NCBI GenBank assembly: GCA_017387565.1
Contig: JAFOEY010000044.1
Coordinates: 1-64,000, forward strand
Direction: 5' to 3'
Origin: Lachnospiraceae bacterium
Lineage (GTDB): Bacteria > Bacillota > Clostridia > Lachnospirales > Lachnospiraceae
Length of the DNA: 64,000 bases
A program made the position numbers and the translations under genes. This document shows, in pieces, positions 1 to 64,000 of this stretch (its first letter is position 1; every line of letters starts with the position of its first letter). Below the pieces are notes generated by a model. It saw nothing but the letters and a program-made list of their open reading frames with translations, searched no databases and had not been told where the DNA came from.

Positions 1-485
1 AAGCAGTTGGGCAAAATGCTGATGACATATTGGAAGAGACAGAAAAATTATATGATGATATATTTGATCAATACTATAAGGAACAGTTCGATCCAATAGG
101 AGAGAAAGCAATAGCTCAACCGGATAGTGTGGGATATAAGACCAGCTATGGGAAGTCAAGTAGTAAAATTTCACAATTATTATCTGATAGACCAGAATTG
201 ACAGGAACTAATCGAGAGAAATTACTTTCAACGGTTCAAGATAATAAATTAGCGACATATATTAATGAGGTATATAGACCAGGTGCATCTATAGGTGATG
301 GCGGAACAGCTGATGCGTTAATTTCAGAATTCTATGAAGGTAATTCAAGGCATTTAATAAAAGCAAAGGGTAGATTAAATGAAATAAATAAAATGATTAA
401 TTCAGGAACATTAGGATTAAATGATTTAGATATAGCTGAAGCTTTGAGAGACGATTTAGAGTACGCAATAAAGTTGTTTGAGTGA
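1..485 (+). CDS. C-terminal part of a polymorphic (CDI-like) toxin, 5' end outside window
   Basis: The reading frame is open to the left edge (codon phase starts at base 3), so this is the tail of a larger protein. The last ~90 residues contain the motif VYRPGASIGDGGTADAL followed by a helical segment with NDLDIAEALRDDLEYA. I recognise this pattern as a C-terminal module of secreted polymorphic toxins of Gram-positive and CDI systems; the activity of the module is not known to me. An acidic small gene follows within 20 bp, the normal position of a cognate immunity gene. Effector identity is inferred from motif and context only; the N-terminal secretion/repeat part cannot be seen. Confidence 0.6.
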   Translation, partial: AVGQNADDILEETEKLYDDIFDQYYKEQFDPIGEKAIAQPDSVGYKTSYGKSSSKISQLLSDRPELTGTNREKLLSTVQDNKLATYINEVYRPGASIGDGGTADALISEFYEGNSRHLIKAKGRLNEINKMINSGTLGLNDLDIAEALRDDLEYAIKLFE

Positions 486-502
486 TAGGAGGAGAACGAA
501 TA

Positions 503-871
503 TTGTTAATGATTGGTGATTTTCTTAATATGATGATTAATTTATTCCCAAATATCAGTAATAATGTGAATGAACGTATGAAAGATAATTTTGAAGGGTT
601 AGACACAATTGTTATAGAGGAAATCATTATGCCAGAAGTTATTGAACTTTTGAAAAAAGATGAGGATGAAGAAAAATTAAAAGAAATATTTGACTATTTT
701 GAGAATGTATGTATTGATTCAGAAGAATATCTTAATAATGTTTTTTCTATAACGGTATTGGAAATATTGGGTAATGATAAAATTATATTGGAAAAAGCTA
801 AGAAATATATGGGCCCTATAACAACAAAACTTCAGAGGGAAGCTGATATTGCTATAGGAAGACAAGTTTAG
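503..871 (+). CDS. Putative immunity protein, DUF7674-like
   Basis: Encodes ~122 residues, acidic and all-helical, with a C-terminal motif ILEKAKKYMGPITTKL that I associate with DUF7674-type proteins found beside polymorphic toxins. A strong AGGAGG at 487-492 favours the TTG at 503 (or ATG 509); the GTG at 482 overlaps the toxin stop and has no site of its own. It begins right after the toxin tail, consistent with a toxin/immunity pair. The role as immunity protein is inferred from neighbourhood; no biochemical motif is visible. Confidence 0.6.
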   Translation: MLMIGDFLNMMINLFPNISNNVNERMKDNFEGLDTIVIEEIIMPEVIELLKKDEDEEKLKEIFDYFENVCIDSEEYLNNVFSITVLEILGNDKIILEKAKKYMGPITTKLQREADIAIGRQV

Positions 872-928
872 GCACCACAATTAAGCCTCCCCACAGGCAG
901 GCATAAATCCTAGTCTTACTACCAGACA

Positions 929-2112
929 TTAACAAGAACTTTTAGGCTCATAAGGCTTACCATCCCGTAATACGGCATAGATTACGGTGGTAAGCTTTCT
1001 TGCCACTGCACCGGTGGCAGTTAAGTGGTGCTTTCCCTGCTCCCGTTTCTTTTTATATTATAATAGGCATTCAATGGGCTGTTATGGAAAGAACAGGTGG
1101 TTGCAGCGAGAAAAATGGCATGCCGTAAGTAAGGTGAACCCCGTTTGGACATGTGATTATGAGTGCTGCTAAATTCACCGGATTGTCGTACAGTTGGATC
1201 AATACCTGCAAAGGCAACTAAGGCAGATGAACTCTTAAATCTGTTTATATCACCGATTTCAGCAAGAATGGTTGCAGCAGCAATCATGCCTATCCCGGGA
1301 ATGGTATGAAGATAACAATCAAACTTCTCGTAGTACTCAAGAATCTGGCAGTCAAGAGCTTCAATCTGCTTATCAAGAAAATTCATCCGATCAATGAGCT
1401 GTTTTAACTGGAAAGAGAAAGCATCCTGTGCTATCTTAATACCAAAGGTATCAGCTGCAGCTTCCCGGATAGAAATCGCTTTTTTCATGGTAAGCTTATT
1501 GTGGCTCTTATCTTTTATGATTTCAAAGAGCTCATCTATTGGTGCATTCTCAATGTTCTCAGGGGTGAGGTATTTTTCAAGAATGCCCATGGATGTGCTC
1601 AGCCAAAGAGAAGAAAACTGTTTTTCATACTCTGGGAAGATCTGCTCCATAATCGTGCTGATGCGGAGTTTTATTTCGGTTCTGGAAGAAATCACAGAAT
1701 CACGGTAACGGCATAACTGCCGCAAGGCAAGAATGTTTTCGTCTGCCATAGAAGTGGTGGTAAACTGACCGAATCGTATCACTTCTGCAATCAGAAAAGA
1801 ATCGATGGAATCGTTTTTTGTCTGCCGGATATACATCTTTCTGAGGGAATCAGACTGGATGGGATTGATTACATAGATGGTATATCCTCTGGCTTTGAGG
1901 AATGAATAAATCGGATACCAGTAATGCCCAGTGGCTTCCATGCCGAAGATACAAGAGGAATTGCCGATATTATTGAAGATAAAACTCATAAGAGAATCAG
2001 CACCTTTGTGTGTAGTTGCAAAACGAAGCGAATGTCCGATTTGTTTCCCTTCAGGTGAAACAATGGAAGCTTCATGATGATTTTTGCCAATATCAATGCC
2101 TACGATGTACAT
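929..2112 (-). pseudogene. IS110-family transposase, frameshifted near the 3' end
   Basis: Starts at 2112 (ATG preceded by AAAGGA) with the DEDD/RuvC-like motif VGIDIGKNHHEASIV; the C-terminal transposase_20 part shows HTIPGIGMIAAATILAEIGD and a SSTHNHMSKRGSPYLRH stretch carrying the serine-recombinase-like catalytic Ser region. The first frame stops at 1021 with an aberrant tail (RNGSRESTT). In the -1 frame the expected family C-terminus continues (REQGKHH ... ARKL ... LRDGKPYEPK) to a stop at 929. One extra A in the 5-A run at 1050-1054 (T-run on the plus strand) would restore a ~394-residue transposase, the usual family length. Either a recent inactivating deletion or a sequencing error. 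Confidence 0.85.
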
Positions 2113-2304
2113 AATTAAAATCCTTTCTTCTGAGTATTGTAAGTAGATAGAATCCTCACTTCAATGCGGGTTACAATCTGGTTCGAGATACGAAGTACAG
2201 CACAAATGCTGCCAACATCCAGCTAATACGCAAAATCCTGCAAAGCAGAGGGAGCAGTCTCAATGAACGAAGTCACAAGTGCTTCAAGAGTGGTGACGCA
2301 CACC
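2113..2304 (-). ncRNA. Candidate IS110 bridge RNA region
   Basis: About 200 bp directly upstream of the IS110 transposase start hold no ORF and several short self-complementary stretches (for example around AGCACAAATGCT at 2203-2214). In IS110-group elements the recombinase is guided by a bridge RNA transcribed from this non-coding end. I infer the RNA from position only; I have not derived target- or donor-binding loops. An inverted repeat with 10-bp arms (TCTATCTATT 2305-2314, AATAGATAGA 2350-2359) lies at the outer side and may straddle the element end. Confidence 0.4.
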
Positions 2305-2354
2305 TCTATCTATTACAGGATCATTGTGTTATAGGAATGAATAATAAGCAATAG

Positions 2355-2645
2355 ATAGAAAAGACTGCTTTGGTTCCTATGTGTTTAGCATACCAGAGTG
2401 GTAGTGATTCTAATATAATTGAATTTCCAAGTAATCCAGAAGGCTTAACAAAAATCGGACCATTCAAAACAAAAAATGGGAAAATAATTAAATGGATAGA
2501 TGAAAGCAAAAAAGCTGTTTTTGAATGGGATGAGGATTTAAAATATGGTTCGCACTACCATGTCATTGGAGATGATGGAAACACTAGATTACCAAATAGT
2601 AGTGGTGAAACACATTTCTTGCCAGAAGATACTTTTGAAAAATAG
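2355..2645 (+). pseudogene. 5'-truncated polymorphic-toxin C-terminal fragment
   Basis: Frame is open from just after a TAG at 2352 and lacks a plausible ribosome site. The translated tail contains WIDESKKAVFEWDEDL, then YGSHYHVIGDDGNTR and a closing THFLPEDTFEK, the look of a short nuclease-type toxin C-terminus (conserved His and Gly in a HYH motif). It begins where the IS110 element ends, so the N-terminal part was removed or displaced by the insertion, or it was always an orphan cassette. Another immunity-like gene follows at 12 bp, as expected for a displaced toxin/immunity cassette. Confidence 0.5.
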
Positions 2646-2656
2646 AAGAGGAATTT

Positions 2657-2947
2657 ATGATGGATATAGAAAAATTGTTTGGTGACTCGGCTTTACATGA
2701 TTGTAAAATGGAGAAAATTGAAATTGATTATCCCAAAGGAACTATTTTACTGCAATTTCTTACTCCTAAAAATGAAATAAATAAAATTATAATCAGACAA
2801 TTCGTTGAAATTGAGTTTACAAATAAAGAAGAGTGGGGAAAGGGAACATATGTAGTTTCAAGTGATGTTTTTAATTCGGGTAATATTATTAATATAGAAC
2901 TTCAATTTAATTCGGGCGATATTTGGAAAATTAAAAGTTATAAATAA
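2657..2947 (+). CDS. Small immunity-like protein
   Basis: 96 residues beginning MMDIEKLFGDSALHDC; AGAGGA at 2646-2651 serves either ATG 2657 or ATG 2660. The sequence is beta-rich with alternating hydrophobic residues (KIIIRQFVEIEF, IINIELQFNSGDIWKI). It follows the orphan toxin fragment by 12 bp, the standard place for a cognate immunity gene. I do not recognise the family with confidence; the start LHDC resembles small beta-sandwich immunity proteins, but that is a weak impression. Confidence 0.5.
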   Translation: MMDIEKLFGDSALHDCKMEKIEIDYPKGTILLQFLTPKNEINKIIIRQFVEIEFTNKEEWGKGTYVVSSDVFNSGNIINIELQFNSGDIWKIKSYK

Positions 2948-3268
2948 TTAGGATACTTATGGTTTTAATTTAGGAATCCAACTCCCTAAATCCCTTTTTA
3001 TAAAATAACTGTATTATCTACCTGTTCACGAATTCAATGATATGTAGGCGGTGCAGTTATTTTTAAAGCTTCTTTGTCCAGAGTGGTAGTATGTAGATGC
3101 TTTGTTCGATTTTGAAAAGATACTTATGATTCGAAATTAATAAATAATGAATTAATTAAATTAGATGATTACAAGATGTTAAGAAAGAAGCAAATTAATA
3201 TAGACATTAGTAATTAAAAAAGTTCTTATGGTTAATATAAGTATGAATATAAGCATAAGGAGAAAATC
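2948..3268 (+). other. Non-coding stretch with coding remnants at the end of the toxin locus
   Basis: AT-rich, no intact gene. It contains a second copy of the 13-mer CCAGAGTGGTAGT (3078-3090; first copy inside the toxin fragment at 2393-2405) and an open 33-codon stretch at 3116-3217 without a start codon (encodes KDTYDSKLINNELIKLD near its beginning) that looks like the tail of a lost gene. The pattern fits decayed toxin/immunity cassettes with repeated junctions. Confidence 0.4.
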
Positions 3269-3901
3269 ATGAACCAATCAGTAAATATTATTCTTGCATC
3301 CGGTTCGCCGCGCAGAAAAGAAATGTTTGAACGTATGGGACTTTTGTTCACGGTGATAAAAAGCGAGGGTGAAGAAATTGTCAAAGAAAGTGATCCCAAG
3401 AAGGTAGTTGCAGGTCTTTCAGAGCAAAAGGCGAAAGAGGTTGCGGACAGATATTTTGAATTCGAATGGGCTTTGGATTCAAAATATGAAAAGACCATTG
3501 TCATCGGTGCAGATACAGTAGTAGCCGCAAATCAGAAAATTTTGGGAAAACCGGCAAATGAAGCGGATGCCGTGGACATGCTTATGGCTCTGTCCGGGAA
3601 AGAGCATGAAGTGTTAACCGGAGTCAGTGTGATTTGTCTGGATAAAGACGGAAAAATAATTGAGGATGATAGTTTTTGCTTTGTAGAGGAGACCATAGTC
3701 TGTATGTATCCTTTTTCAAAAGAGGAAGCAGAAGCATATGTTGCCACAAAAGAACCCATGGATAAGGCAGGAGCTTATGGTATTCAGGGAATAGGAGCTT
3801 TTTTGGTGGAAAAAATTATTGGAGATTACAATACCGTTGTCGGATTTCCATTATCTGCGTTTATCCGACTGGGTTGTCAGAAGAATTTCTTTCGCATATA
3901 A
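3269..3901 (+). CDS. maf: Maf-family nucleotide pyrophosphatase
   Basis: 210 residues, normal for Maf/YhdE house-cleaning nucleoside-triphosphate pyrophosphatases that hydrolyse non-canonical or dTTP/UTP nucleotides and are linked to septum inhibition. The P-loop-like LASGSPRRKEMF lies at residues 9-20, the metal-binding GADTVV at 80-85, KEHEVLTG at 111-118 and DKAGAYGIQG around 168-177, all in family order. ATG 3269 is preceded by AAGGAG. First intact housekeeping gene after the toxin locus. Substrate preference cannot be read from sequence. Confidence 0.92.
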   Translation: MNQSVNIILASGSPRRKEMFERMGLLFTVIKSEGEEIVKESDPKKVVAGLSEQKAKEVADRYFEFEWALDSKYEKTIVIGADTVVAANQKILGKPANEADAVDMLMALSGKEHEVLTGVSVICLDKDGKIIEDDSFCFVEETIVCMYPFSKEEAEAYVATKEPMDKAGAYGIQGIGAFLVEKIIGDYNTVVGFPLSAFIRLGCQKNFFRI

Positions 3902-4030
3902 TGTATACAAGGATTAAGCGTTCAAAATACTGTAAATGGTTTGCGTTATTTTTTATAAGGATTAAAAGGTGTTAGTGGCATCTTATGCATTCAATGAATA
4001 AATTGCAAATATAAAGGTGTGGAAATACGA

Positions 4031-4477
4031 ATGGATATCATAAGAAGCTTTAATGATATGGATTTAAATCGGGTTTTAAAGATCTGGTATGAGGGAAATC
4101 TGGAAGCACATGATTTTATCAGTCCTTCTTATTGGGATAGAAATTTCAATTATGTGAAAAGGAATCTTCCGCTTTCGGAAGTATATGTCTATGAAATCGA
4201 TGGCTATGTTGTCGGTTTTATCGGCATGGATAATGGTTATGTGGATGGTCTGTTTGTCGATAAAGAGTATCGCGGAACCGGGATCGGTACCAGACTGCTC
4301 AATTATATAAAGGAAGATAATGATTTCTTTACACTTCATGTTTTTGAAAATAATTATGGTGCGGTGACCTTTTATGAAAACAGAGGACTGATTAAAAAGG
4401 AAGAAAGCGTGCACGAAGACCTGGGTGAAGTGGAATATCTGATGTATTATCGGAAAAAGAAAAAAGAGGAAGAATAA
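4031..4477 (+). CDS. GNAT-family N-acetyltransferase
   Basis: 149 residues. The acetyl-CoA pyrophosphate loop is visible as KEYRGTGIGTRLL (R-G-T-G-I-G), preceded by the beta4 strand VDGLFVDKEYR and followed by LHVFENNYGAVTFYENRGL, the usual GNAT C-terminal part. ATG 4031 is chosen over the GTG at 4019 because AAAGGTG ends at 4019. One base pair separates it from the following flippase gene, suggesting co-transcription. Acceptor substrate unknown; the motif VGFIGMDNGYVDGLFV resembles YjaB/PhnO-type acetyltransferases. Confidence 0.85.
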   Translation: MDIIRSFNDMDLNRVLKIWYEGNLEAHDFISPSYWDRNFNYVKRNLPLSEVYVYEIDGYVVGFIGMDNGYVDGLFVDKEYRGTGIGTRLLNYIKEDNDFFTLHVFENNYGAVTFYENRGLIKKEESVHEDLGEVEYLMYYRKKKKEEE

Positions 4478-4478
4478 T

Positions 4479-6107
4479 TTGAGTCTCGAAAAAAAGAGTG
4501 ATGGGTTCATCATGCAGGCAGGAATTCTGGCAATGGCCGGAATTATCTGCAGAATCATCGGAATTTTATATAGAAGTCCTTTAGCTGCAATCATCGGAGA
4601 TGAAGGAAACGGATATTACGGATCGGCTTATAATATTTATACGATTATTCTGCTGATCAGTTCATACTCGATTCCCGCTGCGATTTCCAAGGTAATTGCG
4701 GGAAAATTAGCGCTAAAGGAGTACAAAAATGCGCAGAGAATTTTCTACTGTGCATTTATTTATGTCATTGTTGTGGGCGGATGTGCCAGTCTGTTTGCAT
4801 TTTTCGGAGCCGGTTTTTTGGTGGAACAAAATGCGGTCATGGTTCTTCGTGTTTTTTCTCCCACTATTTTTGTTTCCGGTCTGTTAGGGGTACTTCGTGG
4901 ATATTTTCAAGCCCACAAAACCATGGTTCAGACATCGGTTTCCCAGATTTTGGAACAGATATTAAATGCCATTATCAGTATTATGGCTGCATATCTTTTA
5001 AAGCAGTTGGTTATTGACAGGGATCCTTCCACACAGGCAGTTTACGGAGCAATGGGTAGTGCCCTTGGTACCGGTGCCGGTGTTTTAATTGCGTTAGCTT
5101 TTATGACTTTTATGTATGGATTGCATAAAAAAGAAATAAAAGAAAGAATACAAAAGGATGAGCATAAGGAAGTTCTACAGTATTCCGAAATTTTTAAGAT
5201 CATCTTTTCTTTAGTGACACCTTTTATTTTAAGTACGTTTATTTACAATTTCAGCACATCTTTGGATGAAACCATCTATCGGAAAATCTTGAAACTGATG
5301 AAGGATGTGGATGTTTCCCAGATTGCAATCTGGTATGGCGTTTATTCCGGAAAAGCAGTGGTTATTTCCAATATTCCCATTGCCATTGCCTCTGCCATGT
5401 CGGCTGCCATGATCCCGAGTGTATCCGGAAAATATGCAACGGGAGATGTAAAAGGGACCCGAAGCAAAGTCCATACGGCTATTTTAACAACGATGTTAAT
5501 TGCAATTCCTTCCATGGTCGGAATTTTTGTACTCGCAGAGCCTGTGGTTTCATTTCTGTTTCCGGGTCAGACCAATATTCCTCTTGCCGGCGCATTGCTC
5601 AGGGCTTTGAGCGTCACCGTTGTTTTTTACTCGTTATCAACTCTGACAAATGCTGTTTTGCAGGGAATCGGAAAAGTTACCGCGCCGGTTTACCATGCGG
5701 CAATCTCACTGGTTGTACAGACGCTGGTATTAATTCCCTGTTTAATTTTCACAGATTGGAACTTATACTGTATAGCGATTGCTACCATTGTCTATTCATT
5801 TCTGATGTGTATACTAAATCAGAGAGCCGTTCGTAAGTATTTAGATTATAAGCAGGATATGAAAAAAATATTTGCACTGCCTTTTTTGGCATCTGTTATC
5901 ATGGGCATTGTCGCTTACTATGTATATAAGCTACTCTTCGCTGTTTTAAAGAGTAATGTAGTTTCCTTGCTGGTTTCTGTTGCCACCGCAGCTTTTGTAT
6001 ATGGAATTCTGATTTTGAAATTGGGAGTTTTAAATAAAGATGATATTCTGGCAATGCCAAAAGGAAAGAAGTTGGCAGGAATATTGACAAAATTGCATTT
6101 GATTTAA
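4479..6107 (+). CDS. MOP-superfamily polysaccharide/lipid flippase, SpoVB-like
   Basis: 542 residues with about 14 hydrophobic segments, the size and profile of SpoVB/MurJ-like exporters that flip undecaprenyl-linked cell-wall intermediates. The N-terminus GFIMQAGILAMAGIICRIIG and the PLAAIIGDEGNGYYG stretch after TM1 are characteristic of Firmicute SpoVB/YtgP paralogues. Start is a TTG at 4479 with GAGGAAG upstream; it lies 1 bp after the GNAT stop. Whether it is the sporulation protein or a vegetative MurJ paralogue cannot be decided without comparison to other family members of the genome. Confidence 0.85.
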   Translation: MSLEKKSDGFIMQAGILAMAGIICRIIGILYRSPLAAIIGDEGNGYYGSAYNIYTIILLISSYSIPAAISKVIAGKLALKEYKNAQRIFYCAFIYVIVVGGCASLFAFFGAGFLVEQNAVMVLRVFSPTIFVSGLLGVLRGYFQAHKTMVQTSVSQILEQILNAIISIMAAYLLKQLVIDRDPSTQAVYGAMGSALGTGAGVLIALAFMTFMYGLHKKEIKERIQKDEHKEVLQYSEIFKIIFSLVTPFILSTFIYNFSTSLDETIYRKILKLMKDVDVSQIAIWYGVYSGKAVVISNIPIAIASAMSAAMIPSVSGKYATGDVKGTRSKVHTAILTTMLIAIPSMVGIFVLAEPVVSFLFPGQTNIPLAGALLRALSVTVVFYSLSTLTNAVLQGIGKVTAPVYHAAISLVVQTLVLIPCLIFTDWNLYCIAIATIVYSFLMCILNQRAVRKYLDYKQDMKKIFALPFLASVIMGIVAYYVYKLLFAVLKSNVVSLLVSVATAAFVYGILILKLGVLNKDDILAMPKGKKLAGILTKLHLI

Positions 6108-6116
6108 AATTGTTTT

Positions 6117-6200
6117 AGGATTACGAGAGCACAAAGTGCGCAGCAATCCGTTGGTATTTTGGAATCAAATATTTTTACATCATGATTCCAACTGTTGAAG
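6117..6200 (+). repeat. Intergenic repeat, copy A (inverted relative to copy B)
   Basis: About 80 bp beginning TAGGATTACGAGAGCACAA and containing the palindrome GCACAAAGTGC and a TTGGTATTTTGGAATCA/TGATTCCAA hairpin. The reverse complement of the sequence downstream of the next gene (copy B, 8098-8185) follows the same order of blocks, so the two copies flank the aminopeptidase gene in opposite orientation. Function unknown; could be a small non-autonomous element or a processed mRNA hairpin. Confidence 0.6.
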
Positions 6201-6255
6201 ACAACATAGATATGTGGAAAAATTAACTAAATCATATAAATAAAGGAATAAAGAG

Positions 6256-8076
6256 ATGTTATCAGTTACTGAAAAATTATCTGCGTTTCGGGCAGAGATG
6301 GAAAAAGAACATATTACGGCTTATTATATCCCGACAAATGATTTTCACGGCTCAGAGTATGTCTGTGATCATTTTAAGTGTCGGGAATATTTATCCGGAT
6401 TTACCGGATCTGCCGGAACCTTGGTTATCACAAAGGATTTTGCCGGTCTCTGGACGGACGGACGCTATTTTATACAGGCTGCCAATCAGTTGCAGGATAC
6501 GGAAATTCAATTAATGAAGATGAATGAACCGGGAGTGCTTTCGGTGGAAGAGTATCTGGTTAAGAATCTGGCTGATGGGGATGTTCTGGGTTTTGACGGC
6601 CGATGTGTAAGTGCTGATTTTACAGAAAAACTGAAAGAGCAGTTTTCTTTAGAAGGCAAAAGCATCACGATTAACAGTCATTTTGACCTGGTGGACCGTG
6701 TTTGGACAGAAAGACCGGCTATCTCTTTTCATCCGGTTTGGGAATTGTCTGCCAATCAGGCGGGATCTGAATCCGATTCCAAGATTGCAGATATTCGAAA
6801 GGAAATGGAAAAAGTCCATGCATCAGCTCATCTGGTGACTTCTTTAGAGGATATTGCTTGGATTTTAAACCTGCGGGGAAATGATGTTCATTGTAATCCG
6901 GTATTTTTATCTTATTTATATATTACGATGAATGAGTGTCTGCTTTTTGCAGATGAACATGCCATGAAGGATATCAATTGGTCTGAGTTTGACAAGGTAA
7001 GGCTTTTGCCTTATGAAGAAATATATGATTTTGTGAAGACAGTTCATGGTCAGAATATCGTATTGGATAACCGGATTGTAAATACTGCACTGATAGAAGC
7101 TCTGACTAAAAATGGTAATACGTTTCTTTTTCAGCCTAACCCTTCTGAAAAAATGAAAGCTGTCAAAAATGAAACAGAACTGCGTAATATGAGAGAAGCT
7201 CATATTTATGATGGTGTTGCGGTAACGAAATTTTTATTCTTTCTCAAAAATTACCGGGATGCTGTTTTAAACGGTATCTGGACGGAGCCGCTTTTAACGG
7301 AGATGCAGTTAGCCGAAATTCTTTTAAAGTATCGTAAAAGACAAAAGCTTTTTTTGGAAGAAAGCTTTGATCCGATTATGGCATATGGCGCAAACGGAGC
7401 AATTGTACATTATTCTGCCACAAAAGAAACCGATACCAAAGTTGGTACGGATAATCTTTTGTTGTTTGATACGGGAGCCCATTATCTTTGTGGGACGACG
7501 GATATCACGCGTACGGTTTTAATGGCAGAACCGGATTGTGTGACAATTGAACAGAAAAAACACTATACACTGGTATTAAAAGCACATTTACATTTGCTGG
7601 ATGCCAAATTTCCAAAGGGTGTAACCGGGAACAGTCTGGATGCGATTGCAAGAGAGCCTTTGTGGAGAGAAGGCTTGAATTTTAATCACGGGACCGGTCA
7701 TGGTGTGGGCTATATCTTAAGTGTGCACGAGGGGCCGAATGCTTTTCGTACCAATCAGGGAGATGGCAAGGTTTCGTTGACGGCAATGGTTCCCGGTATG
7801 ATTACCTCGGATGAGCCGGGCCTTTATTTTGAAGGAAAATATGGAATTCGGTTAGAAAGTCTGCTGGAATGTGTGGAGGAAGAAAATGGCTTTTGGGGCT
7901 TTCGAGCATTAACCTATGTTCCTTTTGACCGGGAATTAATTGACGAAACTTTATTAAATTTTCACGAAAAGGAAATTTTAAATACCTATCACCGACAAGT
8001 TTGTGATAAAATAGGTTTGTGTTTATCAAAGGAAGAGTATGATTGGCTTTGCGAAGTAACCAAGCCTATAGAATAG
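6256..8076 (+). CDS. Xaa-Pro aminopeptidase (M24B, aminopeptidase P family)
   Basis: 606 residues, the length of the three-domain (two creatinase-N domains plus pita-bread) aminopeptidase P enzymes that release N-terminal residues next to proline. The dimetal ligands are visible in the C-terminal domain: Asp in LLFDTGAHY, Asp in TDITRTV, His in GTGHGVGY, Glu in SDEPGLYF and Glu in IRLESLLE. N-terminal motif YYIPTNDFHGSEYV and LWTDGRYFIQA are typical of the creatinase-N part. RBS AAAGGAATAAAGAG precedes ATG 6256. Monocistronic between two related intergenic repeats. Cytoplasmic; no signal peptide. Confidence 0.93.
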   Translation: MLSVTEKLSAFRAEMEKEHITAYYIPTNDFHGSEYVCDHFKCREYLSGFTGSAGTLVITKDFAGLWTDGRYFIQAANQLQDTEIQLMKMNEPGVLSVEEYLVKNLADGDVLGFDGRCVSADFTEKLKEQFSLEGKSITINSHFDLVDRVWTERPAISFHPVWELSANQAGSESDSKIADIRKEMEKVHASAHLVTSLEDIAWILNLRGNDVHCNPVFLSYLYITMNECLLFADEHAMKDINWSEFDKVRLLPYEEIYDFVKTVHGQNIVLDNRIVNTALIEALTKNGNTFLFQPNPSEKMKAVKNETELRNMREAHIYDGVAVTKFLFFLKNYRDAVLNGIWTEPLLTEMQLAEILLKYRKRQKLFLEESFDPIMAYGANGAIVHYSATKETDTKVGTDNLLLFDTGAHYLCGTTDITRTVLMAEPDCVTIEQKKHYTLVLKAHLHLLDAKFPKGVTGNSLDAIAREPLWREGLNFNHGTGHGVGYILSVHEGPNAFRTNQGDGKVSLTAMVPGMITSDEPGLYFEGKYGIRLESLLECVEEENGFWGFRALTYVPFDRELIDETLLNFHEKEILNTYHRQVCDKIGLCLSKEEYDWLCEVTKPIE

Positions 8077-8097
8077 ATGATATATAGAATCGATTGT

Positions 8098-8185
8098 ATA
8101 TATAATGATATTGGAGTCAAAAGATATTTTGACCCCATGATACCAACTGATTGTTATGCACTTTGTGCTCTTGCGATCCTATAAC
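8098..8185 (-). repeat. Intergenic repeat, copy B
   Basis: On the minus strand it reads TAGGATCGCAAGAGCACAA, then AGTGC, CAGTTGGTATCATGGGGTCA and AAATATCTTTTGACTCC, matching copy A at 6117-6200 block by block. It has its own hairpin GGAGTCAAAAGATATTTTGACCCC on the plus strand. Weaker, possibly related pieces occur near 23588-23625 and 29250-29300. Confidence 0.6.
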
Positions 8186-8238
8186 ATTCGAAATCCATTA
8201 CGATTATTTCCAAAAGAAAGAGAGGAGCATACATATCC

Positions 8239-9126
8239 ATGGCTTTCAAAATTATTACCGATTCTGCATCGGACGTATCAAGAGAGATGATTGAAAAATA
8301 CAGCTTACATGTGATTCCGACGCCGGTCACTATTGAAGGAACAGACTATTTTGACGGAGAGACGATTTTTCCGGATGAATTTTATAAGATTCAGGCAGAG
8401 GGAAAGGATATCAAAACCTATCATGTCAGCCAGTATATGTTTGAAGAACATTTCAGACCATTTGCACAGGCAAAGGATGAAGTATTGTATATCTGTTTTT
8501 CGACCGGTATAGCAGGAACATTTCAGGCTGCGAATTTAGCAAAAGAGACTATTTTGGAGGAATATCCTGATTTTAAAATCACGATTATCGATTCCAAATG
8601 TGCATCCATGGGATTTGGTCTGGTCGTATATAAGCTTTTAAAAATGCAGGAAAACGGCGCAGATAAGGAACTCATCATTGAGGCAGCACAGTATTTTTGC
8701 GATCACATGAAGCATGCGGTTGCCGTAAGAACTCTGGATTATCTGATGAAAGGCGGACGTATCAGCAGAACATCCGCAATTGCCGGCACCATGTTGGATA
8801 TAAAGCCTATTATTGAAGTTGATGAAAATGGCTCCTTGCAGGCGACTGAAAAAGTACGTGGCTGGAATAAAGCAATCAAACGGATTGTGGACATTGGAAA
8901 AGAAAAAGGTACGGCTTTTGATCGACAGATTATCGGCGTGGCACATGGCATGGAGCCGGAAAGCTATGAAAAATTAAAAACTCTTTTACAGGAAGAGCTA
9001 CATGTCAAAGGCTTTATGGAAACCCGTATCGGTTGTGCAATTGGTGCTCATACCGGTCCCGGAATTGTTGCATTCGTTTATCAGGATGAGATTAACGAGA
9101 AATATCAGAAATATCTTGATGAATAA
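8239..9126 (+). CDS. DegV family fatty-acid-binding protein
   Basis: 295 residues, full length for DegV/FakB proteins, which bind a fatty acid and in Firmicutes present it to the fatty-acid kinase FakA. The N-terminal FKIITDSASDVSREM and the lipid-headgroup binding Ser region FSTGIAGTFQAA are present, as is RTLDYLMKGGRISRTSA in the middle and the HTGPGIVAFVY C-terminal signature. RBS AGAGAGGAGC; ATG 8239. Followed by a strong hairpin. A second DegV paralogue lies at 22641-23510 on the other strand. Confidence 0.92.
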   Translation: MAFKIITDSASDVSREMIEKYSLHVIPTPVTIEGTDYFDGETIFPDEFYKIQAEGKDIKTYHVSQYMFEEHFRPFAQAKDEVLYICFSTGIAGTFQAANLAKETILEEYPDFKITIIDSKCASMGFGLVVYKLLKMQENGADKELIIEAAQYFCDHMKHAVAVRTLDYLMKGGRISRTSAIAGTMLDIKPIIEVDENGSLQATEKVRGWNKAIKRIVDIGKEKGTAFDRQIIGVAHGMEPESYEKLKTLLQEELHVKGFMETRIGCAIGAHTGPGIVAFVYQDEINEKYQKYLDE

Positions 9127-9141
9127 TTTGATATAATATTA

Positions 9142-9201
9142 AATGCCCGGTTTCAAAACTCCGACTTCGTCTTCGAACAGTTGAAACCGGGCATTATTTT
9201 T
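9142..9201 (+). terminator. Rho-independent terminator, also a repeated element
   Basis: Perfect 15-bp arms AATGCCCGGTTTCAA (9142-9156) and TTGAAACCGGGCATT (9181-9195) followed by ATTTTTG. The arm and the 24-bp loop recur almost identically after feoB at 33418-33471, so this terminator is part of a dispersed repeat family. Confidence 0.85.
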
Positions 9202-9485
9202 GTTCGCTTATGCTGCTAAGAAAGGCACAAAACCTCGTAAAAGCCAGCGGGCAAAGATATATCATGTTCTGCAAGGACGACTTGCTATATTTCTAAAGCT
9301 CTATAGTTGCAAATAAAAAAGTGAGAAATGTTAGCAGAGTAAAAAGCCTGCAACTTTGGTAAAAAGAACAATATATTCACTTTTTGAATAATACTGGGAT
9401 TACTAATCCGAAAAAGTGAATAGGATAGTATTTTAACATTTATTAAAGTCAAAAATAATATCCAAGTGTAAAATTAAAACATCAA
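9202..9485 (+). other. Non-coding stretch before the XRE gene
   Basis: No ORF with a ribosome site. It holds an inverted repeat with perfect 11-bp arms (ATTCACTTTTT 9375-9385 and AAAAAGTGAAT 9411-9421) around a 25-bp loop; no T-tract follows, so terminator function is unlikely. Confidence 0.4.
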
Positions 9486-9527
9486 ATGCAAAATATAGTT
9501 GACATATGCAAATTATAGTTGTATATT
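9486..9527 (+). promoter_or_regulatory. Sigma-A promoter overlapping a direct-repeat operator
   Basis: TTGACA (9499-9504), 17-bp spacer, TATATT (9522-9527). Two near-identical 16-mers, ATGCAAAATATAGTTG (9486-9501) and ATGCAAATTATAGTTG (9506-9521), overlap the -35 and the spacer with a 20-bp period (two helical turns). This is the layout expected of an autoregulatory operator for the small XRE protein encoded next. Confidence 0.75.
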
Positions 9528-9570
9528 AAACTCAAGAAAAAGAAATATGGAAATCTGAGGTGAGGAAATA

Positions 9571-9768
9571 TTGAAAAACTTAAAGATGAAACTGGCAAGA
9601 ATGGAACAGGATATTTCCCAGACTGATTTGGCAAAGAGGATTGGTGTCACAAGACAGACTATCGGTATGATTGAATCGGGAGATTATAATCCGACATTAA
9701 AATTATGTCTGGCAATTTGTAAGGAACTGGGAAAAACCTTAGACGAATTATTTTGGGAGGAAGATTAA
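9571..9768 (+). CDS. Small XRE-family transcriptional regulator
   Basis: 65 residues consisting only of a Cro/CI-type helix-turn-helix: QTDLAKRIGVTRQTIGMIE is the HTH core, followed by YNPTLKLCLAICKELGKTLDELF. TTG start at 9571 with GAGGTGAGG upstream. It is separated by 1 bp from the membrane-protein gene; such two-gene pairs (YozG/SinR-like regulator plus small membrane protein) are common in Firmicutes. Likely autoregulated through the direct repeats at its promoter. Confidence 0.85.
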   Translation: MKNLKMKLARMEQDISQTDLAKRIGVTRQTIGMIESGDYNPTLKLCLAICKELGKTLDELFWEED

Positions 9769-9769
9769 G

Positions 9770-10231
9770 ATGAAAAGAAAAAATAATTTAGACGAAATGC
9801 AGGAACAGAAATTATTGCATATTGAAAGTAAAGGATACTGGCTGGCTTTCTGGGGACTGGGTGTATCCTTGATTATTCAGTTAATTTTTTACGGACCCAC
9901 TAATGACTGGAGATATATGGCAGCAGAGTGGATTGTATTCATGGCTATTGCGTTATATATGGTAGCAGGTTGTATCAAAGAAGGAATATGGGATCGTAAA
10001 TTAAGACCTTCTTTTAAAGATAATATATTTATGAGCTTAGTTGCCGGAGTGGTTATGGGTGTTGTACAGTTTGTTATGAGTTATCGCAATTATCATAAAC
10101 CGGTTGGTTCCGTTGCAGCAGGCATTTTCTCCGGATTAATGGTAATGATTTTATGCTTTATCGCATTGACGATTTCTTCTGCCATATATAAAAAAAGACA
10201 GGAAAAACTGGAAGAAGAGTCTGAGGAATAA
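9770..10231 (+). CDS. Four-TM membrane protein, DUF6773-like
   Basis: 153 residues with four hydrophobic segments (approx. residues 22-42, 50-68, 84-104, 112-134) and charged ends (KRKNNLDEMQEQK, KKRQEKLEEESEE). Typical of the DUF6773/YdbT-like membrane partners of small XRE regulators; the segment WYMAAEW-type aromatic loop sits between TM1 and TM2. Function unknown. Co-transcribed with the XRE gene (1-bp gap). Confidence 0.65.
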   Translation: MKRKNNLDEMQEQKLLHIESKGYWLAFWGLGVSLIIQLIFYGPTNDWRYMAAEWIVFMAIALYMVAGCIKEGIWDRKLRPSFKDNIFMSLVAGVVMGVVQFVMSYRNYHKPVGSVAAGIFSGLMVMILCFIALTISSAIYKKRQEKLEEESEE

Positions 10232-10330
10232 ATAATAATAAATATTATCTCTTTTCGGATTTAATCCCTGTAAAAGATGACGGTCAAAGATATATATTGG
10301 GAACATAAATCTGAAAAGAAAAAATTTTAA

Positions 10331-10364
10331 AGACGGATTTCAATAAAATGAAATCCGTCTTTTG
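10331..10364 (+). terminator. Terminator between the XRE operon and trpS
   Basis: Arms AGACGGATTTC and GAAATCCGTCT with an AATAAAAT loop and a TTT tail; because an A-run precedes the left arm it can act in both directions for the convergent genes. Confidence 0.85.
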
Positions 10365-10458
10365 TATAAATTTAATAGAGAAATCGACCATAAATGACCG
10401 AAAAGGGAATAACCATTTAAATTCGATATAAATGATTTATGGCGTTATAGCAAAGAAA

Positions 10459-11547
10459 CTATTCAGCAGAATACTTTTTAGCCTGCTCATCAATATAAGC
10501 CTGATCGTCAAAGTAATTAATCTTCATGGAATCTTTTACTCTGGAAAGTGTTTTAGCAGCTTTTGCTTCAGCCTTGATACTGCCCTGACGTAAGATTTCC
10601 AATACACCCGGAATATCTTTTTCATATTCTTTTCTACGCTCACGAATGGGAGTGAGAATATCTTCCATAACTGCAAAAAGGAAATTCTTTACTTTCACAT
10701 CGCCTAAACCGCCGCGGGTATAATGAGCCTTTACTGCTTCTAAGTTTTCGTATTCGGGCCAGAATTTTTTAAAGTGTTCATCGGTTGCAAAGGCTTCCAG
10801 ATAAATAAATACCGGGTTGCCTTCGACCTGACCGGGATCATCTACGCGTAAATGATTGGGGTCTGTGAACATTTTTTTGATTTTATCTTTTACTACTTCC
10901 GTCGGATCGGATAAGTAAATACAGTTGTTTAAGGATTTACTCATTTTTGCATTTCCGTCCGTGCCGGGCAAACGAAGACAATATTTATTTTCCGGTAAAA
11001 GAATATTGGGTTCTACCAAAGTGTCACCATAAATGTAATTAAAGCGGCGAACAATTTCTCTGGTCTGTTCAATCATGGGTTCCTGATCTTCTCCAACCGG
11101 AACGGTGGTTGCATCAAAAGCGGTAATATCTGCAGCCTGGCTGATAGGATAAGTAAAGAAACCAACCGGAAGGTTGTTTTCAAAATTTCTCATCTGGATT
11201 TCCGCTTTTACGGTGGGATTACGCTGCAGTCTTGCAACGGTAACCAGATTCATATAGTAAAAAGAAAGCTCAGTAAGCTCCGGTACCTGTGACTGGATAA
11301 ACAATGTGGATTTAGAAGGATCCAATCCACAGGAGAGATAGTCAAGTGCCACCTCAATAATATTCTGGCGGACTTTTTCGGGATTATCGGCATTGTCGGT
11401 AAGTGCCTGAGCGTCTGCAATCATAATATAAATCTCATCAAATTCGCCACTGTTTTGTAACTCAACACGTCTTCTTAAAGAACCCACATAGTGACCAATG
11501 TGTAATTTTCCGGTGGGACGGTCACCCGTAAGTATAATTTTTGCCAT
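10459..11547 (-). CDS. trpS: Tryptophan--tRNA ligase
   Basis: Class I aminoacyl-tRNA synthetase charging tRNA-Trp. The HIGH-like motif [12 protein letters not shown] is at residues 11-22 and the KMSKSLNN loop is present about two-thirds along. Family motifs for Trp specificity, [16 protein letters not shown] and [11 protein letters not shown], are intact. I place the start at ATG 11547 ([13 protein letters not shown]) because AAAGGAAG lies just upstream; the open frame continues 14 codons further but without a site. About 362 residues, slightly longer than the ~330 typical form, matching clostridial TrpRS. No T-box leader is visible upstream. Confidence 0.95.
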
Positions 11548-11687
11548 GGTATTTCTTCCTTTCTTTATAGAAAGCACTTTTAAGTGCAATAATTCTGTAG
11601 TCTATTGTATCGAAAATGAAATCAAAGGTCAATGGTAGCTGTAACAGGGATTTTTATTAATTAAATATAAAGAATGAAATAGATTTC

Positions 11688-11740
11688 TTGACATTCACAA
11701 TATCTTCCCCCATAATGATGACTGGTTGTCATGTGACACC
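11688..11740 (+). promoter_or_regulatory. Promoter and TetR-type operator for the efflux operon
   Basis: TTGACA (11688-11693), 17 bp, CATAAT (11711-11716). Immediately downstream lies TGTCATGTGACA (inverted TGTCA/TGACA arms) nested in a longer TGAC...GTCA...TGTCA cluster, a plausible operator for the TetR-family protein encoded at 11894. The rest of the 11548-11893 gap contains no ORF. Confidence 0.6.
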
Positions 11741-11893
11741 CTGTCATTTTTATGCTGTAGCAAGGAGAATAATACGATAAACACAAATGTATCTGACAAT
11801 GACTAATTAGCTGCTACAATCACTTAGCTTAGTTTATTATTATAAAAAGTGAAATGATGATAGATTTTATGATAGGGAAAGGAAGAGAATCTT

Positions 11894-12520
11894 ATGCCGT
11901 CCGAGCGTTTTTTTAATTTGCCGATGGACAAGAAAAAAAGAATCATTGAATCGGCTTTAAAAGAGTTTGCGAGAGTACCTTTTGATGAGATTTCCATTAA
12001 TCGGATTATTCAGGATGCCGATATTTCCCGAGGCAGTTTTTATCAGTATTTTGAAGATAAAGCGGATTTGCAGACATTCTTATTATCGGATTTTGCGGAA
12101 CAGATAAAAACAAAAACAAAGAGATATCTTCAGGAAAAAAAAGGAGATATGTTTCAGTTTTTTGAAGATGGATTAAATTTTATTATTGACATCGGAATGA
12201 AAACACCTTTTATCTATGTCTGTAAAAATGTCTTTTCCCAAATGAGTCAATGTAAAGGCTGTAATCAGGATTCTCCGATTGAAAAAGACATAAGATTATT
12301 GTTTGAGAAAGTCACGGTAACCATGAAAAACGAATACTATCAGGCATATGATATGGAAGATGTTGTGGTTGTATGGGAAATGCTACTTATGCTTGTAAAA
12401 GAATCTATAGTAAGGATTTTTATTATGGAAGAACCAAAAGAAGAGGTTATGGAAAAATATCAGAAAAAAGTAGAAATAATGAAAATAGGTTTTAAATCAA
12501 AGGAGAAAGCTCATGTCTAA
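11894..12520 (+). CDS. TetR/AcrR-family regulator of the RND pump
   Basis: 208 residues with an N-terminal helix-turn-helix (FARVPFDEISINRIIQDADI then SRGSFYQYFEDKADLQ, residues ~30-64) followed by a helical ligand domain containing CKGC near residue 120. The RND transporter gene starts 8 bp inside its 3' end, so the pair is translationally coupled. Expected to repress the operon and be released by a pump substrate. RBS GGAAGAG before ATG 11894. Confidence 0.88.
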   Translation: MPSERFFNLPMDKKKRIIESALKEFARVPFDEISINRIIQDADISRGSFYQYFEDKADLQTFLLSDFAEQIKTKTKRYLQEKKGDMFQFFEDGLNFIIDIGMKTPFIYVCKNVFSQMSQCKGCNQDSPIEKDIRLLFEKVTVTMKNEYYQAYDMEDVVVVWEMLLMLVKESIVRIFIMEEPKEEVMEKYQKKVEIMKIGFKSKEKAHV

Positions 12521-15500
12521 ATTTAGTGTAAAAAAACCTTATACCATATTTGTTGCGGTTGTTGCTATTATTGTATTAGGTATTGTTTCCTATACAAAAA
12601 TGACTCCCGATTTAATGCCAAATATGAACTTACCGTATGTTTTGGTAATCACAACTTATCCGGGTGCAACTCCTGAAAAGGTGGAATTGGAAGTATCAAG
12701 ACCGTTGGAGCAGTCGTTTGCAACACTTGACAAAATCAAAAATGTTGTATCTTCTTCTAGTGAAAACTATTCTATGATTGCATTGGAATTTGAAGATGAT
12801 GTGAATATGGATACCATTTCGATAGATATTTTGCAGGATGTCGATGCAGTTTCCGGTAGTTGGGATGATATGGTCGGAACACCTTACATATTGAAGATTA
12901 ACCCGTCTATGCTCCCGGTTGCTGTAACAGCAGTCGGAATGGAAGGAATGGATACACAGGAGCTTTCCAATTTTATGAATGATGAAATCATTCCGAAACT
13001 GGAAGGTGTGGAAGGTGTAGCAAGTATTGATTCTTCCGGTCTGGTTGAGACGAAGGTTCATGTTGTTTTGAATCAGGACAAAATAGATGCTGTAAATGAA
13101 AAAATTTCTGCAGCACTGGATGATAAATTTGCAGATGCAAAATCTGAGCTGGATGATGGCCAGGCGGAAATCAACAGCGGAAAAAATAAAATTAACAAAG
13201 GAAAAAATGAATTAAATGCCGGAAAGGAAAGCATGGCAGAAGAAACAGCCAATGCTTCCACAAAGCTTACTTCCGGCAGCAGTCAGCTTTTGGAAGTCAA
13301 GATCCCGCTTCAGGAGAAAAAAACAGAGTTAGAAAAAACAAAAAAAGATTTAGAGGAAAAGAAAAAAACATTAACTGAATTATCAAACAGTATCAAGCAG
13401 GCAGAAAGTGCGAAGGCAGAGCTGGAAAATGCCAAGACACAGCTTACCAGTGGTATTTCCGGACTTAAGGAAGCAAAAACGGCTGTTGATAATATGCCTG
13501 CATTAGTGGAGTCGCAGGTGCGTCCACAGGTAGAATCAGCTATTTTAAATCAGATGAAAGCGGCTTATGGAATTGCAGAAGATGCAGAAATTCCGCCGGA
13601 ACTGCTTGCAACCATTCAGGCATCAGCCGAATATCAGGCGGCATATGCTGCTGCATATCAGACAGCTTACGATCAGGCTATGGAAACTGCCTATGTACAG
13701 ATTGATGCACAGCTTGCCGCAGCCGGAACGAACCGGGATGGACTGGATGCAACAATTGCAACTTTGGAAGGTCAGCTTTCACAGGTTGAGGCATCCTTAG
13801 TACAGGTAAATAGTGGATTAGACCAGATTGATCAGGCGCTTAGTGCACAGGGCATGCAGCGCAGTGATGTGCAGAATGCGTTAACAGAACTGGACAACGG
13901 TCTTGCACAGGTTAATACAGGACTGGAACAAATCAATAATGGATTGGCACAGATTGAAAACGGAAGCATGCAGCTTTTGGAAGGCCAGAAGCTTTTGGAA
14001 CAACAAAAAACTTTGGGCATTCTTCAGCTTAGTGAGGCAACCACGCAGTTATTAGTGGGCGAATTCCAGTTAACAAGTGCTCAGGCACAACTGGATGCCG
14101 GTCTTGATCAGTTTGAAGAAGCAAAAGAGAAGGCTTATGAGCAGGCTGACTTAGACAATATTATTACGATGGATATGATTTCGCAGATTCTGTTTGCACA
14201 GAACTTTGCAATGCCTGCCGGTTATATCGAAGAAGATGGTATTCAGTATATGGTCAGTGTCGGAGATGAGATTGTCGATGAAGACGAAATCAACAATCTC
14301 TTACTGATGGATATGCATTTGGATGGATTGGATCCAATTTATTTATCCGATGTGGCAGATGTATTTTTGTCTGATAACAGTGGTGATGTGTATGCTAATA
14401 TTGACGGAACCAATGGTATTATGCTTTCTTTTACCAAACAGTCTACTTATGCAACAGCTGAGGTCGCAGATAATATTACCAAACGTCTTGATAAGCTGAC
14501 AGAGGAATATGAAGGTTTCCATTACTCAACCATGATGGATCAGGGTGATTATATTTATATGATCATCAATTCCATTTTAAAAAGTTTGTTGCTGGGTGCG
14601 TTATTTGCAATCATTATTCTGTTTTTATTCTTAAAGGATATCAGACCGACGTTTATTACACTTTGTTCGATTCCGATCAGTGTCATCTTTGCTTTTGTAC
14701 TGATGTATTTTTCCGGAATTACTTTGAATATGATCTCGATGTCCGGTCTGGCGATTGCAGTAGGTATGTTAGTGGATAACTCGGTTGTCGTAATCGAAAA
14801 TACCTATCGTTTGATTGCAAAAGGAGAAAGTGCTTTAAAGGCAGCAGTTGCCGGAGCATCACAGGTTGCCGGAGCGGTAATTGCGTCAACATTGACAACC
14901 ATCTGTGTATTTTTACCGATTGTATTTGTGGATGGACTGACCAGAGAGATATTTACGGATCTGGCTCTTACCATGGGTTATGCCTTGATTGCCAGCCTGA
15001 TTATTTCCCTGACACTTGTTCCGGCTATGGCATCCCGGGTATTAAAGAATACAAAAGAAAAATCACAGCCGATTATGGGCAGATTACTTGGAGGCTATCG
15101 GAAACTGATTGCACTTGCATTAAACCATAAGTTGATTACCCTTGGAATTGCGCTTGGTCTTTTGATATTTAGTTTTGTTGCAGCGATTGCAAAAGGATTT
15201 ATCTTTATGCCGAATATGTCTTCTAATCAGATGTCTGCAACGATTACGGTATCAGAAGAAGAGAGCTTTGCAGATTTGGTGGAAGCATCCGATCACATTG
15301 TAGAAGAAGTTTTGAAAATGGATGGCGTTGAAAGTGTAGGTGCCATGGCACAGAGTGAAGGAAGTACCTTATCTATGATGGGTGGAGGATCTTCTGACGG
15401 TCCGAGTACAACCTTGTATGTCATGCTGAAAGAGGATGGAAATATCGATACCTATGCGCTGGCAGATCAGATTAATGCCTTGGGAGAAAAATACGCATGT

Positions 15501-16676
15501 ACCGTTGATGCGCAGGCCGATGGTGGAATGGGAAGTATGATGTCCATGCTCGGCGGAGAAGGTGTAACACTTTATTTGTATGGTGATGATATGGATACCT
15601 TACAGGAAAGTGCCAAAGAGGTTGCTAAAATAATGGAAGGTGTAAAAGGAACAACCAATGTTTCCGACGGTCTGGAAGATACGTCTCCTGCCATTAAGAT
15701 TACCGTGGATAAAGAAAAGGCAATGAAAGAAGGCCTTACAGTTGCCCAGATTTACCAGGAACTTGCCGGTGCAATCAAGTCTGAGGCAACGGCAACATCC
15801 ATTACCATGGATGCAGATAGCTATGACGTTTTAGTTCAAAAAGATGATGAAAAGAAGCTTTCCCTTTCGGAACTGAAAAAATATGAATTCGAAACTACAG
15901 ATCAAGAAGGCGAAAAGAAGACCGTGAAGTTAAAGGATATTGCTGAGATTAAGGAAAGCGAATCCTTGCAAACGATTAATCGTCAAAACCAAAAGCGTTA
16001 TCTGTCTTTAAGCTGCGGTATTGAGGAAGGATACAATGTAACATTGGTAACTGCCGATGTGAAAGAAGCACTTGACCAATTTGAATTGCCGGCAGGTATG
16101 TCGATTGAATACAATGGACAAAATGAGGAAATCATGGAAGCAATGAAACAGTTTGTTCTTATGATTTTATTGGGAATTGTATTGGTATATCTGGTAATGG
16201 TAGCACAGTTCCAGTCCTTGAAGTCGCCTTTTATCATCTTGTTTACGATTCCGCTTGCTTTTACGGGAGGATTTTTATCCTTGCTGATATGTGGAATGGA
16301 TGTCAGTGTCATTTCAATGATGGGCTTTGTCATGCTGACCGGTATTATTGTAAATAACGGTATTGTGTTGGTAGATTTTATCAATCAGTTGCGTGCGGAA
16401 GGCATGGAAAAACAAGAGGCTGTCATTGAAGCCGGCGTTACCCGTATGAGACCGATTTTGATGACAACATTAACAACCATTCTCGGTTTGTTTGATATGG
16501 CTTTGGCAAGAGAAATGGGTAGTGAAATGATGCAGCCGGTAGCTGTTGTTTGTATCGGCGGACTTTTATATGCAACGTTGATGACGTTGTTTGTAGTACC
16601 TTGTCTGTATGATTTGTTTAACCGTAAAGATATGAAAGTAATCAAGGATGAGGACTTGATACTGGAAACAGAATAA
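12513..16676 (+). CDS. RND-superfamily efflux permease with long coiled-coil insertion
   Basis: 1387 residues; ordinary AcrB/SwrC-type proteins have ~1030. The N-terminal TM (residues ~11-29) and porter motif PDLMPNMNLPYVLV are HAE-like. Residues ~195-550 are a long low-complexity helical insert (repeats such as LDDGQAEINSGKNKINKG and GLEQINNGLAQIENGS) before TM2-6 at ~685-860 (GMLVDNSVVVIENTYR carries the proton-relay Asp). A second half repeats the fold (TGIIVNNGIVLVDFINQLR). The repeats resemble those of YhgE/Pip and MmpL-like Gram-positive proteins. With no outer membrane, the insert may span the cell wall. Co-transcribed with the TetR gene; terminator follows. Confidence 0.9.
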   Translation: MSKFSVKKPYTIFVAVVAIIVLGIVSYTKMTPDLMPNMNLPYVLVITTYPGATPEKVELEVSRPLEQSFATLDKIKNVVSSSSENYSMIALEFEDDVNMDTISIDILQDVDAVSGSWDDMVGTPYILKINPSMLPVAVTAVGMEGMDTQELSNFMNDEIIPKLEGVEGVASIDSSGLVETKVHVVLNQDKIDAVNEKISAALDDKFADAKSELDDGQAEINSGKNKINKGKNELNAGKESMAEETANASTKLTSGSSQLLEVKIPLQEKKTELEKTKKDLEEKKKTLTELSNSIKQAESAKAELENAKTQLTSGISGLKEAKTAVDNMPALVESQVRPQVESAILNQMKAAYGIAEDAEIPPELLATIQASAEYQAAYAAAYQTAYDQAMETAYVQIDAQLAAAGTNRDGLDATIATLEGQLSQVEASLVQVNSGLDQIDQALSAQGMQRSDVQNALTELDNGLAQVNTGLEQINNGLAQIENGSMQLLEGQKLLEQQKTLGILQLSEATTQLLVGEFQLTSAQAQLDAGLDQFEEAKEKAYEQADLDNIITMDMISQILFAQNFAMPAGYIEEDGIQYMVSVGDEIVDEDEINNLLLMDMHLDGLDPIYLSDVADVFLSDNSGDVYANIDGTNGIMLSFTKQSTYATAEVADNITKRLDKLTEEYEGFHYSTMMDQGDYIYMIINSILKSLLLGALFAIIILFLFLKDIRPTFITLCSIPISVIFAFVLMYFSGITLNMISMSGLAIAVGMLVDNSVVVIENTYRLIAKGESALKAAVAGASQVAGAVIASTLTTICVFLPIVFVDGLTREIFTDLALTMGYALIASLIISLTLVPAMASRVLKNTKEKSQPIMGRLLGGYRKLIALALNHKLITLGIALGLLIFSFVAAIAKGFIFMPNMSSNQMSATITVSEEESFADLVEASDHIVEEVLKMDGVESVGAMAQSEGSTLSMMGGGSSDGPSTTLYVMLKEDGNIDTYALADQINALGEKYACTVDAQADGGMGSMMSMLGGEGVTLYLYGDDMDTLQESAKEVAKIMEGVKGTTNVSDGLEDTSPAIKITVDKEKAMKEGLTVAQIYQELAGAIKSEATATSITMDADSYDVLVQKDDEKKLSLSELKKYEFETTDQEGEKKTVKLKDIAEIKESESLQTINRQNQKRYLSLSCGIEEGYNVTLVTADVKEALDQFELPAGMSIEYNGQNEEIMEAMKQFVLMILLGIVLVYLVMVAQFQSLKSPFIILFTIPLAFTGGFLSLLICGMDVSVISMMGFVMLTGIIVNNGIVLVDFINQLRAEGMEKQEAVIEAGVTRMRPILMTTLTTILGLFDMALAREMGSEMMQPVAVVCIGGLLYATLMTLFVVPCLYDLFNRKDMKVIKDEDLILETE

Positions 16677-16691
16677 ATTAGATACCTTTTG

Positions 16692-16734
16692 ACAGGCTGT
16701 TGCAATATGCAATGGCCTGTTTTGTTATACATGA
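16692..16734 (+). terminator. Terminator after the RND gene
   Basis: ACAGGC (16692-16697) pairs with GCCTGT (16725-16730), with an inner TTGCAATATGCAA hairpin, followed by TTTTG. Confidence 0.75.
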
Positions 16735-16794
16735 TGAGCCAAACGAAGTAAAAAATGCTCCGGTTAAGTTGTTGTATGACAAAAGAACCGTCCT

Positions 16795-16840
16795 CGGTTG
16801 TGATCGGTTGTGCGGTTGTGGTTGTCTCCAGTTGTGCGGT
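16795..16840 (+). repeat. CGGTTGTG short tandem motif upstream of larB
   Basis: Three exact CGGTTGTG copies at 16795, 16805 and 16813 plus degenerate GGTTGTC and AGTTGTGCGGTTG further on, 50-100 bp before the larB start. Could be a regulator-binding cluster or a simple repeat; unassigned. Confidence 0.45.
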
Positions 16841-16892
16841 TGAGTTTCTGCAAAACTTGTTATAAGATAAAAAAGATAAAGGTAACATATGA

Positions 16893-17648
16893 ATGGGTGA
16901 ATCGATGGAAACGATAGAAATTTTAAATAAAGTAAAAAGTGGAGAAATAACTATTGAAGAGGCAGAGCGTTTCTTTAAAAAACAGCCTTTTGAAGAGTTA
17001 GGGTTTGCAAAGCTGGATTCACACAGGGAAATTCGCTCCGGATTTCCTGAAGTAATATTTTGCAGTAAAAAGCCTGATGATTTTCTGGTAAATATCTATC
17101 AGAAAATGTTTGAGTTACATGGGGAGGTTTTTGGTACCCGGGCAACAAAGCATCAATATGAAATTGTAAAAGCGGTGATACCGGAAATAACGTATGATGA
17201 AGTTTCTCAAATATTAAAATACGAAAAGCCGGATAAAAATCATATTGGAAAAATTGCAGTATGCACGGCAGGAACCGCAGACATTCCCGTGGCAGAAGAA
17301 GCTGCCCAGACCGCAGAATTCTTTGGTGCAAAGGTTGAGCGATTTTATGATGTTGGAGTCAGCGGTATCCATAGATTGTTATCCAAAGTGGAAGATATTC
17401 AGTCTGCCAACTGTGTTGTCGCGGTAGCCGGAATGGAAGGAGCACTTGCCAGTGTCATCGGAGGGCTTGTCAGCAATCCGGTCATTGCTGTTCCGACATC
17501 GGTTGGATACGGTGCAAGTATGAACGGGTTATCTGCTTTACTTACCATGATCAATTCCTGTGCCAATGGAGTTGCGGTTGTAAATATTGATAATGGATAT
17601 GGTGCCGGTTATATGGCAACGCAGATTAACCGTTTGGCAGAAAAGTAG
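16893..17648 (+). CDS. larB: Nickel pincer cofactor biosynthesis protein LarB
   Basis: LarB carboxylates and hydrolyses nicotinic acid adenine dinucleotide to start synthesis of the nickel-pincer nucleotide used by lactate racemase and related LarA enzymes. The C-terminal AIR-carboxylase-like domain is clear: AVCTAGTADIPVAEEAAQTA (residues ~118-137), VAGMEGALASVIGGL and VGYGASMNGLSALLTM, with the catalytic Cys in MINSCANG. 251 residues from ATG 16893, or 247 from ATG 16905; AAAGG at 16878-16882 suits the first. Precedes larE and larC on the same strand, but a palindromic element intervenes. No larA is in the window. Confidence 0.92.
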   Translation: MGESMETIEILNKVKSGEITIEEAERFFKKQPFEELGFAKLDSHREIRSGFPEVIFCSKKPDDFLVNIYQKMFELHGEVFGTRATKHQYEIVKAVIPEITYDEVSQILKYEKPDKNHIGKIAVCTAGTADIPVAEEAAQTAEFFGAKVERFYDVGVSGIHRLLSKVEDIQSANCVVAVAGMEGALASVIGGLVSNPVIAVPTSVGYGASMNGLSALLTMINSCANGVAVVNIDNGYGAGYMATQINRLAEK

Positions 17649-17659
17649 ATGTTTTTTGT

Positions 17660-17816
17660 TTGCCCGTCTGGCGGAATTTTATATATTCTACTTACAGACG
17701 CGTTCTCACTTGGATACGAATGTAACAGTACTAAATTCGCAATAAATTGCTCATTAAGTGCTGACGTTCGTATACAGTCTGTGCGCAGAATATATAAAAT
17801 TCCGCCAGACGGGCAA
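17660..17816. repeat. Long perfect palindromic element (MITE-like) between larB and larE
   Basis: Arms of 30 bp, 17660-17689 and 17787-17816, are exact reverse complements (beginning TTGCCCGTCTGGCGGAATTT). The 97-bp interior also folds back on itself with G-U pairs (AGTACTAAATTCGCAA against TTGCTCATTAAGTGCT), so the whole 157 bp is one hairpin. AGATG occurs just outside both ends (17647-17651, 17820-17824), a possible but not adjacent target duplication. Structure suggests a non-autonomous element or a processed RNA within the operon. Confidence 0.85.
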
Positions 17817-17846
17817 GAAAGATGCCAGATTACATGAGGAGTTTTC

Positions 17847-18671
17847 ATGACAGATGAAGAGTTAGCCTATGCTAAATTAGAAGAATTGAAGAAATATCTG
17901 ATGGAGTTGCAGAGTATTGCTGTTGCCTTTTCCGGAGGGGTGGATTCTGCTTTTCTTTTAAAAGTTGCACATGATGTGCTGGGAGAAAGGGCAGTTGCCG
18001 TAACTGTAACTGCAGATTTTTTTCCGAAAAGAGAATATGATGAGTCGGTAGAATTTTGTAACAAAGAAGGGATTCGACAATATTTTTGTCCGACTGATGT
18101 ATTGGAAACGGAGGCTTTTAAAACCAATCCTCCTAATCGATGTTATTTTTGTAAAAAGAAACTTTTTTCAGAAATTCAGGCACTTGCTTTCGAAAAAGGG
18201 ATCTCTTATATCGCGGAAGGTTCCAATATGGACGATGATAAGGATTACCGGCCCGGAATGAAAGCTGTTAAGGAGCTAGGCATCCTCAGTCCGCTAAAGA
18301 AGGTGGGACTATTAAAAGAAGAAATTCGCTTTTTGTCCAAAGAATTGGGTTTGCCAACGTGGGATAAACCGTCTTATGCCTGCCTTGCTTCCCGTTTTGT
18401 CTATGGTGAGAAAATTACAGAAGAAAAACTTTTGATGGTAGAAAAAGCAGAGCAGCTTTTATATGAATTTGGTTTTCGGCAATTTCGTGTCCGTGTTCAC
18501 GGTTTGATGGCTCGAATTGAGATATTACCACAGGAATTTGAAAAACTTATGGAGGAAACGGTTCGTCAAAAAATCATAGATGCATTCAAGGAATATGGTT
18601 TTACCTATGTATCTTTGGATTTAACCGGATATCGGACCGGGAGTATGAATGAAACAATATATAAAAAATAG
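17847..18671 (+). CDS. larE: ATP-dependent sacrificial sulfur transferase LarE
   Basis: 274 residues. The PP-loop AVAFSGGVDSAFLLK is at residues ~27-41; NRCYFCKKKLF (two Cys near residue 100) and SYACLASRF carry cysteines that in one LarE class coordinate a cluster and in others give the single sacrificial Cys. LarE sulfurates the carboxyls made by LarB to give the dithiocarboxylate pincer. TPTWDKPS-type substrate loop is seen as LPTWDKPSYACLASR. Its 3' end overlaps the sialidase start by 23 bp. Confidence 0.92.
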   Translation: MTDEELAYAKLEELKKYLMELQSIAVAFSGGVDSAFLLKVAHDVLGERAVAVTVTADFFPKREYDESVEFCNKEGIRQYFCPTDVLETEAFKTNPPNRCYFCKKKLFSEIQALAFEKGISYIAEGSNMDDDKDYRPGMKAVKELGILSPLKKVGLLKEEIRFLSKELGLPTWDKPSYACLASRFVYGEKITEEKLLMVEKAEQLLYEFGFRQFRVRVHGLMARIEILPQEFEKLMEETVRQKIIDAFKEYGFTYVSLDLTGYRTGSMNETIYKK

Positions 18672-20892
18672 AAAGATAATAATATTGACAGGGATTGTTT
18701 GTGTTTGTGCCGTTTTCTTAAGTTGTTCAAGATCCGTTTATGCAGAGGAATATCTTAATAACACAGAAGAAAGCATGGAAACTGTATCAGAGAATGATTT
18801 AAAAAATGATTTTGAAGATATGGAACCGGAGCTTCCTGTTGACCAATCAGAAATGCTGGAGGAAAACGATAACGGATACTTGTACGATTTTGTGGAAAGA
18901 ATGTATGGAGCTGTGTTGAATCGAACTCCGGAAGAAGAAGGATTGCAGTACTGGGTGGAACAATTGAGTTCACAGTCTGCGGATGGAGCAACACTTGCAA
19001 GAGGTTTTATTTGCAGCAAAGAGTTTCAGAATCGAAATGTCAGTAATGAAAGCTATTTGAATATTTTATATTATACCTTTTTTGGCAGGGAACCTGATGC
19101 GGATGGAAAAGCCTACTGGATGAATTTATTGGAAAACGGGACATCAAGAACGAAAGTGCTGAGCGGATTTGTCAATTCAAAAGAGTTTGGGCAAATATGT
19201 GAAACTTACAACATTGCAAGAGGTACTATGGAACCGGATGGTTCCAATATATATAATGCCGGAGTAAGACGTTTTGTATCGCGTTTATATGCTGAAGTGT
19301 TGGAAAGAAACGGTGATGTGGAAGGTATTGAATACTGGGCTTATTTGTTAAATAAAAATCAAATTACACCGGAAGATTGTGCAAAAAAATTCTTCCATAG
19401 TTCGGAATATATAAATAAACAGGTTTCAGATGAGGAATTTGTTAAAACTCTTTATCGAACTTTTTTGGGAAGAACTTATGACGATGAAGGAAAAACATAT
19501 TGGATTACAAAACTACAATCCGGTATGAGCCGGGATACGATTATAGCCGGATTTGCCAATTCGGCAGAATTTCGGAAAATATATGTAAAATATACCGGAA
19601 TTGCATCTAAAACAAATGTTAGTGCAAATTTGGAAGCAAGACCTTTTTTAAATCCATCCTTAGGAGATGGCTCCTTTCGGATTCCTGCGATGATCTCTCT
19701 AAATAATGGAACGATTGTTAGTGCGGCCGATACAAGATGGGAATCCCAAATCGATGGGGGAGGAACCGATACGGTTGTTTCCATTTCTTCTGATCTTGGA
19801 AATAATTGGCATCAATCCTTTGCGAATTATTTAGGTAACAACGGAAGGATTAATGATCAATATACGGCGTCCTTTATAGATCCGGCACTTGCTACAGATG
19901 GAAATACGGTCTATTTATTAGTTGATCTGCTACCTTCCGGTTATGCATTTTATGGTAGTTTATTTACTTTGCCGGAGACAGGAACAGGATTTGATCAAAG
20001 TGGCAGGCTTATGCTGAGCGGAGTTGGGGAACTAATGTATAATTACTATTTGCAGAATGGTGAAATCTACGCATATTCCGGGGAAAAAGTAGAAGGATAC
20101 ACTGTAGATGAGTTTTTCAATATCCGTGGAAATGACTATGATTCCAATTTATTTAACATATTTGATTCACCATTCACAGTTTATCCTACCGAATACTTAT
20201 ATTTAACAAAATCAATGGATGGCGGTCTAAACTGGTCGACACCTAAATTATTGAATGTTAAGCAACTGTATGAACAAGGTTATAGTGTAGGATGTGGCCG
20301 GGGTACGGTTTTATCAGATGGTACGATTATTTTTCCTTGCTACAGGACAACACAGGGAAATCAGACGGCCAGTTTTATTTATTCCAATGATTATGGAGAA
20401 ACATGGAATCGGGCACCGGAAGCTACCGGTTTTGACCATCCCAGCAGTGAAGCTGCTATAGTGGAATTAAATCCGACACAGATCAGAATGTTCTATAGAG
20501 ATGGCTATCGTGTTTTATCTTATACAGATTACATATTTGCAAATGGTAGTTGGAATGTTGGAGGTAGTGGAACAGTTCCCGGAATTACAAAAGCATTATA
20601 CTGTCAATTGAGTGCCATAAAATATAATGAAAATACGATATTGATATCGACACCTACTAGTGGAACGGAAGAACGCCTTGGTGGAATGATTATAACGGTT
20701 GAATTAGATAGTTCTTATGGCATGAACGTGACAAATTATTGTTCGGTAAACGGACAAGAATCTTTTGGCTATTCATGTTTGTCAAAGTTATCCGATGGAT
20801 CTGTAGGAATATTATATGAATCTAGTGTTGCGGATAACAAGTATGAGATTTTATATAAGAGAATTAAGGCAGAAGATTTGGGAATCTATTAA
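18649..20892 (+). CDS. Secreted sialidase-like protein with DUF4214-type repeats
   Basis: 747 residues. Signal peptide at 1-32 (KKII hydrophobic core, cleavage likely after SVYA). Residues ~78-310 contain four copies in two pairs of a ~50-residue repeat (FVERMYGAVLNRTPEEEG, YTFFGREPDADGKAYW, FVSRLYAEVLERNG, RTFLGRTYDDEGKTYW) that I recognise as DUF4214. From ~335 a six-bladed propeller begins with FRIP (arginine-triad first Arg, residue ~343) and has Asp boxes SSDLGNNW, SMDGGLNW and SNDYGETW; SSEAAIVEL and GILYES fit the later catalytic Glu/Tyr region. So a GH33-type exo-sialidase or a related propeller hydrolase. Overlaps larE by 23 bp and ends 13 bp before larC, an odd position in a lar operon. 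Confidence 0.8.
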   Translation: MKQYIKNRKIIILTGIVCVCAVFLSCSRSVYAEEYLNNTEESMETVSENDLKNDFEDMEPELPVDQSEMLEENDNGYLYDFVERMYGAVLNRTPEEEGLQYWVEQLSSQSADGATLARGFICSKEFQNRNVSNESYLNILYYTFFGREPDADGKAYWMNLLENGTSRTKVLSGFVNSKEFGQICETYNIARGTMEPDGSNIYNAGVRRFVSRLYAEVLERNGDVEGIEYWAYLLNKNQITPEDCAKKFFHSSEYINKQVSDEEFVKTLYRTFLGRTYDDEGKTYWITKLQSGMSRDTIIAGFANSAEFRKIYVKYTGIASKTNVSANLEARPFLNPSLGDGSFRIPAMISLNNGTIVSAADTRWESQIDGGGTDTVVSISSDLGNNWHQSFANYLGNNGRINDQYTASFIDPALATDGNTVYLLVDLLPSGYAFYGSLFTLPETGTGFDQSGRLMLSGVGELMYNYYLQNGEIYAYSGEKVEGYTVDEFFNIRGNDYDSNLFNIFDSPFTVYPTEYLYLTKSMDGGLNWSTPKLLNVKQLYEQGYSVGCGRGTVLSDGTIIFPCYRTTQGNQTASFIYSNDYGETWNRAPEATGFDHPSSEAAIVELNPTQIRMFYRDGYRVLSYTDYIFANGSWNVGGSGTVPGITKALYCQLSAIKYNENTILISTPTSGTEERLGGMIITVELDSSYGMNVTNYCSVNGQESFGYSCLSKLSDGSVGILYESSVADNKYEILYKRIKAEDLGIY

Positions 20893-20905
20893 AGGAGAAG
20901 GTTTT

Positions 20906-22453
20906 ATGTATGTATCAGATGCATTATATTTGGAATGCAATTCGGGTATCAGCGGAGATATGACGGTTGCCGCGCTTTTAGATTTGGGTGCAGATGAAAA
21001 ACTTTTACGAAATGTTTTAAACAGCATTCCGGCAGAAGGTTTTTTCGTTGAAATATCCAGAGTAAAAAAAGCCGGTATTGATTGCTGCGATTTTTGTGTT
21101 GTATTGGATTCTGCACATGAAAATCATGATCATGATATGGAATATTTACATGGGCACGACTCTGTCCATGTGTGTAGTGCGGATATGGAGCATGGCCATA
21201 GCCATTCGCACAGCGAGAATGTTGAGCACGGTCATAGCCATTCGCACAGTGAGAATGTTGAGCATGGACATAGCCATTCGCACAGTGAGAATGCTGAGTA
21301 TGGACTTACTCATTCACATAGTGAGACTGCTGATGAGAATAGTCATATTCATTCACATGGTGAGGATATTGAGCATACTCATTCACATCAAGAAGAGACA
21401 CACCATCACCTGCATCACCATGAACATCGGGGTATGGCAGAAATAGCAAAAATAATAGAGCAGACACAAATGACGGAAAATGCCCGCTCTCTGGCATTAA
21501 AGATCTTTCAGATTTTGGCAAAGGCGGAAGCAAAGGCACATGCTACGGATATAAATCAGGTTCATTTTCATGAAGTCGGAGCGATTGATTCCATTGTGGA
21601 TATCATTGCGGTTGCCGTTTGTATTGACAATCTGGGAATCAAAAATGTAATTGTTCCAAAGCTTTGTGAAGGAACAGGGACGGTCCGTTGCCAACATGGA
21701 ATTTTGCCCATTCCGGTTCCTGCCACCGCAAATATTATGGAATCATATCATTTAGCCGTTGAGATTATGGATGTACAGGGAGAGTTTGTGACACCTACCG
21801 GAGCTGCAATTGTTGCAGCGCTTAGGACATCGGATCAATTACCAAAGCAGTTTATTATTAAAAAGACCGGGCTCGGAGTCGGAAAAAGAACCTATGAAAG
21901 ACCGAGCATTCTAAGGGCTATGTTAATTGAAGAAAAGCATTCAGATAACACGGATGAAAATGTAAATACAAATAAATATATAAATAAGGATACTTTTGTG
22001 GGTGATATTTTTGAGGAAGGTTTCATTTTTAAACTGGAAACCAATATTGATGACTGTAGCGGTGAAGTGCTGGGTTATACCATGGAAAGACTTTTTGAAG
22101 CGGGTGCAAGGGATGTGCATTATCAGCCCGTTTATATGAAAAAGAATCGTCCGGGTTGGCAGTTGAATGTCATATGTGAGGAAGAAAAAATAGCACAACT
22201 GGAACAGATTATTTTTGAAGAAACAACAACCATTGGTATTCGCCGTATCAGAGTAGAGCGTTCTGTATTGGGACGGAATATCGAAAAAGTACAGACTCCT
22301 TATGGAGATGCTTTGGTTAAGGTATGCCATTTGGGAGATGTAACAAAAATTTATCCGGAATATGAAAGTGTTGTGAAGATTTGTAAAGAGCATCAACTGC
22401 CGTATCAAGAGGTCTATAATATAGTTAGAGACAGTTATAAAACCACGCATTGA
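20906..22453 (+). CDS. larC: Nickel insertion protein LarC, single-frame, His-rich
   Basis: 515 residues. LarC inserts nickel into the pincer nucleotide in a CTP-dependent reaction. The N-terminal YLECNSGISGDMTVAALLDL and central VHFHEVGAIDSIVDIIAVAV motifs are diagnostic; the C-terminal metal-insertion domain starts near LETNIDDCSGEVLGYTMERL. Between them (residues ~70-175) lies an expanded His-rich linker built of 12-residue repeats. Unlike lactobacillal larC1/larC2, no frameshift is needed here. ATG 20906 has AAAGGAGAAGG upstream; the open frame extends further 5' inside the sialidase gene but without a site. Confidence 0.93.
   Translation: MYVSDALYLECNSGISGDMTVAALLDLGADEKLLRNVLNSIPAEGFFVEISRVKKAGIDCCDFCVVLDSAHENHDHDMEYLHGHDSVHVCSADMEHGHSHSHSENVEHGHSHSHSENVEHGHSHSHSENAEYGLTHSHSETADENSHIHSHGEDIEHTHSHQEETHHHLHHHEHRGMAEIAKIIEQTQMTENARSLALKIFQILAKAEAKAHATDINQVHFHEVGAIDSIVDIIAVAVCIDNLGIKNVIVPKLCEGTGTVRCQHGILPIPVPATANIMESYHLAVEIMDVQGEFVTPTGAAIVAALRTSDQLPKQFIIKKTGLGVGKRTYERPSILRAMLIEEKHSDNTDENVNTNKYINKDTFVGDIFEEGFIFKLETNIDDCSGEVLGYTMERLFEAGARDVHYQPVYMKKNRPGWQLNVICEEEKIAQLEQIIFEETTTIGIRRIRVERSVLGRNIEKVQTPYGDALVKVCHLGDVTKIYPEYESVVKICKEHQLPYQEVYNIVRDSYKTTH
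21188..21331 (+). repeat. 36-bp in-gene tandem repeat encoding His-rich LarC linker
   Basis: Four consecutive 36-bp units begin at 21188, 21224, 21260 and 21296, each starting GAG and encoding EHGHSHSHSENV or a variant. Units 1-3 are nearly identical, unit 4 is diverged and a decayed fifth follows. Such repeats expand and contract by slippage, so linker length probably varies between strains. Confidence 0.9.
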
Positions 22454-22570
22454 CAAAAAGAAATAGCACCCAACCGACCAAAGTGAAGTGCTAATCCTTT
22501 TTACATTATAAATCACTGAGGGCAAATCGGAGTCACATCCGATTACCTTTGATCAAATTATACACTTGGG

Positions 22571-22603
22571 CGGCTGAGAAATCAACCGTCCATTTTCTTT
22601 TTT
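22571..22603 (+). terminator. Probable terminator between convergent larC and degV
   Basis: CGGCTGA-GAAA-TCAACCG (one G-U pair) followed within a few bases by ATTTTCTTTTTTAT. A second hairpin, AATCGGA/TCCGATT, lies just upstream near 22525-22545. Confidence 0.5.
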
Positions 22604-22640
22604 ATCTAGATAAAATCCTTACTCAATATTTTCTAATTAT

Positions 22641-23510
22641 TTATAATTTAATTCTTTTGCACAGGCAGGCACCGAATGTACCAACACCAACGTGTGTTGC
22701 AATACTTAAGGGAATTGCTTCGATATGACTTCTTCTGCCGAAATACTCCTGTACTTCTTCATTCCAGGCAAGAGCCTCATCTCTTCTTAAGGCTGCTGCC
22801 GTATAAAGATGATAATCATTAATATCCTCACTGTGGAATTTACGTATCATATCCTTTTCCAAAGCCTTTAAAATAGCCCTTTTTGCAGCCTTTGTTCCGC
22901 GCGCTTTTTCATAGGATTCAATGGAACCGCCATTGACGGATAAAATCGGTTTGATGTTGAGCATGGAGCCGACTGCTGCAGTTGCCGGGCTGATTCGACC
23001 GCCCGCTTTTAAGTATTTTAAATCATCTACCATCATATATATGGAAGCTTCATTTTTGGTTAAGGTCAGGGTATTTCTGATTTCGATCAGGTCTTTTCCG
23101 GCATCGGCCAAAGCCTTGGCATCCAAAACAGCCTGTTTTAAAGAAACGGAAATTCTCTGATTGTCAATGACAACAACTTTTCCGTCATAGTCACCTGCCA
23201 ACATTGCTGCAGTAGAGTAAGAACAGCTTAAGCCGGAAGCCATGGGAATGTGAATAACAGCATCATAGTCTTTTAATGCCCGATCCCAGATATCCATAAC
23301 ATCTGCAGGTGATGGCTGTGATGTAAAGATTTGCGATCCGCTTTGTTGTTTTTCATAAAAATCGTTATGACTGATGGAAATGCCTTCGGTATATTCTTCC
23401 CCGTCAATATTAAATTTCATGGGAAGGACGAAAACACCATATTTTTCTGCTTTTGTTTGAGAAATACCACTGTTTGAATCGGTAATGATTGCAATTTTTT
23501 GTTTGGCCAT
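22641..23510 (-). CDS. DegV family fatty-acid-binding protein (second paralogue)
   Basis: 289 residues: N-terminal KIAIITDSNSGISQTKAEK, MASGLSCSYSTAAML at the lipid-binding site, LKYLKAGGRISPATAA and the C-terminal THVGVGTFGACL. Same fold and probable FakB-like role as the protein at 8239-9126, but only moderately similar, so the two may prefer different acyl chains. Start ATG 23510 with a GGAGATT-type site. Convergent with larC. Confidence 0.92.
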   Translation of the reverse strand: MAKQKIAIITDSNSGISQTKAEKYGVFVLPMKFNIDGEEYTEGISISHNDFYEKQQSGSQIFTSQPSPADVMDIWDRALKDYDAVIHIPMASGLSCSYSTAAMLAGDYDGKVVVIDNQRISVSLKQAVLDAKALADAGKDLIEIRNTLTLTKNEASIYMMVDDLKYLKAGGRISPATAAVGSMLNIKPILSVNGGSIESYEKARGTKAAKRAILKALEKDMIRKFHSEDINDYHLYTAAALRRDEALAWNEEVQEYFGRRSHIEAIPLSIATHVGVGTFGACLCKRIKL

Positions 23511-23635
23511 TTTGTAATCTCCTTATTTATTGTCTGCAAATTGATGTTTCACTAAATTAAGTATCGCATGTTTTGCGGGTCTCAAACTAATACTTTTTGA
23601 CCTTGGTATCATCATATAAAATTAGTATAAAACAT

Positions 23636-23746
23636 TCAAAAGATTTTATCTATATATAGGTTTTGCAAAATAAACTTTTCATACTCTTCCGATGCTTTAT
23701 GAGTCGCTGCTTGAGCAAGTGCGGTAATTAAAAAGCTTGGATTCAT
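23636..23746 (-). CDS. Possible 36-residue small protein
   Basis: Minus-strand ORF starting ATG 23746 with AAAGGAAAAGAGGTAGG upstream; begins MNPSFLITALAQAATH and ends near LQNLYIDKIF. Short hydrophobic/helical N-terminus and a charged middle (KASEEYEK). It is the only ORF with a good ribosome site in the 474-bp gap 23511-23984. I do not recognise it; it may be a genuine small protein or the start of a lost longer gene. Confidence 0.45.
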   Translation of the reverse strand: MNPSFLITALAQAATHKASEEYEKFILQNLYIDKIF

Positions 23747-23914
23747 AAGACCTACCTCTTTTCCTTTAAAAATTATTTGATAAACTATAGTAGCAATTTA
23801 CAATATAATTGATTTTACTATATCAGAATGACAAAGAAAATAGTATAAAAACATCTTTGTAGGAGTAGCTCTCATTGCATTTTTGCAGGGCATGTGATAC
23901 CTTATATTATGTAG

Positions 23915-23928
23915 TTTAACGCGTTAAA
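23915..23928. promoter_or_regulatory. Perfect 14-bp palindrome TTTAACGCGTTAAA, putative operator
   Basis: Located 57-70 bp upstream of the acyl-CoA ligase start in otherwise non-coding DNA. Perfect symmetry and position suggest a repressor or activator site for the ligase/ior cluster. Regulator unknown. Confidence 0.55.
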
Positions 23929-23984
23929 GTTTTAATGTTTAAATTGCAAAAATTACAAAAAGATAAGATGATTGGGGAATGATT

Positions 23985-25619
23985 ATGCCAGTAACTGATT
24001 ATTTGGAAAGAAATGCAAAATTATATCCGGATGAGGTCGCACTCGTAGAATTAAATCCGGAAGAAAAAGAAACCAGAAGAACGACATGGAAGGAATCGGA
24101 ACTGATTGAGCCTACCCGGTTTGAGCCTTACCGCAGGGAAATCACATGGCGTGTGTTTGACGAGAAAGCGAACCGCTTTGCCAATATGTTATTGGGACGC
24201 GGAATCAAGAAAGGTGATAAGGTTGCCATTATTATGTATAACTGTCTGGAATGGTTGCCGATTTATTTTGGTATTTTAAAAACAGGTGCGATTGCCGTGC
24301 CGTTTAATTTCCGTTATGATGCCGATGAAATTTTATATTGTGCCGAGCTCGCAGAAGTAGATATGATTGTATTCGGACCGCAGTTCATCGGACGTATTGA
24401 AGTCAATGCAGAAAGACTTTCAAAAGGCAGATTGTTAATCTATGTTGGAGATAACTGCCCGAGTTTCGCAGAAAGTTATCATGAGCTGGTAGCGGATTGT
24501 TCATCCCAGCCACCCCGTATTGCAATTACCGACGACGATTTTGGTGCAATCTATTTTTCTTCCGGAACGACCGGATTTCCGAAAGCTATTTTACATAAAC
24601 ACCAAAGCCTTACGCAGGCGGCAGAAATGGAACAAAAACATCATGCAACCGGCAGGGATGATACATTCCTTTGTATTCCTCCGCTTTATCATACGGGTGC
24701 AAAATTCCACTGGATGGGAAGTCTGGTGGCCGGCAGTAAAGCCGTATTATTAAAAGGTGCAAAACCGGAAACCATTCTTTCTGCTGTTTCTTCGGAAAAA
24801 TGTACCATTGTATGGCTGCTGGTTCCGTGGGCACAGGATATCCTGGATGCTCTGGATCGCGGTGATTTAAAGAAAGAAGATTATGAACTTGATCAGTGGA
24901 GACTGATGCATATCGGAGCGCAGCCCGTTCCACCGTCCTTAATTAAACGTTGGAAAGAATACTTCCCGAATCATGATTACGATACCAATTATGGTTTATC
25001 AGAATCTACCGGTCCCGGCTGTGTTCATCTGGGAATGGAGAACATTCATAAAGTTGGTGCGATCGGTGTTCCCGGCTATCGTTGGGAATGTAAAATCATT
25101 GATGAAGACGGAAATGAAGTCAAAAAAGGAGATGTCGGAGAACTTTGCGTAAAGGGTCCCGGTGTCATGACCTGTTATTACAACAATCCCGAGGCAACGG
25201 AAGAATGTATCAAAGATGGATGGCTTCTTACCGGAGATATGGCAATGCAGGATGAAGATGGTTTCTATTTCTTAGTAGACCGTAAAAAGGATGTCATTGT
25301 CAGCGGCGGAGAAAATATTTATCCGGTACAGATTGAGGACTTTTTACGTAAGCATGATAAAATCAAGGATGTTGCCGTAATTGGTCTGGCAGATCCCCGT
25401 CTTGGAGAAAAAACTGCTGCCATTATCGAAATCAAAGAAGGCATGACGGCAACGAAAGAAGAAATTGACGAATTCTGTCTGGCACTTCCCCGTTATAAAC
25501 GTCCGAAGGAAGTTATTTTTGCGGATATTCCGAGAAATGCGACCGGTAAGATTGAGAAACCGGCACTTCGTAAAAGATATGGTGCGGACAAACTGGTTGC
25601 ACAGGAAAATATGGGCTAA
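23985..25619 (+). CDS. AMP-forming acyl-CoA ligase, class I adenylating enzyme
   Basis: 544 residues. ATP-binding P-loop-like YFSSGTTGFPKAILHKH (residues ~187-203), A5-type YGLSESTGPG, A7 TGDMAMQDEDGFYFLVDRKKD, and catalytic Lys in the A10 region PRNATGKIEKPALRKR. ATG 23985 is chosen because GGGG ends 7 bp before it. It is followed by iorA and iorB on the same strand; together they would convert aryl-2-oxoacids (indolepyruvate, phenylpyruvate) to aryl-CoA and link aryl-CoA with the free aryl acid. The substrate assignment rests on context only. Confidence 0.9.
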   Translation: MPVTDYLERNAKLYPDEVALVELNPEEKETRRTTWKESELIEPTRFEPYRREITWRVFDEKANRFANMLLGRGIKKGDKVAIIMYNCLEWLPIYFGILKTGAIAVPFNFRYDADEILYCAELAEVDMIVFGPQFIGRIEVNAERLSKGRLLIYVGDNCPSFAESYHELVADCSSQPPRIAITDDDFGAIYFSSGTTGFPKAILHKHQSLTQAAEMEQKHHATGRDDTFLCIPPLYHTGAKFHWMGSLVAGSKAVLLKGAKPETILSAVSSEKCTIVWLLVPWAQDILDALDRGDLKKEDYELDQWRLMHIGAQPVPPSLIKRWKEYFPNHDYDTNYGLSESTGPGCVHLGMENIHKVGAIGVPGYRWECKIIDEDGNEVKKGDVGELCVKGPGVMTCYYNNPEATEECIKDGWLLTGDMAMQDEDGFYFLVDRKKDVIVSGGENIYPVQIEDFLRKHDKIKDVAVIGLADPRLGEKTAAIIEIKEGMTATKEEIDEFCLALPRYKRPKEVIFADIPRNATGKIEKPALRKRYGADKLVAQENMG

Positions 25620-25653
25620 AGATAAGAAAAAGATACATTCTAATTTTACTCTC

Positions 25654-25665
25654 ACCGAATTCGGT
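25654..25665. promoter_or_regulatory. Perfect palindrome ACCGAATTCGGT between ligase and iorA
   Basis: 12-bp exact dyad in the 150-bp gap upstream of iorA. May be an operator or chance; no T-tract follows, so it is not a typical terminator. Confidence 0.35.
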
Positions 25666-25769
25666 AGGGTTAGATATGATTAAGGGAATGCTTTTGCTAT
25701 GCATAAATGCGATATATGGATAGCAAACAAAAATCAGATTATTTGAATACAAATTTGGAGGAACTATCA

Positions 25770-27512
25770 ATGAAAGAACTAATGCTGGGAAATAAAGCGA
25801 TTGCGCGCGGATTGTATGAAGCGGGCTGCAAAGTTATTTCCAGTTATCCCGGAACGCCGAGTACCGAGATTACAGAAGAAGCGGCAAAATATGATGAAAT
25901 TTATTGTGAATGGGCACCCAATGAAAAGGTTGCACTGGAGGTTGCGCATGGGGCAACCTTAGGTGGTGTCAGAAGTGCGACTGCGATGAAACACGTTGGA
26001 TTAAATGTGGCAGCAGATCCGCTGTTTACGATTTCTTATCAGGGATTAAATGCCGGACTGGTCATTTGTGTGGCAGATGATCCGGGCATGCATTCTTCAC
26101 AGAATGAGCAGGATTCGAGACATTATGCAGAGGCAGCAAAGGTGCCGATGTTAGAGCCGTCCGATTCGGCAGAATGTATCTTATTTACAAAAAAGGCATT
26201 TGAACTTTCCGAAAAATATAATACGCCGGTATTTATCAAAACCTGTACCCGTGTTGCACATTCCCAGAGTGTTGTAGAACCGGGAGAAAGAGTTGTGCCA
26301 AATCAGGTTCCTTATGTGAAGGATCCGACCAAAGTTATGATGACGGCCAATTCACGAAATGCACACATTCGTGTGGAGCAACGCACCAAAGATTTGATTG
26401 CCTTGGCTGAGGATTGTGAATTTAACCGTGTGGAAATGGGAGATACTTCCGTAGGAATTATTACTTCTTCCACATCTTACCAGTATGCAAAAGAAATATT
26501 TGGCGAAAAAGCAAGTATTTTAAAGTTGGGCATGATTTATCCTATGCCGGAAAAACTTATCAAAGATTTTGCTTCCAAAGTAGATAAAGTCATTGTTTTG
26601 GAAGAATTGGACCCGTTTATTGAAAATCACTGCAGAAAGCTCGGTCTGGATGTGGTTGGGAAAGAGACTTTCCCCATCTGCGGAGAATTTTCACAAAATC
26701 TTTTAAAAAATTGTTTAGCTATGGAAGTGCCTAAGACTATCCGTATTGAAGATGAAATTCCCGGCAGACCTCCGGTTATGTGTGCCGGTTGTCCGCACAG
26801 AGGCATTTTCTATGTTTTAAAGAAACACAATGTTATGGTTTACGGAGACATCGGATGCTACACGCTTGGTGCGATTGCTCCGTTAAATTCCATGGATTTA
26901 AATGTCTGTATGGGAGCTTCCTGCTCCGGCTTGCATGGTTTTAACAAAGCAATGGGCACGGAAGGTGAGAAACACAGCGTTGGTGTTATTGGTGATTCTA
27001 CATTTGTACATTCCGGAATAACCGGTATTACCGATATTTCCTACAACATGACTAATTCCACCGTGATTATTCTGGATAATTCCATTACCGGTATGACCGG
27101 ACATCAGCAGAATCCGACTACCGGAAAGAATTTGCGTGGTGAACCTGCCGGAAAAGTCGATTTGGAGGCACTTTGTAAAGCACTCGGCTATCGTCGTGTC
27201 AGAGTTGTGGATCCATATGATATGGCAGAAGTGGAGACGGTTTTACTGGAAGAGTTGGAAGCAGACGAGCCTTCTATTATCATTAGCCGCCGCCCTTGTG
27301 TCATGATTAAGGGAACGGTGCATAAACCTCCGATCAAGGTTGACAAAGACAAGTGTGTGGGATGTAAGGCCTGCATGAAGATTGGTTGTCCTGCCATTTC
27401 TGTACGAAACGGAAAGGTTGAAATTGACGAGACACTTTGCATTGGATGTAAAGTCTGCTCTCAGATGTGTAAATTTAAGGCATTGCCGCAAAATGACGAG
27501 GAGGAAGCATAA
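25770..27512 (+). CDS. iorA: Indolepyruvate ferredoxin oxidoreductase, alpha subunit
   Basis: 580 residues from ATG 25770 (TTGGAGGAACTATCA upstream). Oxidatively decarboxylates aryl-pyruvates to aryl-acetyl-CoA with ferredoxin reduction. N-terminal pyrimidine-binding domain with YPGTPSTEI; central TPP domain with CAGCPHRGIFYVLK and GDSTFVHSGI, then DNSITGMTGHQQNP; C-terminal two [4Fe-4S] ferredoxin motifs CVGCKACMKIGCPA and CIGCKVCSQMCKFKA. The stop codon overlaps the iorB start by 1 bp. Cytoplasmic, oxygen-sensitive; fits an amino-acid-fermenting anaerobe. Confidence 0.95.
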   Translation: MKELMLGNKAIARGLYEAGCKVISSYPGTPSTEITEEAAKYDEIYCEWAPNEKVALEVAHGATLGGVRSATAMKHVGLNVAADPLFTISYQGLNAGLVICVADDPGMHSSQNEQDSRHYAEAAKVPMLEPSDSAECILFTKKAFELSEKYNTPVFIKTCTRVAHSQSVVEPGERVVPNQVPYVKDPTKVMMTANSRNAHIRVEQRTKDLIALAEDCEFNRVEMGDTSVGIITSSTSYQYAKEIFGEKASILKLGMIYPMPEKLIKDFASKVDKVIVLEELDPFIENHCRKLGLDVVGKETFPICGEFSQNLLKNCLAMEVPKTIRIEDEIPGRPPVMCAGCPHRGIFYVLKKHNVMVYGDIGCYTLGAIAPLNSMDLNVCMGASCSGLHGFNKAMGTEGEKHSVGVIGDSTFVHSGITGITDISYNMTNSTVIILDNSITGMTGHQQNPTTGKNLRGEPAGKVDLEALCKALGYRRVRVVDPYDMAEVETVLLEELEADEPSIIISRRPCVMIKGTVHKPPIKVDKDKCVGCKACMKIGCPAISVRNGKVEIDETLCIGCKVCSQMCKFKALPQNDEEEA

Positions 27513-28087
27513 TGAGTACAAAAAATATTATGATCGTCGGCGTCGGCGGACAGGGAACTTTGCTTGCAAGTAAGATGTTAGGATATGTACTCTTAAAGCA
27601 GGGTTATGATGTAAAAGTATCTGAAGTACATGGTATGAGTCAGCGCGGAGGAAGCGTAGTGACTTATGTCAGATATGGTGAAAAGGTTTATTCTCCGGTT
27701 ATTGATAAAGGAGAAGCGGATATTATTTTATCCTTTGAAAAATTGGAAGCAGCCAGATGGCTGGAATATTTAAAGCCCGGCGGAAGTATGATTATCAATA
27801 CACAGGAAATGGAACCTATGCCGGTCATTACCGGAGCTAAGATTTATCCGGAAAACTTAGTGGAAAAAATGCAGGCAGCAGGTGCCAAGGTGGATGCAAA
27901 GGATTTTCTTGCCCTTGCCATTGAAGCCGGATCTGCCAAAGCTGTCAATATTGCATTGATGGGAAGATTATCCATTTATTTCCCGGAAATCAGCAAAGAA
28001 GAGTGGCAGGATGCAATTGTTGCCAATGTGCCACCCAAGTTTTTGGAATTAAATAAAAAAGCGTTTGAACTGGGCAGAAATGCATAA
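27512..28087 (+). CDS. iorB: Indolepyruvate ferredoxin oxidoreductase, beta subunit
   Basis: 191 residues, the gamma-type domain of 2-oxoacid:ferredoxin oxidoreductases. IMIVGVGGQGTLLASKMLG at residues ~6-24 and HGMSQRGGSVVTYVRYGE around 46-63 are the family signatures. TAATG overlap with iorA gives translational coupling and a 1:1 complex. Terminator directly downstream ends the transcript. Confidence 0.95.
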   Translation: MSTKNIMIVGVGGQGTLLASKMLGYVLLKQGYDVKVSEVHGMSQRGGSVVTYVRYGEKVYSPVIDKGEADIILSFEKLEAARWLEYLKPGGSMIINTQEMEPMPVITGAKIYPENLVEKMQAAGAKVDAKDFLALAIEAGSAKAVNIALMGRLSIYFPEISKEEWQDAIVANVPPKFLELNKKAFELGRNA

Positions 28088-28101
28088 CTTTTAAAAATTT
28101 T

Positions 28102-28143
28102 TACACCCTTTTCGGGAATACAAATCTGAAAAGGGTGTATTTT
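28102..28143 (+). terminator. Terminator after iorB
   Basis: TACACCCTTTTC (28102-28113) and GAAAAGGGTGTA (28128-28139) pair perfectly, followed by TTTT. The following 130 bp to the amidohydrolase stop are low-complexity AT-rich sequence with no gene. Confidence 0.88.
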
Positions 28144-28276
28144 AACTTGTTTATTATCTGCAGGGCAGTATTTTACATAGCAAAAGAATAAGTGACATAG
28201 CAGTATTAGCAGTATAATTAGAAAGAATTACAAAATAAGTCGCATACAAGTAAGAAGCATTATAATTTAAGAAGTA

Positions 28277-29152
28277 TTATATATTTAAAAGTTGTCCGGC
28301 ATTTTCTCCCAATATTTTAGAAAGCTCCAAATCGGAAAGACCGGTATTTTTTAAAATCCGGATGCATTCTCCCTGGTCAGCCCAGGGACTGTCACTTCCG
28401 AATAAAATGCGGTCAATTCCATGTTTTTTGACAATTTTTTGAAACTCCCCGATTCCAAGCTGGAGTCGGGATGTTTTTATATCTGCCGAATCACTTTTTG
28501 AAAGAGTAGCTGCTTTCGATTTGGGAGAGCGAAGCGGCGTCAGCGAAAAAGAAGTATCTAAGTAGACGTCACATCCGGCAATCTGATCCAAAACTTCATC
28601 CCAGCAATTCCAGCCTCCCATATGAGCAAGCACCAGTTTTTGGGGATGTAATTCTTTTATTATGGGCAGGATGTGGGACGGTGTTACAAAATCGGCACCA
28701 GGATAGCTGATATCATATCCGGCATGTGTTACAACAATGAGATCCAATTCCATAGCATAGTCTATGATTTTTTTATAGCGGATGTCGTTGAAATAGGTTT
28801 TCTGAAAGACCGGATGAAGTTTAATGCCTTTAATCCCATTGTTTGAAAGGTCTTTTAAAATATTTTTATAATCTTCATTATCGGGATGAATACCCCCAAA
28901 TGAGATGATACCTGATTCTGAAAAATGTTCATTCGTTTCGATTGCAAGGCGGTTAATTTTTTTTTCGTGAGCCGGATTGGTTACGACCGGTAACAGAACA
29001 GAGTAGTCAATGCCGTGATTTTGCATGGAAGAACAAAGGTCGGCCAATGTGCCGGCGATGTAGTTTTTGATGTCGGCAGAAGCGGAAAGCTTTGCAATTG
29101 TTGACTGCACAATTTTTTCCGGAAATGTATGTGTGTGAAAATCAATTATCAT
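28277..29152 (-). CDS. Metal-dependent amidohydrolase (TIM-barrel, ACMSD/PHP-like)
   Basis: 291 residues. Begins MIIDFHTHTFPEK (HxH metal ligands), then GIKLHPVFQK, VVTHAGYD (third His), LVLAHMGGW and ILFGSDSPWADQ (conserved Asp). This is the amidohydrolase_2 (ACMSD-like) pattern of decarboxylases/hydrolases acting on aromatic or cyclic acids. Start ATG 29152. Alone in its transcription unit; substrate unknown. Confidence 0.85.
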   Translation of the reverse strand: MIIDFHTHTFPEKIVQSTIAKLSASADIKNYIAGTLADLCSSMQNHGIDYSVLLPVVTNPAHEKKINRLAIETNEHFSESGIISFGGIHPDNEDYKNILKDLSNNGIKGIKLHPVFQKTYFNDIRYKKIIDYAMELDLIVVTHAGYDISYPGADFVTPSHILPIIKELHPQKLVLAHMGGWNCWDEVLDQIAGCDVYLDTSFSLTPLRSPKSKAATLSKSDSADIKTSRLQLGIGEFQKIVKKHGIDRILFGSDSPWADQGECIRILKNTGLSDLELSKILGENAGQLLNI

Positions 29153-29352
29153 AGTAGCAAATTCCTTTTTTGGTTGATTTTAAAAGCATATTTTTATTAT
29201 AATAGTTTTACCGGTGGATTGCGAGTATGAAAACTAAGACATCCCGGCTTTGGTATCATATTATTAATAGGATGTACAAAGTGCTTTTCCACTATTCCAT
29301 TTGGTTGTTTTAACAGACGTTTCATATTTTTAGAGTTTTTAAAGGGGAAAGA

Positions 29353-30168
29353 ATGAAAACCACATGCGAATTCTGTAATGAATATTTATCGGATACCGAT
29401 GAAAATTGTCCTCACTGTGGTGCCAAAAATCCGAATTATAAGAGAGTTAGTTATGAGACACCACAAACGATAGAAGAACTAAAACAGTGGTATAAGGATC
29501 ATCATCTTCCACCGGAAGAGGTAACTCGCTTCTTTATTGGTAAGAATTATAAAAAACCGAAAGCCTTTGGTATTTACGAAGAAAACGGCCGTTTCATTGT
29601 ATACAAAAACAAAGCAGATGGCAGCAGGGCAATCCGTTATGATGGTGCAGATGAAGCATATGCAGTAAATGAGTTGTACCAAAAACTAAAGGAAGAGATT
29701 AGCAGACAAAAAAGATCCAATCGTTCTGTAGTACGAAAGAAATCTAAAAAAGAGGGGCTTGTAAATAGGCTGCTAAATTCAGATATACAGAATGTTTTTG
29801 GCTTTTTGGTTGTTTTCGTTATATTAGTAGCAGCATTTATTTTTACTGTTACAAGAATACCAAACGGATATTATCAATACCAGGGTAAGCAGTATTACCA
29901 TTTGGATGACAGCTGGTATGAGTATGATGTATATGATTACAGTTGGGAACCAACCGGTGTAGAAAAGGAACTTGAAAAAAATCATGAAGATTATTATGAA
30001 TCATCTTCTTATAGTTCCGACATAGAAGCATCGGATTTTTCAGAAACCATTTACTATCAAAATTGGCTCGAAAGTGAAAATGATGATAGCGATTGGGATT
30101 CTGATAGTGATTGGGATTCCGGAGGTGACTGGGATTCCGGCGGAACCGATTGGGACAGTGATTGGTAA
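29353..30168 (+). CDS. Zinc-ribbon, single-pass membrane protein with Asp/Trp/Ser-rich tail
   Basis: 271 residues. N-terminal zinc ribbon CEFCNEYLSDTDENCPHCG (two CxxC knuckles, residues 4-22), a cytoplasmic segment with PPEEVTRFFIGKNYKKP that reads like a small fold, one TM at ~147-168, then an extracellular aromatic-acidic tail ending in repeats SDWDSDSDWDSGGDW. Tail repeats are near-perfect DNA repeats as well. I do not recognise a specific family; zinc ribbon plus TM architecture is common in uncharacterised Clostridia proteins. RBS AAAGGGGAAAG. Confidence 0.75.
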   Translation: MKTTCEFCNEYLSDTDENCPHCGAKNPNYKRVSYETPQTIEELKQWYKDHHLPPEEVTRFFIGKNYKKPKAFGIYEENGRFIVYKNKADGSRAIRYDGADEAYAVNELYQKLKEEISRQKRSNRSVVRKKSKKEGLVNRLLNSDIQNVFGFLVVFVILVAAFIFTVTRIPNGYYQYQGKQYYHLDDSWYEYDVYDYSWEPTGVEKELEKNHEDYYESSSYSSDIEASDFSETIYYQNWLESENDDSDWDSDSDWDSGGDWDSGGTDWDSDW

Positions 30169-30211
30169 AAGAAATTGTTAAATTAATATTTTTATAAAGG
30201 AGAATAAAAGA

Positions 30212-30751
30212 ATGGCAAACAAATATGCAGGAACACAGACAGAAAAGAATTTACAGGCAGCTTTCGCAGGCGAATCACAGGCAAGAAACAAATATACCTA
30301 TTTTGCTTCTAAGGCCAAAAAAGAAGGATTTGAGCAGATTTCCGCTCTTTTCTTAAAAACCGCAGATAATGAAAAAGAGCATGCAAAAATGTGGTTTAAA
30401 GAATTAGAAGGAATTGGATCAACAGCAGAAAATCTGGCTGCAGCCGCAGATGGTGAAAACTATGAATGGACAGATATGTATGAAGAGTTTGCAAAAACCG
30501 CTGAAGCAGAGGGATTTAGCGAACTGGCTGAAAAATTCCGTGGCGTAGCTGCTATTGAGAAAGCACATGAAGAGAGATATCGTGCTTTATTGAAAAATGT
30601 TGAAACTGCTCAGGTATTTGAAAAGAGTGAAGTGAAAGTATGGGAATGCCGCAACTGTGGTCATATTGTAGTTGGAACAAAGGCTCCCGAAATCTGCCCG
30701 GTATGTGCACATCCCCAGAGCTATTTTGAAGTAAGAAGCGAGAATTACTAA
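30212..30751 (+). CDS. Rubrerythrin
   Basis: 179 residues: a ferritin-like diiron domain ([29 protein letters not shown], and the second [12 protein letters not shown], giving ExxH ligands) followed by a rubredoxin-like domain [10 protein letters not shown] and [11 protein letters not shown]. Rubrerythrins reduce peroxide in anaerobes. RBS AAAGGAG. Followed by a terminator; the next gene is the iron transporter feoAB, but a 300-bp gap with its own low-complexity sequence separates them. Confidence 0.95.
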
Positions 30752-30782
30752 AAGTACTACATAATGCGATTTTTTTAATATG

Positions 30783-30819
30783 AAAAACCTGTGTTTAAAC
30801 ATGGGTTTTTCTTTTTTTT
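30783..30819 (+). terminator. Terminator after rubrerythrin
   Basis: AAAAACC...GGTTTTT arms with an inner TGTTTAAACA dyad, followed by CTTTTTTTT. The rest of 30820-31049 holds no gene, only AT-rich sequence with repeated AGAATCAA-type words. Confidence 0.85.
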
Positions 30820-31049
30820 ACGTGTTTTTTAAAAGGTGTTGTGATATGATAAAGACGAAAATCTGAGAAGTTCTGAAATTTGCACTTGATTTTAAATAAG
30901 ACTGGTTAATTTATGGAAAGCAAGAATGTAGAATCAAGAAGCGAGACCGGAATAGCAGAAATAAAGATATAGAATCAAATGCGATACAAAAAAGCAGAAG
31001 TTAAAAGTAAAAATGTTTAGAAAAGAAGACTAACAGGATATAGAAAATC

Positions 31050-33401
31050 ATGACACTAAAAGAATTAAAAATCGGGCAGCCTGCCGTAATAGATCAAGTT
31101 GGCGGTAAAGGAGCATTAAGACAACATTTTCTGGATATGGGGGTTTTACCCGGAGCGGAACTGAAAATTGAAAAGTATGCGCCGATGGGTGATCCCATGG
31201 AAGTAAGAATACATGGATATGAGCTGACTTTGAGACTGGATGAAGCAGGACAGATTGAGGTACATGAGATTGAGGAATTATCAGATGAACAGGAGAAAAA
31301 ACGGGCAAAGTCCAAATCTGTCAAAGAGCATCCGGGTCTGGGTGAAGATGGTAAGTATCATGTCAAAGCCGATGAACATCCGTTAAAAGAAGGAACCAAA
31401 ATTCACTTTGCGTTAGCAGGTAATCAGAACTGTGGAAAAACAACACTATTTAACCAGTTAACCGGTTCTAACCAGCATGTAGGTAATTTTCCGGGAGTAA
31501 CCGTTGATCGGAAAAGCGGTTGTATCAAAGGAAATGAATTAACAGAGGTTGTTGATTTGCCTGGTATTTATTCCCTTTCTCCATACACCAGCGAAGAAAT
31601 TGTGTCCAGAGAATACATATTGAATGAGCATCCGGAAGGAATTATCAATATTATTGATGCTACAAATATTGAGAGAAATCTCTATTTGACCATGCAGTTA
31701 ATGGAATTAAATGTTCCGATGGTACTTGCTCTAAATATGATGGATGAGGTACGCGGTAACGGAGGAACCGTCTATATTAATGAGATGGAATCAATGTTAG
31801 GCATTCCGGTCATTCCGATTTCGGCTGCCAAAAATGAGGGAATTGATGAACTAATTAATCATGCGCTTCATGTTGCCATGTATCAGGAACATCCCGGGAG
31901 GATGGATTTTTGTGAAGAAAATGATCATAACGGAGCTGTTCACCGTTGTCTGCACGGAATTATGCATCTGATTGAAGATCATGCCAAAACCGCGAACATA
32001 CCGGTCCGTTTTGCCGCAACAAAATTAGTTGAGGGCGATGAACGGATTCTGAATAAACTGGAATTGACACAAAATGAAAAAGAAATGTTAGAGCATATCA
32101 TCTGTCAGATGGAGGAAGAAAGAAACATAGACCGGGCGGCAGCAATCGCCGATATGCGGTTTTCTTTTATCAAAAAACTGGTCCGTGCCTGTGTGGTAAA
32201 ACCGCATGAGAGTAAAGAACGGGAAAGAAGCCGCAGGATTGATCAAGTGCTGACCGGAAAATATACTGCTATTCCCGCTTTTGTTGGGATCATGGCGCTG
32301 ATCTTTTATCTGACCTTTCATGTCATTGGCGGCGGATTACAGGAACTGTTGGAAAGCCTGATTGAAAAACTTTCTGTGCTTGCGGAACAGGGTATGACTG
32401 CCATTCATGTCAATGATGTCATACAATCTTTGGTTTTGGATGGAATTTTTCAAGGTGTGGGAAGTGTTGTGAGCTTCCTGCCGATTATTGTGACGTTGTT
32501 TTTATTTTTGTCTTTGTTGGAAGATACCGGATATATGGCGCGTGTTGCATTTGTCATGGATAAGCTGTTGCGACGTATCGGATTATCCGGACGGAGTATT
32601 GTTCCGATGTTGATTGGATTTGGATGTTCGGTACCCGGTGTTATGGCAAGCCGTACACTGCCTTCACAAAGAGACCGTAAAATGACCATTATGATGGTGC
32701 CTTTCATGAGCTGTACGGCAAAGCTTCCGATTTATGGCTTTTTTGCCAATGCATTTTTCCCGGGTAAAGAAGCAATCGTCATGATTATTTTGTATTTTAC
32801 CGGTATTTTTGTCGGAATCATTACGGCAATGATTTTAAAGCAGACAAAATTCAAAGGAGAAGCGGTTCCTTTTGTCATGGAGCTGCCGAATTATCGAATG
32901 CCGGGATTGAAAAATGTTATGCAGTTACTTTGGGAAAAGGCAAAGGATTTTTTGGAGAAGGCATTTACTGTTATTTTTCTGGCAACGATTATCATATGGT
33001 TTTTACAGACCTTCAGCCTGCATCTGAGTGTCGTAACCGATTCCAAAGACAGTATTTTAGCTGTTATTGCAGGAATGATTGCGCCGATATTTAAGCCTTT
33101 AGGCTTTGGCGACTGGAGAATTTCCACGGCATTGATGACCGGATTTATTGCAAAGGAAAGTGTGGTATCGACGTTATCTGTTTTGTTTAAATCGTCGGAG
33201 GCCTTATTTGAAATCCTTACACCTGCTGCCGGTGCCGCGTTATTGGTATTCTGTCTGTTGTATACACCCTGCGTGGCAGCAATCGCATCCATAAAGCGTG
33301 AGCTTGGTGCAAAATGGGCTGCGGTGATTATGCTGATGCAATGTGTCATTGCCTGGATTTGTGCATTTTTGGTATATTCACTGGCAAGGTTGATATTTTA
33401 A
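31050..33401 (+). CDS. feoB: FeoA-FeoB fusion ferrous iron transporter
   Basis: 783 residues. Residues 1-75 are a FeoA SH3-like domain (MTLKELKIGQPAVIDQV ... HFLDMGVLPGAELKIEKYAP). The G domain starts at ~115 with GNQNCGKTT (G1), GNFPGVTVDRKSG (G2), DLPGIYSLSPY (G3) and NMMD (G4); then the GDI-like helical part and a C-terminal membrane domain of two Gate motifs (GFGCSVPGVMASRTL and LLYTPCVAAIASIKRE). Imports Fe2+ under anaerobic conditions. The fused FeoA makes a separate feoA unnecessary. No Fur box recognised by eye upstream. Confidence 0.95.
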   Translation: MTLKELKIGQPAVIDQVGGKGALRQHFLDMGVLPGAELKIEKYAPMGDPMEVRIHGYELTLRLDEAGQIEVHEIEELSDEQEKKRAKSKSVKEHPGLGEDGKYHVKADEHPLKEGTKIHFALAGNQNCGKTTLFNQLTGSNQHVGNFPGVTVDRKSGCIKGNELTEVVDLPGIYSLSPYTSEEIVSREYILNEHPEGIINIIDATNIERNLYLTMQLMELNVPMVLALNMMDEVRGNGGTVYINEMESMLGIPVIPISAAKNEGIDELINHALHVAMYQEHPGRMDFCEENDHNGAVHRCLHGIMHLIEDHAKTANIPVRFAATKLVEGDERILNKLELTQNEKEMLEHIICQMEEERNIDRAAAIADMRFSFIKKLVRACVVKPHESKERERSRRIDQVLTGKYTAIPAFVGIMALIFYLTFHVIGGGLQELLESLIEKLSVLAEQGMTAIHVNDVIQSLVLDGIFQGVGSVVSFLPIIVTLFLFLSLLEDTGYMARVAFVMDKLLRRIGLSGRSIVPMLIGFGCSVPGVMASRTLPSQRDRKMTIMMVPFMSCTAKLPIYGFFANAFFPGKEAIVMIILYFTGIFVGIITAMILKQTKFKGEAVPFVMELPNYRMPGLKNVMQLLWEKAKDFLEKAFTVIFLATIIIWFLQTFSLHLSVVTDSKDSILAVIAGMIAPIFKPLGFGDWRISTALMTGFIAKESVVSTLSVLFKSSEALFEILTPAAGAALLVFCLLYTPCVAAIASIKRELGAKWAAVIMLMQCVIAWICAFLVYSLARLIF

Positions 33402-33417
33402 CACAAAATATCTATTA

Positions 33418-33478
33418 AATGCCCAGTTTCAAAACTCAGACTTCGTCTTCAAACAGTTGAAACCGGGCATTATATTTT
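33418..33478 (+). terminator. Terminator after feoB, second copy of the repeat at 9142
   Basis: Arms AATGCCCAGTTTCAA (33418-33432) and TTGAAACCGGGCATT (33457-33471), one A-C mismatch relative to the perfect copy at 9142-9195; the loop differs by only two or three bases. T-rich tail follows. Confidence 0.85.
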
Positions 33479-33492
33479 GTTATCGTAATTCA

Positions 33493-33562
33493 TTGACATT
33501 CATATATGCGATTATTATAATAGTTTTTAATATATATTGTGCGATATATATTAAAAACTATT
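33493..33562 (+). promoter_or_regulatory. Consensus promoter fused to a 19-bp-arm hairpin
   Basis: TTGACA (33493-33498), 17-bp spacer, TATAAT (33516-33521): a perfect sigma-A promoter. A perfect inverted repeat with 19-bp arms, AATAGTTTTTAATATATAT (33519-33537) and its complement (33544-33562), begins inside the -10 box and ends in a T-run. It may be an operator for the TetR gene downstream, or an immediate attenuator. Confidence 0.75.
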
Positions 33563-33581
33563 TTTTGAAACGAACTTTCAT

Positions 33582-33683
33582 ATTACAATTTTGTGGTTGA
33601 GAAAGTTTGTTATTATACCAACAGACTGTATGACAACGTATCTGCGATAGAATATGAAAATTTCGAGGGAACAAAATTGTAAT
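33582..33683 (+). promoter_or_regulatory. Widely spaced 13-bp inverted repeat before the TetR gene
   Basis: ATTACAATTTTGT (33582-33594) and ACAAAATTGTAAT (33671-33683) are exact reverse complements 76 bp apart, ending 28 bp before the TetR start. Could be paired operator half-sites (DNA looping) or a leader RNA stem. Confidence 0.5.
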
Positions 33684-33711
33684 AAGAGAGTAAATAAAAA
33701 GGGGCAGAACT

Positions 33712-34335
33712 ATGGCGCCAAGAAATAAATTTTCCAGAGATGAAATGATAGAAAGAGCGGTACAGGTGGTTCGAAAAAAGGGAATAGCATCTCTTACCGC
33801 AAAATCTTTAGCAAATGAACTCGGAGTATCCACGCAACCGGTTTTTACCTGTTTTCATACGATTGAAGAGGTCCGTCGGGAAGTGGTAAATGCTGCACAC
33901 AAAATATATGATGATTATGTTAAAGAAGGACTTTGCAGCGATATACCGTTTTTTGGTTTTGGTATGCAGTACATCCGGTTTGCAAAAGAAGAACCGGAAT
34001 TGTACCGGTTGTTGTTTTTATCAACGGATCAGAACGAAGGAAACAATGCCTTTGAAGAGATGAATGCATCCTTAGAACTGGCCACAGATTCGATGCAACA
34101 GACATATCATATCGATGAAAAAACTGCAGAGCGTTATTTTCGGGACATGTGGCTGGTTGTTCATAGTCTGGCTACGCTCATTGTGACAGGGGCATGTCCC
34201 TATACGGAGCAAGAAATCGGCAGGATTCTGACCGGATTTAGCATCAGTCATTGCATGGCAATTAAGAAAATTCCGGGATTTGTAGATGATAGTTATGATA
34301 AGGATAAGATATTTGGGGAATTAGTTAAAAAGTAA
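33712..34335 (+). CDS. TetR/AcrR-family regulator with WHG-type ligand domain
   Basis: 207 residues. HTH region SLTAKSLANELGVSTQPVFT with the following FHTIEEVRREV helix; C-terminal helical domain contains the FGMQYIRFAKEEPELYRLLF signature of the WHG/TetR_C_13-type group. RBS AAAAAGGGGC, ATG 33712. Likely controls itself through the inverted repeats upstream and perhaps the neighbouring receptor or MATE genes. Ligand unknown. Confidence 0.85.
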   Translation: MAPRNKFSRDEMIERAVQVVRKKGIASLTAKSLANELGVSTQPVFTCFHTIEEVRREVVNAAHKIYDDYVKEGLCSDIPFFGFGMQYIRFAKEEPELYRLLFLSTDQNEGNNAFEEMNASLELATDSMQQTYHIDEKTAERYFRDMWLVVHSLATLIVTGACPYTEQEIGRILTGFSISHCMAIKKIPGFVDDSYDKDKIFGELVKK

Positions 34336-34408
34336 AGAGTATGAGGTGAAATAAGATATTTCGAAACTAATAAAAGATAAAGAATTATAAGTTTGAAAAA
34401 ATACTCCG

Positions 34409-34595
34409 GAAATCGGTAAAAAAGTGGAGATTCAAGAGATAAAAATAAAGTATTTGAGAAGTCGGTAAAAAAAGGTGTTATGCGACAAGAAAGATTTTTC
34501 AGAAGTCGGCAAAGAAATAGAGAATTGCGAGATAAAATAGAATTTTGAAAAATTAGTAAAGCAGGGAATTGTATAGAAAAACTGGAGGGAAATAC
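34409..34595 (+). repeat. Imperfect ~47-bp tandem repeat in the leader of the chemotaxis receptor
   Basis: Words GAAATCGGTAAAAA (34409), GAAGTCGGTAAAAA (34458), GAAGTCGGCAAAGA (34502) and a decayed GAAAAATTAGTAAAG (~34547) recur every 44-49 bp with partly conserved AT-rich filler (GAGATAAAA..). No ORF with a start; function unknown. Confidence 0.6.
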
Positions 34596-36112
34596 ATGGA
34601 AGAAAAAAGTGGAGTTTTGATTCAAAACGAAAAACAGGCAAACAGAGCCGTAGCAAAAGTCATGCAGATTACATTTGTGATGTTTACTTTAGTTTATTTG
34701 CTGAATGTATTTGGAATTTTTGTTGTCGATATGGGAATCATGACGTTTGCATATATTGTCGGATCGATTTTATTATGGATTCCGACTTTGATTGTATTCG
34801 TCGGAAAAAATCAGCAGCCATATGTGAAATATATTTTAATCATCTGTGCAGTTATATTCGTTACGGTTGCGGCAACTACCTTAGGATATCACGTTGTTTT
34901 GCTATATATCTATGCGATTGCCATCGCAAGCCTTTATTTTTCCAAAAAACTGAATATATTGACTACCGTATTATCGGTTGTGGGAGTATCGCTCGGACAG
35001 TGGCTGGATTTTGTTTTGAATACGCTGCCGGATAAGAATTTCCCAAATTTATATAAATTGTTTGTATATGGAATTTTACCAAGGGCATTGGTTTTAATTG
35101 CCATTGCTGCTATTTTTACCATGTTATGCGAAAGAACAGCCGGAATGTTGTCTAATCTTCTGAATGCCGAAGAGCAGGAGAGAATGATGAATCATATGAA
35201 GCAGATGCAGGAACAGTCCAAACAGACTTCGGACGAATTGCTGCAAATGGTAAAAGAACTGTCTGTTATTACAGAGTCCTCTATGAAAGCAAATGAACAG
35301 ATTACGGATGAGACAGGCAGTGTGCTGCAGTCCTTTAGTGAAAATACGAAAGAAATCACCGGTATGAATGAGCGGACACAGGACATTCATGCCCGGTTGC
35401 TCGCACTTGGTACTATGAATGAACAAGTTGCTGAGTTAGCAAAACAGGTTAATTTGACAACAAAAGAAAATCAGGAAAAATGGACGATGCAACGAAGAGC
35501 ATGGAAAAGATACATACAAGCGCGGGTCAGTGTAAGGATGTTATTCTGGAATTAGGTGAGAAATCAAAAGAAATTCTGGATATTATACGCGTGATTACCG
35601 GAATTTCCAATCAGACAAATATTCTGGCATTAAATGCATCCATAGAAGCAGCAAGGGCCGGAGAACACGGTAAGGGATTTGCGGTTGTTGCCGGACAGAT
35701 TCAGAAATTGTCTGAGCAGACAAAAGCAGCCGTTGATAATATCGGAAAAATTGTAACAGAAGTTGTTCAATATACAGATAATGCTGTTTCCGTTATGGAG
35801 CAGAGTGTTCAGTTGACCAAGGCCGGAATGGAAAGAATTGAAGAAGTTGGTAATTCCACAGCTTTGATTACCGCCTCCAATAGCCAAATGTCTGATCAGA
35901 TTTTGGAAATGGATAAGACAGTGGAAAATATTAAGTCCCAGAGTGATGAAGTGGCCAAAGGAATGGAACAGGTGCACTCCAATACACAGGGAAATTATAA
36001 TGCAGTGGAGCATGTTGCTGCCGCAACCCAGGAGAATACTGCCGGTGTGGCAGAAATTGAAAACCTGGTAGAGAGAATTAAAGTGCTTGCATACAAAGCA
36101 GCCCAAAGTTAA
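34596..36112 (+). pseudogene. Methyl-accepting chemotaxis protein, frameshifted
   Basis: From ATG 34596 (GGAGGG upstream) the first frame encodes an N-terminal domain of six TM segments and a linker, then fails at 35555 with a nonsense tail. A second frame from ~35480 gives the signalling domain with the hairpin tip NQTNILALNASIEAARAGEH and GKGFAVVAGQIQKLSEQT. One extra A in the 5-A run 35476-35480 would join ...NQEK to MDDATKSMEK and give a ~505-residue receptor without a classic extracellular ligand domain. Either an inactivated gene or a base-call error. Confidence 0.85.
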
Positions 36113-36165
36113 GGATAAATGGTCTTTTACCCTTAGCTTTGTAAAAAAGAGGAAGGGAAAAGAAA

Positions 36166-37509
36166 ATGAAGAATATAGCGAAAAAAGAATATTTAAAAAG
36201 ACTGCTGATCATTGCTGTCCCTATCATGTTAAGCAATCTGATCAGTCAGGTACAAATGTTGATCGACAGAATTTTTCTCGGTCATGCAGATAATTTATAT
36301 ATGAGCGCACTTTCCAATGTTACATCATCGATATGGACAACCGTGTCCTTTTGCTTTTCTTTGTCTGTAGGTGCCTCTATTTTAATCAGTCAGAATGTCG
36401 GAGCCAATAACAGAGACCGAGTGGAAGAATATGCCGGAGCCCTGATTAAGTTTAATAACATTGTTCCGGTATGTCTGTTTTTCTTCTGGTTTTTCTTATC
36501 GGAATATGTTTTCCGGATCATGCACGTGTCAGAAAATCTGATGCCGCTTTGTATAAGCTATGCGAGATTTTATGCACCGGTTTTTCTATTAACAGGATTG
36601 GCGGCGTCGCTTAGTGTCATTCTTCAGACCTCCAATTATACAAAACCGATGATTATTTACGGAATGATCCGGGCCGGATTAAATATTATCTTGGATTATA
36701 TTTTGATTTATGGAAAATTGGGATTGCCGGCACTTGGAATCACAGGTGCAGCGATTGGAACCACCATTGCTGAATATGTGGGAGGCATGTATGTTTTATT
36801 TGTCTTTTTTACCAATAAAAAGCTGATTACACGCCCTACTTTCCGGAGTATCAAAGGAGCAAAGCTCTTTACTTATCTGTCTTCTGCAAAGCTGGGATTA
36901 AATACGGCTTTGGAAGATTTTGCATGGAATTTTGGTAATTTGTTTTTGATACGGTTGTTGAATAACATCAATGAACTGGCAGCTGGAATCTATTCTATTA
37001 TTTTCGGTGTGGAAATTCTTGCGGTTGTGCTGGTTGGTGCCATCGGAAACAGTACGATGACTCTGACTTCGGAAGCGGTCGGAAAAAAAGATGTGGCACA
37101 GTATAAGGGTGTCTGTATCTGCGCTTATGGATTGTGTTCTATCGTATCGGCATTCATGGTGATATTGGGAATTGTTTTTCCCGAGCAAATTGTTGCTGTG
37201 TTTACCAAGGATGCGTCCATTATTGCGTCAAGTGCCATCTATCTTTTTCTTATGGGAATCAATCTTTTTTCCAAGTCGGCAAATATTATTGTCGGAAATA
37301 CCATTCGTGGCAGCGGAGACACACGCTGGATGTTATATACCCAGCTATTAGGAACTGTGGGCATCATTTTAATCAGTTCATTTTTTGTCAACATCTGCGG
37401 CTTCGGAATCATTGGCGTATTTCTGGCCGTATTAGTGGATGAAGCGGTAAGAGCGGCAATCAATTTTTTCCGGTATCTGAGGATTGTGAAAAATTGGAAA
37501 TATTCATAA
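36166..37509 (+). CDS. MATE-family efflux transporter
   Basis: 447 residues with 12 hydrophobic segments in two halves; N-terminal AVPIMLSNLISQVQMLIDRIFLG and second-half KLGLNTALEDFAWNFGNLFL are MATE signatures (VDRIFLGH matches the conserved TM1 region). Exports drugs or metabolites using Na+ or H+. RBS GAAGGGAAAAG, ATG 36166. Neighbouring genes give no substrate. Confidence 0.92.
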   Translation: MKNIAKKEYLKRLLIIAVPIMLSNLISQVQMLIDRIFLGHADNLYMSALSNVTSSIWTTVSFCFSLSVGASILISQNVGANNRDRVEEYAGALIKFNNIVPVCLFFFWFFLSEYVFRIMHVSENLMPLCISYARFYAPVFLLTGLAASLSVILQTSNYTKPMIIYGMIRAGLNIILDYILIYGKLGLPALGITGAAIGTTIAEYVGGMYVLFVFFTNKKLITRPTFRSIKGAKLFTYLSSAKLGLNTALEDFAWNFGNLFLIRLLNNINELAAGIYSIIFGVEILAVVLVGAIGNSTMTLTSEAVGKKDVAQYKGVCICAYGLCSIVSAFMVILGIVFPEQIVAVFTKDASIIASSAIYLFLMGINLFSKSANIIVGNTIRGSGDTRWMLYTQLLGTVGIILISSFFVNICGFGIIGVFLAVLVDEAVRAAINFFRYLRIVKNWKYS

Positions 37510-37626
37510 TTTATTTGTATTACTGATTATTTTTGTTTCTTATAGATTAGGAAAAGAATGTAGCACGAAAAGAAAGTGCATAAAATGACAATTAATATAG
37601 AGTAGAGAGAAGTACGAAGGAAATAT

Positions 37627-38120
37627 ATGTTACGAGTAATAGAAAAGACGATGCAAAAACGATTGTGACATGGTGTAAGGACGAAGAGGCTTTTTATAAA
37701 TGGAGTGCCGGAATCATGGGAGAATATCCGCTTACCATACAAAGGTTAGAGGAAGCAACGAATGGAAGAATCGACAATGACCGGTATTTTCCTTTTGTTG
37801 CAGTGGATGACGGGCGTGTTGTTGGATTTTTTACATTACGACATCCGGAAGGTGTAAACGACGAATTGCGTTTTGGATTTGTCATTGTAGATCCGGAAAT
37901 CAGAGGTAAGGGTTACGGAAAGAAAATGCTGCAGTTGGGACTGAAATTTGCATTTGAGGTATATGGTGTAACGAAAGTCTCATTGGGCGTTTTCGAAAAT
38001 AATCCGAATGCGTATCATTGTTATTTCGCCGTTGGATTCCGGGAAACCGGGGAAGTGGAATGGTATGAGATGGGTGATAGAAAGTGGAAATGTATTGTGA
38101 TGGAGATTAAAAGTATCTAA
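37627..38120 (+). pseudogene. GNAT acetyltransferase, frameshifted near the N-terminus
   Basis: ATG 37627 with AAGGA upstream encodes MLRVIEK and then runs out of frame; the main frame (from GTG 37665) continues DDAKTIVTWCKDEEAFYKW-like sequence into a full GNAT fold with RGKGYGKKMLQ (acetyl-CoA loop) and SLGVFENNPNAYHCY. One extra A in the 4-A run 37643-37646 gives an uninterrupted ~165-residue protein. The last codons overlap a 17-bp repeat shared with 39276-39292. Confidence 0.75.
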
Positions 38121-38129
38121 TGCAACGAC
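38113..38129 (+). repeat. 17-bp direct repeat, left copy
   Basis: GTATCTAATGCAACGAC spans the GNAT stop codon. Translated in the third frame it reads KVSNATTF, the C-terminal sequence of the 38649 gene (right copy 39276-39292), so it is a duplicated gene end. 25 of 30 bp match over the extended region. Confidence 0.8.
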
Positions 38130-38188
38130 CTTTAATAGAAAAAGCAGCGGATGATACATGATTTATATTATTAGGAGGAAGGTGCCCT

Positions 38189-38509
38189 ATGTTCCCTTTA
38201 ATTAACAAACGAGAAACCGGAATTAACCTACGTAGAATTATGGACATACGTGGGATTACACCGATAGACGTGCAGGAATATCTTGGACTTGGTTGCGTGC
38301 AGAGTGTATACCGTTGGCTGGATGGTATCAATATGCCAACGATTGACAATCTGTATGCACTAAGTGAATTGTTTCAGGTTCCGATTGATGCAATTGTGCG
38401 TGGAAATAGAGCGCCGATAGCATCGGATGCTGTTATTGAAACGTTTGATTCACAGGAAAAGAGATTGCGTGAATACTATGAGAAGCTGTATGAGAAACAT
38501 GCAGCATAA
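38189..38509 (+). CDS. XRE-type HTH protein
   Basis: 106 residues. GINLRRIMDIRGITPIDVQ, YLGLGCVQSVYRWLDG and MPTIDNLYALSELFQVPID form a lambda-repressor-like HTH (residues ~10-65), followed by a charged helical tail. AGGAGGAAGG before ATG 38189. It starts the accessory-gene patch after the GNAT gene and precedes an unidentified 220-residue protein. Likely a local regulator. Confidence 0.8.
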   Translation: MFPLINKRETGINLRRIMDIRGITPIDVQEYLGLGCVQSVYRWLDGINMPTIDNLYALSELFQVPIDAIVRGNRAPIASDAVIETFDSQEKRLREYYEKLYEKHAA

Positions 38510-38648
38510 AAATGAACTAGGTTTTGTTTTGAACACATCTTTGACAGAAACAAATTGAATTACAAGTTCAATGACATTTAGAATTTCCTCCTTTAAAATT
38601 GCTTTTAGAGATAACACTTTAGAAACAAATTTTTAGGGAGGATTTTTT

Positions 38649-39311
38649 ATGAGCGAAAAGATGTTGATAACACAGGCTCTGGATGAAAGAGACCTGTTAG
38701 TAAAAAAGATAGCAGACAAGATTGCTAAGGCAAGCTTTGTTGATACGATTAAGCTAAATGAAGAAAAAGTTTATGCAAAACGAATTAGCAAGGAAGAGTA
38801 TGCCAAGGAAGCGGAGTCGGCATATCAACAGATTGTTGATTTGATTGATCGATTCCAAAAGATTGACGCTGCCATTGTTGCTTCCAATGCGAGGACAGAA
38901 ATTACTACTTCTTATGGAACCTTTACGGTTGCCGGGGCTATCTCCCTTAGAAGCAGACTTCGCTGCATGGGCGCTTATGGTGCTGACGCGGATTTTGAAG
39001 GGAGACTTCAGAAAAAGCTGGCAAATGAATATAGTGAGCGTGTCCAGTTTTGTGACAGGAAGAACAGTCAGTTGCAATCCACCGCAGAGGAAATGCGCCT
39101 GAGTATTTTGGGAAAAGACAGTAAGACCAAGGACGAAAAGCCTCTGGGCGTCGTAGAAGCCTATGTAAAGGAGAATACAACGGAACTGGTGGATCCGCTG
39201 GATGTCAAAAAGAAGGTGGAAGCGTTGGAAGAAAAGCGTAACACACTTTTGACAGAACTGGATACACAGATAAAGGTATCTAATGCAACGACTTTTGTTG
39301 AAATAGCATAA
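38649..39311 (+). CDS. Unidentified helical protein, possibly DIP1984-like
   Basis: 220 residues, strongly helical. MSEKMLITQALDERDLLVKK begins like the DIP1984/septicolysin-type proteins (lead helix with ALxERxxLxKKI), followed by ASFVDTIKL and a Thr-rich SYGTFTVAGAISLRSRLRC. TAGGGAGGA before ATG 38649. Its 3' end is duplicated after the GNAT gene (17-bp repeat), and a tRNA-like sequence lies 105 bp downstream. No enzymatic motif is visible; function unknown. Confidence 0.7.
   Translation: MSEKMLITQALDERDLLVKKIADKIAKASFVDTIKLNEEKVYAKRISKEEYAKEAESAYQQIVDLIDRFQKIDAAIVASNARTEITTSYGTFTVAGAISLRSRLRCMGAYGADADFEGRLQKKLANEYSERVQFCDRKNSQLQSTAEEMRLSILGKDSKTKDEKPLGVVEAYVKENTTELVDPLDVKKKVEALEEKRNTLLTELDTQIKVSNATTFVEIA
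39276..39292 (+). repeat. 17-bp direct repeat, right copy
   Basis: Identical to 38113-38129; here it encodes the C-terminal VSNATT of the 220-residue protein. The two copies bracket 1.16 kb holding the XRE gene and most of this gene. Confidence 0.8.
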
Positions 39312-39415
39312 GATTATTTGCCTGCATTACGAAAACCTCAAATCCGGCTTCCCTGTAACAGGGTTACGTTACAAAATACAAGTATACCAAATCTGATTAA
39401 ATTGGGTTGCTAACT

Positions 39416-39488
39416 TTAAAAGAGGCGCAATTGGTTGCGTACATGACTAGTAATCATGAGGTTGTAGGTTCGAATCCTACCTTTAGTT
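39416..39488 (+). ncRNA. tRNA-like sequence with defective acceptor stem (anticodon loop reads AGT)
   Basis: D arm GCGC-AATTGGTT-GCGT, anticodon arm CATGA-CTAGTAA-TCATG, 5-nt variable loop and a perfect T arm GTAGG-TTCGAAT-CCTAC. The acceptor stem is poor (four good pairs near the D arm; a bulge of TTA would improve it) and U8 is not T. So a tRNA remnant, a phage-type tRNA or a tRNA-mimic such as the tRNA-like module of YrlA-type RNAs. A following ~190 nt to 39690 has no ORF but a hairpin ACGGTT/AACCGT near 39533-39560. Confidence 0.55.
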
Positions 39489-39691
39489 AAAAAGTTGGTT
39501 TGAAAATGATGTATTAAAACATCTCTAACTTAACGGTTTTGTGTCTTGTTTGAACCGTCAAAGGTAAATCTTCAACGATTTTGTTCTTGAATGGTTTTAG
39601 GTGAAGTAAAAACTTTCGTGTAGACATAGAAATGTGTTGAAATCCATGAGAAAGGTTCGGGCGGTAAGCCGGTTAGCCGGAGGTAATCCTC

Positions 39692-39883
39692 ATGGCTGTA
39701 ATGTGGGCATATATGAAAAAAGAGGATGGAGCCGTGGCGAAAGCTGCGGCTTTCATTCTATTGAATCGCATAAAAAAGACAGATGTGCTTAAAGATGCAT
39801 ATAAGGATGCCGTATTGGCTGCACTTATCCTGATGATAGAGAAATCCGGAGATGAAGATAAAGATATGTTATCGAATATTTAA
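39692..39883 (+). CDS. Small hypothetical protein
   Basis: 63 residues, MAVMWAYMKKEDGAVAKAAA then a helical hydrophobic segment (AVLAALILMIE) and an acidic tail. GGAGGTAATCCTC before ATG 39692. I do not recognise the family. It sits between the tRNA-like RNA and the first of three related palindromes. Confidence 0.55.
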   Translation: MAVMWAYMKKEDGAVAKAAAFILLNRIKKTDVLKDAYKDAVLAALILMIEKSGDEDKDMLSNI

Positions 39884-39906
39884 GTAACCAAGAAATATAG
39901 TGAAAT

Positions 39907-39931
39907 TTGAGGTGCCAAATTGGCACCTCAA
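39907..39931. repeat. Palindrome 1 (25 bp, perfect)
   Basis: TTGAGGTGCC and GGCACCTCAA arms around AAATT. Same design as palindromes 2 and 3 (TTGA-outer arms, AATTT-like centre). Confidence 0.8.
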
Positions 39932-39942
39932 GTGGAAGTTGC

Positions 39943-39969
39943 CTTGAAGTCGCAATTTGCGACTTCAAG
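39943..39969. repeat. Palindrome 2 (27 bp, perfect)
   Basis: CTTGAAGTCGCAA / TTGCGACTTCAAG around a single T. Its right arm overlaps the -35 region upstream of the holin-like toxin (-10 TATAAT at 39989-39994), so it could act as an operator. Confidence 0.8.
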
Positions 39970-40061
39970 TTTAAGTATCAATTGTAAATATAATATACTT
40001 ACCCGGGTAGTTGGGGGACGTGCTCTCATCCGTTCCGAGCCTTATGGAAAGGATGATGCTT

Positions 40062-40145
40062 ATGAGTACATATGAGGAATTTATGATAATCTTAACCATA
40101 GCGTTACTGATTGTAGCAATTCTGAATGTAAAAAATAAGAAGTAG
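40062..40145 (+). CDS. Type I toxin: putative holin-like toxin (Hol-Tox)
   Basis: 27 residues: MSTYEEFMIILTIALLIVAI then LNVKNKK. One hydrophobic helix with a polar MSTYE start and basic tail is the PF16935 putative holin-like toxin / TxpA-like pattern. AAAGGATGATGC before ATG 40062. The mRNA ends in a hairpin AGTAGCCGT/ACGGCTACT (40141-40183), and a minus-strand promoter 110 bp downstream points back across the 3' end, the normal arrangement of type I modules with a cis-antisense RNA. Confidence 0.85.
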   Translation: MSTYEEFMIILTIALLIVAILNVKNKK

Positions 40146-40250
40146 CCGTCCTGCTCTCTGGAAAAAGTTTAGGAACGGCTACTCTTAGTAGTTTATTAAT
40201 AAATTTTCGCCGGGACGGGTGAAGTGCACTCACCTTCCGACTGCCTTGTT
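40135..40250 (-). ncRNA. Putative antisense RNA antitoxin of the holin-like toxin
   Basis: On the minus strand TTGAAT (40280-40285), a 17-bp spacer and TATAAT (40257-40262) form a good promoter; transcription would start near 40250 and run into the toxin 3' region, ending at the shared hairpin 40141-40183 followed on this strand by TCTTATTTTTT. Layout matches RatA/TxpA-type antisense antitoxins. Ends are estimated. Confidence 0.65.
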
Positions 40251-40333
40251 AAGTATATTATAGGCAATTGTTTTGAAAAATTCAACACAAAATAAAGATA
40301 ACTATTGATAAAACAAGGGAAAGGAAGAATTTT

Positions 40334-40566
40334 ATGAGAGAAATCTTAGCTAACAAAAATAGATGTAAAAAGTGTGGAGATATTATTGAAAGCAAATCTG
40401 GGGGATATTAGATGTTACGGATGATTCGAATTTTGACTGGAATGGATTTTATGAGAAACTGGATCAAAGGTATAGAAAGTTTGAGGATTCCATAAAGTTT
40501 GATGTTAATAATCAAGTGAAGTATAGCTTTGAAAATTTTGTGGACTATTGTTGGAATAATAAATAG
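40334..40566 (+). pseudogene. Broken small gene with a CxxC zinc knuckle
   Basis: ATG 40334 encodes MREILANKNRCKKCGDIIES, then stops at 40411. A second frame from 40411 to 40566 encodes a plausible C-terminal part (DVTDDSNFDWNGFYEKLDQR ...). The expected sequence between the CxxC and this tail (a second CxC and GG region in related small Lachnospiraceae proteins, as I recall) is missing, so an internal deletion with a frame change is likely rather than a single indel. Confidence 0.6.
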
Positions 40567-40570
40567 AAAA

Positions 40571-40597
40571 CTTGAAGTTCCAATTTGGAACTTCAAG
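40571..40597. repeat. Palindrome 3 (27 bp, perfect)
   Basis: CTTGAAGTTCCAA / TTGGAACTTCAAG around T; identical to palindrome 2 except for two core positions per arm. It lies 16 bp before the start of the next gene, next to its ribosome site. Confidence 0.8.
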
Positions 40598-40612
40598 TTG
40601 GAAGGAGGGAAA

Positions 40613-40888
40613 ATGGCTAAGAAATTAATACATATCTGCGAAGTATGCGGCAAGACAGAGATTATGACGCCGGAGGAAGCATTTAACGATGGCTGGGATT
40701 ATCCGCCAAGGATGGGATCATTTGGCATTGTGTCACCGAGGACATGTGGTAATTGCCCTATAAATCTCACAGTATGGTGGGCATTGGTATCTGATAAGAA
40801 GTCGATATCAGAGTTGTCAGAAAAGCAACGAGAAACTATAAAGAGGATTCAGGGAGAACCTGAAAGTATTATACCGAAGGAGAATTAG
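40613..40888 (+). CDS. Small CxxC-containing protein
   Basis: 91 residues from ATG 40613 (GAAGGAGGG upstream). Cysteines at HICEVCGKTE and later PRTCGNCPINLT suggest one zinc ribbon; a central GWDYPPRMGSFGIV is typical of small Lachnospiraceae accessory proteins of unknown role. Just downstream of palindrome 3. Confidence 0.65.
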   Translation: MAKKLIHICEVCGKTEIMTPEEAFNDGWDYPPRMGSFGIVSPRTCGNCPINLTVWWALVSDKKSISELSEKQRETIKRIQGEPESIIPKEN

Positions 40889-40891
40889 ATC

Positions 40892-41000
40892 ATGATACCA
40901 ACATTATACGAACCATTAAGAAATGAACTAGAGGGGGAAGATGATGACTAACCTCGGTGCGTTAAAAGAAATTATTACCAAAAAGGTAATGAAAACTTGA
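40892..41000 (+). other. Two tiny overlapping ORFs (19 and 18 codons)
   Basis: ATG 40892-40951 encodes MIPTLYEPLRNELEGEDDD and ATG 40944-41000 encodes MTNLGALKEIITKKVMKT after GGGGGAAGATG. They resemble starts of longer accessory proteins, so they may be gene remnants. Weak support. Confidence 0.3.
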
Positions 41001-41050
41001 AGCAAAAAAGCGGATATGATATATTATTGTTACCATTATGGTAATAATAA
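40997..41050 (+). promoter_or_regulatory. Promoter and operator of the higBA-like module
   Basis: TTGAAG (40997-41002), 17 bp, TATATT (41020-41025). An inverted repeat (TTATTGTTACCA 41024-41035, TGGTAATAATAA 41039-41050, 11 of 12 paired) covers the start point, as expected for autoregulation by the HTH antitoxin. Confidence 0.7.
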
Positions 41051-41073
41051 AGAAAGGAGCTGAATATAATAAT

Positions 41074-41427
41074 TTGAGTATGACAATTTTGTATAAGAAT
41101 AGAACTGCAAAAGAACAGTTTTGCTCTGAATACAAGAAGAAATGGAGATACCCAGACCAAGTAAAGAAAAAACTTGAGGCAGCAGAGACTTTTATTATTA
41201 ATTCGGACTCCTTGTTGGACGTTGCAAATTATCCACCTTTTCATTTTGAGAGGTTAAAAGGAAATAGAAAAGATGAATGGAGTATTAGGCTTGGCAATAC
41301 TGGATATTGAGTAACAATGATTCCTTGCGACGACAACGGGAATGAAATTGTTGATGGAGACATAATAGCTCAGTGTAAAATGATAAAAATAGTTAAGGTA
41401 ACGGAGGTGTCTAACCATTATGAGTAA
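41074..41427 (+). pseudogene. HigB/RelE-type toxin gene with premature stop
   Basis: Start TTG 41074 or ATG 41080 after AAAGGAGC. Encodes a RelE/HigB-like toxin (KNRTAKEQFCSEYKKKWRYP, ADVANYPPFHFERLKGNRK-type core, DEWSIRLGNTGY) that stops at a TGA, 41308-41310. The same frame then continues with VTMIPCDDNGNEIVDGDIIA and KVTEVSNHYE to TAA 41427, exactly the family C-terminus, overlapping the antitoxin start by 8 bp. CGA (Arg) to TGA explains the break; the lost Arg-containing tail carries active-site residues, so the toxin is probably dead. Confidence 0.85.
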
Positions 41428-42526
41428 TACAAGCGAATATAAGGATATTGTGGCATTTCATCCAGGTTATTATATTGCAGATGTTATTGAAGATATGGGT
41501 ATTAGCCAAGCGGAATTTGCTACTAGATTGGGAACTAATACAAAAACACTTAGTTATCTATTAAATGGGCAGGCAAACATAACAAATGATCTTGCTAAAA
41601 AACTTTCTGCAATGATGGGAACAACTCCAGATATATGGTTAAATTTGCAGAATACTTATGATAAGAAGCTGATTGAGATACAGCAGGCTAAGGACTTTGA
41701 TGAGCAAGCAGAAATAGTAAAGCTTATAGATTACAAGTATTTTATTGAAGTTGTAGGGTTACCAATTACAAAAGTAATGAAAGAAAAGATAGCATATCTT
41801 TGTGGTTGGTTTAAGGTATCTGATTTGAGAATTATGTTAAAACCAGATTTCTTAGTTAATTATAGAACTGGCGTAAACGATGTGAATGAAAAGAATATTA
41901 TTAATTCTAGGGCATGGATTCAAACCGCAATTAATTTCTCACATAGAATTGAAACAAAGCCATATGATGCTGAGAAATTAAAGGCATTTTTACCAGAACT
42001 TAGAGGTATGACCGTACAATCTCCAGAGGTTTTTATACCAAGAATGAAAGAGATATTTGCAGAATGTGGCGTGGCATTTGTGTTATTACCTAATCTTAAA
42101 AATTCTGGAGTTAATGGGGCGGTTAAGTGGATAAACGACGACAGAGTTGTTCTTGCTATGAACAATAGAAGATTAGATGCGGACATTTTTTGGTTTTCTC
42201 TATTTCATGAGATTAGACATGTATTGCAGAGAAAAACAAAGACGATATTTATAAGTTGTGGTGAAAAGGAAATGATAGAGCTAAATGAGAAACTGGAAGA
42301 AGATGCAGATAATTTTGCGACAAATTATCTTATTCCGGTATCAGCATTTAGAAGGTTTGCACCAAACAAATTTACGTCGGATGCCGAGATTATAGCATTT
42401 GCAAAATCAATTGGCATACATCCGGGAATTGTGGCAGGAAGATTACAACACGAAGGAATTTTGCTGCCGAATCGTTGCTCGAAATTTAAAGAAAAGTATG
42501 ATATTAAAATCAATCATACTGCGTAG
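41420..42526 (+). CDS. HigA-like antitoxin with ImmA/IrrE metallopeptidase domain
   Basis: 368 residues. N-terminal HTH (PGYYIADVIEDMGISQAEFA, RLGTNTKTLSYLLNGQANIT) of the HigA/VapI type, then a linker and a C-terminal ImmA/IrrE zinc peptidase domain with FSLFHEIRHVLQ (HExxH) and LEEDADNFATNYLIP. Longer than classic HigA (~100 residues), matching the 'addiction module antitoxin HigA' plus peptidase form in Firmicutes. It remains intact although the upstream toxin is truncated. Likely binds the inverted repeat at 41024-41050. Confidence 0.88.
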   Translation: MSNTSEYKDIVAFHPGYYIADVIEDMGISQAEFATRLGTNTKTLSYLLNGQANITNDLAKKLSAMMGTTPDIWLNLQNTYDKKLIEIQQAKDFDEQAEIVKLIDYKYFIEVVGLPITKVMKEKIAYLCGWFKVSDLRIMLKPDFLVNYRTGVNDVNEKNIINSRAWIQTAINFSHRIETKPYDAEKLKAFLPELRGMTVQSPEVFIPRMKEIFAECGVAFVLLPNLKNSGVNGAVKWINDDRVVLAMNNRRLDADIFWFSLFHEIRHVLQRKTKTIFISCGEKEMIELNEKLEEDADNFATNYLIPVSAFRRFAPNKFTSDAEIIAFAKSIGIHPGIVAGRLQHEGILLPNRCSKFKEKYDIKINHTA

Positions 42527-42653
42527 TTGACATTTACCTCATATTTTATCTCACATATTTATAAAAAAATACGATTTTATGAAAAAATATGTGAGGTAAA
42601 TGCAATATGGTAAAGGACAAGAAATGCAGTAATTTAAAGGGATATGATAACTT

Positions 42654-42710
42654 ATGAAAGGTAAAATAAAAGTCTTATTCATCTGCCACGGCACTCCAGT
42701 TTTACTATAA
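42654..42710 (+). pseudogene. Severed 5' end of the LMW protein tyrosine phosphatase gene
   Basis: ATG 42654 (AAAGGG upstream) encodes MKGKIKVLFICHG, the first 13 residues of a low-molecular-weight phosphatase including the start of its CX5R loop, then diverges (TPVLL stop). The intact gene at 56778 starts MIKVLFICHGN. This is the original chromosomal gene start left behind when the element integrated. Confidence 0.85.
42666..42693 (+). repeat. attL core region
   Basis: 28 bp (ATAAAAGTCTTATTCATCTG continuing to GGCA) matching 56781-56808 at 26 of 28 positions; the longest identical run is TTATTCATCTG (42675-42685 and 56790-56800), the best candidate for the strand-exchange core. Confidence 0.75.
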
Positions 42711-42782
42711 ATCATACCTTTGTAAACTTGGGCAAGACAGGGCATAATATGGCGGGAAACCGCATAAATACTACGGTTTAGA

Positions 42783-42847
42783 CTACTAAGGCACATAGGC
42801 AGAATGGGGGTAAAGGCAAATGTGTTGGGAGTATTCCTTAGTAGTAA
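42783..42847 (+). repeat. Left-end integrase arm-type repeats
   Basis: CTACTAAGG (42783-42791) and TTCCTTAGTAGTAA (42834-42847); the 14-mer recurs exactly at 56603-56616 near the right end. Further GTTAGTAGTAGG and AGTTAGTAGG words follow near 42926 and 43035. Fits the DR2-type arm sites bound by the N-terminal domain of Tn916-like integrases. Confidence 0.6.
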
Positions 42848-43100
42848 AAGACTACTTAGGGAATGATAATTGAACAATATATTGCATATATGGCGGCTAA
42901 TTCGTGAGGAGTTACGGGTTGGCCGCTTTTGTTAGTAGTAGGAGTGACTGATAGGGTGACCGATGAGGTGACTGATAAATTAAACGAAATTCGGAAAAAG
43001 CGGAAAATGCCGAAAGTGGGTTAAAGGAATCAAAGTTAGTAGGAATTAGATTTGTGAGTAAACTGCAGATTTGTCGAAGTTATATTTTATAAAATAATGA

Positions 43101-43151
43101 CGAACGATCGTTCGGCTTCTTCTTGACTTTTTGTAATGCAAAAAGTATAAT
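43101..43151 (+). promoter_or_regulatory. Promoter with palindromic operator for the RHH gene
   Basis: TTGACT (43123-43128), 17 bp, TATAAT (43146-43151); a perfect dyad CGAACGATCGTTCG (43101-43114) sits just upstream of the -35. It may drive the whole left cargo region. Confidence 0.75.
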
Positions 43152-43177
43152 GTCAATATGCACGAAAGGAGAGCATT

Positions 43178-43360
43178 ATGAAAAAGATGGGACGTCCAAA
43201 AGGAGATAACAATATGGTTAAGAGTTATACCATCCGAATGGATGATGCTACTTTAGCCAGATTGGAAGCATATTGCAAACTGATGAAGGTTGCAAAATCA
43301 GAAGCCATTCGCAAAGCAATTAATACTATGGTGGATGAATGTGAAGAAATCAATAAATAA
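43178..43360 (+). CDS. Ribbon-helix-helix (CopG-like) DNA-binding protein
   Basis: 60 residues. SYTIRMDDATLARLEAYCKL followed by KSEAIRKAINTMVDE is the beta-ribbon plus two helices of an RHH protein. GAAAGGAGAG before ATG 43178. First gene of the element; probably a regulator of the promoter overlapping the CGAACGATCGTTCG dyad or of excision. Confidence 0.8.
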   Translation: MKKMGRPKGDNNMVKSYTIRMDDATLARLEAYCKLMKVAKSEAIRKAINTMVDECEEINK

Positions 43361-43363
43361 TAT

Positions 43364-43465
43364 GTGTTCAACGAACTGACGGACTATTTTGATGCAAAAG
43401 TGCGAGAGTCCAATGATCCATCATTCGATGGTGCTAATACGATAATGTTCGGACTCGAAGAATAA
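43364..43465 (+). CDS. 33-codon ORF, possible gene remnant
   Basis: GTG 43364, encodes VFNELTDYFDAKVRESNDPS and ends FGLEE. No clear ribosome site; acidic. Fits either a small partner of the RHH protein or the tail of a lost gene. Confidence 0.35.
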   Translation: MFNELTDYFDAKVRESNDPSFDGANTIMFGLEE

Positions 43466-43498
43466 GTGAGATGGCTGTATGCCAAGGAGGACTTTTTT

Positions 43499-44740
43499 AT
43501 GCCAATGGAAAAAACAATGTGCGAACTCTTTGCAGGAGTCGGAGGATTCCGTGTAGGAATGGAGAGATTAGGAACTGGGTGGAATACTACTTGGTTTTCA
43601 CAATGGGAGCCAGATAAGGTTAATCAGTGGGCTCATGATTGTTATGTGGGTCACTTTGGTGATTTACAAGATATGCGTGGAGAATACCACACAGGAGAAG
43701 ATATTTCATTAATGGATAAGAATGCCATACCAGACCACAATTTATTAGTAGGTGGTTTCCCATGTCAGGACTATAGCGTTGCTCATACATTAGCATCTTC
43801 ACATGGGATTGAAGGTAAGAAGGGTGTATTGTGGTGGCAAATTCGAGATACGATTATTGCTAAGAATCCGGCTTTTTGTATATTTGAGAATGTAGATAGA
43901 TTGCTAAAGTCTCCTGCAAGTCAGAGGGGAAGAGATTTTGGTATTATATTAGCTTGTTTAGCAAGCTTAAATTATTCAGTTGAATGGCGAGTTGTTAACG
44001 CTGCAACATATGGTGCGGCACAGAGACGTAGAAGAACTTTTATATTTGCATATAGAAACGATACTGTATATGGTCAGAATATGAATGGAGTCGCACCAGT
44101 AGATGTAATTTCGCAAAGAGGTTTTATGGTACAGGCCTTTCCTATTGTCGCAAATACAGATATTGTGAATGGAACATTAGGTGCTTATGCAACAGATGAA
44201 GATATAATTAATATTTCTGATAATTTTGCCTTTGCATTTGATAAAGCCGGATATATGCATGAAGGTAATATTTATACATGTGATATTACTGAAGAAGAAA
44301 TCCAGCCAATATTGATTAGACAGATACTTCAAGAAAATGTAGAAGAGGAGTTTTATATTACAGAGGATAAAAAGCCTAAGTGGGTATATTTAAAAGGAGC
44401 AAAGAAAATTCCTAGAAAGACAAAAGATGGTCACGAATATACTTTCTCAGAGGGCCCGGTTGCATTCCCAGACCCTTGGGATAGACCGGGAAGAACAATG
44501 TTAACAAGCGAATCTACATTAAATAGAAGTACACATGTTGTGACAGACCCAGGTTCTGGAAGACTTCGTTTATTAACGCCTATTGAAGCTGAAAGGCTAC
44601 AGGGATTTGATGATGATTGGACTAATTCAGGAATGCCTAAGAGAATGCGTTATTTTTGTATGGGCAATGCGTTAGTAGTTCCAATGATAACACGAATGGG
44701 TGAGGTACTAGACGATATTATGGCTAATGAAGAGCCGTAG
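43499..44740 (+). CDS. C5-cytosine DNA methyltransferase of a type II R-M system
   Basis: 413 residues from ATG 43499 (CAAGGAGG upstream). Motif I ELFAGVGGFRVGME, motif IV GGFPCQDYS (catalytic Cys), motif VI FENVDRLL, motif VIII AQRRRRTF, motif X-like FCMGNALVVPMI. The restriction gene follows at 14 bp. By partnership with a Sau3AI/MutH-type endonuclease it probably methylates the cytosine in GATC; that specificity is inferred. Confidence 0.93.
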   Translation: MPMEKTMCELFAGVGGFRVGMERLGTGWNTTWFSQWEPDKVNQWAHDCYVGHFGDLQDMRGEYHTGEDISLMDKNAIPDHNLLVGGFPCQDYSVAHTLASSHGIEGKKGVLWWQIRDTIIAKNPAFCIFENVDRLLKSPASQRGRDFGIILACLASLNYSVEWRVVNAATYGAAQRRRRTFIFAYRNDTVYGQNMNGVAPVDVISQRGFMVQAFPIVANTDIVNGTLGAYATDEDIINISDNFAFAFDKAGYMHEGNIYTCDITEEEIQPILIRQILQENVEEEFYITEDKKPKWVYLKGAKKIPRKTKDGHEYTFSEGPVAFPDPWDRPGRTMLTSESTLNRSTHVVTDPGSGRLRLLTPIEAERLQGFDDDWTNSGMPKRMRYFCMGNALVVPMITRMGEVLDDIMANEEP

Positions 44741-44753
44741 AGAGGAGGATACA

Positions 44754-46364
44754 ATGTCACTTTCTTATGAATATGATAAACATGATAGAAGAGATATTTT
44801 GCGTCATGCAAAGGCTTTAGAAGGTTATGTTGTAGGTGATGTTTATGAATTGGAGGTTCTTGGTAAACATCGAGATAATATATTGCAGTACTATGCAGAA
44901 AAATGTATCCAAGGATGGACTGACGAAGATGGAACATCTCACAGAGGTGATAAAGGACGAATTGGATTTTTAGTTCAGGAAGTTTATTTTGATGAACCAC
45001 GTGATAATGAAGCACAAGCCGATTTAGGTGCTGTTGGAGTTGAATTAAAAGTAAGTCCTCTGATATACAAAACTAGAGCCGGATTAAAGGTTAAGGAAAG
45101 ACTTGTTTTAGGAATGATTAATCGTAATGAACAATTACCAGAGAAATTCTGCGATTCTCATATTTACGAAAAGTGTAAATTGATGATGTTGGTTTATTAT
45201 ATAGATGAAACTAATCAAGGTAGAACGCCATTTCAGTTCCCATTTCATAAATCGGCATATGTTAAAATTCCAGAAGTGGATATGGCTATGATTGAGCAAG
45301 ATTATAGATATATTCGGGATTGTGTAAATGAGGGAAGATATTCTGATTTGCATGAGAGTGAGGCACACTATCTGTCTCCATGTACGAAGAATGGTGGACG
45401 TGCATTTTCGTTTAAGCCTTCATATATGAATCAGTTGTTTAGCGAGTATATTGATGCAAATAATTTGCTTTATGACCCGGATAAGGACGAGGAAACCTAT
45501 GATATTATTCGTCAATATGATGCCATCATAAGTGATGCGGATGAACTTAGGGAGCATACTTTTGAAGAAATTGTTTTAGGTCGTTTTAATCCATATATAG
45601 GAATGACTGTTACAGAAATAAGACAAGCTTTAATGGAGCCGGATGATTTTGAGCAGTGGTCTTCAAAGAAGACGATTGATAAAGCGGAATTTGCACGAAC
45701 AACTTTTGCTATGCTAGGAATTACAAGTGAACAGGCTGAAGAATTTGTAAGATCGAATACATATGTAAAGACATTGCGCGTGAATAGCGACTTGACAATG
45801 AATGAGGATATTTCATTTTCTGCCTTCGATTTTAAAGAATTAATGGAAGAGGAATGGGAAGAGTCAACGGTCTATGAGGAAATGGTGGACAGACAGTTTT
45901 TATGGTCTGTTTTTAAAGAACAGGGTGATGACTTCGTATTCTATGGCGCACGTTTCTGGAGTCTCCCACAGGAGGATGAACCTATCATTCGTAAGGGTTG
46001 GGAAGATATCAGAGACATTATTCGAGATGGCGTTGAATTTGTTAAAGACCAAAAGGATGATGGAACATTGATATTAACCAAGAGAGGGAAAAATAGAATG
46101 TTGAATAATTTCCCTGACTCAAGAAATACAAATCCAAAGCGTAAGGAATATAGATTGTGTAAATCTCCGAAGGAATATAATAAGATTATTTCCATTCGTC
46201 CACATGCATCATTGGTATATTATGATTTGAAGTCTATAGGATACGCAGATACAGAAAATCCTAGAAGCAATGGTAGCGAATTACCAAACGGCGATATTAT
46301 GACAAAACAGTGCTTCTGGTTTAATAACGAGTATATTCTTGAACAGATTCAGGATATGTTCTAA
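44754..46364 (+). CDS. Sau3AI/MutH-family restriction endonuclease
   Basis: 535 residues from ATG 44754 (GAGGAGG upstream). The N-terminal MutH-like domain shows GRIGFLVQEVYF and then DLGAVGVELKVSPL, a D...ExK catalytic motif, followed by VKERLVLGMINR. A second MutH-like domain covers the C-terminal half (FKELMEEEWEES, VDRQFLWSVFKEQ, FYGARFWSLP) without the full motif, as in Sau3AI. Predicted target GATC. Forms an R-M pair with the upstream methyltransferase. Confidence 0.88.
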   Translation: MSLSYEYDKHDRRDILRHAKALEGYVVGDVYELEVLGKHRDNILQYYAEKCIQGWTDEDGTSHRGDKGRIGFLVQEVYFDEPRDNEAQADLGAVGVELKVSPLIYKTRAGLKVKERLVLGMINRNEQLPEKFCDSHIYEKCKLMMLVYYIDETNQGRTPFQFPFHKSAYVKIPEVDMAMIEQDYRYIRDCVNEGRYSDLHESEAHYLSPCTKNGGRAFSFKPSYMNQLFSEYIDANNLLYDPDKDEETYDIIRQYDAIISDADELREHTFEEIVLGRFNPYIGMTVTEIRQALMEPDDFEQWSSKKTIDKAEFARTTFAMLGITSEQAEEFVRSNTYVKTLRVNSDLTMNEDISFSAFDFKELMEEEWEESTVYEEMVDRQFLWSVFKEQGDDFVFYGARFWSLPQEDEPIIRKGWEDIRDIIRDGVEFVKDQKDDGTLILTKRGKNRMLNNFPDSRNTNPKRKEYRLCKSPKEYNKIISIRPHASLVYYDLKSIGYADTENPRSNGSELPNGDIMTKQCFWFNNEYILEQIQDMF

Positions 46365-46395
46365 GAGAAAAAAATGCTACTAGGAAAGGATAAAA

Positions 46396-46617
46396 ATGAT
46401 TTCTACATATTTAATTCGATATGATGGTATTGATGGATTTGGAAGTATAGATTTTTGTGCTGAAAATAAAAAAGAGGCAATTAGTCTTTTTAACCAGTGG
46501 TGTGTGAATGATAATAGAATGTTGGCATCAGTTCCAATTAAGAGTATTGAAATTATTTATAATGATGAAGATGCAGAAGAGTATGGTGCGAAATATAATA
46601 GTGTAGAAAAGAGATGA
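46396..46617 (+). CDS. Small hypothetical protein between REase and kinase
   Basis: 73 residues, MISTYLIRYDGIDGFGSIDF, then a helix (KKEAISLFNQWC) and IKSIEIIYNDEDAEEYG. Looks like a small alpha/beta domain. AAAGGA before ATG 46396; 5 bp before the kinase gene, suggesting a two-gene unit. Family unknown. Confidence 0.6.
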   Translation: MISTYLIRYDGIDGFGSIDFCAENKKEAISLFNQWCVNDNRMLASVPIKSIEIIYNDEDAEEYGAKYNSVEKR

Positions 46618-46622
46618 TATAG

Positions 46623-47828
46623 GTGGCACAATTAGATTCTTATTTAAGACGAATGTTTTCTGAGTATGATTTAAGTTTTCTTGATGATTATTATGATATG
46701 TATGATTTTGTACCTAATGATGATTTACGTAAGATATTAGCAGCATTTCATACTAATCTGAATAATTGGATAACTGTAATAAATTCTGATATTCGCACAA
46801 CATATGATGAAGATGGCAAATTGGCGTATAGTGGTGGATACTTTCATGCGCAAGATAGTAGAGATTATTTGTCTCTTATAGAAAAAATTGATTCACTTCG
46901 AAGTAAGTTAAATTCTTCTGAATATGCATTTCGGATTTGTAAAGATGAATATGATGATTTTATAAGAAGGACACGAAGATTTGTAGTTAAATCGGGAGGT
47001 AGTACGATTCCAGATGGATTTGAACCTATCGAAATTGAAGACTTAAATCCTGTATTTGAGTTGGTTTCAGGTGTTGCAATTACGAATGATAATAAAACGA
47101 TATATGCAAGTATGAAGCCTGTGGGTGAGGGGTCGTACGCAAAAGTATTTTCATATACGGATCCAACGTACAATATTCCAATAATTTTAAAAAGAGCATT
47201 ACCTACATTAGACAATAAGGAAATGAAGAGATTTGAGCAGGAGTTTCAGATACTTAAGAGTTTACGTTCTCCATATATTGTGCAAGCATATGCATATAAC
47301 GAAGGTGCCAATGAATACACAATGGAATATTTGGATGAAACTCTATATAAGTATATTTTGAAAAATAATGCCGAGCTATCCTTAAAAGAGCGAAAGGGAA
47401 TAATTGCTCAAATATGTAAAGGATTAGAATACATTCATGGGAAAAATATTTTACATAGGGATATCAGTTTAGTTAATATTTTTGTCAAACATTATGAGGA
47501 TGTAAATGTTATTAAACTAGGTGATTTTGGTCTTGTTAAGAATCCAGAAAATACACTGACTAGTTTGCAGACAGAAATTAAGGGTTCGTTGAATGACCCA
47601 GATTTAGTTAATGTGGGTTTTGCAAATTATGAAATCAGGCATGAAACATTTGCGTTAACAAGATTATGCTATTTTGTGTTAACAGGAAAAACGAATGTTT
47701 CAAAGCAAAAAGAAGGTGCCATTAAAGCATTTTGGCGCAAGGGTACGAGTACAGACATTAATGAACGTTTTAAGTCTGTTGAAGAATTGTATGCGGCTGT
47801 GATGGCAATTAATGAATCAAATATGTGA
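46623..47828 (+). CDS. Eukaryotic-like Ser/Thr protein kinase
   Basis: 401 residues, GTG start. N-terminal ~150 residues of unknown fold rich in Asp/Tyr (FLDDYYDMYDFVPNDDLR), then a kinase domain: GEGSYAKVFSY (Gly loop), IILKRALP (Lys), YTMEYLDETLYKYI (hinge), HRDISLVNIFV (catalytic loop HRD with D and N) and GDFGLVKNP (DFG). All catalytic residues are present, so it is probably active. No TM segment. Next to an R-M system in a mobile element, so a defence role (as in kinase-based abortive systems) is likely but unproven. Confidence 0.88.
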   Translation: MAQLDSYLRRMFSEYDLSFLDDYYDMYDFVPNDDLRKILAAFHTNLNNWITVINSDIRTTYDEDGKLAYSGGYFHAQDSRDYLSLIEKIDSLRSKLNSSEYAFRICKDEYDDFIRRTRRFVVKSGGSTIPDGFEPIEIEDLNPVFELVSGVAITNDNKTIYASMKPVGEGSYAKVFSYTDPTYNIPIILKRALPTLDNKEMKRFEQEFQILKSLRSPYIVQAYAYNEGANEYTMEYLDETLYKYILKNNAELSLKERKGIIAQICKGLEYIHGKNILHRDISLVNIFVKHYEDVNVIKLGDFGLVKNPENTLTSLQTEIKGSLNDPDLVNVGFANYEIRHETFALTRLCYFVLTGKTNVSKQKEGAIKAFWRKGTSTDINERFKSVEELYAAVMAINESNM

Positions 47829-47927
47829 TGAATCTATATATAGGAGTAACCGAAAAGGTTGCTCCTTAATTTTTGGCATTTTTTATAAATATCAAAAATT
47901 CTCATCGTCAAATCGCACGAGATTTCT

Positions 47928-48306
47928 CTTTTAAGGAATAGAAGAAATAATAAAAAGTTTCGGCCATTTGACCATATTTTTCCCAAAGAAATATGAGAGG
48001 AAAAATGATTTTCAAAAACTGTAGTTCAAAATCCTCCTAACTGTAATTGGGAGGATTAGAGGGGAGAGGAAATTTTCCTTCGGATAGGAAAATGCTCAAA
48101 TTCCTTACTAACAAAAATGAGAGGGAAAACTGGTCATTTTAGATATTTTTGTCCAGGGCTATGTGAAAGATAATAATTTTTCCGCCCATTTCAGAAAAAA
48201 GTGTCCATAGGAATGTGAAAGGATAAAAAACTTTCGTTCAAAATCAGATTTCCTGTCCAAAGGAATATGAAAGGGGTTGTAACTTTTCACGTCTATGAGA
48301 ACAACA
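47928..48306 (+). repeat. Iteron-like tandem array, candidate replication origin
   Basis: The last three units start exactly 52 bp apart: 48151 GTCCAGGGCTATGTGAAAGA, 48203 GTCCATAGGAATGTGAAAGG, 48255 GTCCAAAGGAATATGAAAGG. Degenerate units start near 47928, 47981 and 48101, with a GGAGGATT hairpin and an ATTTTCC/GGAAAAT hairpin (48030-48095) in between. AT-rich filler. It lies directly upstream of the primase-helicase gene, where satellite and plasmid origins are often found. Confidence 0.7.
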
Positions 48307-48323
48307 CAAAGGAGGCATACAAC

Positions 48324-50642
48324 ATGGATTTATCAAAAATTCCAAACAGGCTACGTGGCAAACCATATTTCTGCTTGATGAGGCTTGAACAGAAACCGGG
48401 TAAGGCCAAGAAGGAGAAGGTGCCATACAGAACGAATGGAGCGAGAGCAGACCCTACAAACCCAGAACATTTCACAAGCCTTGAGAATGTAATGAAGGTT
48501 ATTGATAAGGGTGGGTATGACGGAATCGGCATAGGCTTATTCGATGACATTATTGCTATCGACATTGATGATTGCGTGGAAGATGGTAAGCTGAACGATT
48601 TTGCTACAGAAATTGTGGAGGCACTAAAGACTTATGCAGAGTTTAGTATCTCCGGCACAGGAGTTCATATCTGGGCAAGGGCGCCAGGTCTTATTTATGA
48701 CAAGGAACGCTACTACTTTAACAATCGCACATACGGACTTGAGATTTATCCGGCGGGTGTAACTACGAAGTTCATAGTGACCACAGGCAATGCAATCAAT
48801 GATTGCGACATCAACGAATGTACAGAGGCTTTTATAGGCATCGCAGAAAAATACATGGTAAGACCAACGGCAGAAAAGCCAAAGGTCGATGCTCCGGGGA
48901 GTTACCTTTCTGATGAATCAGTAATCGAGAAGATGCTTGCGTCTAAAAATGCAGAAAAGACAAAAGCCTTGTGGGAAGGTGAGATACCGGAAGGAAAATC
49001 GCACAGTGAGGCTGACGCAGCACTTTGCATGATACTCGCATTCTGGTGTGGTGGTGATGAGGAACAGATGGACAGGCTTTTTAGGCAATCTGCTCTTATT
49101 CGTGACAAGTGGGATGAGCTTCATGGTGCTGATACTTATGGAAATCTGACCATACGAAATGCCATAGCAAGAACCACAGAGTTTTACAAACCTGTTGATG
49201 TAGGAAATGCCCGTGAGGACTTCAACGAACTTGCGATTCGACTTATGGAATTCATGCCGGAATCAAACCGACTTTACAAGGAAGGTGACCTTGGCAATGG
49301 AAGGCTCTTCGCTGATGTGTTTAAGGACATTGCAAGATATGTGCCGGAACGCAAGAAGTGGTTTATTTACGATGGCACCCGCTGGGTTGCAGATATTGGT
49401 TCGCTTAAGGCTATGGAACTTGCTAAAGATTTAGCTGATGCATTGCTCATTCATTCCGTGACTATCAAGGACGAAGATATGCGAAACAACTTCATTAAGA
49501 ATGTTGTGAGAAAGTGGCAGCAGAGAGGCTATCGTTCGGTCTACCTTAGTGATGCTCAAAGCGTGTACCCGGTGTCGATTGAGAAATTTGATGCAGATAT
49601 TTATCTTTTCAATTGTAAGAACGGAACACTTAATTTGCGAGATGGAACTTTCAGAGAACACAGAGCAGATGACTTCGTTACCAAAATCTCGCATGTGGAA
49701 TATGTGCCGTCAGCAAGTTCGGAACGTTTTGAAGAGTTCATCGATGAAATTACCTGCCGGGATAAGGATAGGGCAAGATTCCTTCAGAAAACATTGGGCT
49801 ACGGCTTGAGTGGTGATACAAGGTTTGAGTGCATGTTCTTCTATTTCGGAGAAACCACAAGAAATGGTAAGGGAACTCTTATGGAGACTGTTCTTATCAC
49901 ACTTGGGGATTACGGAGCAACAGTAAGACCAGAAACCATAGCGACCAAGTATAACCCAAACAGCCAGAACCCTTCAGAAGATATTGCAAGACTTGCAGGC
50001 ATACGATTTGCTAACATATCCGAGCCGGGCAGAGGTCTTCTGCTTAACGCAGCACAGGTCAAAACGATGACGGGTAGTGATACCTTGAATGCTCGTTTTC
50101 TGCATGAGAACAGTTTTGATTTCAGACCACAGTTCAAGCTATATGTGAATACCAACTATCTGCCTGTAATTACGGATATGACAGTGTTTACAAGTGACAG
50201 AGTTCTGATAGTGCCGTTTGAGAGACACTTTGAACCTTGGGAACAGGATAAAGGATTAAAGGCAGAATTCAGAAAGCCGGAAGTACAGAGTGCAGTTCTC
50301 AACTGGTTACTAGACGGATATGCACTTTTGCAGAAGGAAGGTCTGCAACCACCTAAATCAGTTCTTGAGGCAACGGCAGCCTACTATCACGAAAGTGATA
50401 AGGTTACGCAGTTTGCCGATGACAGGCTCATCGAAGATGGTACCGCAGAGGTCAGAACATCACAGGTTTACGATGAATACCGAAGGTGGTGTGATGAGAA
50501 TGGCTGTTACTCCGAGAACAGCAGAAACTTCAATCAGGAGTTACGCAAATTCGGAAAAGTAGTCAGAAAGCGTCCGAAAGCTGGTGGAGAGAAAACCACA
50601 ATGCTTATAGGATACAGGCTTAAGGTAGATTTCTTAAGCTAG
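48324..50642 (+). CDS. Primase-helicase (D5/P4-type phage replication protein)
   Basis: 772 residues from ATG 48324 (AAAGGAGG upstream). N-terminal prim-pol-like part with GIGIGLFDDIIAIDIDDCVE and SISGTGVHIWARAP, then a D5_N/helicase SF3 domain with Walker A GETTRNGKGTLME (~residues 508-520), Walker B-like AGIRFANISEPG, and sensor VYTNYLPVITD-type. Length and order fit NrS-1/P4-like primase-helicases of satellites. Predicted to start replication at the iteron array just upstream. Confidence 0.9.
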   Translation: MDLSKIPNRLRGKPYFCLMRLEQKPGKAKKEKVPYRTNGARADPTNPEHFTSLENVMKVIDKGGYDGIGIGLFDDIIAIDIDDCVEDGKLNDFATEIVEALKTYAEFSISGTGVHIWARAPGLIYDKERYYFNNRTYGLEIYPAGVTTKFIVTTGNAINDCDINECTEAFIGIAEKYMVRPTAEKPKVDAPGSYLSDESVIEKMLASKNAEKTKALWEGEIPEGKSHSEADAALCMILAFWCGGDEEQMDRLFRQSALIRDKWDELHGADTYGNLTIRNAIARTTEFYKPVDVGNAREDFNELAIRLMEFMPESNRLYKEGDLGNGRLFADVFKDIARYVPERKKWFIYDGTRWVADIGSLKAMELAKDLADALLIHSVTIKDEDMRNNFIKNVVRKWQQRGYRSVYLSDAQSVYPVSIEKFDADIYLFNCKNGTLNLRDGTFREHRADDFVTKISHVEYVPSASSERFEEFIDEITCRDKDRARFLQKTLGYGLSGDTRFECMFFYFGETTRNGKGTLMETVLITLGDYGATVRPETIATKYNPNSQNPSEDIARLAGIRFANISEPGRGLLLNAAQVKTMTGSDTLNARFLHENSFDFRPQFKLYVNTNYLPVITDMTVFTSDRVLIVPFERHFEPWEQDKGLKAEFRKPEVQSAVLNWLLDGYALLQKEGLQPPKSVLEATAAYYHESDKVTQFADDRLIEDGTAEVRTSQVYDEYRRWCDENGCYSENSRNFNQELRKFGKVVRKRPKAGGEKTTMLIGYRLKVDFLS

Positions 50643-50761
50643 GGGCAATATGTGGCTACTCATAATGGTAAATTCTATAGAAAAAATAACTATAGAAAAC
50701 ACCATATGAACTAGCCACAAGATGCCCCGATTGTGAAAACGCAAGAAGGGAGGAAAGCCTT

Positions 50762-51010
50762 ATGGTCAAGATTTGGGGAAGTGCCGAGGAGTTACATTTA
50801 CTACCCGGTGATTGTGACACAGAAAAGTACAAGTGCATCCGTGTGTATATGAAACCGGATAATAGCCTTGTCGGAGTGTTCATGAGTAAGGCGGCAGAAC
50901 CACCTCATTACTATGTGGTTGATGGTTTGCAGGAGATGTACTACAAAACCCGTGCCGAGGCAATCGGCTACTGTATCAGTAAAGGATACGCAGAGAGAAC
51001 AGAGAATTAG
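50762..51010 (+). CDS. Small phage-like hypothetical protein
   Basis: 82 residues, MVKIWGSAEELHLLPGDCDT, KYKCIRVYMKPDNSLVGVF, then DGLQEMYYKTRAEAIGYC. GGGAGGAAAG before ATG 50762. Common size and position for replication-module accessory genes; function unknown. Confidence 0.6.
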   Translation: MVKIWGSAEELHLLPGDCDTEKYKCIRVYMKPDNSLVGVFMSKAAEPPHYYVVDGLQEMYYKTRAEAIGYCISKGYAERTEN

Positions 51011-51022
51011 GAGGAAAAGCAA

Positions 51023-51238
51023 ATGTTTACACAGGATTATTTTGAGAAACACTTCAAGCTTCACAACAAGATTGTGCTTTACACACCGGACGATATCAAG
51101 TTGGAGTTTACCAAAGAGCCACACTTTCATATGAGTGGCGGTCATACATCACTGGACCTTATGGATGTAGAAGACCTTACCTCATTTTGCAATGCAAGAG
51201 GATTGAAAACAAAGCCAAGTGGCAACATCACAGTTTAG
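51023..51238 (+). CDS. Small phage-like hypothetical protein
   Basis: 71 residues, MFTQDYFEKHFKLHNKIVLY, FHMSGGHTSLDLMDVEDLTS. GGAGGAAAAG before ATG 51023; 12 bp after the previous gene. Unknown function. Its stop lies at the base of a large hairpin that precedes terS. Confidence 0.6.
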   Translation: MFTQDYFEKHFKLHNKIVLYTPDDIKLEFTKEPHFHMSGGHTSLDLMDVEDLTSFCNARGLKTKPSGNITV

Positions 51239-51315
51239 CACGAGAGGGTGACCCCAGGGGGCGGTCATAATCTCTGTGGTCTTTATGACAGGGCAACGGT
51301 GCCGCCCCTTCGTGC
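51238..51315 (+). other. Large branched hairpin upstream of terS
   Basis: Outer arms GCACGA/TCGTGC (51238-51243, 51310-51315), a GGGGGCGG/CCGCCCC block and an inner GTCATA/TATGAC arm. GC-rich relative to its surroundings. Could be a leader RNA structure or the packaging (pac/cos-like) site recognised by the terminase small subunit encoded next. Confidence 0.55.
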
Positions 51316-51364
51316 GAATAACTTACAAAAGTTTTAGGGGTATTAACCCCGGAAAGGAAAAAAT

Positions 51365-51901
51365 ATGGGAAAAAGAGGACCCATGCCGGGTACTGGTGGC
51401 AGACCGAGAAAAGCATTATCGGAAAAGTTAGCTGATGGTAATCCGGGATATAAATCAATAAAGGTTATACCTGCACCTTCTACATATGAAGGTATAGGTA
51501 TTCCAAAGCCAAATGATTACATCAAAGCAAAACAAAAAAACGGCAAGCCATTATATGCCGAGGAAATCTATAACAATACCTGGGGATGGCTTATTGAATG
51601 CAAGTGTGACCACTTATTCGTACCTGCAATTGTGGAGGAATATGCGATGAGTTTTGCACGTTGGATTCAGTGTGAAGAGGCAATTTCGGAGTATGGTTTT
51701 TTGGCAAAGCACCCTACAACAGGACAGGCTATCACATTTCCGTATGTCAGTATGAGCCAGAGTTACATGAAACAGGCAACGCAGCAATGGTCTTTGATTT
51801 ATGAGATTGTAAAGGCTAATTGCACAGTAAATTTTGAAGGAGCAACACCATATGAGGATGCAATGGAATTGTTGCTCAAGAGTAGAGAAAGGAGATTTTA
51901 A
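51365..51901 (+). CDS. Phage terminase small subunit, P27-like
   Basis: 178 residues. Starts MGKRGPMPGTGGRPRKALSE, the P27/terminase_4 hallmark, then NPGYKSIKVIPAP and a helical domain with FVPAIVEEYAMSFARWIQCEE and TTGQAITFPYVSMSQSYMKQA. Recognises DNA for packaging. GGAAAGGAAAAAAT upstream. No large-subunit gene is present, so a helper phage must supply it, as in PICI-type satellites. Confidence 0.85.
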   Translation: MGKRGPMPGTGGRPRKALSEKLADGNPGYKSIKVIPAPSTYEGIGIPKPNDYIKAKQKNGKPLYAEEIYNNTWGWLIECKCDHLFVPAIVEEYAMSFARWIQCEEAISEYGFLAKHPTTGQAITFPYVSMSQSYMKQATQQWSLIYEIVKANCTVNFEGATPYEDAMELLLKSRERRF

Positions 51902-51903
51902 CT

Positions 51904-52881
51904 ATGGTTACAGAATCAATCTCAAACAACAATTCATCACAGGAGGGAACAGTAATGGGTATTGATGAAATCACAAACAGTGGCAAGGATTATGCTACAG
52001 AATTTTGGAACAAGGCAATGAGGGGTAAGCCGGCAGACTTTGAGAAACTTAAGAGTGGCAGAACAGCAACAGATATGTTTACTCTTCCTTACGATAGTAA
52101 TCGTAAGTATATGGCTGAACTTGAAAAGGAGAGTATCTTCCGTCAGTTTGCAACAAGTATCAATGTATCTTCATCCAACAATACCGTGCTTGCGTATGCG
52201 TCAGACGATGTGGCCGCATGTGTGCCGGAAGGAGAATCTATCAATGTATCGGATCTGGCAGATGATTTTACAAGAATTAAGACAGAGGCACATAAGGTGG
52301 TGTCACTCGTAAAAGTAGCGAATGCATTTGTTACTGATAATGTGTTTGATATCAAGAAACACCTTCCAAAACGATTTGCAAAGGTCTTTGGCAGGGCAGA
52401 AGAAAATCTCTTCATTAATGGAACGGGAGTAGGTCAGCCAGTGGGTATTTTGAATGACACATTGGGTGCTGAGACAGGAGTTACCACAACTGACGTTACT
52501 TTCGATGATGTCATTAATCTTTATATGTCAGTAAAGGCAAAACATCGTAAGCATGGAGTATGGCTTATGAATGACGAGACGGCACTTGCTCTCCGTAAGC
52601 TTAAAGATAAGGACGGCAATTATTTATGGCAGGAGGATATGGATACCATTCTCGGTAAGCCTGTGTACATTTCAGAGTTTATGCCTAGCATTGCAACAGG
52701 CAAGAAGGTTATTGTTTTTGGTGATTTTAGTTACTATTGGATTCTTAATCGCAGACCTTTGGCTGTCAGAGCGCTTAATGAGAAGTTCGAACTTTATGAC
52801 CAGACGGGCTACCTTGGGATGGAGTATATTGACGGCAAACTTGTGAACAGAGAAGCCATCAAGGTTATGCAGATTTCATAA
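51904..52881 (+). CDS. HK97-type major capsid protein
   Basis: 325 residues. ESIFRQFATSINVSSSNNTV, CVPEGESINVSD, ANAFVTDNVFDIKKHL, GVGQPVGILN, ALALRKLKDKDGNYLW, and FGDFSYYWILNRRPLAVR are in the order of the HK97 fold (A-domain, E-loop, spine helix). ATG 51904 has GAAAGGAG; an internal ATG 51955 with GGAGGG could give a shorter form. No protease, portal or scaffold gene is near. A capsid gene on a satellite may remodel or replace the helper's capsid. Confidence 0.9.
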   Translation: MVTESISNNNSSQEGTVMGIDEITNSGKDYATEFWNKAMRGKPADFEKLKSGRTATDMFTLPYDSNRKYMAELEKESIFRQFATSINVSSSNNTVLAYASDDVAACVPEGESINVSDLADDFTRIKTEAHKVVSLVKVANAFVTDNVFDIKKHLPKRFAKVFGRAEENLFINGTGVGQPVGILNDTLGAETGVTTTDVTFDDVINLYMSVKAKHRKHGVWLMNDETALALRKLKDKDGNYLWQEDMDTILGKPVYISEFMPSIATGKKVIVFGDFSYYWILNRRPLAVRALNEKFELYDQTGYLGMEYIDGKLVNREAIKVMQIS

Positions 52882-52899
52882 CCAATACAAATATCATTA

Positions 52900-52925
52900 G
52901 TCGGGGCGGAGATATCCGTTCCGAC
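52900..52925 (+). terminator. Hairpin between capsid and excisionase genes
   Basis: GTCGG-GGCGGA-GATA-TCCGTT-CCGAC stem (one G-U pair) right before the GGGAGGTGAG ribosome site of the next gene. No T-tract follows, so an mRNA processing or attenuation hairpin is as likely as a terminator. Confidence 0.4.
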
Positions 52926-52940
52926 AGGGAGGTGAGCATA

Positions 52941-53162
52941 ATGCATATGGTTGAAACAGAGAAAAATGATAGTGCGTTGCCTGTTGGTGAGAAGTTTATG
53001 CTCACTATCAAAGAGGCAGCACCTTACTACAATATAGGTACAAAAAAACTGCGTAGGCTTGCAGAGGATAACCTTGGTGTGTTTTCAGTGTATAGCGGAA
53101 ATAGATACCTAATTGTAAAACCAAAGTTTGAAGAATTCATCCTTAATTCTTCAGAAATATAG
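52941..53162 (+). CDS. Excisionase-like DNA-binding protein 1
   Basis: 73 residues from ATG 52941 (GGGAGGTGAG). FMLTIKEAAPYYNIGTKKLR and NRYLIVKPKFEEF match the winged-helix Tn916 Xis pattern. Adjacent to the integrase and a second similar protein. Likely promotes excision. Confidence 0.75.
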   Translation: MHMVETEKNDSALPVGEKFMLTIKEAAPYYNIGTKKLRRLAEDNLGVFSVYSGNRYLIVKPKFEEFILNSSEI

Positions 53163-53273
53163 TTCCTTTTATCTGCTGAAAGTAGTTGCTATTTCAGGGG
53201 TGTAGAGGGAATATACGATGAACCCAATAAACCCTTGAAAACAGCCACTTTTGGTAGAAAGGAATGTGATGTT

Positions 53274-53483
53274 ATGGCAAAACCTAATTTAGCAGAAAAG
53301 GATATTTTAAACCCTTCGGAGACGATTGAATATTTCGTCTTGAGCCGAAGAAAGTTCTATGATTTATTGAAAAATACGGATGGAGAAGATTTCTTGGCAT
53401 ACTACGGAGAACGCAAGCTGATTATCCGTGTAGCCTTTGAAAAGTATTTACTGCACCATCCAGAGTTAAGGAGGCAGGTATAA
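53274..53483 (+). CDS. Excisionase-like DNA-binding protein 2
   Basis: 69 residues from ATG 53274 (AAAGGAATG). ILNPSETIEYFVLSRRKFYD and GERKLIIRVAFEKYLLHH are again Xis-like. Its stop overlaps the integrase start (TAATG). Two Xis-type proteins in a row may reflect duplication or Xis plus a regulator. Confidence 0.75.
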   Translation: MAKPNLAEKDILNPSETIEYFVLSRRKFYDLLKNTDGEDFLAYYGERKLIIRVAFEKYLLHHPELRRQV

Positions 53484-54763
53484 TGGCGAAAGCAGGAAGA
53501 GGGCAGACAAGGCGTGATTCCAAACGAAGAGTTCTTCGTCCGGGAGAGAGCGTCAGAGCAGATGGAAAATATCAATATAAGTATCATATCGATGGCAAGC
53601 CGCATTTTGTGTATAGTTGGAAATTAGAGCCAACAGACAAATTACCAAAGGGCAAAAAACCATGCCTGTCACTCCGGGAACTTGAGAAACAGGTTAATTC
53701 TGAAATAGAAACACTTCCGAATATGGCGGATGGCCAAATGACGGTATGTGAACTTGTAGACCGATACCTCAAAACCAAGACGGGAGTACGACAGAGTACC
53801 AAGCAGGGATATGTCACAGTGCAAAGAGTTCTTGCCAAAGAGCCTTTCGGCAAGAAAACAATCCGAAGTGTGAAAACATCAGATGCAAAGCTGTTTCTTA
53901 TCAAGCTACAACAGGAAGATGGTAAAAGTTACAGTTCCATCCACACCATCCGGGGAGTGCTTAGACCTGCCTTTCAGATGGCGGTGGATGATGATATTAT
54001 TGTAAAGAATCCGTTCGGATTTCAGCTTGCTGGAGTTGTGGTAAATGATTCGGTAACAAGAGAGGCTATTAGCAAAGACCAAATGAGAAAGTTTCTAAAG
54101 TTTGTCCATGACGATGCGGTGTACTGTAAATATTATGAAGTGGTTTACATACTTTTCCACACGGGAATGCGAATATCGGAATTTTGTGGTCTGACACTGA
54201 AAGATATTGATTTGGAAAAGCGAATCGTTAATATCGACCATCAGCTACAAAGAACATCGGATATGAGGTATATCATTGAAACCACAAAGACGGATGCCGG
54301 AACAAGGAAACTTCCTATCACAGAGGATGTGGCACAGATGTTTCAGGCAATCATTGAGGACAGAGTTCCACCCAAGGTCGAAAAGGTGATTGATGGATAT
54401 AGTGGATTCCTTTTCTACGATGAAAATGATATGCCTCTGGTGGCAATGCATTGGCAGCACCGATTCAATCATATGGTCGGCAGGTACAATGACATTTACC
54501 GAGTGCAGATGCCAAACATCACTCCTCATGTTTGTAGGCACACCTACTGCTCCAATATGGCAAAATCGGGAATGAATCCAAAGACATTGCAGTACCTCAT
54601 GGGGCATTCGGATATTTCAGTTACGATGAATGTGTATACACATATCGGATTTGATGATGCTGAGGAAGAACTGAAACGGATGGAAGAGTTCCGGAAGGCG
54701 CAGGCAGAGATTGAGAAGAAGAATGAGAAACCAATGTCGCAGAAAATGTTTAAGGCAATTTGA
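53483..54763 (+). CDS. int: Tn916-type tyrosine integrase
   Basis: 426 residues. N-terminal arm-binding domain (RRVLRPGESVRADGKYQYKY, LRELEKQVNSEI), core-binding domain (QSTKQGYVTVQRVL) and catalytic domain with Arg in HTGMRISEFCGLTL, HVCRHTYCSNMA (HxxR), GHSDISVTMNVYTHI (His and nucleophile Tyr). Integrates the element at the LMW-PTP gene start. Start overlaps the second excisionase. A terminator follows, so the two genes to its right form a separate unit. Confidence 0.94.
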   Translation: MAKAGRGQTRRDSKRRVLRPGESVRADGKYQYKYHIDGKPHFVYSWKLEPTDKLPKGKKPCLSLRELEKQVNSEIETLPNMADGQMTVCELVDRYLKTKTGVRQSTKQGYVTVQRVLAKEPFGKKTIRSVKTSDAKLFLIKLQQEDGKSYSSIHTIRGVLRPAFQMAVDDDIIVKNPFGFQLAGVVVNDSVTREAISKDQMRKFLKFVHDDAVYCKYYEVVYILFHTGMRISEFCGLTLKDIDLEKRIVNIDHQLQRTSDMRYIIETTKTDAGTRKLPITEDVAQMFQAIIEDRVPPKVEKVIDGYSGFLFYDENDMPLVAMHWQHRFNHMVGRYNDIYRVQMPNITPHVCRHTYCSNMAKSGMNPKTLQYLMGHSDISVTMNVYTHIGFDDAEEELKRMEEFRKAQAEIEKKNEKPMSQKMFKAI

Positions 54764-54778
54764 TATAGGAGAATGATG

Positions 54779-54809
54779 ACGCTCCGGTTTAGGCTGGAGC
54801 GTTATTTTT
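54779..54809 (+). terminator. Terminator after the integrase gene
   Basis: ACGCTCC (54779-54785) and GGAGCGT (54796-54802) followed by TATTTTTG. Confidence 0.85.
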
Positions 54810-54878
54810 GTGGAAAAATGTCGTTTCTACAGGTATAATATATTTTAGAGAGATTTTGATAAAAAGGAGTGGTTGATA

Positions 54879-55820
54879 ATGGATATTACTGGAGCATCCG
54901 TAGCAAAAACAGCAGTAGATTTAGCTAAAACAGATAATATACTCAACAAAGCAACAGGTTTTATGGGAATGTTATTTCCATATGCAGGTATAAAACAAAA
55001 AGCAGTTGATATGTATATAGAAGATATTGAAAAATCTGATTTGCCTGCAGAAACAAAGGTATTTATGGTTTTAAATACAAAGAAGACTTTTAAGAGAATT
55101 AAGAACCAAAAAGCTATTGCAGAAATTGCGATGAATAATGCAGTGCAAGGAACAGATTTCACAGAGAAATCTGGCGTAAATGAGGAATGGCTAGAAAGAT
55201 TTATGGATTCTGCTGGTTTTGTAAGCTCGGAAGAAATCCAGTGGATATGGGGAAAAATATTAGCAAATGAATTTGAAAAACCAGGCTCAACTCCACCAAA
55301 TATGATAAGAATATTGTCAGAAATGACACCTACATATGCTAAGGCTTTTAGAAAATTATGTAGTATGAGATTTTTGCTTATTTCTATTTCTGAAAACGAA
55401 GAAATAACAGGAGCATATTGGAAGACGGGAGTTCCGTATAGCGAAAATAAAGAATTAATGAATGAATTAGGAATTTCTTTCCAAGTAATTAATGAGTTGG
55501 AAACACTTGGAGTGATAAAGTTCGATTCAGTTGCGGGGTATATTACAACAGGAATAAATGACAAAAAGGTGATTCTTTGTGTTGATGGAAAAACAATGGA
55601 AATAACTCAGCACGAAAGCGGGAGTATTCCAATTGGAGATGTGATTTTGACATCTGCAGGGGAAGCACTTAAAAACATAACAACGATTGAAGAAATTCGC
55701 GGATATGATGAGGCTATAAAAAAGTATATGCGTTCTAAAGGTGTTGTATTTAGCGAGGAGGAACAGTACCAAGTTGTTGTAACAGGTGATAGATTTCAAG
55801 TTAAAAAGAAAGAGGTATAA
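54879..55820 (+). CDS. DUF2806-like protein
   Basis: 313 residues. NEEWLERFMDSAGFVSSEEI, QWIWGKILANEFEKPGS and RILSEMTPTYAKAFRKLC match DUF2806-type proteins found in mobile elements and defence loci. A hydrophobic N-terminal part (TGFMGMLFPYAGI) may be membrane-associated. AAAAAGGAG before ATG 54879. First of two cargo genes between int and attR; function unknown, possibly phage defence together with the EEP gene 18 bp downstream. Confidence 0.75.
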   Translation: MDITGASVAKTAVDLAKTDNILNKATGFMGMLFPYAGIKQKAVDMYIEDIEKSDLPAETKVFMVLNTKKTFKRIKNQKAIAEIAMNNAVQGTDFTEKSGVNEEWLERFMDSAGFVSSEEIQWIWGKILANEFEKPGSTPPNMIRILSEMTPTYAKAFRKLCSMRFLLISISENEEITGAYWKTGVPYSENKELMNELGISFQVINELETLGVIKFDSVAGYITTGINDKKVILCVDGKTMEITQHESGSIPIGDVILTSAGEALKNITTIEEIRGYDEAIKKYMRSKGVVFSEEEQYQVVVTGDRFQVKKKEV

Positions 55821-55838
55821 TAAAAGAGAGAGTTATTT

Positions 55839-56597
55839 ATGCGAATTTTAAGTATTAATATAAATGATTTTGGCGGTTTGGAAAATCATCTAATGGAGCA
55901 TAAAAAATACAATGCTTGGGTTGGTAGAGAGTGTATTGACTGGAAATACTGGAGTGCTATAGATAAAGATGTAGTTTTCAATAAATTTCTTAATTATATT
56001 GAGGATAAGCAACCGGATGTTTTAATAGTTAATGAAATGATAGTTAGTCCACTAGAAAGAATAGATTTTATATCAAAAATAGAAGAGATGGGTTTTTCTT
56101 ATTTTGATGAAACAATACCGAGCGGAAAATACTCATTTACAATGATGTTTTATAAAAATATGAAATGTACGTTATTTGCATCTCCTAACAGTGGTTATCG
56201 AGAAAATAGGTCTATTTTGTATTTTGTTGAAGGGATTTATGTAAATGGTACACATTTTCCGCAGGAAAGTGATACTAAGTTTCTAAATGCTGTTGAGATG
56301 TTTTGCAAGGCGAGGAAAAATGATAAAGTAATAATTATTGGAGACTTAAATGCAAATGATGTTTCTCGAGGCAATAAACAATTGGTGGAGAGATTGAAAA
56401 CATATGGATATGTGGATGTGTGGGTTCAAAAAGGAAATCCAGCTGATACAGTAACTGAGGCAAAATATAGAGGAAGATTGGATTATGCAATCGCTTCAGA
56501 AGCAGTTTATGCATCTATTTCAAATATGGAAATAGATCCTATGCCGATGGATTGTGGAATGACAGACCATGCGGCAGTAATTATAGATGTGGTTTAA
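55839..56597 (+). CDS. Endonuclease/exonuclease/phosphatase (EEP) family protein
   Basis: 252 residues. EEP motifs: ILSININDFGGL (Asn), LIVNEMIVSPL (Glu), IIIGDLNANDVS (Asp/Asn), GRLDYAIAS and MTDHAAVIID (Asp-His). A metal-dependent nuclease or phosphoesterase; exact target unknown. Pairs with the DUF2806 gene. AGAGAG-type site before ATG 55839. Lies at the right end of the element, just before arm-type sites and attR. Confidence 0.8.
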   Translation: MRILSININDFGGLENHLMEHKKYNAWVGRECIDWKYWSAIDKDVVFNKFLNYIEDKQPDVLIVNEMIVSPLERIDFISKIEEMGFSYFDETIPSGKYSFTMMFYKNMKCTLFASPNSGYRENRSILYFVEGIYVNGTHFPQESDTKFLNAVEMFCKARKNDKVIIIGDLNANDVSRGNKQLVERLKTYGYVDVWVQKGNPADTVTEAKYRGRLDYAIASEAVYASISNMEIDPMPMDCGMTDHAAVIIDVV

Positions 56598-56602
56598 ATG
56601 TT

Positions 56603-56649
56603 TTCCTTAGTAGTAAGAATTTTCATTTTACTACTAATTTTACTACTAA
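56603..56649 (+). repeat. Right-end integrase arm-type repeats
   Basis: TTCCTTAGTAGTAA (56603-56616, exact match to the left end) and a 12-bp tandem TTTTACTACTAA at 56626-56637 and 56638-56649. All share the word TAGTAGTAA or its complement. Confidence 0.65.
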
Positions 56650-56777
56650 CAGGTAGTAACAACTTGCAAAAATATGCTCTGATTTGCCACATCCCGTCAT
56701 TTCAGAACAAATAACAAAATCCCCGAAAATCCTCGCAAAACTGGGCATTTCCGGGCAAAAAGGAGTAAACAATTACT

Positions 56778-57266
56778 ATGATAAAAGTATTATTCATCTG
56801 TCACGGCAACATCTGCCGTTCCCCCATGGCAGAATTCATTTTAAAAGACATGGTAGAAAAACAAGGCCTGTCAGATCAATTTTATATTGAATCTGCAGCC
56901 ACCAGCACTGAAGAAATCTGGAATGGCATTGGCAATCCGGTCTATCCGCCGGCGCGCGATGAATTACGAAAGCACGGTATATGCTGCGAAGGAAAACGAG
57001 CCAGACATTTGGAGAAAAATGATTATGATAAATACGATTACTTAATCGGGATGGAAAGCATGAATCTCCGCAATATGGCTAGAATATTGGGAAATGATTC
57101 CGAAAACAAGATAAGCAAGCTTCTGGATTTTTCTGATAAAAAGGGATATTCGAGCAGAGATATTGCGGATCCGTGGTATACCGGAAAATTTGGACAGACC
57201 TATGATGATATTGTAGAGGGATGTACCTCTTTTTTAGAATATCTGAAAAGAGAAAATAAAATATAA
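56778..57266 (+). CDS. Low-molecular-weight protein tyrosine phosphatase
   Basis: 162 residues. MIKVLFICHGNICRSPMAEF holds the P-loop CHGNICRS (CX5R plus Ser); the acid/base Asp is in DIADPWYTG. Dephosphorylates tyrosine-phosphorylated proteins, e.g. of capsule or stress systems. Its first ~10 codons and the AAAGGAG site now come from the mobile element (attR 56781-56808); the original start lies at 42654. So the element has replaced the 5' end while keeping the gene functional. Confidence 0.93.
   Translation: MIKVLFICHGNICRSPMAEFILKDMVEKQGLSDQFYIESAATSTEEIWNGIGNPVYPPARDELRKHGICCEGKRARHLEKNDYDKYDYLIGMESMNLRNMARILGNDSENKISKLLDFSDKKGYSSRDIADPWYTGKFGQTYDDIVEGCTSFLEYLKRENKI
56781..56808 (+). repeat. 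attR core region
   Basis: Matches attL 42666-42693 at 26 of 28 positions, including the 11-bp identical TTATTCATCTG at 56790-56800. Confidence 0.75.
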
Positions 57267-57279
57267 GATGGCAAAAATA

Positions 57280-57312
57280 AAAACAGAGTGGAAATAACCA
57301 CTCTGTTTTTTC
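57280..57312. terminator. Bidirectional terminator between the phosphatase gene and tRNA-Lys
   Basis: AAAACAGAGTGG (57280-57291) and CCACTCTGTTTT (57298-57309) form a perfect stem with A- and T-runs on both sides, so it can serve the plus-strand gene and the minus-strand tRNA. Confidence 0.88.
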
Positions 57313-57313
57313 G

Positions 57314-57386
57314 TGCACCATCAGGGACTCGAACCCTGGACAAATAGATTAAGAGTCTACTGCTCTACCAACTGAGCTAATGGTGC
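57314..57386 (-). tRNA. tRNA-Lys (anticodon CTT)
   Basis: 73 nt on the minus strand with all four arms: acceptor GCACCAT/ATGGTGC, D arm GCTC-AGTTGGTA-GAGC, anticodon arm GTAGA-CTCTTAA-TCTAT, T arm CAGGG-TTCGAGT-CCCTG. CCA is not encoded. It reads AAG codons. Confidence 0.97.
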
Positions 57387-57499
57387 ATATTGGGCGCGTT
57401 TACTTGCGACGCAAGTGTTATTATAGTATAATAAATGCCGATTGGCAAGGGTTTTTTGAAAAAATTCTTACTATAAATATTGATATCGGAGATTTGAAA

Positions 57500-58270
57500 A
57501 TGATTATCGATACACATGCACATTATGATGATGAGGCATTTTTAGAAGATCAGGCAGAAATCTTAAACAATTTAAAGGATAAAGGCGTGGAGATTGTCAT
57601 CAATGCGGCGGCTTCCATGGAAGGATGTAAACGCACTTTGGCATTGACCAAGGAATATCCGTTTGTCTATGGGATGTTAGGCGTTCATCCGGATGATGTA
57701 GGAGATATGTCACAAAAAGATATTGATTTTATGAAACAATACGCCAAAGAAGAAAAAATTGTAGCGATTGGGGAAATCGGTCTGGATTATCATTGGGATA
57801 TTGCAGAGAGAGAGGTTCAAAAGCACTGGTTTATGCAGCAGATGGAGTTGGCAAGAGAGGTTGGATTACCGATTTGTGTGCATTCCAGGGATGCGGCTGC
57901 AGATACCCTGTCTGTTATGAAAGATGCAGCAGCCGGGGAAATCGGTGGCGTCATACATTGTTATTCCTATAGCCGGGAATTGGCAAAAGAATACCTCGAT
58001 ATGGGCTTTTATTTTGGAATCGGTGGTGTAGTAACCTTTAAAAATGGTCGAAAATGCAAAGAGACGGTTGACATGCTTCCCATGGATAGAATTCTCTTGG
58101 AAACAGATGCTCCCTATCTGGCACCCGAGCCTTTCCGGGGAAAGAGAAACGATTCCTCTTACCTGACCTATGTAGCAAAGACCATTGCCGGAATCAAAGG
58201 CATTTCAGAGCAGGAAGTAATAGAAATTACAAATACAAATGCAAGGAATTTATATAAAAAGTTAAAGTGA
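57500..58270 (+). CDS. tatD: TatD-family metal-dependent DNase
   Basis: 256 residues from ATG 57500 (ATCGGAG upstream). MIIDTHAHYDDEAF (HxH), VAIGEIGLDYHWD (Glu), ICVHSRDAAADT, GVIHCYS and ILLETDAPYLAPEPF (Asp) are the family metal ligands. Probable 3'-5' exonuclease in DNA repair. Upstream of ksgA as in many Firmicutes. Confidence 0.95.
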   Translation: MIIDTHAHYDDEAFLEDQAEILNNLKDKGVEIVINAAASMEGCKRTLALTKEYPFVYGMLGVHPDDVGDMSQKDIDFMKQYAKEEKIVAIGEIGLDYHWDIAEREVQKHWFMQQMELAREVGLPICVHSRDAAADTLSVMKDAAAGEIGGVIHCYSYSRELAKEYLDMGFYFGIGGVVTFKNGRKCKETVDMLPMDRILLETDAPYLAPEPFRGKRNDSSYLTYVAKTIAGIKGISEQEVIEITNTNARNLYKKLK

Positions 58271-58438
58271 CAAAATCAAAAGGATGACAGTCAATATAAA
58301 AGATAATATAGAAACCAATACAAAAATGACTATATAATGTAAAAAAATGATTATATAAACTAATACAAAAATAACTATACAAGCTAATAAAAAAGTTGAT
58401 ATAAAAGCTATATAAAAGCGAAATAAAAGGAGAACCAT
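58271..58438 (+). repeat. AT-rich imperfect tandem repeats before ksgA
   Basis: Words like ACCAATACAAAAATGACTAT, ACTAATACAAAAATAACTAT and CTAATAAAAAAGTTGATAT recur. No ORF or clear promoter. Similar low-complexity spacers precede the FeoAB and chemotaxis-receptor genes. Confidence 0.55.
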
Positions 58439-59305
58439 ATGGCTTCATTGGGAATACCGGCAAACACAATTGCGGTTTTACAAAAACACGGATTTCAGTT
58501 TCAAAAAAAATATGGACAAAATTTTTTGATTGATACGCATGTATTGGACAAAATCATAATAGAATCTGAAATAACAGCAGATGACTGTGTTTTGGAAATC
58601 GGACCCGGTATCGGAACCATGACACAATATTTAGCGGAGACAGCCAGACATGTCATCTGTGTGGAAATTGATGATCATTTGATCCCGATTTTAAAGGAAA
58701 CGCTGGCTGATTATGATAACGTCACGATTATTCATGGGGATATTTTAAAGACCGATGTAAATGATTTATGTGCCACATACAATGACAACAAGCCGTTAAA
58801 AGTGGTGGCAAATCTTCCCTATTACATAACGACCCCTATTATCATGGGACTGTTTGAAAGTCATGTTCCACTGTCTTCCATCACCATTATGGTACAAAAA
58901 GAAGTGGCAGACCGGATGCAGGAAGGACCGGGAAGTAAGGATTACGGAGCTCTTTCTCTGGCCGTACAATATTATGCCAAACCGGAAATTGTTGCCAATG
59001 TTCCGCCCAATTGTTTTATGCCAAGGCCAAATGTCGGAAGTGCTGTCATTCGTCTGACCCGATATGAAAAGCCGCCGGTAGAAGTGCAGGATGAAAAAAA
59101 GATGTTTACCCTGATTCGGGCTGCATTTAACCAGCGTAGAAAAACTTTGGTAAATGCCATATCCAATGCGGGAATATACGGAATAACCAAGGAAGATGTA
59201 CTGGCTGCCTTGGAAAAACTTAACTTATCTTCGACGATACGCGGAGAGGCATTAAGCCTTTCCCAGTTTGCTAAACTTTCCGATGAAATTATACACCAAA
59301 AATAA
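58439..59305 (+). CDS. ksgA: 16S rRNA (adenine1518/1519-N6)-dimethyltransferase
   Basis: 288 residues. FQKKYGQNFLID, VLEIGPGIGTMT (SAM motif I), VICVEIDDHLIPIL, NLPYYITTPIIMGL (catalytic NLPY) and NQRRKTLVNAI are diagnostic. Methylates two adenines in helix 45 of 16S rRNA. AAAGGAGAACC before ATG 58439. Confidence 0.96.
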   Translation: MASLGIPANTIAVLQKHGFQFQKKYGQNFLIDTHVLDKIIIESEITADDCVLEIGPGIGTMTQYLAETARHVICVEIDDHLIPILKETLADYDNVTIIHGDILKTDVNDLCATYNDNKPLKVVANLPYYITTPIIMGLFESHVPLSSITIMVQKEVADRMQEGPGSKDYGALSLAVQYYAKPEIVANVPPNCFMPRPNVGSAVIRLTRYEKPPVEVQDEKKMFTLIRAAFNQRRKTLVNAISNAGIYGITKEDVLAALEKLNLSSTIRGEALSLSQFAKLSDEIIHQK

Positions 59306-59338
59306 TTGTGAAAAATTGTGTAGAAAAAGGTTATTCTT

Positions 59339-59367
59339 TTGACATCAAAATGTACCTATGCTAAACT
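59339..59367 (+). promoter_or_regulatory. Promoter of the large TPR protein gene
   Basis: TTGACA (59339-59344), 17 bp, TAAACT (59362-59367), 77 bp upstream of the chosen start. Confidence 0.6.
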
Positions 59368-59443
59368 TATATTTAGTTTAGAAAATAGGGTTATTATGTA
59401 AAAATATACCACATTATGTATGTGACACTGTGAGGTGAGCCAA

Positions 59444-62400
59444 TTGGATAAGTATGAATATAAGGTTCGTGCCGAAGAAATTAATTCCTTAATTGAACAG
59501 AAGAAATTTGCCGAAGCGGTAAAGATTGCAGATACGATTGACTGGCGCAGAGTAAAAAGTGCAAAAATGCTCTGTAAAGTCAGTGAACTGTATAAAATGA
59601 ATCGGCGTTATGAAGACAGTAAAGAGATCCTGTTATTGGCGGATGAACATCTGCCCAATTCGCGTAATATTATTTATTCTCTTTGTGAATTGAGTATCAA
59701 GCTGGAAGATTTGATTCCCGCGGTGGAATATTACAAACAGTTTGTGCAGATTGCTCCGAGAGATACCGGTCGATATATTTTGCAGTATCGTCTGTATGAA
59801 GCGCAGGATGTCAGCTTAGAAGAGCGTATCGCGGTATTAGAGGAATACAAAAAGCGTGATTACCGCGAAAAATGGGCATATGAACTGGCATATTTATATC
59901 ATCGTATTGGACTGGCTACCCGTTGTGTCGAAGAATGTGATGAACTGATTTTATGGTTTGGAGAAGGAAAATATGTCATAAAAGCCATGGAATTAAAAAT
60001 GCTTCATGCGCCTTTGACAACTTCCCAGCAGGAGAAATATGACCAGAGATTTGCATCTGAATCCAATGTTTACGTGGTTAAAAAGCCGGATGAGACAAAA
60101 GAAGCTGCGCTAGAGAAAGCGAATGCGGCTGCGCAGAAGATTTTGGAATCTGCAAGTGAACCGATTATGTCCTCCGTTTCCATGGAGACCATTCCGTCTA
60201 TGCCGATTCAGATTAAATCCGTAGAGGTATCCAATGCGCCTACAACCCGGATTCCCGCAAAGAAAGTAGAAGAAGAGGCAGCAAAGGAAGAGGAAGAGAT
60301 TAAGATTGATCTTCCACAGATTCCGTTGGCCGAATCCGGTGAAGAAGATTTTCAGATTAAAACGCCGGATATGGGCAAGTTTAACACCATCAATTTACAA
60401 AAAGAGCTTGCTAAGAATCTGGCCGCTGTGATGCAGCAGGAAGATATGGGTGCAATTGATGCAACTCGTGCTTTGCCAATTGATTCGCTTCAAAATATGA
60501 CCGAAGAAGAAATCAAGGAAGCAATGTCAGAAAACACTTCTGCTAAAGAACTCTCTAAAGAAGAACCGGATTCTGATCTGGCGCAGGAAGCCGATGAAAA
60601 AGAAGCAGATTCATCAGCGGATATTGCAGCAACAAAAGAGATGAAACCTCTTATGGATACTGCTGTAACAAGAGCAGTAATTGATGAAGTAAGAAAAGTG
60701 TTGGGCGAAGAACCCAGAGAAACTATCACAGAAGAAGATTTATTAAAATCCATGCTTGAAGGTAAAGAAGAAAATGATTCTGAGCCGATAGCAGAGGAAA
60801 AAGCGATTTCTGAAATGATTGCTGCGGAAGCTCAGAAAGTAGAAGTTATTCCTGAACCTTCTGTTGAAGAAATTAAGGAAGAAGAAAGCGCTCCAGAACC
60901 TATTATTGAAGAAGTAAAAGAAGAAACTATTCCCGAGCCGGTTGTTGAAGAAGTAAAAGAAGAAATTGCTCCCGAGCCGGTTGTTGAAGAAGTAAAAGAA
61001 GAAATTATTCCAAAGCCGGTTGTTGAGGAAGTGAAAGTAGAAGAAACTATCGCTGAACCGATTGTTGAGGGCGTGAAAGAAGAAATTGCTCCCGAGCCGA
61101 TTGTTGAGAAATTAAAAGTAGAAGAAACTATACCTGCACCGGTTGTCGAAGAAATAAAAGTAGAAGAAACTATACCCGAACCGGTTGTCGAGACTGTGCC
61201 GGTAAAAGAATCCATCCCTGCACCGGTTGCTGCAGTACAGCCGGTTGATCCGGATGCTCCGATTATTGAAAAACAAATTACAGGACAGTTGAGTTTCAAT
61301 GATATTGTGGCAGGTTGGGAAGAGACCAAAAAAGCTGCAGAAGAGCGCCGATTGGATGAAATGCGTAAAAAGGTCATGGCCCAGACTGGTCCGTTGCTTC
61401 AGGGGTTTGAAGCGCCGGTAAAGGAAGGTCTGCTTGACAGTATTGATATGATTACACCTGCCATCAAAGTATTTGATGAAAGTAATATACCGGCGGTAGA
61501 TCCGCTTATCACAGAAGATGATGAAGTTGAGGAGTTAACAGACATTCAGTCGGTTGGTGAAACAGAAGAGTTACCTGTCATTGAGGAAGAGAAACCGCAA
61601 GAACCTCAGCTTAGCGAATTTACTTTTAACACAGCAGAGATTAATAATATTGAAGAAAAGCTTCTTCATTCATTGGAACAGGCCAAAGATGATTTAAAAG
61701 ATCCGGAATTGGAGCCTATAAATCTTTCGGGAATATCCGTTACTGAGGAATTTGATAAAGATCTTGAACGCCAGATTTTAGAGGCATTAGAAGAAAAGGA
61801 AACGCAAAAGAAAGAAGGAAAAGAACCGCAGGATGATAAAAAATCCTTTGCGAATATTGAATTTACAATTACCGATTTGACTGAAGAAAAGGATGAAGTG
61901 AATAATAAAGAGAATCTGACAGAAACCGATTTGCCCCAAGTCGAAAAAGAAACCTTTTCCAAATCTTCTAAACGACAACTTTCCAAAGAAGAAAAAGAAT
62001 TGTTTGGAACAGTTGCAAAGACAAAAAAAGTTCAGGAGGAAATTGCCAATGTTATTGACAACATCAGTTTGGATCCGGCAGTAAGCAATATTGTTATTAC
62101 CGGTGAAAAAGGCGTTGGCACACTTGAACTGGCTAAAAATATTATTAAAGTAGTATCTGTGGAAAATAAAAATTTCTCCGGTCGAGTTGCAAAGGTTACA
62201 GGAGAGCAGTTAAACACAAGAAATATCGCAGATACCTTGAATGGATTGAATAATGGCGCACTTATCATTGAGCAGGCTGGTGATTTATCTGATTTTTCTT
62301 TGATTGCTATTGCCGACTATTTGAGAACGGCTCATAACGATGGTCTGATTATTTTTATGGAAGACAGTAAAAAGGCAATGGATACTCTCCTTGCAAAAGA

Positions 62401-62719
62401 TAATATGCCGCTTAATAGTTTCAATCTGCGGATTGATGTTGCAGCGCTGGATAATGATGGTCTGGTTAATTTCGGCAGAGAATATGCTTTGGAAAAAGAA
62501 TATGCCATTGATGAAATGGGTATGTTGGCATTGTATACCTGTATTGCCAATCGGCAGACCAGTCAGCATACTGTTACGGTTGAAGAGGTAAAACATATTG
62601 TGGATGAAGCAATCGCGAAATCAGAAAAGGGAAGTGTTTCCCATATCATGGATGTTATCTTGAAAAAGCGATATGATGATAATGATATGATTATTTTACG
62701 AGAGAAGGATTTCATATAA
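59444..62719 (+). CDS. Large TPR / Glu-Pro repeat / degenerate AAA protein
   Basis: About 1091 residues from TTG 59444 (TGAGGTGA site at 59430-59437; the GTG at 59435 overlaps that site). N-terminal ~200 residues are TPR-like helices (EEINSLIEQKKFAEAVKIAD, NRRYEDSKEILLLADEHLP). Residues ~470-600 are repeats of the type EPVVEEVKEEIAPEPV, an extended acidic stalk. The C-terminal ~230 residues look like an AAA ATPase: ITGEKGVGTLELAK stands where Walker A should be but lacks the Lys (T instead of K), and ALIIEQAGDLS where Walker B should be, so nucleotide hydrolysis is unlikely. Cytoplasmic, no signal or TM. Function unknown; seen beside glgB in related Clostridia, as far as I recall. Confidence 0.7.
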   Translation: MDKYEYKVRAEEINSLIEQKKFAEAVKIADTIDWRRVKSAKMLCKVSELYKMNRRYEDSKEILLLADEHLPNSRNIIYSLCELSIKLEDLIPAVEYYKQFVQIAPRDTGRYILQYRLYEAQDVSLEERIAVLEEYKKRDYREKWAYELAYLYHRIGLATRCVEECDELILWFGEGKYVIKAMELKMLHAPLTTSQQEKYDQRFASESNVYVVKKPDETKEAALEKANAAAQKILESASEPIMSSVSMETIPSMPIQIKSVEVSNAPTTRIPAKKVEEEAAKEEEEIKIDLPQIPLAESGEEDFQIKTPDMGKFNTINLQKELAKNLAAVMQQEDMGAIDATRALPIDSLQNMTEEEIKEAMSENTSAKELSKEEPDSDLAQEADEKEADSSADIAATKEMKPLMDTAVTRAVIDEVRKVLGEEPRETITEEDLLKSMLEGKEENDSEPIAEEKAISEMIAAEAQKVEVIPEPSVEEIKEEESAPEPIIEEVKEETIPEPVVEEVKEEIAPEPVVEEVKEEIIPKPVVEEVKVEETIAEPIVEGVKEEIAPEPIVEKLKVEETIPAPVVEEIKVEETIPEPVVETVPVKESIPAPVAAVQPVDPDAPIIEKQITGQLSFNDIVAGWEETKKAAEERRLDEMRKKVMAQTGPLLQGFEAPVKEGLLDSIDMITPAIKVFDESNIPAVDPLITEDDEVEELTDIQSVGETEELPVIEEEKPQEPQLSEFTFNTAEINNIEEKLLHSLEQAKDDLKDPELEPINLSGISVTEEFDKDLERQILEALEEKETQKKEGKEPQDDKKSFANIEFTITDLTEEKDEVNNKENLTETDLPQVEKETFSKSSKRQLSKEEKELFGTVAKTKKVQEEIANVIDNISLDPAVSNIVITGEKGVGTLELAKNIIKVVSVENKNFSGRVAKVTGEQLNTRNIADTLNGLNNGALIIEQAGDLSDFSLIAIADYLRTAHNDGLIIFMEDSKKAMDTLLAKDNMPLNSFNLRIDVAALDNDGLVNFGREYALEKEYAIDEMGMLALYTCIANRQTSQHTVTVEEVKHIVDEAIAKSEKGSVSHIMDVILKKRYDDNDMIILREKDFI

Positions 62720-62737
62720 ATAAACGGGGGTAAGCAG

Positions 62738-64000
62738 ATGGAAAATAACAAGGAATTAAATCCACTTTACATCACAGAGGCAGATCAATATATATTTGCC
62801 CAGGGATGTCATTACGAGATTTATAACAAAATGGGAGCGCATAAAACGGTAGAAAATGGGATAGAAGGAGTTTATTTTGCCGTATGGGCACCCAATGCAA
62901 AGTATGTCAACGTGGCAGGATCCTTTAATGACTGGGATATTTACCGGCATGAGTTGAAAAGATTGGGAGAAGGCGGTATTTATGCAGGATTTATTCCGGG
63001 GGTAAAAGAAGATGATTTGTATAAATATGTCATTACAACGCAGGATGGAAAGAAGCTTTACAAGGCAGATCCCTACGGTAATTATGCAGAGTTACGCCCG
63101 GGTAACGCATCAAAAGTGACAGATATTTCAAATTTTAAATGGACCGATAAACTCTGGATGGATGCAAAAGCCAATACAGACTGGAATAAGGAACCAATTG
63201 CCATTTATGAATGTCATATCGGATCATGGATGCGTCATCCCAGAGAAGATGAAGATGGTTTTTACAATTATCGCGAGTTTGCGGACCGCATTGTTACATA
63301 TTTGAAGGAAATGAAATATACGCATATTGAGTTGATGGGGATTGCAGAGCATCCTTTTGACGGCTCCTGGGGATATCAGGTAACGGGTTATTATGCTCCA
63401 ACCTCACGGTACGGAAAACCAGAGGATTTTATGTATCTGGTGAATCTGTTACATAAAAATAAAATTGGAGTCATTCTTGACTGGGTTCCCGCACATTTTC
63501 CCAGAGACGGATTTGGTCTTGCTAATTTCGATGGCACATGTCTTTATGAGCATCCCGATCCCAGACGTGGAGAGCATCCGGACTGGGGAACCAAGATTTT
63601 TAACTATGCCAGAAAAGAAGTAAGTAATTTCTTAATCGCGAATGCTATGTTCTGGGTTGAAAAATTCCATGTAGACGGTCTTCGTGTAGATGCCGTGGCA
63701 TCCATGTTGTATCTGGATTATGGAAAAAGGGATGGAGAATGGCTGGCAAATGAATACGGCAACAATAAGAATCTGGATGCCATTGAGTTTTTCCGTCATT
63801 TAAACAGCATCATGCAAAAGAGAAATCCCGGGACTTTGATGATTGCAGAAGAATCCACTGCATGGCCGATGGTAACAGGTGATACAAAAGAAGGCGGATT
63901 AGGATTTTCTTTCAAATGGAATATGGGTTGGATGCACGATTTCTGCGAATATATGAAGTTAGATCCCTTGTTCAGAAAGGACAATCACTACAAAATGACA
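62738..64000 (+). CDS. glgB: 1,4-alpha-glucan branching enzyme, 3' end outside window
   Basis: 421 codons open to the right edge. CBM48-type N-terminus (YFAVWAPNAKYVNVAGSFND), GH13 motifs: GVILDWVPAHFP (region I), DGLRVDAVASMLYLDYGKRD (region II with nucleophile Asp), IAEESTAWP (region III with Glu). Makes alpha-1,6 branches in glycogen. GGGGGTAAGC before ATG 62738, 18 bp after the previous gene, so probably co-transcribed. Confidence 0.95.
   Translation, partial: MENNKELNPLYITEADQYIFAQGCHYEIYNKMGAHKTVENGIEGVYFAVWAPNAKYVNVAGSFNDWDIYRHELKRLGEGGIYAGFIPGVKEDDLYKYVITTQDGKKLYKADPYGNYAELRPGNASKVTDISNFKWTDKLWMDAKANTDWNKEPIAIYECHIGSWMRHPREDEDGFYNYREFADRIVTYLKEMKYTHIELMGIAEHPFDGSWGYQVTGYYAPTSRYGKPEDFMYLVNLLHKNKIGVILDWVPAHFPRDGFGLANFDGTCLYEHPDPRRGEHPDWGTKIFNYARKEVSNFLIANAMFWVEKFHVDGLRVDAVASMLYLDYGKRDGEWLANEYGNNKNLDAIEFFRHLNSIMQKRNPGTLMIAEESTAWPMVTGDTKEGGLGFSFKWNMGWMHDFCEYMKLDPLFRKDNHYKMT

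Follow-up and report, generated by a model that had tools for sequence, protein, structure and literature searches.

A probable PICI-like phage satellite within the start of the coding sequence for a low-molecular-weight tyrosine phosphatase

The element, its ends and its genes

The window, that is the whole stretch of DNA analysed, comprises 64,000 nt of contig JAFOEY010000044.1, and the element and its flanks were read within it. The element is 14,115 bp long and has at both ends a 28-bp imperfect direct repeat (26/28 positions identical), a sequence that forms the 5' end of the gene for a low-molecular-weight tyrosine phosphatase (LMW-PTP). The last stretch that the left, or attL, core ATAAAAGTCTTATTCATCTGCCACGGCA (42666..42693, + strand) has in common with the attR core ATAAAAGTATTATTCATCTGTCACGGCA (56781..56808, + strand) is CACGGCA at 42687-42693, immediately 3' of which the match ends. 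When the bases of the 150-bp ends were shuffled 20 times, the best match reached 19, a control that, like the Shine-Dalgarno control below, preserves base composition only, and no further copy of the core was found on either strand of the window at up to seven mismatches. Candidate integrase arm sites are present at the left inner end (42694..42860, no strand assigned), as an arm starting CTCCAGTTTTA and the repeats CCTTAGTAGT/ACTACTAAGG, and at the right inner end (56607..56668, likewise unstranded), as the repeats TTAGTAGTAA and TTACTACTAA. An arm with the same start also lies 3' of the core in other elements, and the left arm of the window is found again in genome G348 (as CTCCAGTTTTA) and on an IMG/VR contig (as CTCCAGTTTTACTATAA).

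To the left lies a stump of 13 codons (42654..42692, + strand; ATG AAA GGT AAA ATA AAA GTC TTA TTC ATC TGC CAC GGC), the left part of the interrupted LMW-PTP gene. The gene on the right (56778..57266, + strand) is chimeric, its first ten codons being element-side and the remainder host. The stump, the intact gene at 56778 and the common region with its 26 matches are all present as the original prediction had described them. The present gene begins MIKVLF and the stump encodes three extra residues relative to it; joining the flanks in silico gives an open frame of 165 codons beginning MKGKIKVLFICHGNICRSP. The element side contributes an AAGGAG ribosome site and the phosphatase start codon (56760..56780, + strand) and the codons through the catalytic P-loop cysteine (C8 of CHGNICR), the cysteine codon being assigned to this side from its position in the repeat. 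A second LMW-PTP-family gene is present in the host genome on a separate contig. To the right of the site is a tRNA-Lys (ctt) gene (57313..57386, - strand), and by-eye reading found an identical tRNA-Lys sequence adjoining the phosphatase gene in G003, G004, G007 and G008.

All 15 element ORFs scanned are open and all lie on one strand (+). The leftmost encodes a ribbon-helix-helix (CopG-like) regulator (43178..43360) and is followed by a type II C5-cytosine DNA methyltransferase (43466..44740), a MutH-domain type II restriction endonuclease (44727..46364), a small ORF without assignment (46396..46617) and a serine/threonine protein kinase (46623..47828) whose best PADLOC models are Stk2, mad6 and PD-T4-6. 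A D5/NrS-1-type primase-helicase (48267..50642) and two more small unassigned ORFs (50762..51010 and 51023..51238) precede the terminase small subunit, TerS (51365..51901), and an HK97-type major capsid protein of 325 aa (51904..52881). Among 18 relatives of the capsid family that were read, 11 have 66-97 extra residues before the aligned part and seven are short like that of the element. There follow a Tn916-type excisionase (52932..53162), a second Tn916-Xis-like protein (53235..53483) and a Tn916-family tyrosine integrase (53483..54763) with PF02920 and PF00589 domains. The integrase, the two excisionase-like genes, the primase, terS and the capsid gene are confirmed inside the block, as had been predicted. 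Between the integrase and attR are two cargo genes, encoding a DUF2806/Abi_alpha-like protein (54873..55820) and an endonuclease/exonuclease/phosphatase-family protein (55839..56597), and this slot between integrase and LMW-PTP looks like a promising spot for defence genes. Genes for a large terminase, portal or tail were not found among the 15 ORFs.

The LMW-PTP site in other genomes

A related integrase was found within 15 kb upstream of LMW-PTP in at least 50 genomes among the 150 matches listed, all of which belong to one family. In each search 150 matches were listed, the LMW-PTP matches covering 150 of the 294 genomes with one, and among these the integrase and phosphatase were on the same strand in 52/52 pairs and 120-303 bases apart in 41 of them. 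Amongst 80 named loci, 47 have at least 1.5 kb of upstream sequence; 20 of these carry an integrase within 5 kb and none is reversed. This same-strand layout ties mobile elements to a host phosphatase in a way that can be tested. When the best 30 integrase matches were followed downstream, 25 had the core within 6.5 kb and three stopped at a contig end; in L030 the core is decayed, and in L042 the LMW-PTP gene is present with a more divergent start. Ten further integrases of 56-59% identity all lie at the core, with the gene present for nine of them and missing from the array in which the tenth lies, so that of 40 genome integrases examined at 56-100% identity, 37 are upstream of the core or gene (one core decayed) and three are at a contig end. 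At 38-48% identity, two of ten are at the site, and the sequence next to one of the remaining eight breaks off at 175 bases. The Tn916 integrase in phage IPP61 is not at the LMW-PTP core, and for phage NatCom_2329, whose integrase is 64% identical, there is no core in the 9 kb read downstream. From these comparisons the integrase lineage looks dedicated to the LMW-PTP gene.

In other genomes, too, the stump breaks off behind the same CAYGGCA and gives way to the arm of an element, and tandem arrays with stacked stumps occur at the LMW-PTP site. The core, its orientation and the replaced start were found again across many genera. This recurrence gives strong support to the original proposal of site-specific integration into the 5' coding end of the phosphatase gene, in which the element brings a new start and a new ribosome site. 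The stumps ending CAYGGCA upstream of LMW-PTP offer a simple means of finding the limits of mobile elements across a large group of gut bacteria, and in related gut bacteria the start of this gene emerges as a place where mobile elements of many different kinds dock.

Consecutive core pairs (n=35) showed mismatches of 96:43:16 at codon positions 3:1:2 (hand sum). All 35 pairs were counted, including three that are probably not element ends (the first pair of L072, the double gene of L170, and L203), and an integrase match lies between the cores in 20 of them. The codon-position pattern could partly reflect the binding needs of the integrase. CAY differs in 8/35 pairs and TGY in 6/35, which places the exchange point within a stretch of bases rather than at a single one. 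Since the core contains catalytic-loop codons, each integration gives a host protein a new copy of an essential segment and leaves the frame unbroken. At 72 distinct loci where an intact integrase ends within 700 bp of the gene, a start codon is present in every case and a Shine-Dalgarno-like motif in 65, against 9.3 expected from shuffles of the same spacers (one per spacer).

The original prediction had looked to close relatives for an empty site, and this was not borne out: the sister species G008 is occupied, and the native start was found in none of the eight other genomes of the genus at up to three mismatches, three of the eight giving no LMW-PTP match. The search covered nine genus genomes (own included) by pattern and left-flank DNA in five of them plus G008, with one genome per species. 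G004 looks unoccupied but was rejected as a clean empty allele, as C-W-G replaces C-H-G and the left-flank genes of the window are on another G004 contig. L145 was similarly rejected as a free attP; a phosphatase start lies further along the same contig, which points to a chromosomal array. No certain circular attP contig was found among the sequences examined. The recurrent attL/attR structure in other genomes stands in for the missing empty-allele evidence.

Relation to phages, PICIs, dusA islands and Tn916

Phages also use this site. A Heliusvirales phage does so, the end of phage record PV036456 falls inside an LMW-PTP gene, and the core lies close to each end of IMG/VR contig 2910649936_000001. 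These bear on comparison with the phage-inducible chromosomal islands (PICIs), which, as described in PMC6092414, the element resembles in measuring about 14-15 kb and in carrying an integrase, a primase module, terS and accessory genes; the 14,115 bp, the integrase, the RHH regulator and the primase agree with a PICI of ~15 kb carrying integrase, regulator and replication module. Strict PICI membership was rejected on two features of the definition given there: a PICI site is never occupied by prophages, whereas PV036456 and 2910649936_000001 lie at this one, and PICIs lack phage structural genes, whereas an HK97 major capsid gene is present here. To the latter the same source names exceptions, PmCI172 and SaPIbov5, which encode a capsid protein too. 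The element also differs from the PICIs of that account in having no known helper.

The closest precedent is the dusA islands (Farrugia et al., 2015, PMC4482086). There too, across many bacteria, tyrosine integrases specialise in the 5' end of a single conserved gene, the protein stays whole thanks to a new 5' end brought by the island, the attachment repeats are imperfect and of similar length, and diverse islands have an integrase in common. As in that kind of element, the repeats here lie inside the target gene and the frame is kept open by the element's new 5' end. The original description of LMW-PTP as an unusual target calls for a reservation, 5'-end replacement of a conserved gene having already been described for dusA (PMC4482086). 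The dusA hosts are alpha-, beta- and gammaproteobacteria, whereas the present integrases are Tn916-type and occur in Lachnospiraceae-like Clostridia; the replaced part of dusA has no known cofactor- or tRNA-binding residue in that account, whereas that of LMW-PTP reaches the catalytic cysteine codon. Stacked-stump arrays occur here, and the word 'tandem' is absent from the text of the dusA paper. A prior report of the LMW-PTP 5' end as an integration site was not found in the literature searched, outside which most subscription journals lie, and the phosphatase passages of PMC2605562, PMC10763512 and PMC4632033 contain none.

Tn916 shares the integrase domains (PF02920 and PF00589), the Xis (PF09035) and the xis-int order near one element end, and these domains with the adjoining Tn916-type Xis place the present integrase in the Tn916 family. 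No conjugation gene gave a Pfam match among the 15 element ORFs, so on these ORFs the element does not qualify as a Tn916-type conjugative transposon. In IPP61, Tn916 lies away from LMW-PTP, as do most of the related integrases that were tested in the 38-48% identity range, in contrast to the site-specific present lineage. The integrase comparison with site labels left out sequences that contain stops, have fewer than 370 aligned residues or are more than 97% alike; phages L142 and L143 were labelled N, the core of L142 lying just past 6.5 kb and that of L143 not being found. When distant integrases were added to the tree, a Tn916-like clade fell between two groups at the LMW-PTP site, with fork support of 83/61 and long branches meeting, and because of this an ancestral site preference stays a guess. 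It is at best a tentative idea that a whole branch of Tn916-type integrases in gut Clostridia docked at LMW-PTP ancestrally and still does so in the main, in satellites, phages and other elements, with the catalytic-loop codons of the gene repeatedly overwritten, its transcription tied to the integrase and the loose targeting of Tn916 derived later from an ancestor dedicated in this way.

Proposed integration and alternative explanations

Judged from its sequence, the block at 42687-56801 is very probably an integrated PICI-like satellite whose Tn916-family integrase joins attP with an attB in the LMW-PTP 5' coding end. Strand exchange would take place within or beside CACGGCA, and the expected attB before insertion is MKGKIKVLFICHGNICRS. 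The attP would carry a working 'start cassette' under coding constraint, such that the host keeps its phosphatase after insertion, and read-through out of the rightmost genes of the element may account for at least part of the transcription of the rebuilt gene. The Xis proteins would drive excision, and packaging would depend on a helper phage, with the TerS and short capsid protein of the element steering it.

That the element is a phage satellite, as originally predicted, is likely, the support being its gene content, which a decayed prophage would resemble. It is unlikely, although worth weighing, that the block is such a prophage or a mosaic in which terS, capsid and primase remnants and an integrase were left by chance. 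The HK97 capsid gene is outside the usual PICI set (PMC6092414), the same core is used by phages and decay at the LMW-PTP site is seen elsewhere, all of which agree with this. Set against it, the 15 ORFs are open and on a single strand, and the genes recur together: primase (only its end in view), terS and capsid in G309 at 96-100% identity, terS-capsid-Xis-Xis-Int upstream of LMW-PTP in G244 at 28-70%, and primase and short capsid protein with a serine recombinase in G361, a cassette that G034 and G117 also have, judging by the sizes and starts of their ORFs. This recurrence speaks for a maintained module. It is very improbable that the stump represents a piece of a paralogue, or a repeat arisen by chance, unconnected to the adjoining mobile genes. 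The second LMW-PTP-family gene on another contig and the lack of an empty site in the genus genomes searched would fit such an origin, but the stumps elsewhere that run on from CAYGGCA into element arms, the recurrence of the window's left arm and the recurrent attL/attR pairs in effect contradict it.

Returning to the integrated satellite, its insertion may change expression of the phosphatase, as originally suggested. This effect might be of benefit to the element if integration acted as a regulatory switch that re-times or raises expression, which we consider rather unlikely. The integrase and phosphatase are head-to-tail at the 72 loci, the spacers having a median length of 173 bp, with a terminator-like site in nine and none in 63, and no pair examined is reversed. 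The site itself forces the orientation, however, and the start cassette may simply prevent damage; promoter matches at the right end of the element are also not above chance (one against 1.1). The 5' end of the window's own stump may derive from an older element. A stump-like start (M-K-E-H-I-K-V) lies 319 bases 3' of the integrase in L257, and in L198 the start M-K-E-H-I-N-I stands 3' of an integrase.

The core repeat and the rebuilt phosphatase gene

As originally predicted, the window has both a 13-codon stump of the low-molecular-weight tyrosine phosphatase (LMW-PTP) gene, at 42654, and a full copy of that gene, at 56778. The two copies of the core, at 42666-42693 and 56781-56808, are identical at 26 of 28 bases. 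Base-shuffled element ends reached at most 19 of 28 matches in 20 trials, against 26 of 28 for the real ends. Both copies end in CACGGCA with divergence immediately beyond, and the distance from CACGGCA to CACGGCA is 14,115 bases. When the left copy is fused at CACGGCA to the flank on the right, the result is an open reading frame of 165 codons starting MKGKIKVLFICHGNICRSP; the present gene starts MIKVLFICHGNICRSP. The nucleophile of LMW-PTP is the first cysteine of the CxGNICRS stretch, with which CHGNICRS of the window aligns in solved LMW-PTPs. Since the last base of the shared core is the first base of codon 11, the cysteine codon would, by position, be supplied by the element. The exact crossover is placed tentatively, because among 35 consecutive core pairs eight differ at CAY and six at TGY. 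Mismatches in these pairs fall mainly at third codon positions (third 96, first 43, second 16; summed by hand), as expected if both cores kept coding for M-I-[KR]-[VI]-L-F-[IV]-C-H-G; constraint from binding may also contribute to the pattern.

Most likely the integrase joins attP (element) and attB (host) within or beside CACGGCA. The element would thereby bring a ribosome binding site, an ATG and ten codons, so that the phosphatase frame of the host would stay complete; the stump's own start may derive from an older element. For dusA islands (PMC4482086), the same mode of action is described at a different gene and the replaced part holds no known binding residue, whereas here it reaches the catalytic cysteine. 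The present case is thus best taken as a variant of the already known dusA-type mechanism, at another gene and extending to that cysteine.

Recurrence of the site and of the start cassette

In the Lachnospiraceae-like family the integrase was matched at 1e-60 in 122 of 397 genomes and LMW-PTP at 1e-30 in 294. Among the 150 LMW-PTP matches listed, an integrase lay no more than 15 kb upstream in 50 genomes. In all 52 integrase/LMW-PTP pairs both genes share one strand, and the spacing is 120-303 bases in 41. For the best 30 integrase matches, the core was found within 6.5 kb downstream in 25; three others stop at a contig end, one (L042) has an LMW-PTP gene with a more divergent start and one (L030) a decayed core, as read in L126/L246. 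Ten further integrases of 56-59% identity, picked for having no listed LMW-PTP match beside them, were all at the core, nine at an LMW-PTP gene and one (L258) in an array without the gene. At 38-48% identity two of ten were at the core, and for one of the remaining eight the sequence stops after 175 bases. Tn916 as carried by phage IPP61 does not lie at the core. A result that counts against dedication to the site is the integrase of phage NatCom_2329 (64% identical), for which no core was seen in the 9 kb read downstream. Named contigs (80, from Blautia, Coprococcus, Acetatifactor, Lachnoanaerobaculum and others) included 47 with at least 1.5 kb upstream, and in these an integrase occurred within 5 kb in 20 and was reversed in none; the contig names are the basis for describing the family as Lachnospiraceae-like. 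Integrase counts may be low, since several of 21 loci without a full match have, by eye, defence-like or accessory-like genes just upstream. In a tree of 73 integrases the Tn916-like rows form one clade (100/100) among LMW-PTP-site rows; with distant integrases added, this clade falls, weakly (83/61), between two LMW-PTP-site groups.

The start cassette was followed in 72 distinct loci where an intact integrase end lies no more than 700 bases from LMW-PTP. A start codon is present in all 72 (71 ATG) and a Shine-Dalgarno-like motif in 65, against 9.3 expected from the same spacers. Read-through transcription from the integrase into LMW-PTP is likely in most loci, because 63 of the 72 spacers lack a terminator-like site; nine have one and shuffled spacers none. 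At the right end of the element, a scan for promoters gave no more matches than expected by chance. Two stumps precede the gene in several loci (L077, L080, L082, L095 and L116), each ending in CAYGGCA and then passing into other sequence. The left arm of the window has CTCCAGTTTTA in common with genome G348 and CTCCAGTTTTACTATAA in common with an IMG/VR contig. L170 (Lachnospiraceae bacterium RM5) matches the core at 904 and again at 10016; its two LMW-PTP-like starts are separated by 9.1 kb, and phosphatase-like coding sequence follows each of them.

Gene content, probable satellite modules and phages

Scanning of the 15 element ORFs with Pfam and PHROGs named all the genes of the original prediction, namely a Tn916-type integrase, two Tn916-type excisionases, a D5/NrS-1 primase, a terminase small subunit (terS) and an HK97 capsid protein of 325 residues. 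Also recognised were a CopG-like regulator, a cytosine methylase, a MutH-domain type II endonuclease, a Ser/Thr kinase, a DUF2806/Abi_alpha-like protein and an exo/endonuclease-family protein. No match was acceptable for three small ORFs, and the 15 include neither a large terminase nor a portal, a protease or a tail protein. The slot between integrase and attR (54873-56597) is filled by the DUF2806/Abi_alpha-like protein and then the EEP-family nuclease, a candidate defence pair with no PADLOC match.

The gene set is read as a maintained satellite module, since parts of it recur in other genomes. G309 has the primase end, terS and the capsid gene at 96-100% identity, the order terS-capsid-Xis-Xis-Int recurs upstream of LMW-PTP in G244, and a cassette with a primase, a short capsid protein and a serine recombinase is present in G361 (by Pfam) and in G034 and G117 (by ORF sizes and starts only). 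Among 18 capsid relatives read in the family, a count that leaves out the cut copy of G309, 66-97 residues precede the aligned part in 11 and seven are short like that of the window. A small cassette in which a primase and a short HK97 capsid protein accompany a serine recombinase, with no further head gene recognised, is present in L292 and, judging from ORF sizes, in L293 and L291; it is possibly a second satellite lineage. L290 (genome G376) looks like a head-only element: its LMW-PTP gene is preceded, 6-13 kb upstream, by a run of ORFs that from their sizes and order may encode terminase, portal, protease, short capsid and connectors, of which the capsid alone was matched.

Sequence records indicate use of the LMW-PTP site by phages as well. 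The integrase of Monoglobales phage CHVD 5762 (Ca. Heliusvirales) is 73.5% identical to that of the window. The annotation of this phage includes tail, baseplate and holin genes, and its record ends within an LMW-PTP gene approximately 6.6 kb past the integrase, with no stump found at the opposite end. The record of Ruminococcus phage NatCom_2329 opens with a stump-like start that ends CATGGG and has nine mismatches to the reference core, and in the 49.7-kb IMG/VR contig 2910649936_000001 the core lies close to both ends. This sharing of the site with phages, among other features, places the element outside the published definition of a PICI (PMC6092414).

Flanks of the element

An empty site in relatives, which the original prediction had looked to, did not emerge: the native start is absent from eight other genomes of the genus with up to three mismatches allowed. 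In the sister species (G008) the site is occupied, with a stump 3.7 kb past the shared left flank and LMW-PTP on another contig. Directly left of the stump in the window is a HigBA-like pair (41038-42526) with a PD-Lambda-2_B match, the antitoxin of which has an M78 peptidase domain. The stretch 40973-42526 is 91% identical to one on contig C46 of the sister species, apart from its phosphatase contig. A repeat of approximately 80 bp at about 33402-33481 has more than 30 further copies in the sister species at 87-96% identity.
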